From Paludibacter sp. (GTDB lineage Bacteria > Bacteroidota > Bacteroidia > Bacteroidales > Paludibacteraceae), in contig JACDZH010000010.1 of assembly GCA_013426815.1 (NCBI GenBank), positions 1 to 35,192 of the forward strand: 35,192 nt of DNA. The letters run 5' to 3'. Below are positions 1-35,192 of the stretch, in pieces (within the stretch, counting starts at the first letter, position 1; the number at the start of each line of letters is the position of its first letter). The position numbers and the translations under genes are program-made. The notes under the pieces were generated by a model, which searched no databases, was not told where the DNA came from, and saw only the letters and a list, made by a program, of their open reading frames with translations.

Positions 1-55
1 TCACCTCAATTATCAATTGAATTTTAAAATTCTTATCCCGAACTCAGGTTAATAC

Positions 56-1719
56 TTACTTAAAACGATTCCCTTTCGCCTATTCATTTGCAATATAACC
101 ACCTACCCTGTATCCCATAGCAATGATGGTAAGAGCAGGATTAAACCCACCATTTGTAACATTTAAACTGCCATCATCCACAAAAAGATTAAGTGTTTCA
201 TGTTCTCTGCCATAAGCATCGGTTACAGAAGTTTTCGGGTCGTTACCCATTCGGAAGGTACCTGTCTTATGTTATCCTCCACTTACACCTTTGCCTTTTC
301 CTGCGGCTTGCCAGGTTAATTCAGCTCCTGCTTCAATAAATAATTCTACTGATTTTGCAGCAATAAAGTTTGAAGCCTTTATATCCGCATCATGTCGTTC
401 GCCCAATAGGCGGGCAACAGGAATTCCCCAAAAGTCTTTTACCGGAGGGTTAATAGTTACTCTTGCATTAAAGTTTGGAATTTCCTGTACCGGTACTAAG
501 ACTCTGGATATCCTTTTAAAAATAGTGTCGTTGAAATTCCTTGTGTTTTAACCCCCAGACAGGTTCACCTTTAGGGCGAAATTCGGAAAACTGATAGGAT
601 GGCATTATTAAAAAATCGTTGGTAAGCAATGCACCTCCAATTATACCATCATTGTGATGATTAAAGTCACAAACTGCAAATGAACCTCCGGGTCCAAAAT
701 CTTCATAAATTTCGTCTTTAAAAAGACCAAAAGCTCCGGAATAACAATGTCTCTGTAGATTTCGTCCTACCCAATCGTTTCCATTCCCAATACCATTGGG
801 GAAAAATTTAGATTTAGAATTCAACAACAAACGGGCAGTTTCGATGGCTGATGCTGAAACAATTATGACATCGGCGTTTGAGTTTGCTGTTTATAATCTG
901 CATCAAAATAACACATTCCTTAAATTTTCCCCTTATCATTTACAAGAATTTCACTCACAACTGAATATACGAGCAGATCACAATTCCCTGTTTCAATGGC
1001 TTTTGGAATGATTGTATTAAGAGTCCCTGCTTTTGCATATACCGGACAAGCATGACCTACACACGTACGCATTCGATAGCAAGCAGGACGATTGTCGTAT
1101 GGAACAGAATTACGAAGCATTGTAACAGTGAAAGGATACCAAACCAAACGTAAAGCGGCATCATTTAAAATTTGCGCCTCTTTGTTGTGCGAAAATGGTG
1201 GCAAATGAAGTGGTATTTTCCGGGTTGGTAAAAAAGATTTTGACTATAATCGCCCGAAACTCCCATTTCCCACTCAGCCTTTTCGTAAAAAGGTTCAAGA
1301 TCAGCATAACTTATGGTCCAATCTGCCATAGTTGTGCCTTCCACTCCACCATAAACAGATTTAAATTTAAAATCTTCTTCCATAAATCGCCAGGCCATGT
1401 CACCATAGCTCACAGTACCCGAACCTACACGTGCAGCCAAAGCATTAAATCCACCCTCCGATGGACGAATAATCTGTGTACAACCATCCTTATTCTCAAT
1501 TACCATGCAATGTCTTTCATCATCAGGATCATAAGCTTTACCAAGTGCTCTATTGGTACGTTGAGCACGTAATTCATCGTTATAAATATCATCGTATTTA
1601 GCCAATCCACCACGTTCTAATAATACCACCGAAAGTCAGGCAAAACTTAGCTCTTTAGCAGCTGCTCCGCCACCTGCACCTGCACCCACAACTATGACAT
1701 TAACATGTTTAATTTTCAT
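56..1719 (-). pseudogene. Decayed second copy of GMC-family dehydrogenase flavoprotein
   Basis: This is a ruined paralogue of the intact GMC oxidoreductase at 2871-4529, alignable from the start (MKIKHVN versus MKNKHVN) to the end (KGNRFK). The three ORF-track pieces at 1165-1629, 920-1204 and 516-830 are successive parts of it in different frames. Lesions seen: an in-frame TGA in place of the glycine of FAGLSVV (1636-1638), frameshifts near 1200, near 900 and near 520, a TAA where the intact copy has the Ala before HQAGTCRMG, and a TAG in place of the tryptophan of NEWAKGN near the end. The FAD-binding GxGxxG stretch is still readable. It lies 34 bp downstream of the cytochrome gene, so the arrangement is GMC, cytochrome, dead GMC. 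It cannot make a working enzyme. Confidence 0.92.
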
Positions 1720-1753
1720 GAATTGACCAAGTATATCGTTACTAGATAACTAC

Positions 1754-2851
1754 TCAAATTCTTGTTATTTTCATCATTTTTTGTTTTAGTTTGGGGTCAT
1801 TGGCCTTATGACAATCGGTACACGAAACAAAGTGAATATCGTTTTTGCTGTTTTTGTCTTTAAATGTCGTATTCATTTGAGTTACATCTAATTTACAATT
1901 CGACATTGGTGGGTGACATTTTTTGCAACTATTCCGTGCATCGTTGCTATGTGGTTCGTGGCAAGCCATACAGCTTAATCCTTCGTGAACTCCCCGTGGC
2001 GTTCTATCATCACTTGTTCCTGCTTGATGTGCTGCATTTGGAGCATGACATTGAATACAGTTTCGCATAATAGGGTCGTCTGAAACAGCAACTTCACGAT
2101 TATTATCCGTTAACTTCAGTTTTGGCAAATCAACTACATTAATATTGATTTTTTCATGTCTATGAAAAAAAGTCAAACTTGGTTTTTCTGCTTTTCGTTT
2201 ATAAAAAGCTTCCTGCGGATTTGAATAATCAGGTTGTGATACAGGTTTTCCTTCTTGATGAATTTGATGACATGCCATACAAGGTATTGCTGACCTGTGC
2301 ATTAACTCTTTGTCTTTCAATTTCCAAGGACCTTTATTTTTCAAAGGTTCTACAATTTCGTCAACTGATTTACTATTGAACATTCCATGACAACGTAGGC
2401 AGTCGAAATTTATTTGCTCGGTAGTATTATGTTTTTCATTCAAAAAAACATGACTATAGGTCATTGAATGACCACCCAATTTCCATTTAGCAAATTCATT
2501 GGTATGGCAACGTTCGCAATTGTTCATAACATCTAATATCTGCTCTTCATTCATTCGAATATTTTCAGTATTAACTTTTCTGACGTGATTAACCACCATC
2601 ATTCCTTTTTCTTTCAAGCTATGAAATCCATTGCTTAAAGCTGTTCCATGACAATCTTTACATGTCAGATTTTGATGTGATGAGTGGGCGTGCGATTCTA
2701 CTCTTAATTCAATTTCGTGGCACGAAGCACATGTTTTGTACGGTGAAGCACTGTTCCAGTAGGTATAGAATGAGCCAAACCCAACCAAACCAAACAGGAG
2801 AATAATTGAAAGTATTAATGAAATTGTTTTATAGCGACTGTTTATATTCAT
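1754..2851 (-). CDS. Membrane-anchored nine-haem cytochrome c (NapC/NirT-like N-terminus)
   Basis: The 365-residue protein has an N-terminal hydrophobic anchor (about residues 9-30) and nine CxxCH haem c sites: CASCH 41, CKDCH 64, CERCH 112, CLRCH 151, CMACH 191, CIQCH 265, CMACH 294, CKKCH 309 and CTDCH 344. The anchor plus early haem sites resemble NapC/NirT-type quinol-linked cytochromes; the later part resembles periplasmic multihaem cytochromes. It is placed 19 bp after the GMC gene and after a subunit-3-like gene. By analogy with gluconate/sorbitol and glucoside 3-dehydrogenases, it probably takes electrons from the flavoprotein and passes them to the quinone pool or another periplasmic acceptor. 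Nine haems is far more than the one to three of the classical dehydrogenase cytochrome subunit. The partner role is inferred from position only. Confidence 0.9.
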   Translation of the reverse strand: MNINSRYKTISLILSIILLFGLVGFGSFYTYWNSASPYKTCASCHEIELRVESHAHSSHQNLTCKDCHGTALSNGFHSLKEKGMMVVNHVRKVNTENIRMNEEQILDVMNNCERCHTNEFAKWKLGGHSMTYSHVFLNEKHNTTEQINFDCLRCHGMFNSKSVDEIVEPLKNKGPWKLKDKELMHRSAIPCMACHQIHQEGKPVSQPDYSNPQEAFYKRKAEKPSLTFFHRHEKININVVDLPKLKLTDNNREVAVSDDPIMRNCIQCHAPNAAHQAGTSDDRTPRGVHEGLSCMACHEPHSNDARNSCKKCHPPMSNCKLDVTQMNTTFKDKNSKNDIHFVSCTDCHKANDPKLKQKMMKITRI

Positions 2852-2870
2852 TTTTCAAATTTTTAAATAT

Positions 2871-4529
2871 TTACTTAAAACGATTCCCTTTAGCCCACTC
2901 ATTTGCTATATAACCACCTACCCTGTATCCCAAAGCAATGATGGTAAGAGCAGGATTAAAACCACCGTTCGTTACATTTAAACCACCATCGGCTACAAAA
3001 AGATTCGGTGTTTCATGAACTCTGCCAAAAGGATCGGTAACAGATTTTTTCGGGTCGTTACCCATTCGGCAAGTTCCTGCCTGATGAGCTCCACCACTTA
3101 CACCTTTTCCTTTGCTTGCTGTTTGCCATGTAAATTCAGCACCTGCTTCTAAAAGCCATTTTTCTGCTTTTTCTGCAATAAAATTAGCCCCTTTCATATC
3201 TGCGTCGAGTCTTTCACCCGATAAACGTGCAACAGGAATACCCCAAAAATCTTTTACCGAAGGGTCAACAGTTACTCTTGAATTAAAGTTTGGCATTTCC
3301 TGCAAAGGTCCCATTACTCTTGCCACTTTTTTAAAATTATTTCGTTGAAATTCTTTGTGTTTTAATCCCCAGTACGGTTCACCTTTTGGACGAATTTCAG
3401 AGAACTGATAAGGCATTCGAATAAACTCATTGGCAAGCAATGCTCCTCCAACAATTCCTTCGTTGTGGTGATTAAAGTCGCATAAAGCAATGGAAGCTCC
3501 CGGACCAAAATCATCATATATTTCATCTTTAAAAATTCCATAAGCTCCTGTATATAAATGCCCCTGAAGATTACGCCCTACCCAATCGTTTCCATTTCCA
3601 ATACCATTCGGGAAAAATTTGGATTTAGAATTCAAGAGTAAACGGGCAGTTTCAATTGCTGATGCTGAGACGATTAAGACATCAGCAGATTGAGTTTGCT
3701 GTTTATTGTCTGCATCAAAATAATTTACCCCGTAAATTTTACCATTATCATTTACAAGAATTTCGCTGACAAGCGAGTTAATACGTAATTCACAGTTCCC
3801 TGTTTCAATGGCTTTTGGAATAACTGTATTATGTGAGCCTGCTTTTGCATTTACCGGACAAGCAAACCCTACACATGTTCGCATCCGATAGCATGCTGGA
3901 CGATTATCGTAAGGAACAGAATTCCTAAGCATGGGAATTGGAAATGGATGCCAACCCAAACGTAAAGCCGCATCTTTTAATATTAACGCTTCCTTATTAT
4001 GTGAAAAAGGTGGCATTGGAAGTGGTTTATTTCGGGGTGGCGAAAAAGGATTCTGGGTTTCATCGCCTGATACACCCATCTCCCACTCAGCCTTTTCGTA
4101 ACAGGGTTCAAGATCTGAATAACTTATTGGCCAATCGGATAAAGATGACCCTTCTACTGCACCGTAAATAGATTTTAATTTAAAATCCTCTTCCATAAAT
4201 CGCCAGGCCATTGCACCATAGCTCACAGTACCTGAACCAACGCAAGCAGCCACTTCGCTGAATCCACCATCTGATGGTCGAATAATTTTTGTACTGCCAT
4301 CTTTATTCTCAATCACCCTGCAATGTCTTGCGTCATCAGGTCCGTAAGCTTGTCCTAATGCCCTTATGCGTTGCGAATGTAATTCATCATCATAAACATC
4401 ATCATATTTTGCCCATCCACCTCGCTCAAATAGCACTACCGACAGTCCGGCAAAACTAAGTTCTTTTGCAACTGCTCCCCCACCTGCTCCGGCACCTATA
4501 ACTATTGCATTTACATGTTTGTTTTTCAT
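2871..4529 (-). CDS. GMC-family FAD-dependent dehydrogenase (large subunit)
   Basis: A 552-residue flavoprotein of the glucose-methanol-choline oxidoreductase family, close to the large subunits of gluconate 2-dehydrogenase and glucoside 3-dehydrogenase. The FAD-binding motif GAGAGG is at residues 12-17. The C-terminal substrate domain carries HQAGTCRMG (about 482-490) and GGFNPALT (Asn about 525), which supply the usual His/Asn catalytic pair. I chose the ATG at 4529; the ORF-track start at 4550 is a TTG, and the decayed paralogue begins at the equivalent ATG. There is no signal peptide, so the protein would be exported by hitch-hiking on the Tat-signal small subunit encoded upstream. Likely reaction: oxidation of a sugar hydroxyl to a ketone, with electrons going to the multihaem cytochrome. 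The substrate is not determinable here. Confidence 0.92.
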   Translation of the reverse strand: MKNKHVNAIVIGAGAGGGAVAKELSFAGLSVVLFERGGWAKYDDVYDDELHSQRIRALGQAYGPDDARHCRVIENKDGSTKIIRPSDGGFSEVAACVGSGTVSYGAMAWRFMEEDFKLKSIYGAVEGSSLSDWPISYSDLEPCYEKAEWEMGVSGDETQNPFSPPRNKPLPMPPFSHNKEALILKDAALRLGWHPFPIPMLRNSVPYDNRPACYRMRTCVGFACPVNAKAGSHNTVIPKAIETGNCELRINSLVSEILVNDNGKIYGVNYFDADNKQQTQSADVLIVSASAIETARLLLNSKSKFFPNGIGNGNDWVGRNLQGHLYTGAYGIFKDEIYDDFGPGASIALCDFNHHNEGIVGGALLANEFIRMPYQFSEIRPKGEPYWGLKHKEFQRNNFKKVARVMGPLQEMPNFNSRVTVDPSVKDFWGIPVARLSGERLDADMKGANFIAEKAEKWLLEAGAEFTWQTASKGKGVSGGAHQAGTCRMGNDPKKSVTDPFGRVHETPNLFVADGGLNVTNGGFNPALTIIALGYRVGGYIANEWAKGNRFK

Positions 4530-4540
4530 AATTTTAAAAT

Positions 4541-4565
4541 TTGCCCCCAAGCCCCCGAACAGGGA
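4541..4565. repeat. C-rich repeat, copy 3, in front of the GMC gene
   Basis: TTGCCCCCAAGCCCCCGAACAGGGA stands out in AT-rich DNA. It resembles the two G/C-run repeats at 8680-8707 and 8795-8826, though the match is looser. It ends 12 bp upstream of the GMC start codon, inside the 134-bp gap after the small-subunit gene. Confidence 0.5.
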
Positions 4566-4663
4566 ATAGAGAGAAGTTCGAGAAATCTTAAATCTTCACT
4601 TTTAATGACAAATAAATTTTATTTTTGTCATTTGAGTTTTATGTTTAAATTAATTGTATTTTT

Positions 4664-5224
4664 TTATTTATATCTGTTTTGTCCGATAATAATTGGAGTA
4701 TCCAATTTGAGCATTTTATAACTTACATTGTTTTTATTACCGCCGTGCTTAGGACTACCGTAAAAACTCTGCATTGTATGTCTGATAACCATACTGAAAA
4801 ATTTTTTATCGGCTCCTTTTTCCCAATGTGAGTGCTTTAGTTCATCCTTATCAATCAATTTGAGTAATATAGTTTGATTTTCCCAATTTAATTCCTCAAA
4901 TTTAGAATTGAATTTCTCCATACTCGATTGTTGTAACAGTTTTAGTCCATCTCTGTAATCTTTTTGAAATTGTTGGTATGGTCCCATCAACTGTTTATCA
5001 ATAAAGTTTGTTGCTCCGGCATCGCGCGCTCCCATAGACTCATCGGTTGGTATAATTTGTTCCACCAATGCATCGAGAATTAGTACTTCATTTTCGGTAA
5101 AGAAACGCCATTTACTTATGGGTTTTTTATTCAAAGCTCCTAAACTTAACAAAGAAATTCCACCAATACCCACTAAAGATAATGATAAAAATTTTCGTCT
5201 TGAAATTTTATTTTTTACATCCAT
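4664..5224 (-). CDS. Gluconate 2-dehydrogenase subunit 3-like small subunit (Tat-exported)
   Basis: The 186-residue protein starts with a twin-arginine-type signal (KISRRKFLSLSLVGIGG) and continues with the subunit-3 pattern, including LDALVEQIIPTDESMGARDAG. This family is the gamma/small subunit of membrane GMC dehydrogenases; it carries the folded flavoprotein through the Tat pathway and helps seat it on the membrane. The gene order small subunit, GMC subunit, cytochrome c matches such three-part enzymes. The 134-bp gap before the GMC gene contains a C-rich repeat. Family assignment rests on the signal, the length and the neighbours. Confidence 0.85.
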   Translation of the reverse strand: MDVKNKISRRKFLSLSLVGIGGISLLSLGALNKKPISKWRFFTENEVLILDALVEQIIPTDESMGARDAGATNFIDKQLMGPYQQFQKDYRDGLKLLQQSSMEKFNSKFEELNWENQTILLKLIDKDELKHSHWEKGADKKFFSMVIRHTMQSFYGSPKHGGNKNNVSYKMLKLDTPIIIGQNRYK

Positions 5225-5263
5225 ATTATAATTTTATTTTTTTATTTTACAAAAATTCTATTC

Positions 5264-6262
5264 TCAACCTTTAGTCGAAAAAGCTGCATCGAAAGGCAAC
5301 ACAGAAGGTTCAAAATCTTTAGATTTTATATAATGATATGCTTCATTTGCTCCGTGAAAGCGTTCCATTCCGGCATCTTCCCACTCTATTGATAAAGGTC
5401 CGGTGTAACCAATACGATTTAATGCTCGAACAATATATTCAAAATTTACAATTCCCCTGCCCGGAGAACAAAAATTCCATTTACGTCGATAATCGCCAAA
5501 ATCAAGATAGCCACCGAAAGTTCCTGCTTGTGTTAGTTTTTTGTTGATATCCACATCTTTCACATGTACATGCAAAATTCTATCTGCAAATTTTTCAATA
5601 AATTCGATATAATCCACACCCTGATAAGCCAAATGGCTAGGGTCAAAATTAAATCCAAAAGCAGAATGATAATTGATTGCTTTCAAAGCCCTTTCGGCAG
5701 TAACAATATCAAAAGCAATTTCGGTGGGATGAACTTCCAGCGCAAATTTTACGTTCAACTTTTGATATTCGTCTAGAATAGGTGTCCAGCGTTGAGCAAA
5801 ATTGGCAAAACCTTCTTCAATCATTTCGGGTGGAGTGGGCGGAAAGGAATAAATCAGATTCCAGATAGAACTTCCTGTAAATCCGTTCACCACATTTATT
5901 CCAAGTTGTTTGGCAACAACTGCTGTTTTAATCATTTCATCGGCAGCCCTTTTTTGCACTTCAGCCGAGTTTCCATTTCCCCAAATATATTCAGGTAAAA
6001 TAGCTTTGTGTCGCAAATCAATTTTGTCGCATACAGCCTGACCAACCAAATGATTCGAAATGGCGAATAGCTTTAAATTGTGTTTGACCAATAATTTCAA
6101 TATTTGTTCACAATACGTCAAATTTGCTTTTGAAATATTAATGTGGTTTCCCCAACATGCAAGTTCCAACCCATTGTAACCAATTTCGGATGCCTTTTTG
6201 CAAACTTCTTCAAGTGGCAAATCAGCATATTGTCCGGTAAATAATGTTATATTTCTCGACAT
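5264..6262 (-). CDS. Sugar phosphate isomerase/epimerase family TIM barrel (cytoplasmic)
   Basis: A 332-residue xylose-isomerase-like TIM barrel (AP endonuclease 2 superfamily). The usual metal-binding residues are visible: Glu in FALEVHP, Asp and His in NFDPSH, His and Asp in LHVHVKD, and Glu in LSIEWED. There is no signal peptide, so it acts in the cytoplasm. It begins 2 bp after the stop of the Gfo/Idh/MocA gene, which implies co-transcription and coupled translation. Proteins of this type next to Gfo/Idh/MocA oxidoreductases and GMC dehydrogenases are typical of keto-sugar and inositol-like catabolic clusters, where they isomerise or cleave keto intermediates. The exact reaction cannot be told from the sequence. 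Confidence 0.88.
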
Positions 6263-6264
6263 AA

Positions 6265-7419
6265 TCAGCTTATTAATTTAATCCATTTTTGATTGCTTGA
6301 AGCTGATTCTACAACAGCATCAATAAACTGCATACCTCGCAATCCATCGTTTACAGTTGCTATATCAGCATTTTCAGATTCAAAACCCGCTTTGTAGTTT
6401 CTGATAGCGGTAGCAAAGTTTCGGTAAATATTGGCAAACGCTTCAATTAATCCTTCAGGGTGTCCACCCGGAAGTCGGGTATTTTTAATAGCTTCTTTGC
6501 ATAAATTGGCATTATCACCAGCTCTTAAAACCTGCATGGGTTTATTTAATAAATTTAAAATCAGTGAATTCGGTTCTTGTTGGTGCCATTCAATACCACC
6601 AAATTCACCATAAACTCTAATTTTAAGATTATTTTCTTCACCTACACTTATCTGACTGGCATATAAAATTCCTTTTGCTCCCTGGTCGAAATGAATCAAT
6701 ACATTGGCATCATCTTCGAGCATTCGTCCAGAAACATAAGTGCTGAAATCGGCACACACTTCCGTAATTTTTTGTCCGGTAATGTATTCTGCGAGGTTTT
6801 GAGCATGAACACCAATATCGCCTATTGAACCGCTTTTGCCCGATTTAGTCGGATTTGTGCGCCAGTTAGCCTGTTGATTACCACTTGATTCAATAGCAGT
6901 TGCTAACCAACCTTGTGGATACTCAACCACCACTTTACGAATTTTCCCCAAATCGCCCTGCTGAACAGTGTGTTTTGCTTGCTTTACCAATGGATATGCT
7001 GAGTACGGGTGAGTTAGAGCAAATATAAGTCCTGTAGATTCAACCAATGACACTAATTGTTCTGCTTCGATGGTTGTCAATGTCATTGGTTTTTCGCAAA
7101 CCACATGAAAGCCACTTTCCAAAGCCATTTTAGCAATATCGAAATGCAAGAAATTGGGAGTTACTATGCTAACAAAATCAATCCGTTCACCCTCAGGCAT
7201 TTGTTTTTCTTTTTCAAACATTTCCCGATATGAACCATAAACACGTTCATCCTTTAAATAATAAGCTTCTCCGGCTTGCTTGGATAATGCTACATCGGCA
7301 TTAAATGCGCCAGCAACAAGTTCAATTTCATTGTCCAACGCTGATGACATGCGATGCACAACACCAATAAATGACGAAAGACATCCGCCGACCATACCCA
7401 TTCTTAGTTTTCTCCTCAT
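6265..7419 (-). CDS. Gfo/Idh/MocA-family NAD(P)-dependent oxidoreductase
   Basis: A 384-residue sugar dehydrogenase/reductase. It has an N-terminal Rossmann motif (GMVGG, residues 8-12), the family EKP signature (109-111, with Lys110 contacting nucleotide and substrate) and a GDIGVHAQN motif whose Asp201 and His205 match the family's catalytic helix. The enzymes interconvert hydroxyl and keto groups on sugars or cyclitols. The start codon overlaps the stop of the upstream MFS gene by 4 bp, and the next gene follows after 2 bp, so the three form a tight operon. In this setting it would handle the imported sugar or keto-sugar. The direction and substrate are not known. Confidence 0.9.
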
Positions 7420-8744
7420 AGCTGTGTTTTATTTTGTTTTTTTGTGTAAATTAGTAATAATATAAATGCTATTATCAGAAAGGCAGGTAAGATAGCTACC
7501 AACCTTAATGTTTCGGCTCCTGCCATAACTTTTACCTGAGTCAAAATTAAAAATTCTTTTGTTCCTTCCAATGCATTCAGAATGTCGGAAACTGTATAGG
7601 TTGTTGGTATTGATGCTACAACCTGGTTGTCATAAACTTTCCCCATAAATGGTAAAACAAGTGAAACAGACAACATACCTGCTCCACCCATAATTGACAA
7701 TCCTAATGCGCCCGTTTTGGGCAGATATTCAGCAACATAACCTAGCATTGTAGGCCAAAAATAAGTAACTCCAATTGCAAAAACAGCTGTTGCAACTATA
7801 GTTGTCCAACCGTTCGAATAACTCAGTAAAACTAACCCTATACCGGCAACAACAGAAGAAAATAACAGCATTCCTGCCGGATTCAGTTTGTGTACAACGG
7901 GACCTGCGAAAGAACGTCCAACAGCCATAATTCCATTTATAAACACAAGCAATAAAATGGCAGGCACACCTGCATTACTTAATAAAACAGTAATCCATTG
8001 ATTGGTTCCAAGTTCGGTGCTCGAAGTGAGAAACATGCAAAAAACCATAAACAAGAATAGTGGAGTTAAACAAGCTTTTATCATTTCTTTTGAGGAAATT
8101 CCTGAACTTACTCTTTCTGTTTTTGGGAATTTTAGTTTTAAAAATAAATACCCATAAACAAAAACTGGAATCATAATAACTGCCATTTTTATCTGCCATC
8201 CTACGTTTATCAGCCCCAAAGTATAAGCTGCCAAACCTCCAATTACAATTCCACCCGGAAACCAAACATGAAATCCATTCAGCATTTTTGTTTTATTTTC
8301 AGGGAATAAAGTTGCCACTAAAGGGTTACAAGCTGCTTCCACAAAACCATTTGCAATTCCGATCAACAAAGTTGAGCCAAAAAGTGTCCAAAATCCGTTA
8401 GAAAATATAGTCAGAACAACCCCTGCCAAATGTCCAACAAAGGCAAAAACAAGTATGGTTTTCATACCCAGTAAATCAACCAAAAATCCACCAAATATCA
8501 TTGCAAGCGTAAAACCCCAAAATGCAGTGCCAATACACCAGCCAATTTCTTCGTTGCTTAAATTAAAAACTGTACCAAATGTATTACCCAGCAAATCAGC
8601 CCTTATAGCAAAGGTCATAGCGGTAGCAATTAGTGCAATGCGGCTTGCAAAAAACAATTTTTTTCTATTGATTTCCAGTACCCCCTTGCCCCCCAAAGGG
8701 GGTTCAAATTTAGTTTTGTCTTGTAAATACATATCTTTATTCAT
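7416..8744 (-). CDS. MFS transporter, probable sugar permease
   Basis: A 442-residue integral membrane protein with about 12 hydrophobic segments, resembling FucP/sugar-type major facilitator permeases. Residues 13-21 (FEPPLGGKG) are encoded by a G/C-run repeat rather than by normal transporter sequence, so the first 25-30 residues look like an acquired extension and the true membrane domain starts near ASRIALIATAM. The gene overlaps the Gfo/Idh/MocA gene by 4 bp and follows the exported isomerase gene after 84 bp. An inverted copy of the same repeat lies in its leader and can pair with the in-gene copy around the start codon. Likely role: uptake of the product of the extracytoplasmic enzymes. 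Confidence 0.88.
   Translation of the reverse strand: MNKDMYLQDKTKFEPPLGGKGVLEINRKKLFFASRIALIATAMTFAIRADLLGNTFGTVFNLSNEEIGWCIGTAFWGFTLAMIFGGFLVDLLGMKTILVFAFVGHLAGVVLTIFSNGFWTLFGSTLLIGIANGFVEAACNPLVATLFPENKTKMLNGFHVWFPGGIVIGGLAAYTLGLINVGWQIKMAVIMIPVFVYGYLFLKLKFPKTERVSSGISSKEMIKACLTPLFLFMVFCMFLTSSTELGTNQWITVLLSNAGVPAILLLVFINGIMAVGRSFAGPVVHKLNPAGMLLFSSVVAGIGLVLLSYSNGWTTIVATAVFAIGVTYFWPTMLGYVAEYLPKTGALGLSIMGGAGMLSVSLVLPFMGKVYDNQVVASIPTTYTVSDILNALEGTKEFLILTQVKVMAGAETLRLVAILPAFLIIAFILLLIYTKKQNKTQL
8680..8707. repeat. G/C-run repeat, copy 1, inside the MFS gene
   Basis: On the minus strand this reads TTGAACCCCCTTTGGGGGGC followed by AAGGGGGT. It is in frame with the transporter and encodes FEPPLGGKG. 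An inverted copy sits at 8795-8826, and a looser one at 4541-4565. Peptides such as PPLGGKG from this kind of repeat occur in other Bacteroidota proteins. Confidence 0.75.
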
Positions 8745-8794
8745 TTAATGTTTCTTTTAATCCTTATATAATATTATAAATATAGTTGCCAATA

Positions 8795-8826
8795 TTGAAC
8801 CCCTTTTTGGGGGGAGGTAGGGGGCC
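8795..8826. repeat. G/C-run repeat, copy 2, in the MFS leader
   Basis: The plus strand reads TTGAACCCCTTTTTGGGGGG then AGGTAGGGGGCC. It lies between the stop codon of the exported isomerase and the MFS start, inverted relative to copy 1. Transcribed from the minus strand, the two copies could form a stem of about 19 bp that encloses the MFS start codon. Confidence 0.75.
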
Positions 8827-8828
8827 TT

Positions 8829-9689
8829 TCATTCTTTTATCATCCAAGAAGTTAATCGATTGAAATATTCGACAGATTCTTTAACTTCGGGTAAAGAGTT
8901 ATCCCAATGATGTTCATATTCAACAGTAATAGATCCTTTATAACCCTGACGTTTTAACTCGTGCATTAATCCCGAAAAATCACTTATCCCAGTGCCCCAT
9001 GGTACATCATGATAACCCAATTTTCCTTCCACGCCTGGAATCAAATCTTTTGCATGAACTGCTAAAATTCGACCTTCGTATTTTTTTAACGATTCCAAAG
9101 CGTCTAATCCCGAACGTATCCAATGACCAAGATCTGTACAAACTCCAATATATTTGTTACGTTTGGAGATTTGATTCATTGTAAAATCCGGATTCCAATA
9201 AATAGATGGCTTAGCGTGATTATGAAGCGCGATATTTATCTGATATTTCAGTGCAAGTGGCTCGATATAATTAAGTAAAGTAGAATCTGCTTCTGTAATA
9301 ATTGTTTTAATACCCATATCCTTTGCAAAATCAAAAAGTTGGTCCCATTCAGCAGTAGTTTTCAAATTTACCACGCCATAATTCAGGAGTTTCATCCCTT
9401 TTGATTGAATCAAACTCAACAGTTCTTTTCTTTTCTCCTTATCCAATTTGTAATTAGTATCACCGGTAATATTTGCTCCTATTGTTTGACCGGGATACAT
9501 TTCAATATTGGTAATTCCGGCTGCTTTCATTTTGTCCAACGCTACATCAAATGCGAAAAGCTTGAATGTCCATGCTTGCGCCGCAAGTTGCCAACCCATT
9601 TGGGTTGTTGCTGAGTTATTATATTGCGCATACAATCCTGAAACACAACAAAATAAACATATTGAGAAAATAATCTTTTTGAAGTTCAT
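8829..9689 (-). CDS. Exported sugar phosphate isomerase/epimerase-like TIM barrel
   Basis: A 286-residue protein with a clear signal peptide (MNFKKIIFSICLFCCVSGLYA, cleavage before QYNN). A TIM barrel of the xylose-isomerase-like family follows, with the usual metal-site patches IALHNHAK, CTDLGHW, LAVHAKDL and TVEYEHHW. Export implies a periplasmic or surface role, unlike the cytoplasmic relative at 5264-6262. Exported members of this family occur beside GMC dehydrogenases in Bacteroidota and are thought to act on keto-sugars or keto-glycosides. The gene is 51 bp downstream of the pectin-lyase-fold gene; that gap contains a repeated palindrome. Confidence 0.87.
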   Translation of the reverse strand: MNFKKIIFSICLFCCVSGLYAQYNNSATTQMGWQLAAQAWTFKLFAFDVALDKMKAAGITNIEMYPGQTIGANITGDTNYKLDKEKRKELLSLIQSKGMKLLNYGVVNLKTTAEWDQLFDFAKDMGIKTIITEADSTLLNYIEPLALKYQINIALHNHAKPSIYWNPDFTMNQISKRNKYIGVCTDLGHWIRSGLDALESLKKYEGRILAVHAKDLIPGVEGKLGYHDVPWGTGISDFSGLMHELKRQGYKGSITVEYEHHWDNSLPEVKESVEYFNRLTSWMIKE

Positions 9690-9705
9690 ATTGAATTTTT
9701 TTTTT

Positions 9706-9738
9706 ATATTGTTATCGAATATTGTTATCGAACAATAT
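9706..9738. repeat. 13-bp direct repeat ending in a palindrome between two genes
   Basis: ATATTGTTATCGA occurs twice back to back (9706-9718, 9719-9731). The second copy runs into AACAATAT, giving the perfect inverted repeat ATATTGTTATCGAACAATAT (9719-9738). It lies directly after the stop codon of the pectin-lyase-fold gene and 16 bp before the exported isomerase start. It lacks a T-run on the minus strand, so it does not look like a simple terminator. Confidence 0.6.
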
Positions 9739-9739
9739 G

Positions 9740-12100
9740 TTACAATTTCATTATTTTGATTACATTTTTTTCATTTTTGCCAATAAGGTTCAAAACATGA
9801 ATTCCCACAGGTAAAAAGTCAAGATTATCAAAGGTTTGATTCGAGTTGCCCTTAATCTCTTTTTCGTATAGTTTCACTCCAAGATTGGAGAATATTTCTA
9901 TTTTTTCGAAGCTACCATCAGAGTTAAATGAAAACTGATTAGAAATTGGATTTGGAAAAATCTTAACATTATTGTTATTAATTATTGGAAATGCAGTTGT
10001 TTGATTTCGAATAAACATACATAGAACTTTATTCCGTTCAAATAAAGTCTTGGCATTTCCTACTGTTTCGTTAATAGCTGGAGCTGATGAAGTGGATGTA
10101 TCTAATGACTTAACTAAAGCAACCATCACATTTTGAGAGTTCACTACATCAACTATTGGTCTGTCCTCAATTGTTTTAGTTACTCCAGTTACACTATAAA
10201 GACGAATATTTTCACTATCGGTTATTTTTACGGGTGTATTAAAATCATTTCCACTTCCACTACTTACAGTACCCGCTTCTACTTTAAAATAATAGATATT
10301 TATGTTTCGTGCATTCTTAATTTCACTCATTGGATTTGTATTTCCCCGTTCTACATTATATGAATATATGGATAATGGTGCAATATTCCCACCAATAGTT
10401 TTGATCTTTGGCATACCATAAAATCTCCCTCCTCCATTACCTGAAAATGAAAGTGAACCCTCACAAAACACATAAGCACCCTTACCTGCTTTCCAGGATA
10501 TTTCTAAGGGTTTAAGAAACGAAATACTTGAAGTTGCATTAACATCATCGGCAGTAGTGACAGAATTTTTTATTTCTGTATATATTTTCGGATTCCCAAA
10601 TAAGTGCTGATTTAGACCTAAAGTTAAGACTTCGTTTACAATATAAGTCCCTTTGGGAACAAAAACCTTATCGCCTGCAGCTAAAGCATCTTTAAACGCC
10701 TGTGTATCATTTGCAAAATTATTTCCTAAGGCTCCATAATCTCTTACATTTACTACACCTGGTTCATCAAAGGCTGGAACAGGAGTCCAATGTTTTCGTT
10801 GTATTGCTAAGATATCAGGCTCTGAACTATCCTCTGAATTGAATATTGTGGATGTTGAAGTATTGCCATTAATCATATTTAATGAACCTTCTTTACAAAA
10901 AGAATATTCTTTCACCAAAGTCCATTTCGAAGGGTCAATTGCGGTAACATCAACAGTACTGAATTTATTAAATCCTTTCAAATAAGTATTTTCAAGAATT
11001 ATGTTCTCCCCTGTTGTTTTGGTTTTGGCAAAGACTGAATTTTGGCTAATTTTTGCTGCACAATCCACTAAACATAACCCACCATAGGTTCTGTAAGCAT
11101 TCGATAAATCAAAAGCAATTCCTGTTGTTGCCGGTTCAAAATACGAACCTGTAAATACCCATGCCAAATCGGAATATTGGTTATAAACACACGCTTTAGT
11201 TTGTCCTGTAAATTTACAACCTGCAAGTAATGGAAATCGATATAAATTTTCAATTTTCAAACCATATTCACCTCCGTCTACTTCAATATTGTAAGTTCCG
11301 CCACCTTGTCCGGGACAATTATTAAACCCTGCGTGAGCATTTGTTGCATATACTTTAGCATCCATCAAATAACATCCCTGTGAACCACTAAAACGTAATC
11401 CAATAGCACCTGGATTACCACCCAATTCAATATCGATACCTTTGTAAGCACAGTTAAAGAGTATGTTCGGCTGTTCAATACCCCAATTTGGAGTAGCAAC
11501 TAAACAAGGGTTGTTAGGGACAACTGTTCCTTCACGGTCGTCACGAGTTTGTGCCCAAATTTTTATTACGGGTTTTGGGCTTGTAGAAGATTGAAAACCA
11601 TCAGCACCCTGTTTTAAATGAATTATTGGACGGCCATTTTTATTTGAACCGATTAATACAATCTTATCTGAAGTATTTTGCCAGTAATGCTGTGTTTTAT
11701 TGTCTCCATCCATGTACTTACCGCAAGTATCTTCAAGTTTTCCCTGCATACCACCTTCTATAGGAAGTTTGTATACCGGTATTTCGCAGCTTAATGTATT
11801 ACTTATCAGGTAATGTCCACTTGGAAAGAAACAAGCTTTCTTTTGTGTTCGCGCATCAATTATAGCTTGCTGAAGTGCTTCAGTGCAATCAGTGTGTCCA
11901 GTAGGGTCGGCAAAGTAAGGCGACGCTGTAACATCGAGCAATCCGTATGCAGCTAAATCTACAACATCCGCTGTAACATTAACAGACTTCATCTGTGAAA
12001 AAGCAATTAAATTTGAAAATAAACAAAAATTACAAATCAAAGTATATTTCAAGAATGAATTGATTTTGATTTTTTTTATTTTGAATTTAAAAATAATCAT
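9740..12100 (-). CDS. Secreted protein with two pectin-lyase-fold modules and T9SS tail
   Basis: A 786-residue secreted protein. The N-terminus has a basic stretch and a hydrophobic signal (KYTLICNFCLFSNLIAFS). Two modules follow that resemble the pectate-lyase superfamily / right-handed beta-helix family (Pectate_lyase_3 type). The first begins near DLAAYGLLDVTASPYFADPTG, the second near NVRDYGALGNNFANDTQAF with FVPKGTYIV. The last 70 or so residues (IFPNPISNQFSFNSDGSFEKIEIFSN...) are a type A T9SS sorting domain, so the product goes to the cell surface. No catalytic residues can be assigned by eye; lyase or glycosidase activity is an inference from fold. It is the first gene of the left-hand run and carries the conserved regulatory module 41 bp upstream. 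Confidence 0.85.
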   Translation of the reverse strand: MIIFKFKIKKIKINSFLKYTLICNFCLFSNLIAFSQMKSVNVTADVVDLAAYGLLDVTASPYFADPTGHTDCTEALQQAIIDARTQKKACFFPSGHYLISNTLSCEIPVYKLPIEGGMQGKLEDTCGKYMDGDNKTQHYWQNTSDKIVLIGSNKNGRPIIHLKQGADGFQSSTSPKPVIKIWAQTRDDREGTVVPNNPCLVATPNWGIEQPNILFNCAYKGIDIELGGNPGAIGLRFSGSQGCYLMDAKVYATNAHAGFNNCPGQGGGTYNIEVDGGEYGLKIENLYRFPLLAGCKFTGQTKACVYNQYSDLAWVFTGSYFEPATTGIAFDLSNAYRTYGGLCLVDCAAKISQNSVFAKTKTTGENIILENTYLKGFNKFSTVDVTAIDPSKWTLVKEYSFCKEGSLNMINGNTSTSTIFNSEDSSEPDILAIQRKHWTPVPAFDEPGVVNVRDYGALGNNFANDTQAFKDALAAGDKVFVPKGTYIVNEVLTLGLNQHLFGNPKIYTEIKNSVTTADDVNATSSISFLKPLEISWKAGKGAYVFCEGSLSFSGNGGGRFYGMPKIKTIGGNIAPLSIYSYNVERGNTNPMSEIKNARNINIYYFKVEAGTVSSGSGNDFNTPVKITDSENIRLYSVTGVTKTIEDRPIVDVVNSQNVMVALVKSLDTSTSSAPAINETVGNAKTLFERNKVLCMFIRNQTTAFPIINNNNVKIFPNPISNQFSFNSDGSFEKIEIFSNLGVKLYEKEIKGNSNQTFDNLDFLPVGIHVLNLIGKNEKNVIKIMKL

Positions 12101-12140
12101 ATTAATTTGATTTTGATTTTTTTACTAATTACAACATACT

Positions 12141-12195
12141 TAAGTCAAAAAAGTATACTTATGTGGACAAGAATAAATATGTTATAAAACATAAA
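12141..12195 (-). promoter_or_regulatory. Conserved regulon module, copy A
   Basis: Read toward the pectin-lyase-fold gene: TGTTTTATAACA (12180-12191), 10 bp, TGTCCACA (12162-12169), 14 bp, TGACTTA (12141-12147), then 40 bp to the ATG. The dyad here is TATGTT-TTAT-AACATA. Spacing is identical in copies B, C and D. Confidence 0.85.
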
Positions 12196-12561
12196 AAATG
12201 ATAGTTTTAAAATTTTGTTTCTATTATTTTGGTACTACTAGAATTTGTGTGGGTATTACGACAATTAACAATTAATACACGTAGTTACACATAGTCATAA
12301 AAATTAAGAAAATAAATGTTCACATAGTTTTACATTTTTACTTTGAAAATATATAAAATAGATGCTTTACAATTTGATATGAAAAACAATAACGAAGTTA
12401 TTGAACTATGTGATACTATAAATTTTGAGAAGAAACTATGTGATTATATTGTGAAAAAATATGTGTATCTCCCGATGCTCGGGATGTGCCATTTTTACTT
12501 GATTTTTTTAATTAACCATCAACCCACACAAAAGGTAGTAGAACCAGTTGTTTTATTAAAA
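12196..12561. other. Intergenic stretch with four ACTATGTG motifs
   Basis: No convincing gene; the 75-residue ORF at 12343-12570 looks like chance. The stretch contains CACATAGT at 12288 and 12321 and the inverted form ACTATGTG at 12405 and 12435, so two copies in each orientation arranged roughly symmetrically. It also holds a short GC hairpin at 12470-12484. What the motif cluster does is unknown. Confidence 0.4.
12470..12484. terminator. Possible terminator hairpin after the DUF6259-like gene
   Basis: TCCCGATGCTCGGGA is a 6-bp-arm hairpin in AT-rich DNA, 78 bp past the stop codon of the minus-strand gene at 12562. On the minus strand a T6 tract follows about 10 nt later. The gap between stem and T-run is wide for a classical terminator. 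Confidence 0.35.
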
Positions 12562-14976
12562 TTAAAATAAAACAAATTTATAGACAAAATCGGCATGAGA
12601 TTGAGACTGGATTTTCAAAAAATATATACCATTTGGAATTTTATGAAGTCTCATTTCACTTTCATTTTTTGTACTGGCAATAACCCTTCCATACATATCA
12701 TATAGGTTCATTTCACATTGTAAAATAGTTTCGTCCGAATTAACTCGAAGTATTTTCTCAGAGCGATTCAACAAAACATTAATTTTTGAATCCTGAATTT
12801 TTGAATCCTGAATTTTTGAATCCAGATTTTTTGAATCCAGAATTTTAGAATCCTGATTTGCTTTCAAAATACTTGTTGTTTTTTTCTTAAAAACAGCAGA
12901 ACATAATCTCCACTTTGGAATAGTCCATAAATAGCTATCACCTGGTTTAACATTAACTGATGATACTAATGTTTTCCCTTTATATAAATCTAAAACATAC
13001 ATCTTTAATGGCACTTTTAAACTAAGTTCAACATTTGATTCCGTTGTATCAATTGCAAACACTGCAATAGATTCATTTTGAGCTTTCCAGGTATTATGAA
13101 TTGCACCAGTACCTGATGAAACAATTGATTTAAGCAAACGACCATACATCAGATAATCTTTAGCATGTGTGTCGTTCATCGATTCATAATAATCTATTAA
13201 AACACTATCAGTTGATTTAGGTTCTTGGACTGTTGAATTCCAAAAAGCTATACTATTCATTTGTCCGTAAATAATTGAAGCGCATTGCTCTACATCTTTT
13301 GAAGTATTTGCATCACATAAACCGTATATTGTAGGAATATAATCGTGATAAACATATACAAAAAGTGGAATCTGATTTTTTTCAGAAGAAACTATCTTCC
13401 AATTACGTGCCTGATAACCACTTAAAATCATATTGTAAATCTCACAAGGCCATTCTTTTGTCAATGAAAAATTTTCAATATTTTTAGTTTTTGCTTTTTT
13501 TATTATTTCTTTATAGGTTTTAATCATTGTATCGGTTTCCCATCTACCATAAGGTACTGGATGACCGTGTAGTGTATTATAACAAGGTCCATTACCACAC
13601 ATAAATTGATCAGCATCGTTATGTATAGTAGTTACACCTCTTTCGAAAAGTCCATCAGCTACATCTGGTAACAAATTTTGTCCTCTACTAGTTCCTCTAC
13701 ATAAAAAATTGTCCGTTCTAACCTTATGTACATATACGTATAAACTTTCATTAATTTGAGTTCGGCAAAGTTCATTGCCATTATTATCATTGAAGTATTT
13801 TTCTAGGTTTTCGCTTATTTTTATATTACCTTCAATATACTTTGTCCAATGAAAACTTTCAATAAACCCAGCAGTAATTATTCCCACTTTCTTCAATTCT
13901 GAATTTAAAACTTCAAATTTACTATCTGAATTTTTAGTTGGTAAATAATCTATACCTACCCAATCACCATATTTTTCCCAACCAATTGGCCGATAAATAA
14001 TATTGGTCTTATACTTACCTGCCCAACATTTGAGTCGAACCCTCAAATTATATATATTATCTTCTAAGTAAAGTTCCGAACTGATAACTAAGGGTGTTTT
14101 GTGATAATTTTCAGGCACAGCTTTTCTATTTATGAGAAGAGTATCCGACCAGGATTGATTAATTGCCCAATTACGGTATACTTCTGCTGCATCCTCCCAG
14201 CTGTTTCCACATAATCCAATCATGGTTTGATAACTAGCATTCCAAGTTCTGCTATCGTAAGGCATACAATGACGAACAGCCATGCTAATTTCGTTATCGC
14301 TGTTATTTAAAAAACCAAACGATTTTACGTGCCCTACGGTATCATTTGTTCTAAGTAAAACGCCGGCTGAATCTGACAAAATAGCGGACATTTGTAATCC
14401 TTGTTTTGCAGGATAAAAATTTGTATATTTTGACCAATTAGTTTCCACCGATTGCATACGACCTTCATACATGGGATCTACAAATAGTTTGGAAACATTG
14501 CTATTTAGAAGTTTCCTTGAGGTTCTGAAACGTGGAAAATCCACCCCACTAACAAGTGAATCATTATTTAACTCAACATTAATGTGTGAAATTATTTCAG
14601 CATTTGAACTCAATACGAATTTTACTATAACAGTTACATGAGGTTTTACATTAATAATGGATTGTTTCCATGTATATTCCAATTTAAATTTCAATTCATT
14701 TTCATTATGTGTCAAAACACTTAAAGTAAATTTTGAAGCGTCAATAGCTGGTTTTCTTGGTGTAAATTTAGTTTTGTCTACGTAACTTAATGCAAAAAAA
14801 CTCACTGAATCTTTAGAACTTGCTATATGTTGAACACACCTTTTTTTATCGTACAATGATGTTATATGTTTTCCATTAGTTTGAAAAAAAATAGAATTGT
14901 TTTCCAATGTATACGTCTCTGACAAAACTGAACATGTAAAGAAAAATAAAAAATTAAATAATACAATTTTTTTCAT
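12562..14976 (-). CDS. Secreted TIM-barrel glycosidase-like protein (DUF6259-like) with T9SS tail
   Basis: An 804-residue protein with signal peptide MKKIVLFNFLFFFTCSVLS. The N-terminal third looks like a beta-rich domain. The middle (about residues 260-640: NWAINQSWSDTLLINRKAVP, IIYRPIGWEKYGDWVGIDYLP, GVTTIHNDADQFMCGNG) resembles DUF6259-type glycoside-hydrolase-like barrels. Near the C-terminus is a linker of five 5-residue units (KILDS, KNLDS, KIQDS, KIQDS ...), encoded by 15-bp DNA repeats. A T9SS sorting domain ending in IPNGIYFLKIQSQ...YKFVLF follows. It lies 32 bp after the extended end of the sulfatase pseudogene, so it was probably co-transcribed from regulatory module B. The activity is not established. 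Confidence 0.75.
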   Translation of the reverse strand: MKKIVLFNFLFFFTCSVLSETYTLENNSIFFQTNGKHITSLYDKKRCVQHIASSKDSVSFFALSYVDKTKFTPRKPAIDASKFTLSVLTHNENELKFKLEYTWKQSIINVKPHVTVIVKFVLSSNAEIISHINVELNNDSLVSGVDFPRFRTSRKLLNSNVSKLFVDPMYEGRMQSVETNWSKYTNFYPAKQGLQMSAILSDSAGVLLRTNDTVGHVKSFGFLNNSDNEISMAVRHCMPYDSRTWNASYQTMIGLCGNSWEDAAEVYRNWAINQSWSDTLLINRKAVPENYHKTPLVISSELYLEDNIYNLRVRLKCWAGKYKTNIIYRPIGWEKYGDWVGIDYLPTKNSDSKFEVLNSELKKVGIITAGFIESFHWTKYIEGNIKISENLEKYFNDNNGNELCRTQINESLYVYVHKVRTDNFLCRGTSRGQNLLPDVADGLFERGVTTIHNDADQFMCGNGPCYNTLHGHPVPYGRWETDTMIKTYKEIIKKAKTKNIENFSLTKEWPCEIYNMILSGYQARNWKIVSSEKNQIPLFVYVYHDYIPTIYGLCDANTSKDVEQCASIIYGQMNSIAFWNSTVQEPKSTDSVLIDYYESMNDTHAKDYLMYGRLLKSIVSSGTGAIHNTWKAQNESIAVFAIDTTESNVELSLKVPLKMYVLDLYKGKTLVSSVNVKPGDSYLWTIPKWRLCSAVFKKKTTSILKANQDSKILDSKNLDSKIQDSKIQDSKINVLLNRSEKILRVNSDETILQCEMNLYDMYGRVIASTKNESEMRLHKIPNGIYFLKIQSQSHADFVYKFVLF
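12781..12855. repeat. Five tandem 15-bp repeats encoding a pentapeptide linker
   Basis: Five consecutive 15-bp units of the type AATTTTTGAATCCTG, the first two identical and the others differing at one or two bases. They are in frame in the minus-strand gene and encode DSKIQ/DSKIL-like pentapeptides just before the T9SS sorting domain. Confidence 0.9.
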
Positions 14977-15008
14977 AAGATATTTGATTTATTTATTAAA
15001 ATTAATAA

Positions 15009-16892
15009 TTATATTTTGCACTTCCGATTTGTATTTTTTACCTGAATGAATGCCAAAACAATACCATCAGGTCACGAAGAATCAATAAATATTTCAACCG
15101 CTTCGGTAATTTTACCCGATTTCCAAGGCACTTTTCCATTGACTGTTATCAATGAAACAGTTAAATCAGCATCAAACTCAAAAACATTGAGATATATTGT
15201 TCCAATGGCTGAGTTTGGATTTATAATGGTTGTATTGTTTTTTGTTTTTGGTAAACCTGTTGGCAATTTGCCAATTTTTTCAAATTCAAAATAGTTGATT
15301 GTAAAGCCACTTTTCGAAAACCGAAATTGTAAATATGTTTTATTACCATATTTAAGTGTTAGCGTATCACTAGTAATTGTTTGCCATTCTGGTGTAACGG
15401 GAACAGATATTGAAGTATTCGTTTGTTCATTCAAAGTTGCTTCAATTGTACCACCACTTTGGGTATTTAAAACCCAGGTTTGTAAAAAATATTTTCCGGG
15501 CATTATGGTGTCGGATATAAATGCAAGCCATTCGTTGGCTGTAGTAGAATTGACACAGAATCTACTTCCACCATCACTGGATGCATGAATATCAACAACT
15601 TCTGAATTTCTATATTTACCACCCGTGTTTGTCGAATTACTATCATGGTAGCCAACTCTTTTGCCACCTCTGACAAATTTTTCGGCATGCATCACATCAG
15701 GAATTTTATTTTTTCGAATTGGTGTGCAAGGTTCCAAATTGAGTTGAAACTTCAAACAGTCAGTCATATACGACATACAGTTTTTTATAAAAGCATAAAG
15801 CAGATTATTAACTAGTATTTCCCATTCCATATCATTTACACTATGGTCGAATAATTCCTCACCGGAAGTAGGTTGTATATATCGAAAATATTCATTACGC
15901 ACTGATTGACCATCCTGTATAGTCCACGTCAAGGAACTCTGTTTGTTATCGGGGTTCATTAACAATGGAAGTAAACTTTCGCCCTCATTGTTCGTATTAT
16001 CAGGCAATCCGCAAAGTTCTGTAATAGTGGGGTATAAATCTATAGGTACTTTGCATAGACAATTCCCCTTAATATTCCCAGGTACTTTTAAAACTAAGGA
16101 CATTCTACAAGCCTCTTTCCATGGTGTAAATTTTTTATACCGAAGCTTTTCACCTAAATGCCAACCATGATCACCCCAAAAAATTACGATTGTATTTTCG
16201 GCATATTTACTATTTCGCAATGCATCAAGAAGAACCCCAACACAAGTATCTGTATAGTTTATACAGTCTAAATATGCTTGTAATGCAGTTTTTCGTTTAA
16301 AGTATTGTAAGGTTTTCTGATAATCAACAGATGGTTTTAAATTTCCGTGAATATCATTTAAAACATTATCGTTAATGGAAGGTAAAATCATGTAATCTTC
16401 CTGAAATTTATCAAAAAATTGCTGAAGCACAAACAAAGGCAGATGTGGACTTAAAAAACCACATGCAATCATAAAAGGTTTGTCATGTTCTTTGTTCAGT
16501 TCGTAAGCTTCCCACATTGCATTACCAAAGTCTGGCGTTTCTTTGAGTGTATTGCATGTTGAACCCCAATCAAAATTTGAATCGCCTGATGTGTTTAGAA
16601 TCCCATTTGCTCTGAAACATGTAATAAGCGAAGAAGGCGAAGGATTTGACAATACTGCAGAATAATTAGCCAGTTCGAAGACAACTCCTTCGGCTGCTAA
16701 TTTATCCATATTTAGAGTCTTGGTTTGCAGATGACTACCCAATAATCCAACATAGTAGTTTAAATCATCGACTGCAATAAAAAGTATATTATACGGTTTT
16801 TTTTTGGCAGATAGAACGCATATTGAATTTCCCAAAAAACCACCTAGAAGTTCTATCTGAAATCCTGTTGTGAAGTTGTGAGTGTGTTTCAT
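15009..16892 (-). pseudogene. Degenerate sulfatase with CBM6-like module and interrupted T9SS tail
   Basis: The sulfatase signature is clear (NILFIAVDDLN, QTKT, NMDKLAAEG, DHGWHLGEK), followed by a CBM6-like module (GYHDSNSTNTGGKYR, NEWLAF) and a T9SS-like end. The activation motif C/S-x-P-S-R-x-S-L-x-T-G reads SNPSPSSLITC, so the essential Arg and the Gly are lost. A block after RANGILN is missing compared with the family, and several usual prolines are changed (HLQ, TLN, VLQQ). The frame stops at TGA (15072-15074), but the same frame continues with PDGIVLAFIQVKNTN, the expected end of a sorting domain, to TAA at 15009. The ORF-track start is a TTG inside the regulatory module; I chose the ATG at 16892, although no good signal peptide remains. 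Best read as a dying gene. Confidence 0.8.
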
Positions 16893-16913
16893 TATCAACT
16901 TTTTTACTTGCAG

Positions 16914-16966
16914 TAAGTCATAAACAATTGACAATGTGGACAGATTAAAATGTGTTATAAAACATA
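16914..16966 (-). promoter_or_regulatory. Conserved regulon module, copy B
   Basis: Read toward the sulfatase: TGTTTTATAACA (16953-16964), 10 bp, TGTCCACA (16935-16942), 14 bp, TGACTTA (16914-16920), then 21 bp to the ATG at 16892. It also lies just past the stop of the permease gene on the same strand. Confidence 0.87.
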
Positions 16967-16973
16967 TTTTGTT

Positions 16974-18167
16974 TTATTTTCGCGGAATAAATCTTCGTAG
17001 CAGATCGTAATTTCTTCTTACATGGCATTTCGAACCACAGAATCCATCGTTGTTATATACCTTCCAATTGCATGTTCGGCATGGATTGACAATAAAATGT
17101 TTTGATTTTGAATAAATACCATATATAATTATTCCAAACAATATTATTCCAAAAGGCCAATGCCAAACTGGTATTTGAGGCGACATTCCCGTTGGATTTA
17201 TTCCTTCACCAAAAATTATTGGAACACAACATTGTTGTACAATCAATTCGCCCTGAACGCGGTAAGCATGGTATTGGTAATCGGGAAAAACAAGCTGGTC
17301 GGTTACTATACCTGCCACCAATGCCATAATAAAAAGCGATAAAGCGTAAAACACTGATGGTTTTAGTCCCATTGACCGACGGATAGCGTTTAATTCACCC
17401 AGATTAGTTCCAGGTCCGGCTATCATATAAGCAACGGCTGCCCCAGGAGAAGCTCCCAAGAGCAAAAGACCTTGCACAACCGGAATGGATGGAATACTAC
17501 AAGCATAAACCGGAATACCTAATAATATTACATAAAGAAGCGTGTAAATATCCTGTTGACCTAACCACGATGAAATCCATTCCATTGGTAGAAAAGTAAG
17601 TAATAATGCTGCAATGCTTAAACCAATAGTAATATCGACACTAACATCGGCGCCCAATTCGAAAAATGACCATTTAAGGGTTTTGAAAAACTTGTTTTTC
17701 GACTGTTTTTTTTCCTTGCCATCAACCATATATTCTTTCTTGCAACTTATACCTTTTTCATTGTCATTTGGAGATTTAAAAAGGCGATTGGCAATAAAAC
17801 CTATGGTGTACGATCCAACAACAGCTACAATAACAAATGTAAAAGTTAGTTTTAAACCCAAAAATGATAATGCAAGCGCAATTAATACAGGCGAAAGAAT
17901 GGGTGTAGAAATCATAAATGCAAATATATTGCCCATTGCTGCACCACTTCGGAACAACCCTATACCAAGTGGAATTGTACCACAAGAGCACAAAGGTAAA
18001 ATACTTCCAATGGTAACTGACTTTAAAAGTGCTAATGGAGATTTTTCACCCACCTGTTTTTGTAACACATTTTGAGGTACATAAAACTTGAGTATCCCTG
18101 CGATTAAAAACCCCAATACAATGTAAGGAGCTGATTCGAGTAAGGTATTGAATAGAGTGTTTAACAT
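16974..18167 (-). CDS. ArsP/SO_0444-type permease
   Basis: A 397-residue integral membrane protein of the DUF318/ArsP_1 permease family; members include proposed Cu/Zn efflux (SO_0444) and organoarsenical permeases. Family marks seen are ILPLCSCGTIPLGIGL (Cys60, Cys62) and YACSIPSIPVVQGLL. A cytosolic charged loop (about residues 145-165) separates the two membrane halves. After the last membrane segment comes a Cys-rich tail (CRTCNWKV..GFCGSKCH) that could bind metal. It starts 4 bp after the small membrane protein gene and ends the operon headed by the PhoD-like gene. Why a metal/oxyanion-type permease would share the polysaccharide regulon is unclear. The substrate is not known. Confidence 0.85.
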   Translation of the reverse strand: MLNTLFNTLLESAPYIVLGFLIAGILKFYVPQNVLQKQVGEKSPLALLKSVTIGSILPLCSCGTIPLGIGLFRSGAAMGNIFAFMISTPILSPVLIALALSFLGLKLTFTFVIVAVVGSYTIGFIANRLFKSPNDNEKGISCKKEYMVDGKEKKQSKNKFFKTLKWSFFELGADVSVDITIGLSIAALLLTFLPMEWISSWLGQQDIYTLLYVILLGIPVYACSIPSIPVVQGLLLLGASPGAAVAYMIAGPGTNLGELNAIRRSMGLKPSVFYALSLFIMALVAGIVTDQLVFPDYQYHAYRVQGELIVQQCCVPIIFGEGINPTGMSPQIPVWHWPFGIILFGIIIYGIYSKSKHFIVNPCRTCNWKVYNNDGFCGSKCHVRRNYDLLRRFIPRK

Positions 18168-18171
18168 ATTC

Positions 18172-18711
18172 TTACTTTAGTTTTGCAGTTGCATTCTCAA
18201 CAAAAAAAGCTGCATCGTAGGGTTTTGATGTGTCAATTTTAAATTTTCCTTTAACTATTACCTCTGTATTTATCATCTCATTTCGGCTCAATTTCCATGG
18301 CTTATCCAAATTTACCATAAGAGTCCAGCGCATGGCCTCTTGGGGGTCTATAACGCAGGCCTGAGCCAAACCTAAAGTTGGAAGTAAAAAGAATGACATG
18401 ATTTTGGTTGTAGAGTCATTAACCATTTCGCAACCGTTTCCAAAAAAAACCGCTGCTCCCGAAAGATTGATTTCATTCCCTTCAAGTTCTTTTAATTCTT
18501 TTGGAATAGAAAATTTGGCTGTTTGACCATCGATAATTGTTGCTCTAACTTTATAAAATGCATCCCAGTTTTTATTAATCTCATCAGTTTGTAGATTGTC
18601 CAACGTTGGCATATTTCCAACATTATCATTACTTACTTTACTAAACTCGATAAAATACAAAGCCGCAACCAATACAATAATCAAAACAACAATCAACCAA
18701 TTCCTTTTCAT
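18172..18711 (-). CDS. Small membrane-anchored extracytoplasmic protein (DUF3299-like)
   Basis: A 179-residue protein with one N-terminal membrane segment (WLIVVLIIVLVAALYFI) and a beta-rich extracytoplasmic domain. The pattern FSIPKELKELEGNEINLSGAAVFF, followed by a later MSFFLLPTLGLAQACVIDP, resembles DUF3299-type proteins, but I would not insist on the family. It sits between the PhoD-like gene (9-bp gap) and the permease (4-bp gap), so it is most likely a partner of the permease. No catalytic motif is visible. Confidence 0.7.
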   Translation of the reverse strand: MKRNWLIVVLIIVLVAALYFIEFSKVSNDNVGNMPTLDNLQTDEINKNWDAFYKVRATIIDGQTAKFSIPKELKELEGNEINLSGAAVFFGNGCEMVNDSTTKIMSFFLLPTLGLAQACVIDPQEAMRWTLMVNLDKPWKLSRNEMINTEVIVKGKFKIDTSKPYDAAFFVENATAKLK

Positions 18712-18720
18712 TTATTTACA

Positions 18721-20397
18721 CTATTTTAAAGGATCAATTTTCCAAGTGATATTCTGACCCGAACCGGATTGGCGTATAGTACGTGGCCAACCGGGCATCT
18801 GTTTTACACCGGCTTTGGTTACATCTGTAAACCTGTCCCAACTTTCGAATGTTACGCTTTTAGCTTTTTTATTGAATCGAACAATACCAAAACCTTCGCG
18901 AAGATTATCAGCTCCTTCTATGTTAGCATACGCATGCATAGTAATTCTATTTCCAAAGCCATCAAGATAGTCACCTGTAAATGGTAATGGATTTTTAGGT
19001 TCTTTGTTTTTTCCGGCTTTTTCATCCAAAGGATACCACCAACGTTTATAAACTGTATTTACTATAGCTGGTGCTACAAATGTAAAAGGTCCATCTTTGA
19101 AGTTATCAATACCGTTCTGAACTAAAGTTGCAATATGTTGATCACCAGCTAAATGCATAGCTCCGGCAGCCTTTATGGCACGTAAAGCTTCGTTTCGTCC
19201 TGTTTGAGGCCAGCTATTACAGTCGAGATCAGCTTGTAAGTAATTTTCAAATTCACCATGACGATGTGCAGAGCCCGCAAAGCCTGTTTGTGAAAGAACG
19301 CATTTCATAGAAACTCCTTTGTATTGTTTGCCCCATTCTTTGAGAAATTTAAGCTGACGTGAACCGAGTAATTCTAAACCAGGTAAATCAATCGATTTTG
19401 GATCGTATTCAGGATCACGTACATGGTCGGGACGCGGTCCTTGTTGTGGAATTTTGCCAGAGGGGCCACTTTTAAATTTGCGGTCCTCGATAATTGCAAA
19501 ATCGATGCCACCTATATTCATGCTTGTATAATAAACCCCAATACCTTGTTTAACAGGTGTCGGATCATACGCATCGGGCAAATGAGATGTTTGACAACGT
19601 TCCACCATTTTAACATATTCGTGATGATAAAAATAACCACCATCATTTCCTTTGTCTGTGGAAGCTATTTTACCACCCTCTCCCCAGAGATTACCCTGAC
19701 CAATATCATGATCATCGGGAATTGTTATGCAAGGACGATTACGAAACAACTCGCGAAACTGAAGACCAAAAAGAAGCCACGCTGCAGTATGTTCGGTATG
19801 ATCGTAACTTTGGTCTCCTGCAAAAAAAACTAAATCGGGATTAAAATAATTAACATTTCGTGTAAACTCAGCACGCTGATCACGCTCTCTATTTGAATTA
19901 CAATTTAGCGATGCCACTACAATTTCGTTTTTATAGGTTGGCTGTTTTCGTATCAAGCCTTGGTAAAATGCCTTTTGTCCATGTCGCAAACGGTACTTTA
20001 CATCTTTGGTTTCGTCCCATTTTTCAACTCTTAATAAAGCAGACCAGCCTAAGTCATTCACTTTCGATTTTGCCACTTCTACCCAATTACCGTTTTTAAA
20101 AAGTTCCAAACGTACAGTACGTGTTTCGTTTGGATACAATGGAAAAAGTTGTGCTGTCATTTTCATCACTTTGTTTTGAGTGGTGTAAATACCGAAACAA
20201 ATAACCTGATCCCGAGGTACATCTACATCAATGATTTTTTTTGGATTATTTTTTATCGATTTTGCAAGATTCCACCAATCGTTTATACAATAGGTATCAA
20301 TTTTTTCGAAAGGAGCCTTTACTGGAGGCGTACCATACTGTGCGTGAGTTGCACTAAAAATACTTAACAGAAGTACCGTAGAGATGAATGTTTTCAT
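18721..20397 (-). CDS. Exported PhoD-like metallophosphatase
   Basis: A 558-residue calcineurin-like/alkaline phosphatase D-type metallophosphoesterase. I start it at the ATG at 20397, which opens a clean signal peptide (MKTFISTVLLLSIFSATHAQ); the ORF-track start adds 20 residues before that signal. Metal-site motifs are FFAGDQSYDH (191-200), IPDDHD (226-231) and, near residue 425, LAGDQHIA. An N-terminal beta domain of about 150 residues precedes the catalytic domain, as in PhoD proteins. There is no T9SS tail, so it is probably periplasmic. It heads an operon with the small membrane protein and the permease, behind regulatory module C. The substrate (phosphodiester or monoester) is unknown. 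Confidence 0.87.
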   Translation of the reverse strand: MKTFISTVLLLSIFSATHAQYGTPPVKAPFEKIDTYCINDWWNLAKSIKNNPKKIIDVDVPRDQVICFGIYTTQNKVMKMTAQLFPLYPNETRTVRLELFKNGNWVEVAKSKVNDLGWSALLRVEKWDETKDVKYRLRHGQKAFYQGLIRKQPTYKNEIVVASLNCNSNRERDQRAEFTRNVNYFNPDLVFFAGDQSYDHTEHTAAWLLFGLQFRELFRNRPCITIPDDHDIGQGNLWGEGGKIASTDKGNDGGYFYHHEYVKMVERCQTSHLPDAYDPTPVKQGIGVYYTSMNIGGIDFAIIEDRKFKSGPSGKIPQQGPRPDHVRDPEYDPKSIDLPGLELLGSRQLKFLKEWGKQYKGVSMKCVLSQTGFAGSAHRHGEFENYLQADLDCNSWPQTGRNEALRAIKAAGAMHLAGDQHIATLVQNGIDNFKDGPFTFVAPAIVNTVYKRWWYPLDEKAGKNKEPKNPLPFTGDYLDGFGNRITMHAYANIEGADNLREGFGIVRFNKKAKSVTFESWDRFTDVTKAGVKQMPGWPRTIRQSGSGQNITWKIDPLK

Positions 20398-20482
20398 TTT
20401 AAACAAATATGAATAGTTTATACGATTTTTTAAAACATTAGTTAAAAAAAACTTCATAATTCAATTATCAAAAGAAAAACAG

Positions 20483-20537
20483 TAAGTCACAAATGATTGA
20501 AATTGTGGACAGCCTTAAATGTGTTATAAAACACATT
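20483..20537 (-). promoter_or_regulatory. Conserved regulon module, copy C
   Basis: Read toward the PhoD-like gene: perfect dyad AATGTGTTTTATAACACATT (20518-20537, 8-bp arms around TTAT), then TGTCCACA (20504-20511) and TGACTTA (20483-20489) with the same 10- and 14-bp spacers. The chosen ATG at 20397 would leave a leader of roughly 75 nt. Confidence 0.88.
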
Positions 20538-20579
20538 TTATTTTAAAAACAACGCTATGGGAGTGATTTATCCTATTTA

Positions 20580-21161
20580 TCAACTAAATAGAAAAAGGAA
20601 TAAAATCGTTAAATGATCTATTTTTCCATCGAGCATCGATTTTAATGAACCGATAGCACGAAATACCAACTTACGAGCCGAATCATTTTTTAATTTCATA
20701 ATATTGCATATCTGCTCATATTCCATACTACACTCATAACGTAAATATATAATTTCTCGTTGACGCGCACTAAGACTACCTAAAGCATTTACAAGCATTT
20801 TTTCTTTTGAGCTCACTTTTTCTTTATCTGCCATCTCTTCTTCCAATGAAAAAACACCTTCAAATTTTAATGGATGTTCTTCAAAATAATCTATTTTATT
20901 GCTTTTGGTTAACTCTTTTATCATTGCATTTTTCAATGCTTTTAATAAATAATAGCGGATATTGTTGGTGGTATTCAAACGTTCTTTAGCCTGAATAATT
21001 TTTATAAAAACCTCCTGAATTGAGTCTTTAATAAACTCAGGGTCATTCTTAAAGCGTATTCCATATTGGAACATAGCATCAAAATGCTGAAAATAAATTT
21101 CAGACAGAGCACTTTTGTCGCCTGACTTAAACCTATCCCATATTTGTATATCTTCTTCCAA
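20580..21161 (-). CDS. ECF-type RNA polymerase sigma factor, orphan
   Basis: A 193-residue sigma-70 family protein of the extracytoplasmic-function group. Sigma region 2 spans about residues 20-85 (DSIQEVFIKI is the core-binding and -10-recognition part) and region 4 about 125-175 (LSARQREIIYLRY, then helix-turn-helix YEQICNIMKLKNDSARKLVFRAI). A short hydrophobic C-terminal tail (LTILFLFLF) is typical of Bacteroidota ECF factors. Such genes are usually followed by a FecR-type anti-sigma gene and SusC/SusD; none is present here. Regulatory module C begins 43 bp downstream of its stop. It has its own housekeeping-type promoter. It is the natural candidate to read the TGTCCACA-N14-TGACTTA elements in this window, but that is inference. 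Confidence 0.9.
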   Translation of the reverse strand: MEEDIQIWDRFKSGDKSALSEIYFQHFDAMFQYGIRFKNDPEFIKDSIQEVFIKIIQAKERLNTTNNIRYYLLKALKNAMIKELTKSNKIDYFEEHPLKFEGVFSLEEEMADKEKVSSKEKMLVNALGSLSARQREIIYLRYECSMEYEQICNIMKLKNDSARKLVFRAIGSLKSMLDGKIDHLTILFLFLFS

Positions 21162-21212
21162 TGTAGTGTGATTTTATATATAAGGTGTTTTCCTATTCGG
21201 GCTTTCGGGGTA

Positions 21213-21244
21213 CAAAAATACATTTTTTTTTAGTTTGGTGCAAA
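21213..21244 (-). promoter_or_regulatory. Bacteroidota housekeeping promoter of the sigma gene
   Basis: On the minus strand TTTG (21241-21244) is followed after 20 bp by TATTTTTG (21213-21220), an exact fit to the Bacteroidota -33 TTTG and -7 TAnnTTTG consensus. The start of transcription would be near 21206, about 45 nt before the sigma factor ATG. Confidence 0.72.
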
Positions 21245-21348
21245 AAAGAAATTAGAACACACAAAACAATCTTGAAATAATATTGAGTTTTTTAAGAGAT
21301 TGAAAAAAAACAATTTAAATAACTTAATGATTCAAAATAGCTAATAAG

Positions 21349-21655
21349 TTCTACTTTGACAGCTTTATTTTAAACGAAATAATAACGTGGATTTAGCGGA
21401 TTATTTTTTGATATGATTACTGATTTATACACCGATTAAAAAATTTCAAAAAAGAAATTTGCAGATAGAAGTTATAATGTATCTTTATTTCATCCTAATT
21501 TTGACTTGTCAAAATTTAAATCCGAATTATATCTGTTTTTTTTCAATTTTTTTCAATTTATATCAGTTTTAATCTGCCTTATTCGTTAAATCCGAGTTGC
21601 TATTCTTTTTAAATTTCTTTCCTTGAAAATTAATCTTTAATCTGTCAAAGTAGAA
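21349..21655. repeat. 307-bp fold-back element with 14-bp inverted ends (MITE-like)
   Basis: TTCTACTTTGACAG (21349-21362) is repeated as its exact reverse complement CTGTCAAAGTAGAA (21642-21655). Near the exact middle is a perfect hairpin, AATTTTGACTTGTCAAAATT (21497-21516). The two arms also resemble each other loosely (GGATTTAGCGGATT versus CGGATTTAACGAAT on the other strand). No ORF of substance lies inside. No clear target-site duplication is seen. It may be a miniature transposable element or a fold-back repeat. Confidence 0.65.
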
Positions 21656-21839
21656 TTATGTAGTGTTAGGTTATTATTTAATGTGTTTGAAATTTGCTTT
21701 ACAATAGTAATATAATGCTGTTTTTAGATTTTTTGATTTGATTTGAATTGATTTAAATTAGCACGAAAAGAAAAAAATAATCATTAGAGTAAATTTGTGT
21801 TCTCTCATGTTTTTTTAATAATAAAGTGGCAATATCAAC

Positions 21840-22275
21840 ATGGAAAACATCAATATACGTGTATACAATAAATTCTTATAAAAAATCTAATAATCTAAAA
21901 TGTAGTTATTTATCAACAAAAAGTTCGTTATGATTAAAGATGGGATAAACTAAAAGGATAAATAACAAATACTACACTCTCAGCTAAAGAGTTTTATGAA
22001 CAATATCATGGATTGTAGGTTGTAGAAAATGCATTTACAGTTACTATAGGAACGATATACTCAAACCAATGTTTCAATTTAGTGCATGTAGGATAGAGGC
22101 TTATGTTTGTAACTGTTTTATAGCATAAAAGGTTTAAAAAGAACAGGATAAGTTATTGAAGCTTAAAGTAATAGACCTTATTGTTGACAAAGTGATAAGT
22201 ATTTCTAAAACAATAACTACAATCAAAGTGAAACTGTTCAAAGTTTTACACAATTATAAAAAACTATGGTCATAA
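21840..22275 (+). mobile_element. Wreck of an IS1634-type (IS4 superfamily) transposase
   Basis: No ORF survives, but reading across three frames gives the C-terminal part of a transposase: ENINIRVYNKFL and KKFVMIKDG (from 21840), then LKG*ITNTTLSAKEFYEQYHGL*VVENAF (from 21950), then KPMFQFSACRIEAYVCNCFIA*KV*KE and DKVISISKTITTIKVKL (from 22063). These match the usual order of IS1634 transposase motifs (NRGYNKFLK, LKGYITNT, VERAF, RPMFHFT..RIEAH, AYKVYKEL). At least two frameshifts and many stops are present. The N-terminal two thirds and the element ends are not recognisable. Confidence 0.65.
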
Positions 22276-22584
22276 CATCCAGAAATAAATCTAATGATAT
22301 ACTATTTGAAGTCAGCTTTTGGAATAGCATCTTGTATTTATCTACTTATTAACTTTTGATGAGAATTTCATAAATGCAAAAATATGGAATCTCTATTTCA
22401 AATAGAGCAATCTGATTAAAAATTTGCATTTTTGGAAGTCCCAATGTCGAAGTAAGGCAATGATTATGTTTTATATTTGAACCAACCATTTTACCTAAAT
22501 TGAGACCAATATCAATCCAATACGCCCTCATTAATGGTCTGAATTGCTAAAATTATTCATACATTAATTGCAATTTAAAAGAGA
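22276..22584. other. Intergenic stretch, nothing recognised
   Basis: AT-rich DNA between the transposase relic and the TldE-like gene. The 60-residue minus ORF at 22349-22531 has no recognisable family and no clear start signals; I regard it as chance. Part of this may be further decayed insertion sequence. Confidence 0.4.
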
Positions 22585-24306
22585 TTATTTTGCAGCTATC
22601 GGACTAGAAACTATAGGCAGTTTTGCTTTTGGTGAATTGTCTATTTCAATACTTATGTCGTTAAATGCAATTGCTTTTGGTACAATAAATGAAACGGGAA
22701 TTTGTTGATTTGATAAAAAGTTATATGGTATTTGTTCGTCAGTTCCTCCCAAAACGTATTTGAATGAAAGCATTGGAAAATCACTAATATTGGCACATCT
22801 AACCATTTTTTCTTCACCGGTTTTTATCGAAACTTCATAAATGCCAACTGGCTTTGGGAGACCAGAACTACCTGGTTGAAAGAACTTTGCAAAATTTGAA
22901 GTTTCAAGTTTTCGGATAATATAATAATATTTAAGACCGTTTTTTTTAGTTTCTAAGGTTACATTTTTTATAAGTGCGCCATAATTCTCTCCATTTGAAA
23001 ACTTAATATTAATTACTCCAGGTGATTTTGTATATCCACCCATTAAATTGAATCTTAAGTGCCCATTCGACTCATTAATTTTGGAGCTTGGAACTCTATC
23101 ACTTAACAATGTATTTAAAATTCCTTTGTCCACAAGTTTTAAATCATTGCTTGGTTGTACTCCTTCTGCATCTATATTAAATGCGCCAATCAGTGTTGTA
23201 TTTTCAAAACTATTGGTTTTTGATTCGGTAATAATTGAAATATTTTCGTTACAAATTCGTTTTCCAATTTTATTTTGAATTTTGTTACTCATGCCCTTTG
23301 CCGAAGCTAATGCGTAAATTGGCTCACGCGAACTTATTAAGCCATTGTTTCCAAACAGCTTGATATTGAACAACTCGGCAAGAGCATCTGCTTCAAAAAC
23401 TACTGTACCTTGGTACGCCTCTTTAATTACTGATGCTGTACAACGATTATTAAGATCTTCAGCCATTTTTGTAACTTCTTTTGCCAATGCCTCTAAAGTA
23501 GGTAATTGTGAATTTAGCTTGGCAAATTTTAAAATATGGTCGTTAAGTATTTCTCCGTCATCCGCTTGTGTACTTGCGTTTACAGCAATACCGGCAATAC
23601 TTAAATTATTTCTTATTTTTGACCCTTCGCTATTTATTAAATAACAATTTGAATTCACAAACAAAAGATTTACAGTAGAACTTTGGATTTTGGGATATTT
23701 TTTAAAAATGGACGAAATTTCTTTGATATATCTCTCCCAGAATACTTTATCTGCTTTTAAAACTGTAGCATCTTCCAAAAAAACCATTGGTTTTGCTTGT
23801 GTATAGTCATCAAGAACCTTATTATTGTCAGCAATTTGTTGTTTAATAGCTGTTAACTTCTGGTTGTATTTTTCGATAGATAATTTGTACAATTTGTCTA
23901 ACATCGACCAGAAAAATCGCCTAATAGCTAAATAATCAGCATCATAAGGAATTGCTAATCTTGGACCCCCTGATCCGAAGTTGCGTGATCCATCTTGAAA
24001 ATTTTCATCGGTTAGCTTGTAATTGCCAACCAACAACCTAAATGAAGCATTTTTTAAGGGGTTTTCTTTTGATTGAATAATTGCTCCCAACGACGCATTT
24101 GCAAAATATACTTGTCCATCATTGTAATAATTTGCAATGAAAAAGGGTGGTTTATTGTTATTTAAGGTTAAATTAGTCAAGTTGCGATTCATTTCATCGC
24201 TTAATGCTTTGAAAATTAAATCTTCAGATTTATTAGCATGTGCAAAAAGTGCATAATTTATTGTGCTATAAATCACGGTAATAAATAGAAATTTTAATGT
24301 TTTCAT
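22585..24306 (-). CDS. Exported TldE/PmbA-like protein
   Basis: A 573-residue TldD/PmbA (TldE)-family protein with an N-terminal signal (MKTLKFLFITVIYSTINYALFA). The segment AYQGTVVFEADALAELFNIKLFG (about residues 297-318) occupies the position of the TldD metal motif but lacks HExxxH, as in the non-catalytic TldE subunit. Downstream KLVDKGILNTLLSDRVPSS and a gamma-like C-terminal beta region follow. A region with coiled-coil character is visible near residues 145-165. It starts 10 bp after the TldD-like gene, so the two would make a heterodimeric metalloprotease. Classical TldD/TldE is cytosolic and trims modified peptides; a signal peptide places this one outside the cytoplasm. Confidence 0.85.
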   Translation of the reverse strand: MKTLKFLFITVIYSTINYALFAHANKSEDLIFKALSDEMNRNLTNLTLNNNKPPFFIANYYNDGQVYFANASLGAIIQSKENPLKNASFRLLVGNYKLTDENFQDGSRNFGSGGPRLAIPYDADYLAIRRFFWSMLDKLYKLSIEKYNQKLTAIKQQIADNNKVLDDYTQAKPMVFLEDATVLKADKVFWERYIKEISSIFKKYPKIQSSTVNLLFVNSNCYLINSEGSKIRNNLSIAGIAVNASTQADDGEILNDHILKFAKLNSQLPTLEALAKEVTKMAEDLNNRCTASVIKEAYQGTVVFEADALAELFNIKLFGNNGLISSREPIYALASAKGMSNKIQNKIGKRICNENISIITESKTNSFENTTLIGAFNIDAEGVQPSNDLKLVDKGILNTLLSDRVPSSKINESNGHLRFNLMGGYTKSPGVINIKFSNGENYGALIKNVTLETKKNGLKYYYIIRKLETSNFAKFFQPGSSGLPKPVGIYEVSIKTGEEKMVRCANISDFPMLSFKYVLGGTDEQIPYNFLSNQQIPVSFIVPKAIAFNDISIEIDNSPKAKLPIVSSPIAAK

Positions 24307-24316
24307 GTTCCTTAGT

Positions 24317-26011
24317 TTAATTTTTGTCGTTAGGTCTTGCTAAAATGTAAGGACGGACTTGTGATTTGGCTTTTTTTTGTGTTTCAATATTCTTTACCAA
24401 TATTGTTGGGCTACAACACGAAACCGGTATACCCCCCGACTCAGCTCCACAAGTACCATTAAATACACCTTTATCTCCACCTGCCATATCAATTTGAGAA
24501 AACATGGATAATGGTGTTCCTATTAAATCTACCCCTCGAACTAATTCGTCAGCACGACCATCAACATAAACCCTGTAAACTAATGTTGGAGTCACATTAA
24601 AAGCACTTGGCATAAATCTTCCGGTAGTAGTAAACCCACCTGTAACTTCCTGAAACAAATAGCCATATTCAGCTTTTTGATTTTTAGCAAGTCGTATAAG
24701 TTCATCACGAAGTTCTTTTGTGGTTTTTGAATCTGATGTCTCAATCACCAAATTTGACTGACGCGAAATTGGTTGTAACCCCGCCTGGGCTCTACCATGA
24801 CCATTGGAAGCCGGAAAACCTTTGATAGGAGAACGTGACATTAGAAAATTTTTTAAAACACCATTTTCTACAATGTTCACTTTTTCTGCTTTTGTACCTT
24901 CATCGTCATATTGGTAGTAACCGTTTAGTGCAATACCATTGAAAGTTTTTTGAAGTGGATCACAATATACACTCAATGCTTTGGGCAAAATTAACTCGTT
25001 TACTTTTTTCTTGAAAGTTTGTCCATCAAATTCACTTTTCATCCGTTGTCCTTCAACTCTATGTCCAAAAATCTCGTGAAAAAATACGCCTGCAGCCTCT
25101 GCCGAAAGCAATGCCGTACCAGAAAAAGGATCGGCTACGGGTGCATTTTTTAATGCGGTTAAGTTTTTAACCTATAATTCAGTTTGCTTCATAATATCGT
25201 TGTCGGATGGTAGCAAATCAGGGCGATAAGAAAAAAAAGATTTGTATAAAGGCATTTCCATACCGTCTTTTGATTTAATAAATCCTTGAACATATAAATT
25301 TACAGACGTGTTGTTCTGAACAATATTATCACCCTTGCTGCTAACAAAATACTTGCGAAGTATTTCATAATTTATATTCGTTTCGCCATAAAATATGTCT
25401 TCATCTTTAAGAAATTCTGCCGAATACTTTCTTAATCGTTTTTCCCAATCTTTAGTATCAAATTTTATATAATCATTTTTTAATGGTTCTTCTTCAAATT
25501 TTAAAGGAGCATTCATAGTAAAATCTGCAGCTTTATCCTCTTCCTCAACTTTAATAGCAACATTGGTTTTTACTTTTGAGAATTTTGAAATTGCTTCTTG
25601 GTAAGCGTCATTTGTAGCTTTCCAAATCAAACTCTTTATTGCATCAGGATTATTTTCAGTTGATAGTTGAATTCTACTGAAGGATGTATAATCTGTTTTA
25701 TCTCTCAATTTGTGGAAATTATCTAACTGGGGAGTTCCAACTCGAATTGAAATTGTTAATGATCTGGTTTGGTTCGTTGATGAGTTTGTTAATGTCCCAA
25801 ATTGGGCATTTACTTGATAATTTTTGACATCATCGACTCTATAAGCAATATAGTAAACAGGTATTTCTTGTAGTTTTAAAACTTCAAATTCACGAGCTAC
25901 TTCTTCTTGCAAAATAAGTGATAATTTGTCTTGAGAAAAAATCTGATAACTGCAAATTGCAGAAAATAAAATAATTAAACTAAATGTTCTTCTTAGAATT
26001 CCTTTTTTCAT
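24317..26011 (-). pseudogene. Exported TldD-like metalloprotease split by an in-frame TAG
   Basis: Two ORF-track entries (25172-26011 and 24317-25111) are one protein. The first ends ..MKQTEL then TAG (25172-25174), and the same frame continues VKNLTALKNAPVADPFSGTALLSAEAAGVFFHEIFGH without any shift. The second ORF's listed start is a TTG inside this stretch, not a real start. The joined product (about 564 codons) has a signal peptide (MKKGILRRTFSLIILFSAICSYQIFS), an N-terminal TldD-like domain, the zinc motif HEIFGH, and a TldD C-terminal part ending CCSPTILVKNIE. Only one base separates it from an intact gene, so this is a young nonsense mutation, a sequencing error or suppressed translation. 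Confidence 0.82.
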
Positions 26012-26157
26012 TGCGTTTTATTATTAATTTGAAATAAGCTACATATTGTGCTTTACCTTAACCCCGTTACATAATTGTAAATGATAGATAAACAAAGCAT
26101 TACTAAGTATAGTCAGTGAATCATACTTTGTTTTTGCGAATATTTGGTTTTAAATTG

Positions 26158-26165
26158 CAAAGATA
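26158..26165 (-). promoter_or_regulatory. Possible -7 box for the TldD/TldE operon
   Basis: The minus strand has TATCTTTG, a perfect TAnnTTTG box, about 150 bp before the TldD-like ATG. No good TTTG -33 box is found at the expected distance, so this is only tentative. Confidence 0.35.
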
Positions 26166-26870
26166 GTTTTTTTAACTTAAGAAAAATGTTTTATTAATTT
26201 TATTGATTGAAATTGGATTTGAATAAGCAAAACAAATAAAACTCTCAAAAAAATTATTAATAAGCAGTGTGACTATCATGGCAAAACTTACCATTCATTT
26301 CGATGGTACTGAACACACTTTGTTTGTATAAAAAATTTCATTCGCCAAAAATCCCAAAGCAACAAATAAGGCTAAAGAAAGTAATGACTATATTTGATAA
26401 TCTGCAATTTATACATTATTTCAATTATTTTTCGATTCTTAATTTTAACAATCATCGAGCAGATGAAACTATAAGAAATGGATAAACATTTTACAAATAT
26501 AACAGTTTTTATCGGAAAATTCAAAGAACTACACATAAAATTAGATATTAACTGCCTTAATTGCGGGAATAGGGAGCATAATTTGCTTTCCTGTCTCGAT
26601 GCACTCTGTAAGTATGTCCGGTTATAGTCGCAGTTCATTACGTTGCTGCACATTAATGCATGGTTCTAAATTATCCATTTTAAAACTTATTTAAAGTCAT
26701 TTATTGCTTAAGAGTACCAAAATGGCTTTTCCAGCCTCTGTGTAGTTACAAACAAAAGCGTATATTTTTTAAAACTCTTCATTTTTCTAATTGCTCACAA
26801 AAGAGTTAATATTCAATTATTTTCATAATCAATTGACACTTTATATTGCATAAAAAGATTGAAAATATTT
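26166..26870. other. Long intergenic stretch between divergent units
   Basis: AT-rich DNA between the TldD-like gene and the regulon module D. Small ORFs occur: MAKLTIHFDGTEHTLFV near 26279, and a 49-codon frame at 26478-26627 (MDKHFTNITVFIGKFKE...). None is recognisable. They may be remnants of lost genes or chance frames; I would not call any of them a gene. Confidence 0.35.
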
Positions 26871-26878
26871 TACTTTTA

Positions 26879-26929
26879 TGTTTTACAACACATTTTTTAC
26901 TGTCCACAATTTATATATATTTTGACTTA
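26879..26929 (+). promoter_or_regulatory. Conserved regulon module, copy D
   Basis: TGTTTTACAACA (26879-26890), 10 bp, TGTCCACA (26901-26908), 14 bp, TGACTTA (26923-26929), then 62 bp to the ATG at 26992. This is the only copy on the plus strand, and it again faces its gene, so orientation tracks transcription. Confidence 0.87.
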
Positions 26930-26991
26930 TGAAGAATCTATTTAAAATTTAGCTTTGATTCAATTAATTCTTTAATAAAAACAAACAAAAA

Positions 26992-29394
26992 ATGAAATCT
27001 CTTGACAAAAAATTAGTCTTTAATCGATTTGGATTTATCGTTTTCTTATTTTTCTTGTTACTGTCAGTAACAATATCGGCTCAAAAGTTGGATTGGTTAG
27101 AAGATCAACCCCCAACTGATAAAATCACTCGGGTTCAAACTAACAAGTTTACAAATCTCACAGGTTATCCCCGTAAGAGTACGGGATCTTTAAAGAAAGG
27201 CTTAACTGCTCAACAATTAGCTTGTTTTGATATCGTATGTCAGAAGCCTACATCAGCTACTGTTGCCGCTGCTCAGGCGATTAATCCCAATTTATCGTAT
27301 TTTCGCATTTTCAGTCCGCAAGCTTGGCAAGGTTTTAACGATGATATTAATGTAGAAACCAATGGATATCCTTTTAACACATCCGGACCATCAACAGCCA
27401 ACAATCAGGTATTTTCAGGCCATTGGGCATATCAGCCTTATACAACTTTAAGTGCAGGGATTACATCTGCAGCAGGAATCACTATGACTGTAAGTGCTAC
27501 TTCTAAAATCCAAGACAGTACTTATTGTGTGATCCGTCCTTCTATAAACGATTGGACAGATGCTGAACATGTATATGTGACTAAAATTGGTTCCATATTA
27601 ACACTTGATAAACGTGGGTACAAAAGTACAGCTAAGGCTTGGCCTGCAGGTTCGGTTATTGCTCAGCATACAACGGGAAACGGACCAGAAAAAGAATTAT
27701 TTGTTTACAATCTTTCAACAGAATGTCCGGAAGATAGCAATGGAAAGAAGATGAATGATGCTCTTTCAGCATGGTTAGTTAACCATTATGATAAGACAGG
27801 AACTGGTAGTCAGTTCAGTGCATCGGTGGATGGTATTCTATACGATGCAGACCCGATTGCTTTTGTTGATGGTGGTAGTATCAATACCCGTGATACAGAT
27901 TTGGATAATGATGGCGTGTCCGATTGGGGTTATGATATAGATGGCACTAATTTTTGGGGCGAAGGATTAGAATTATTTTATAAAAGAGTTAGAGATGGAA
28001 TTGATGACAAGGGACGAAACAATTTGGTGATATTAGGTGGTGTTGCAGAATCGTATGGCGTGTTACCAAATAACGGAGCTCAAATGGAAGCTGCTTGGTC
28101 GCATTTATTTGACGAAGATGGAGCTATAGCAGGTGCAAATGCTTATGATTTTGTTCCTTTTTATATGAGCGGTATGAAAGCACAAACAGGACATGGTTTT
28201 ATCGGACCACGTGTAACTGATGTACAGGGAAAAGAAGCAAGTGCATTATATCATGGTACTACCGGTCCATCTGATAATAGGGCAGTTCGTTTCTCATACG
28301 CTATGACAATGATGTTTAATGGCGCATGGTTTTCGAATCAAAATGGTTTCGGAGATGCTTTTCATTATTTCGACGAAGATGCTGTTTACACGCAAGGAGC
28401 AAATTATGGTAAGTCAGTTTTAATATCTAACACAACTGACATTCGGGCAAATAATAAATGGCTGGGTAATGCCAAAGGACAATACCAACGCATTTATGAT
28501 GCGATAACTTTTGCGACCGCTAATAATAAAATTACAAATGGAAATTTTGAATCTTCTATAAGTGGCTGGACAACAACAGCAGCAACTGTAACCCGTGTAA
28601 CTGATAAGAAACACGAAGGAAGTGCTTCGTTGCTGATAACCCCAACAATACCAAATACTAATTTACAATTATCTGGTTCAAAAGTAACTGCACCTGCTGT
28701 TTCTTTGACATTGAATCAGGAATACACATTGTGCTTTGCAGCATATAGTGATGCTCCAAGTCGCATTATCAGGGTTACTATCGGGTCACTTACATCAAAA
28801 TTATTTTTAACTCCGGGTTGGAGCAAACACGTATTATGTTGGAAAGAGAAAAATGGTGTAAGTTCAGGGTTAAAAATTGAAGTAGGAGCCGAACTTACTA
28901 AAGTGTGGATTGATCAACTCGGTTTATATACAGGTTCTGCAGATGTTTTACGTCGTGACTTTGATAATGGAATTATTTTGGCAAATGCAAGCTATTCACC
29001 AAAAACGTATGTGTTGGGTAAACCGTATAAACGTATTTTGGGTAATTTAGATGCTATAGTGAATAATGGTCAGGTAGTTACCGAAGTTACTATCCCTGCA
29101 CATGATGGATTGTTTTTAATAAATCAATCAACTACAGATGTAGAAGAGATTAATGAACTACAAATAACAGTTTATCCAAATCCATTTAATCATAATTTTA
29201 GTATTTTAATACCCAATATCGATGTTCGAAAATTAGATCTCTACAATAGTAATGGTGTGTTAATTTGTTCGCAAAACGTTGTAAACAAGTCAAGTGTAGA
29301 AGTTACTCAATTAGCAAATAGTCCTGTCGGAATCTATTTTGCTAAACTTTCAGGTTCAAACGGAATGAAATATATTAAAATTATTAAAAATTAA
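26992..29394 (+). CDS. Secreted glycoside-hydrolase-like protein with T9SS tail (paralogue 1)
   Basis: An 800-residue protein with signal peptide ending LLSVTISA-QKLDWLEDQP. The main domain (about 32-520) looks like a TIM-barrel glycosidase-like fold: NPNLSYFRIFSPQAW, DGILYDADPIAFVDGG, an EF-hand-like LDNDGVSDWGYDIDG, and VILGGVAESYGVLPNNG. It may belong to the GHL15-type hypothetical glycosidases, but I cannot confirm that. A CBM4/9-like beta domain (NGNFESSISGW..., about 515-655) and a short beta-sandwich (RRDFDNGIILANAS..) follow, then a T9SS sorting domain (VYPNPFNHNFSILIPN...IKIIKN). The next gene is a full-length paralogue 14 bp downstream. It is the first gene after module D. Confidence 0.8.
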   Translation: MKSLDKKLVFNRFGFIVFLFFLLLSVTISAQKLDWLEDQPPTDKITRVQTNKFTNLTGYPRKSTGSLKKGLTAQQLACFDIVCQKPTSATVAAAQAINPNLSYFRIFSPQAWQGFNDDINVETNGYPFNTSGPSTANNQVFSGHWAYQPYTTLSAGITSAAGITMTVSATSKIQDSTYCVIRPSINDWTDAEHVYVTKIGSILTLDKRGYKSTAKAWPAGSVIAQHTTGNGPEKELFVYNLSTECPEDSNGKKMNDALSAWLVNHYDKTGTGSQFSASVDGILYDADPIAFVDGGSINTRDTDLDNDGVSDWGYDIDGTNFWGEGLELFYKRVRDGIDDKGRNNLVILGGVAESYGVLPNNGAQMEAAWSHLFDEDGAIAGANAYDFVPFYMSGMKAQTGHGFIGPRVTDVQGKEASALYHGTTGPSDNRAVRFSYAMTMMFNGAWFSNQNGFGDAFHYFDEDAVYTQGANYGKSVLISNTTDIRANNKWLGNAKGQYQRIYDAITFATANNKITNGNFESSISGWTTTAATVTRVTDKKHEGSASLLITPTIPNTNLQLSGSKVTAPAVSLTLNQEYTLCFAAYSDAPSRIIRVTIGSLTSKLFLTPGWSKHVLCWKEKNGVSSGLKIEVGAELTKVWIDQLGLYTGSADVLRRDFDNGIILANASYSPKTYVLGKPYKRILGNLDAIVNNGQVVTEVTIPAHDGLFLINQSTTDVEEINELQITVYPNPFNHNFSILIPNIDVRKLDLYNSNGVLICSQNVVNKSSVEVTQLANSPVGIYFAKLSGSNGMKYIKIIKN

Positions 29395-29408
29395 AAACTA
29401 CAATTATT

Positions 29409-31562
29409 ATGTCATTTTTTAAAGAACAACTTATTAGCTTCAGGCTAATCGCATCAGTATTATTACTACTAAATTTGATGTTTATTTCGCAATTATCTGC
29501 TCAAAAATTAGACTGGCTTGAAGACCAACCATCAGTTAACAAAGCAGTTCGGGTTCAAACCAATAAGTTTTCAGGCATCGATAGTTATCCGCGAAGGAGT
29601 ATTGGTTCCATCAAAAATGGTAAAATAACTCCTGAACAAATGGCTTGCTACGATTTGATTTGTGCGAAAATTTTGAATGTAGAAACTATTATTAAAGCAC
29701 AGGCAATCAATCCAAATCTTTCATTGCTGCGAATTTTCAGTCCACAGGCATGGCAAGGTTCACTGGATGCTCCTGATAAACAAGGCAACGGGTATCCATT
29801 TAATACAACAGGACTGGCAACAGCAAACAATCAGTTTTTTGCAGGACATTGGGCTTATAAACCCTTTACCATATTAAATGTTTCAATAGGTAAAGATATA
29901 AATCAGTCTCTCTCAGTTGAAAATGCAGAAAATATTTCAGTTGGTTCACATTATTATGTAGTTCGTCAGGCAAAGTCCGACTGGAGTAAAGCAGAGCATC
30001 TACGCATAACTAAAACAACTGATGGTAAAATGATAATTGATGAACGTGGATATAAAAGCGAAATTTTTGAATGGCCCGCCGGATCTGTTTTAGCCATGCA
30101 TCAAGCTGGAAACGGAGCTGGTAACAAAAATTGGGTTTATAACCATTCAACAGCATGTCCTAAAGATGCAAATCGGAAGCGGGCTTGCGAAGCCTTAGCC
30201 GACTGGTTAGCTGAAAATTATGACGAAGACCCTGATGGCAAACTAACAACAGTTCAGGTTGATGGTATTTTGTATGATGCTGATCCAAATGCATTTATTG
30301 ATGGTGGAGGGATAAAAAACAGAAATGCTGATTTAGATAATGATGGTAAATCCGACTGGGGTTTTGCTGCTGATGGCACTAATCATTGGGGCGAAGGATT
30401 AGAAGTTTTTTACCAACGTGTTCGTTCAAATCTTGATAAAAAAGGTCGAAAAAACGCTGTAATTTTAGGTGGTGTTGCTGAAAGTTGGGGCATCTTACCT
30501 AATAATGGAACACAGATGGAAGCAGCCTGGTCGCATCAATTTGGCGAAGACGGCGCTAAAGCAAAAAACTATAAATACTTTAATTTTTATTTCTCAGGCA
30601 TGAAAGCTCAAACTGCTAAAGGAGAAATTTATCCGCGAGTATCAGATTTACAAGGAAAAGAAGCGAGTGCTATTTATCCCGGAAAATCGGGAGAAACTCG
30701 CAATGAACCAGTCCGTTTTTCGTATGCAATGACTATGCTTTTTGATGGAGCCTGGTTTAGTAATCAAAACGGTTTCGACGATGCATTTCACTACTTTGAT
30801 GAAGATGCAGTTTACATTCAAAAAGGTGAAAATTTTGGAAAATCTGTTCCTAAAACAAATACTATTGATATACTTAAAAACGATAAATGGCTTGGGAAAG
30901 CTTTAGGAGCTTATCAACGTATTTATGATGCTTCGAAATTTGCAAAAAAAATGAATATTTTGACTTTTGGCGATTTTGAGTTAGCAAATGAGTTAAACCT
31001 GAAAACAAAAAAAGCATCGGCTTCTGTAGTTAACAACAAAAGCTATGAGGGGAAATCATCGTTATTGATAACTCCTGTTAAACCAAATACAAGTTTTCAG
31101 ATGAATGGAGCATCAGCTTCTTGTGGCTCTTTGACATTACTGGCTAAAAAAGAATATACCATTTGCTTTGCTATCAACAGCGAGGTTTCTGCACGTAAAA
31201 TTAGGATAGTATGTGGTTCATATGCGCAGGATATTTTTATAACTCCGGGCTGGAATAAACATGTTATTTCTTGGAAGCAAGAAAAAGAAGAGAATACAAC
31301 ACTGACTTTCGAAGTTGGAATGGAATTAACTCCAATTTGGGTCGATCAACTTGGTTTGTACGAAGGTGGAGCTGAAATTTTCCGCCGCGATTTTGAACAC
31401 GGAATTGTATTGGCAAATGCCAGTTCTGTTTCGAAAACTATAGATTTAAAAGGTAAATATCGCCGGATAGCAGGAAATCTTGATAAAGTGGCAAACAACG
31501 GACAAGTAGTTACCGAAGTTACTTTGGCACCTTACGATGGATTGTTTTTAGTGAAAGAATAA
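29409..31562 (+). CDS. Secreted glycoside-hydrolase-like protein lacking a T9SS tail (paralogue 2)
   Basis: A 717-residue tandem paralogue of the preceding protein, similar throughout: signal then SAQKLDWLEDQP, NPNLSLLRIFSPQAWQG, DGILYDADPNAFIDGGG, LDNDGKSDWGFAADGTN, ILGGVAESWGILPNNG, and the beta-sandwich RRDFEHGIVLANASS. It stops exactly where paralogue 1 continues into the sorting domain (..YDGLFLVKE), so it should stay in the periplasm or reach the outside by another route. No remnant of a sorting domain is seen after the stop. The 14-bp gap to paralogue 1 indicates co-transcription. Function as for paralogue 1: probable glycan-active enzyme, unproven. Confidence 0.8.
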   Translation: MSFFKEQLISFRLIASVLLLLNLMFISQLSAQKLDWLEDQPSVNKAVRVQTNKFSGIDSYPRRSIGSIKNGKITPEQMACYDLICAKILNVETIIKAQAINPNLSLLRIFSPQAWQGSLDAPDKQGNGYPFNTTGLATANNQFFAGHWAYKPFTILNVSIGKDINQSLSVENAENISVGSHYYVVRQAKSDWSKAEHLRITKTTDGKMIIDERGYKSEIFEWPAGSVLAMHQAGNGAGNKNWVYNHSTACPKDANRKRACEALADWLAENYDEDPDGKLTTVQVDGILYDADPNAFIDGGGIKNRNADLDNDGKSDWGFAADGTNHWGEGLEVFYQRVRSNLDKKGRKNAVILGGVAESWGILPNNGTQMEAAWSHQFGEDGAKAKNYKYFNFYFSGMKAQTAKGEIYPRVSDLQGKEASAIYPGKSGETRNEPVRFSYAMTMLFDGAWFSNQNGFDDAFHYFDEDAVYIQKGENFGKSVPKTNTIDILKNDKWLGKALGAYQRIYDASKFAKKMNILTFGDFELANELNLKTKKASASVVNNKSYEGKSSLLITPVKPNTSFQMNGASASCGSLTLLAKKEYTICFAINSEVSARKIRIVCGSYAQDIFITPGWNKHVISWKQEKEENTTLTFEVGMELTPIWVDQLGLYEGGAEIFRRDFEHGIVLANASSVSKTIDLKGKYRRIAGNLDKVANNGQVVTEVTLAPYDGLFLVKE

Positions 31563-31717
31563 GAGTTTTTTTTGAAACAAATATTATTTTCTGACAATGA
31601 AAATTGGATAAGGAATTCCAAATTTACGAAGGTATAACAAGAATCAATGACATCAGAATGTATCTTCTTGTAATCAATTTTAATAAGATAGGCAATATTA
31701 TAACATAATAAAATATA

Positions 31718-33991
31718 ATGAAACGTTCGTCTATCTTAATATTTCTTATCTCCTTTGTTTTGATTCTTAATGCTATAAATCCAACTGAACAATTAGAAAT
31801 TAACAAAGCCGGTTATCCAAAATCATTTATGTTTTGGCAACATGTACGCGATTTTATTAACAATTTATCACTGTCGGAGCAACAACTCGACAACGAGTTG
31901 ATGAAATTAAATGGAATATGTAGTCCATCAAATATTTGGATGAAGATTGTAGATTTTAAAAGAAGACATCCTGAAAAATTTACTTATCTTTTTATTCAAG
32001 GTAGTGTTGTTGCTGAGGCTCCATGTCGATACGATCCGTTTACTCGTTCCGATTTTTATGATGGTCATTGGGTCTATTTTGAAGGTTCAAAAATAACTTC
32101 CGATATAAATGCAACTCAAACAATAATTCCGGTTACAATCCCAAGTTTATATAAAACAAACGATGATATTGCCTTATGTGAAATTGGTACTGATAACAAA
32201 CCTAACTGGAATATATGTGAGCAAGTTAAATGTACAGAAGTAAATACAACCAATAGTACAATTAAAGTTATCAGAGCTAAATATAACACTTCTGCAAAAA
32301 CTTTTCTTGCCAACAAAGTCTGGGCTGCATCATATGCTTACTGGGATTGGGGATACCCTGGTACTGGTGCTATTTCGTGGACAATAAATTTTTCTACAAC
32401 CTGTCCGAAAGACAAACAAAACAAACCCAATGTCGATATTTTATACGATAAAATTACTGCTTACTTTGCTCCCGGTGGTGAGTTGGAGAATTTTGATGGA
32501 CTTGACTTTGATTTATGTTACAGTACTCCTACATCGGCAAATACAAATATTAGAGGATTTGATACGAATGGTGATGGCTTAGTGGATGGCGGTTCCTTCA
32601 ATGGTAAAAATGAATTTGGAATTGGATTGTATAATTTTCATAAAAGATTGCGTACTGCCATAAGTCCCAATAAACTTTTAATGGGCGATTCTGCAAATAA
32701 AAATCATCAGCGTAGTTTTACAATTCTTAACGGGAGCGAAAGTGAATGGTGGCCCAAATTTGAAGATATGGATCTGACTTATTATTCGAGCGGTGTTAAC
32801 TTGCGTAATTTGTGGAAAACCAATGGTTATTTACCTACTTTCAGTTATTTTGTTCACAAAGTAGGAGGTGATTCCAGAACAGTTGGTTTAGCAATACCTT
32901 TTAACATACATAGATTGGTTTTTGCCGCTGCTCAATTTACTGTTAATGCTTTATCTGTTCACCCCACAAGTATGCCAAGACCTGTTTCTGGAAATTTGTA
33001 TCCAATTTGGGATGAAATGGTAAAAGGGATTGAAAATAAGCGAAATTGGTTGGGAAATCCAACAACGCCAACTGTTTATCTGGCTCAGCAACAACCCGAT
33101 TTGTTGAACTCCGAAGGAAAAACAATTGCAGAAAATTTTTTACAGAAGTTTCAAGGAGATGGACAGTGTAATTTTACAAAAATAACAAATGGTATTGCAA
33201 TATCATCTAATTCATCTGTTGCAAATGTAATTAGGTTTACAATAAATGACATTCCATGTAATGGTCAAGATTTATTCCTTTCATTTGATATGTACGGTAC
33301 TTAAATGACTGGATATGCTTCGGAATATGCTCGTTTTGTATCATTAAAAGCAAGCTCAGGTAGCCCTGATCAGGAATTTTATATCAATACTCGTACATTC
33401 AATAATCAATTATCATTCAGAGGTATAACATGTACAACAGTAAATGTAACCTTCGAAGTAGAAGGAAATCAGACAGTTGTACTATTAAACTTAACAGCAC
33501 ATGCATACCCCGATGCTACATATAGATTGTTTGACAATGGGATAGTACTTGCAAATCCTTCCGATAACTCGTATGAGTTTGATTTGTCAAAAATTGCTCC
33601 GGGAGTTGGATTCAAACGGATTAAAGCAACAACACAACAAGATGCAACAACGAATAATGGAAGTATTGTAGGTGAAAAAGTAACATTGGGATTAAGAGAT
33701 GGATTGTATCTCGAAAAGTATAATGTAAATGCATTAAAAGATATTTCAACAGGAAATAATATTGGTTTTCAATTATTTCCTAATCCATGTATTGATTATA
33801 TTACCCTACAAAACACATCAAACAACGAAGAAACGTATTATGATATTTTTGATATAAGTGGAAAAAATATTAGTTCCGGATTCTTAAACTCAGATGTGGC
33901 CACAATTAAAACTAACTTTACTAAAGGAATGTATTTAATTTTATTGAAAAACAACAAACAAACTTTTTACTCAAAATTAATTAAAAAATAA
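31718..33991 (+). pseudogene. Third glycoside-hydrolase-like paralogue, split by in-frame TAA
   Basis: ORFs 31718-33304 and 33305-33991 are in one frame: ..LFLSFDMYGT, TAA, MTGYASEYARFVSL... Comparison with paralogues 1 and 2 shows that the stop falls inside the CBM-like beta domain. The first part has a signal (SSILIFLISFVLILNA) and a diverged main domain (NFDGLDFDLCY, EF-hand-like FDTNGDGLVDGGSF). The second has the shared beta-sandwich (FDNGIVLANPSDNS..GLRDGLYLEK) and a T9SS sorting domain (LFPNPCIDYITLQN..KLIKK). The TAA is directly followed by ATG, so the second half could be made by re-initiation, but it would lack a signal peptide. One nonsense change in a gene of about 757 codons is the simplest reading. 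Confidence 0.78.
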
Positions 33992-33994
33992 ATC

Positions 33995-34693
33995 ATGAAC
34001 AGACAATTATATTACCATTTATTTAAAATATTGTGGGTGAAAAATTTGAAAATCATAATTTTGTTATTTTTTTTAACAGGAACAGATTTAAGCGCACAGG
34101 AAGATGAAGAAAATGTGTCGCATTATGTTTTTGCAGATTTTATTCTAGGTAATGTGAAGCAAAAAGATGGCAATTCCTTTTCTACCTTATTGAATTATAA
34201 CACTTTGACCGAAGAAATGATATTTATGAATAATGGAACAAATTTAGCATTGGATAAAATTGAAACTATCGATTCGGTAATTATAAACAAACATATCTAT
34301 ATTCCAAAAGATAAAGCTTTTTTCGAACAACTACTTGCAGGAAAAATATCACTTTTCATACAGCATAAAAGTGAATTGGAGACAAAAGGCAATCAGGTTG
34401 GCTATGGTGGAACATCCCTCATCTCTTCAACATCTAAAATGAGTACACTTTCCAGTTCAGGATTGGTGTATAATTTAAAGTTACCGGCTGAATATTCTAT
34501 TGAAGATAACACACATTATTGGATTAGATTTAACAATAAATATTACCAAATAGAAAATGAAAAGAGTTTGCGGAAAATATTTGTAGATTATGAAAAAGAA
34601 ATTAAATCGTTTATTAAATCTAACAAAGTGAAATTTACAGATGAATCTGGACTTCGGAAATTAGTTGAACACCTAAACAATATTGCACGATAA
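33995..34693 (+). CDS. Secreted protein of unknown function
   Basis: A 232-residue protein that starts 3 bp after the third paralogue's stop. The N-terminus is a signal peptide with a basic lead (VKNLKIIILLFFLTGTDLSAQ). The rest is rich in polar and aromatic residues, with a glycine/serine stretch in the middle (NQVGYGGTSLISSTSKMSTLSSSG) and a lysine-rich helical C-terminus. I do not recognise a family or catalytic motif. Position suggests it belongs to the same transcript as the glycosidase-like genes. Confidence 0.7.
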   Translation: MNRQLYYHLFKILWVKNLKIIILLFFLTGTDLSAQEDEENVSHYVFADFILGNVKQKDGNSFSTLLNYNTLTEEMIFMNNGTNLALDKIETIDSVIINKHIYIPKDKAFFEQLLAGKISLFIQHKSELETKGNQVGYGGTSLISSTSKMSTLSSSGLVYNLKLPAEYSIEDNTHYWIRFNNKYYQIENEKSLRKIFVDYEKEIKSFIKSNKVKFTDESGLRKLVEHLNNIAR

Positions 34694-34738
34694 ATATTCA
34701 ATCGAAAACATAATTATAATAAAGATAAAATAAATAAT

Positions 34739-35192
34739 GAGATTATTAATTGTTTTTTTTATAATACTACTGTTGAGTTTTAGCTCAGCAAATAGCAAAA
34801 AACTTTTTGCAACCAACAATGCAGACGATACTCCTGCTTTGTTTTCATTTTCGACAGGGAGGTTATTCAGTTTATCATTTAAAGCCAGCAACTGTCAATA
34901 GCTCCGGATTAAGAGTAATTATTTCGGCTGCATTCAATGGTGCTGTACATTGTCATAACAGGCAAGGTGAATTGTTATGGAAAAACGAAAACAATAAAGA
35001 TTTTCCGTTTGATTTGGCTGTTGCCGATATTGACAATGATGGATTTGATGAATCGTTTATTACCACATCAGGTGGGAATGTTTATGCTTACGATCACGAT
35101 GGTAAACAATTGTGGACTTTTTCTAATACATCACAGCTTTAGTAATTGTAACGAATTAAACTTTACAAACTGGAGTTAATCACATAATTCCA
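34739..35192 (+). pseudogene. Frameshifted, window-truncated FG-GAP/PQQ-repeat-like secreted protein
   Basis: Translation from ATG 34739 gives a signal peptide (MRLLIVFFIILLLSFSSANS) and ..DDTPALFSFSTG. The homologous continuation GGYSVYHLKPATVNSSG...GELLWKN lies in another frame; removing one G from the run at 34857-34859 restores it. The second part has FG-GAP-like DIDNDGFDESF followed by PQQ-propeller-like GGNVYAYDHDGKQLWTF. The frame is lost again after TSQL (TAG); a fragment TGVNHII in another frame may be its continuation. The window ends before the gene does. The ORF-track start at 34807 is out of frame with the signal peptide. Confidence 0.65.

Follow-up and report, generated by a model that had tools for sequence, protein, structure and literature searches.

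The window, by which we mean the whole 35,192-nt stretch of Paludibacter sp. contig JACDZH010000010.1 that was analysed, contained four copies of a composite module, an ECF sigma factor gene and the genes headed by the modules (Table 1). All four module copies had the exact arrangement TGTTTTAYAACA-N10-TGTCCACA-N14-TGACTTA, with the identical spacing that a preliminary description had reported, and the dyad of copy C had perfect 8-bp arms (AATGTGTT/AACACATT), also as described. The right half, TGTCCACA-N14-TGACTTA, was matched four times in the window with zero mismatches and at no other position with up to three. Each of the four copies faced a gene, as had been claimed, with the start codon 21–62 bp past TGACTTA.

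Table 1. Module copies, neighboring genes and a predicted promoter in the window.
Feature	Position	Strand	Remarks
Module copy A	12141..12191	-	Dyad, -35-like TGTCCACA and -10-like TGACTTA; heads a unit beginning with the pectin-lyase-fold gene 9740-12100
Module copy B	16914..16964	-	Heads the sulfatase gene (15072-about 16892) and a DUF6259 gene (12562-14976)
Module copy C	20483..20533	-	8-bp dyad arms; heads the PhoD-like gene 18721-20457, 18172-18711 and an ArsP-type permease gene 16974-18167
Module copy D	26879..26929	+	Heads 26992-29394, 29409-31562, then further T9SS-secreted proteins
Pectin-lyase-fold secreted protein	9740..12100	-	First gene after copy A; Pfam
Sulfatase with CBM6/35-like domain	15072..16892	-	First gene after copy B; Pfam
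PhoD-like protein	18721..20457	-	First gene after copy C; Pfam match weak, its score barely over the cut-off
Secreted protein with T9SS sorting tail	26992..29394	+	First gene after copy D; paralogues behind modules on contig C142
Orphan ECF sigma factor	20580..21161	-	Candidate reader of TGTCCACA-N14-nGACTTW; no adjoining FecR
Housekeeping-type promoter of the ECF sigma gene, TTTG-N20-TATTTTTG	21212..21243 (approximate)	-	Begins 83 bp before the ORF start

The regulon had been proposed to be local, but it was not: about 16 further copies lay on other contigs, giving about 20 copies on eight contigs of this Bacteroidota genome (3.77 Mb; a draft of 499 contigs). The dyad together with TGTCCACA occurred 15 times in the genome with zero mismatches, against about 0.0003 occurrences predicted from base composition. 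Across the 20 copies the right half read GTCCACA-N14-nGACTTW, in which the CCACA part was invariant and GACTTW was conserved; some copies read TTTGTCCACA. In 16 of the 20 copies a start codon followed 21–87 bp downstream. Two other matches in the same genome, on contigs C303 and C417, were coding and were attributed to chance.

The module is present about 20 times in this genome and was absent from 47 other species of its genus, and it could be imagined as a dispersed repeat or the end of a mobile element that lies near genes by accident. Its distribution and flanks refute that reading, which retains a negligible probability. All 20 copies were non-coding and faced a same-strand gene wherever the contig extended. 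Conservation was confined to the functional blocks, and the flanks of different copies were unrelated, near shuffled identity. The genome scan for copies in non-promoter positions, put forward in the preliminary description as the test for a repeat, supports a promoter module of a regulon. Exact matches to the dyad plus box in other GTDB species were single, mostly intragenic and without nGACTTW, and were likewise ascribed to chance. No module was found upstream of the lambda-carrageenase loci in four other genomes of the order.

Pfam matches supported three of the four first genes as initially described (pectin-lyase fold, sulfatase, PhoD). The fourth had been called glycosidase-like, for which no support was obtained: the T9SS sorting tail was the sole match, and a search of solved structures with the protein matched only the tail and gave no identity. 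Genome-wide, the genes behind modules encoded lambda-carrageenases, sulfatases, pectin-lyase-fold enzymes, glycoside hydrolases of families GH2, GH3, GH36 and GH97, and SusC/D proteins. Lambda-carrageenase Pfam domains were found behind modules on contigs C142 and C156, and sulfatases were many. From these domain matches, the regulon is mostly a carrageenan-degradation-like set of putative enzymes, and its substrate is probably carrageenan, a point missed in the preliminary description. The carrageenan regulon of Zobellia galactanivorans (PMC5698469) is similarly dispersed over multiple loci and comprises sulfatases, glycosidases and a SusCD pair encoded at a distance. It differs in being under the AraC-family regulator CgrA, and no ECF/Crp composite promoter was found in the available text of that report.

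The module had been thought to have no described counterpart, but its dyad half was already known. The left dyad is the published Bacteroidetes Crp/Cur (BT4338) palindrome, TATGTTnTAnAACATA, and hence a predicted Crp/Cur site. The core TGTTnTAnAACA was exact in most copies; the full 14-mer was exact in several and had a single outer mismatch in others. At fusA2, a site with this Crp/BT4338 motif has been demonstrated to be needed in vivo. The genome encoded 16 cNMP-binding proteins, among which a Cur orthologue may lie; the protein on contig C202, a candidate for the BT4338 orthologue, was a full Crp/Fnr protein with 2gau as its best match.

A Crp-family protein at the dyad might instead repress, so that the logic would be sigma AND NOT Cur. 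BT4338 acts as both activator and repressor in B. thetaiotaomicron, and Cur represses the ECF gene sigH-1. Against this, the site lies upstream of the -35 and does not overlap it, single dyads serve divergent promoters, and carbohydrate-use genes are classically activated by BT4338. We consider repression improbable and activation the preferred reading.

For the right half, GTCCACA-N14-nGACTTW, a predicted ECF-sigma -35/-10 pair is the best explanation. This agrees with the geometry first proposed for it: the pair is fixed, has ECF spacing and lies close before gene starts. The ECF reading is favored because the same -35, mostly with the same N14, precedes FecR genes that are paired with relatives of the sigma factor in the window, as well as the unpaired FecR gene of this genome. 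A GTMCAYA box was found upstream of FecR in four relatives (G048, G045, G047 and G046) and on contig C156 of the genome itself, where it scored 19.7 bits, with about 3e-5 such boxes expected in that gap. In G048 and G045 the box was followed by N14-CGTTA before FecR and also occurred before the sigma genes, while in G047 and G046 the spacing was off by one base. In three further clade members (G010, G009 and G053) the region before the sigma gene lacked the box. The -10 also differed, being GACTTW here and CGTTA in the relatives. Among the ECF and FecR genes examined outside the clade of the window sigma, GTMCAYA was absent from the upstream regions.

Two other readings of the right half were weighed. 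TGTCCACA and nGACTTW could be half-sites of a second, AraC-type factor (e.g., an HTCS or a CgrA-like protein), with RNA polymerase starting elsewhere. HTCS motifs consist of direct repeats with a spacing of about 21 bp (PMC3878776), and operators of this kind in Bacteroides share with the module two conserved blocks, about 21–22 bp apart, before PUL genes; the 22-bp spacing of the module and the role of CgrA in Zobellia point the same way. Yet the two halves had only TG.C in common and were not direct repeats, unlike HTCS operators. The largest AraC-type frame in the genome was 385 aa, and none lay on the regulon contigs; no protein of HTCS size was found. Start codons at 21–30 bp leave no space for another promoter, and relatives carry the box in their ECF/FecR promoters. 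An HTCS-regulated operator was rejected on these grounds, and an AraC-type factor in general appears very unlikely.

The module could also be a housekeeping sigma-ABfr promoter whose -7 is degenerate and which depends wholly on Cur, TGTCCACA being a variant of the -33 element. The spacing is near TTTG-N19/20-TAnnTTTG, and TTTGTCCACA appears in some copies. However, TAnnTTTG was absent from the expected position in all 20 copies, though present before the ECF sigma gene itself, and GACTTW is conserved in its own right. The invariant CCACA part is not a housekeeping sigma requirement, and other Cur-type dyads in the genome adjoin TAnnTTTG instead. A housekeeping promoter was rejected for the modules, and we leave this reading only a very slight probability beside the preferred ECF promoter.

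The ECF sigma gene of the window adjoins module copy C; this likely cognate sigma had been missed in the preliminary description. The protein was assigned to the ECF class by TIGR02937 (65.7 bits; cut-off 42.9) and failed TIGR02985, the Bacteroides expansion family 1 FecI-like model (60.3 bits; cut-off 126.4). It was 35–39% identical to its nearest relatives and diverges from other members of its clade. The genome contained only three FecR genes: two adjoined an ECF gene and the one on contig C156 did not. An N-terminal profile of the FecRs that are paired with the clade of the window sigma matched the C156 FecR at 33.8 bits and left the other two unmatched. The orphan FecR was encoded behind a module copy, together with a SusC receptor carrying an STN domain. 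The window sigma, the C156 FecR and the STN-type SusC have the appearance of a single sigma/anti-sigma/receptor set that is physically split. The orphan status could partly stem from the draft assembly; the sigma gene, however, lies mid-contig.

Another sigma factor of the genome could read the ECF promoter, the dyad still being a Cur site and the window sigma a mere neighbor. Twelve ECF-like matches were found in the genome, closeness to copy C is no proof, and the window sigma is divergent within its clade. Still, the box was seen in FecR promoters of precisely this clade, the other ECF/FecR genes that were examined lacked it upstream, and a FecR of the matching N-terminal type belongs to the regulon. 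We regard another sigma as unlikely and retain the window sigma as the candidate.

Taken from sequence, a composite promoter that joins a Cur-type dyad to an ECF -35/-10 pair, is read by the window sigma under control of the C156 FecR and STN-type SusC, and operates as an AND gate appears likely. The sigma factor would be made from its housekeeping promoter and held by the C156 FecR as anti-sigma. The STN-type SusC, encoded directly behind this FecR, would sense carrageenan or its fragments and the sigma would be freed, most likely to read TGTCCACA-N14-nGACTTW and transcribe about 20 units of the carrageenan-degradation-like regulon. Feedback may arise as transcription of the genes upstream of FecR and the receptor probably continues through both. 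A Crp-family dimer of the Cur (BT4338) type on the left dyad would report carbon limitation; with its centre some 20 bp before the -35 (close to -51, should nGACTTW be the -10), it would aid the ECF polymerase, and the promoter would therefore be an AND gate.

Parts of this circuit resemble known systems. FecI-FecR-SusC signalling in Bacteroidota PULs shares the ECF sigma, the FecR anti-sigma, the STN-domain SusC and the box promoter before FecR. Here, in contrast, sigma and FecR are on separate contigs, one pair apparently serves about 20 dispersed units, a Crp site is added, and the sigma falls below the TIGR02985 cut-off. In B. thetaiotaomicron the distant ECF sigma SigW-1 governs sulfatase and SusC/D genes of the sulfatase-rich PUL59 under nutrient limitation (PMC12596196), but its motif, a TGTT-type non-canonical -10, was not significant and no fixed Crp dyad was reported. 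The Crp/Cur (BT4338) regulon of Bacteroides has carbohydrate-use targets in common with the present one, and the dyad ATGTTnTAnAACAT matches its palindrome; here the Crp site is fused at a fixed N10 to an ECF-type -35/-10 at about 20 promoters, a composite not described in the portions of PMC3878776 and PMC6989115 available. No report of an ECF/Crp composite promoter was found in open-licence full texts.

The kinds of parts are known; what is new is that they are fused at a fixed distance, that a candidate sigma can be named and that the circuit appears to be split. We give an even chance to the fuller proposal of regulon-wide ECF promoters with an obligatory Crp/Cur dimer ~20 bp upstream of the -35, which would combine substrate sensing by a split ECF/FecR/receptor set with carbon starvation in an AND gate and use single dyads for divergent promoters. 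Bacteroidota have numerous ECF sigmas linked to the use of polysaccharides, and few of their promoters are known; predicting ECF promoters requires transcript starts, in the view of a 2013 regulon study (PMC3878776). Here comparative sequence yields a promoter of this sort, together with about 20 targets and a candidate sigma; a putative anti-sigma and a putative receptor are encoded elsewhere in the genome, and Cur is a predicted second input. It offers a concrete route to the question of how substrate sensing and carbon status combine in polysaccharide regulons.

The preliminary description had placed four copies of a regulatory module in the window, and all four were found with the layout it gave: a dyad (TGTTTTAYAACA, positions 1-12), N10, a -35-like box (TGTCCACA, 23-30), N14 and TGACTTA (45-51). 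The window is the complete contig C35 of a 3.77 Mb draft genome of 499 contigs. Across this genome, dyad and TGTCCACA co-occurred with zero mismatches 15 times, against ~0.0003 expected from base composition. With near copies and divergent partners counted, ~20 copies were spread over eight contigs: C35 and C142 (four each), C238 and C304 (three each), C115 and C379 (two each), and C289 and C156 (one each). The regulon is therefore genome-wide rather than local as had been proposed. A matrix from the 20 copies recovered all 20 plus one weak match (15 bits versus at least 27) in 228 kb of contigs, and had no match in three shuffles. Strong information was confined to the functional blocks, and GACTTW stood at its fixed position also in copies retrieved with dyad and box alone.

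A dispersed repeat would place copies in non-promoter positions. The genome scan found 20 of 20 copies non-coding (copy B overlaps its own gene only with a TTG start), and the first downstream gene was on the same strand in all 19 copies where the contig extends. A start codon lay 21-87 bp past nGACTTW in 16 of 20 copies, two of these ORFs being short (C238, 77 and 74 aa). Identity in the 56-bp flanks was near the shuffled level, which rules out both a dispersed repeat and recent duplication of the copies. No copy of the module was found in 47 congeneric species. GTDB r220, in which records very near this genome may be left out, held only five exact dyad-plus-box matches, all single, and these look like chance.

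Judged by its sequence, the dyad is already known, being the described Crp/BT4338 motif. Ravcheev et al. 2013 (PMC3878776) found the palindrome wwwTATGTTnTAnAACATAwww upstream of Bacteroides sugar-use operons and tentatively named BT4338, a Crp-family protein, as its regulator. At fusA2, the site CCTTATGTTACATAACATTGTT is required for BT4338 binding and activation (PMC6989115). On both C142 and C304, a single 12-bp dyad was common to a divergent promoter pair, with exactly N10 on either side; a similar pair on C238 had 2 bp extra on one side. Shared dyads fit a symmetric dimer with action in both directions. Exact dyads without the box also occurred, three of which (C133, C270, C450) had TAnnTTTG close downstream instead. 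The genome encodes 16 cNMP-binding proteins, none of which was assigned as the orthologue of Cur (the BT4338-type regulator).

Relatives of the window's ECF sigma in four other genomes (G048, G047, G046, G045) had the box form GTMCAYA upstream of their FecR genes and, in two genomes, upstream of the sigma genes too. Outside this clade, the box was absent upstream of the ECF/FecR genes examined (C105, C224, C480, C347, C169, C494). The right half of the module, GTCCACA-N14-nGACTTW, thus has the -35 and geometry of the clade's promoters. Clade members G010, G009 and G053 also had no box, and no FecR was seen beside them. In G048 and G045, GTMCAYA was always followed by N14-CGTTA, and TGAGTACANA-N14-CGTTA had exactly two exact copies in each, one before sigma and one before FecR: within this genus, a clean case of a putative autoregulatory ECF promoter. 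The G047 box was GTACATA with spacing one base shorter, and that of G046 GTCCATA, one base longer. Upstream of the FecR gene on C156, CGTCCACA-N14-GTATTTA scored 19.7 bits (~3e-5 expected in that gap). The module -10 (nGACTTW) is unlike the relatives' -10. The window sigma gene has a promoter of housekeeping type, TTTG-N20-TATTTTTG (consensus: PMC7366714).

Three FecR matches were found in the genome: those on C105 and C224 adjoin an ECF sigma and that on C156 does not. Module-headed genes for a pectin-lyase-fold protein and two lambda-carrageenases precede the C156 FecR, and the gene directly after it encodes a SusC that carries an STN domain for signalling. The window sigma had no FecR nearby and was 35-39% identical to its nearest genus relatives; in G048, G047 and G045 a FecR gene comes after the sigma, and in G046 a divergent FecR lies beside it. 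An N-terminal profile of the relatives' FecRs matched the C156 FecR at 33.8 bits (maximum of 2000 shuffles, 12.6) and left those of C105 and C224 unmatched (-0.1 and -0.9 bits). Given this specificity and the orphan state of both, the sigma and the C156 FecR/receptor are best read as one set, physically split in this draft genome. The sigma scored under the TIGR02985 cut-off and was therefore left out of that subfamily. Upstream of its gene is a ~1.3 kb AT-rich stretch with no ORF of note. Also in the window, a TldD/PmbA-like peptidase gene is apparently split (pseudogene or assembly error), its ORF 24317-25111 beginning just ahead of HEIFGHR.

Coordinates of the module copies and associated features
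Feature	Contig	Position (strand)
Module copy A	C35	12141-12191 (-)
Module copy B	C35	16914-16964 (-)
Module copy C	C35	20483-20533 (-)
Module copy D	C35	26879-26929 (+)
Divergent pair, shared dyad	C142	68237 (-)/68276 (+)
Divergent pair, shared dyad	C304	11928 (-)/11967 (+)
Divergent pair, 2 bp extra	C238	7627 (-)/7668 (+)
TGAGTACANA-N14-CGTTA sites	G048 C3	247755; 248649
TGAGTACANA-N14-CGTTA sites	G045 C99	19778; 20583
Window ECF sigma	C35	20580-21161 (-)
AT-rich stretch	C35	21250-22580
TldD/PmbA-like gene, two ORFs	C35	24317-26011 (-): 25172-26011; 24317-25111
ArsP-type permease unit	C35	16974-18711 (-)
Tandem ~540-aa paralogues	C142	13561-20519 (+)
DWLxDQP paralogues	C35	26992-29394; 29409-31562
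DWLxDQP paralogues	C142	59696-61861; 65770-68178; 73608-75773; 75789-78155
DWLxDQP paralogue	C379	6180-8357
Broken-looking regulon genes	C304; C379; C115; C5	10372-11873; 2717-4817; ~20080; 167-1147

The Cur site, the ECF/FecR/STN-SusC set and the dispersed carrageenan regulon are parts of known kinds. The dispersed carrageenan regulon of PMC5698469 differs in having an AraC regulator. In B. thetaiotaomicron, SigW-1 is an example of an ECF that controls a sulfatase-rich PUL from a distance (PMC12596196). Neither a fixed Cur-plus-ECF fusion in ~20 promoters nor the predicted sigma-promoter pairing and split circuit was found in the literature searched. In the proposed mechanism, carrageenan fragments at the STN-SusC would signal via FecR and free the window sigma, which would then read the box, assisted by a Crp/Cur dimer centred ~20 bp upstream of the -35. 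Cur could also act as a repressor, which is less likely because of the site geometry. The circuit would include feedback, since FecR and receptor lie inside the regulon.

Genes behind modules, with operon membership past the first gene inferred from spacing and strand, included: lambda-carrageenases (PF25290-25292), many sulfatases, pectin-lyase-fold proteins, SusC/SusD pairs, GH2, GH3, GH9, GH36/melibiase, GH97, DUF6259 and aldose epimerase. In the unit behind copy C are genes for an ArsP-type permease (PF03773) and for an uncharacterised protein of 179 aa, odd for a polysaccharide regulon. Four tandem ~540-aa paralogues on C142 have an FGE-sulfatase (sulfatase-modifying factor-like) domain in the first, and the genome is sulfatase-rich. 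Several regulon genes look broken (decay or assembly error): one sulfatase is in three fragments, a DUF6259 gene is likewise fragmented, the frame behind one module stops early, and a lambda-carrageenase has an internal TAA. Secreted paralogues of ~720-800 aa share an N-terminal DWLxDQP motif and have no catalytic Pfam family; since several stand behind modules, the group may represent a family of carrageenan enzymes or binding proteins that is as yet undescribed. Lambda-carrageenase had four matches in this genome; in a sample of 393 genomes of the order, only four others had any. This rarity, together with the lambda-carrageenases behind modules, indicates that the regulon, its specificity judged from Pfam domains, is probably for carrageenan, a rare lineage-specific trait here.

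Follow-up and report, generated by a model that had tools for sequence, protein, structure and literature searches.

Does an open reading frame that would pass for a sulfatase gene still encode a sulfatase, and if it does not, why has the frame stayed open? The question arises at a locus of Paludibacter sp. (Paludibacteraceae; assembly GCA_013426815.1), in a stretch of 35,192 nt (positions 1–35,192 of contig JACDZH010000010.1) that we refer to as the window. On its minus strand, a frame of 606 amino acids (15072..16892) runs from an ATG at 16892 to a TGA at 15072–15074, with an in-frame TTG at 16934, 5' of the ATG. The sulfatase profile PF00884 matches this frame at 86.5 bits (cut-off 25), mainly over the part that follows a deletion described below, and none of the NCBIfam equivalog cut-offs is reached. 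With such a Pfam score, automated annotation is very likely to apply the label "sulfatase," as the initial annotation of the locus had anticipated.

The Arg and Gly of the sulfatase active-site motif are part of the signature recognized by the formylglycine-generating machinery, and a second block, GK..H, contributes active-site residues. In the window copy, the first motif reads SNPSPSSLITC (residues 82–92; 16617..16649, minus strand), with Arg replaced by Pro at residue 86 and Gly by Cys at residue 92, and does not conform to [CS]-x-[PA]-[ST]-R-x4-[TS]-G; among 77 aligned homologs, the Arg is present in 75 and the Gly in all. The second motif has gone with an in-frame deletion (junction at 16605..16612, minus strand) that, in comparison with four homologs (L033, L132, L159, and L053), removed approximately 74–78 codons between FRA and NGI; the Lys of GK..H, found in 77/77 homologs, and the His, found in 76/77, are both gaps. 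Catalysis is excluded for practical purposes because both signatures are gone, and sulfatase activity is, to judge from the sequence, almost certainly absent. The metal-site motifs DD (AVDDLN, N-terminal) and DH (WGDHGWHLGEK, C-terminal) are kept.

The damage extends to all parts of the sulfatase domain, where constraint is relaxed and the positions hit include both catalytic and structural ones. The window copy departs from consensus at 30 of the 78 columns with conservation of 95% or more (20 substitutions and ten gaps), whereas full-length homologs do so at a median of one and a maximum of nine, a difference that in this alignment is far beyond chance. Conserved prolines are among the altered positions (for example, P to L at residue 60, P to V at 80, P to L at 156, and P to S at 265). 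Fourteen of the 20 substitutions can be reached from the consensus residue by one base change, compared with approximately 31% for random pairs, and in a 40-sequence tree, in which the exact sister is weakly supported, the terminal branch of the window copy is 0.97, versus 0.33 for the homolog L132. The initial annotation had described the missing Arg and Gly, the changed prolines, the deleted core block, and an inactive gene behind an open frame, and on each of these points our analysis agrees with it. The gene is almost certainly a dead copy that should not be counted as an active enzyme. The sulfated glycans on which a bacterium can feed are inferred from counts of its sulfatases, and motif checks are needed because a gene such as this passes domain-based annotation yet almost certainly cannot work.

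Homology to human iduronate-2-sulfatase (5fql, 6ioz) and to the arylsulfatase 6hhm spans the C-terminal half of the core; in contrast to these enzymes, the window copy retains the two metal-site motifs without the catalytic signature and GK..H. The S1 sulfatase of Phocaeicola plebeius DSM 17135 (L053) and a homolog from the same genus as the window (L159) have a Ser-type motif and share the core of the window copy, with 40%–43% identity over residues 94–370, but they keep SNASRAALL[ST]G and GK[IV]FH and have neither the deletion nor a CBM6 module. The domain order of the window copy (sulfatase, CBM_35_2/CBM6, and a presumed secretion tail) is that of two homologs with T9SS tails from another genome of the order (L134 and L152 of G232), in which, on alignment, CNPSR..SG and GKLYH are intact and the tails uninterrupted, unlike those of the window copy.

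The CBM6-like carbohydrate-binding module (residues 402–544; 15261..15689, minus strand) is recognized by CBM_35_2 at 31.0 bits (cut-off 23), whereas the CBM_6 score of 25.7 bits falls under the cut-off of 28.9; its best matches in the PDB, at 4e-14, are the CBM6 proteins 5g56 and 2y8k. The profile score of the module, 31 bits, is close to the 34 and 42 bits of intact homologs. Beyond it lies a presumed decayed T9SS sorting tail (15009..15191, minus strand) whose last 20 codons fall past the TGA. The initial annotation had seen there the end of a T9SS sorting domain, and PDGIVLAFIQVKN does follow the TGA directly and in frame, the full continuation reading PDGIVLAFIQVKNTNRKCKI to the next stop at 15009–15011. 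Curated T9SS models (PF18962, TIGR04183), which do match three neighboring genes, did not match the sulfatase tail with the TGA read through or masked. A local model based on six tails gives a collinear alignment that spans the TGA; among 985 shuffles, 8 reached as high a score (p ~0.01). It is thus plausible, although tentative, that the sequence across the TGA is a decayed T9SS sorting domain. Recoding of the stop codon (TGA readthrough) was considered and rejected because other genes of the window terminate at TGA and the stops found in frame within neighboring broken genes are TAG and TAA.

Is the loss peculiar to this gene? Searches of three overlapping sets (60 near relatives, 393 genomes from the order, and 358 from the family) found no ortholog closer than 49% identity to the window sulfatase, and hence none suitable for dN/dS. 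Had the same altered motif been conserved across species, a new non-catalytic role would have been suggested, as the initial annotation noted; no aligned relative, including those in the 77-homolog alignment, carries it, and a conserved family of non-catalytic pseudoenzymes was rejected on this ground. Eight other sulfatases of the same genome retain the Ser-type motif with its Arg (S-x-[PA]-S-R), and the genome encodes an anaerobic sulfatase maturase (anSME) on contig C471 (496 bits; cut-off 349). The loss is therefore specific to the window gene, and a lost maturation system was rejected as its cause. A search of the literature on sulfatase pseudogenes found no precedent.

The region upstream of the dead gene, described as still intact in the initial annotation, proved to be so. 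A promoter-like element (16911..16976, minus strand) comprises a dyad, ATGTTTTATAACACAT, followed by TGTCCACA-N14-TGACTTA (16914–16942), 22 nt before the ATG. This 66-nt element shares 85% identity with a copy (core at 20483..20511, minus strand) before a PhoD-like gene (18721–20457) and recurs before a pectate-lyase-like gene (9740–12100; core at 12141..12169, minus strand) and a T9SS-tailed gene (26992–29394; core at 26901..26929, plus strand). The core TGTCCACA-N14-TGACTTA thus occurs four times in the window, against none in 100 shuffles, and five times in the genome. A relaxed core yields 12 genome sites, all with a single spacing although 14–17 were permitted, compared with one site for a reversed control; the 47 congeners have zero to two each, which is the background level. 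The sites, which outside the window lie on contigs C142, C238, C289, C304, and C379, are found ahead of sulfatases (two on C238 and others on C289 and C304), of an alpha-galactosidase-like gene and an aldose-epimerase-like gene, and of T9SS-tailed and other genes; genes outside the window were named by sequence reading, except the sulfatases, which PF00884 matched. Nearly all sites have a dyad like ATGTTNTATAACAT approximately 10 nt upstream. Among the matches listed, literature on the TGTCCACA box was unrelated.

The spacing of the element looks like that of a sigma-factor promoter, and an extracytoplasmic function (ECF)-type sigma factor encoded in the window (20580..21161, minus strand; Sigma70_r2 and Sigma70_r4_2 over cut-off) is a candidate for its reader. 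The sigma factor gene adjoins approximately 1.4 kb devoid of long open reading frames, and no adjacent anti-sigma gene was seen. The element shared by these 12 sites offers a regulon of glycan-degradation genes in Paludibacter sp. that can be put to the test.

What the initial annotation leaves unexplained is how a frame with so much missense decay has stayed open. Taking the missense load as the excess of broken conserved columns (18%–23% of codons), we simulated the number of stop codons to be expected at such a load: seven to ten in 606 codons, whereas none is seen before codon 607. The chance of finding zero stops at this load is at most about 0.003 (0.3%), a figure that depends on distant homologs (49% identity or less) and on a gene picked for being open. 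Where columns are otherwise free of gaps, the window copy has three deletions, each of which preserves the frame. It is therefore likely that the frame is under some constraint to stay open.

Downstream on the same strand lies a glycosidase-like gene with a T9SS tail (12562..14976; DUF6259, 101 bits; Por_Secre_tail, 28.6 bits) that is apparently intact and is a candidate beneficiary of the sulfatase promoter. A scan of the minus strand between the sulfatase and this gene turned up no terminator-like site, and nothing near the start of the gene matches the Bacteroidota promoter consensus. Just before its T9SS tail, the gene also contains a 15-nt tandem repeat (12768–12859) encoding DSKIQ-type repeats.

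We consider it reasonably probable that the gene, having lost catalysis, decayed within an operon while its frame was kept by selection against polar mutations. The sulfatase frame would still be transcribed from the intact promoter element jointly with the downstream gene; nonsense and frameshift mutations would be weeded out because, through polarity, they would cut expression of or silence the glycosidase-like gene, while missense changes and in-frame deletions would be free to pile up. The sole stop, the TGA, stands at the very end of the frame, where polarity would be small. Taken jointly with this explanation, and with the same degree of confidence, the product of the gene would once have been a secreted S1 sulfatase of the iduronate-2-sulfatase-like kind, carrying a CBM6 module. 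Weighing against decay within an operon are the derivation of the load estimate from homologs of at most 49% identity, the selection of the gene as open, and the near-intact score of the CBM, which a retained binding role would explain too.

A plain neutral pseudogene, unconstrained, open by luck, and noticed since its frame survived, seems rather unlikely. It would fit the relaxation of constraint in all parts of the gene, and broken genes do occur nearby: the sequence at 1–1724 (minus strand), a second copy of the GMC-type oxidoreductase gene found at 2871–4550 (DNA blocks 80%–84% identical), is frameshifted and clearly a pseudogene. The expected stops and the in-frame nature of the deletions speak against it. 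A second sulfatase of the same genome (L174, positions 10374–11900 of contig C304) carries a frameshift and a TAA, which would also fit a neutral pseudogene. The pattern is nevertheless the opposite of that in the window: this ordinary pseudogene keeps its active-site motifs (SSPSRASILTG and GKWH) in a broken frame, whereas the window copy has lost its motif and kept its frame.

Retention of the protein for a non-catalytic role, such as glycan binding through the CBM6 module, strikes us as improbable. A stop-free frame, a CBM score near that of intact homologs, and an intact promoter element are what such a pseudoenzyme would be expected to have, but the altered state is found in no aligned relative, structural positions are broken along with catalytic ones, a segment of the core fold is deleted, and the TGA cuts the presumed secretion tail, which would keep the protein off the cell surface. 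Put more broadly, the open frame of the dead enzyme may itself be what is selected, as a translated spacer for the next gene of the operon or for a non-catalytic role of the protein; this we regard as a possibility of some substance, short of a conclusion. An assembly error or chimera is very improbable even in a fragmented draft of 499 contigs, since scattered single-base missense changes in an intact frame are unlike indel or joining errors and the codon composition of the frame resembles that of neighboring genes.

Overall, a dead gene is of an ordinary kind; what is unusual here is decay without loss of frame, and a species-specific promoter element of glycan-degradation genes came to light as a by-product. 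If operon polarity keeps such frames open, pseudogene finders based on stops and frameshifts miss a class of dead genes. If the frame of the dead enzyme is itself selected, bacterial genomes could hold dead enzymes that frame integrity does not distinguish from live ones.

Genome-wide gene decay was considered as a cause and rejected, because same-frame split pairs, at 4.5 per 100 kb versus 0–12.5 in congeners, are not clearly commoner in this genome. Two further genes of the window are interrupted. A TldD/PmbA-like gene (24317–26011, minus strand) is split by an in-frame TAG at 25172–25174 and has an intact HEIFGH motif, and a T9SS-tailed gene (31718–33991, plus strand) is split by an in-frame TAA at 33302–33304, with an ATG directly after the TAA.
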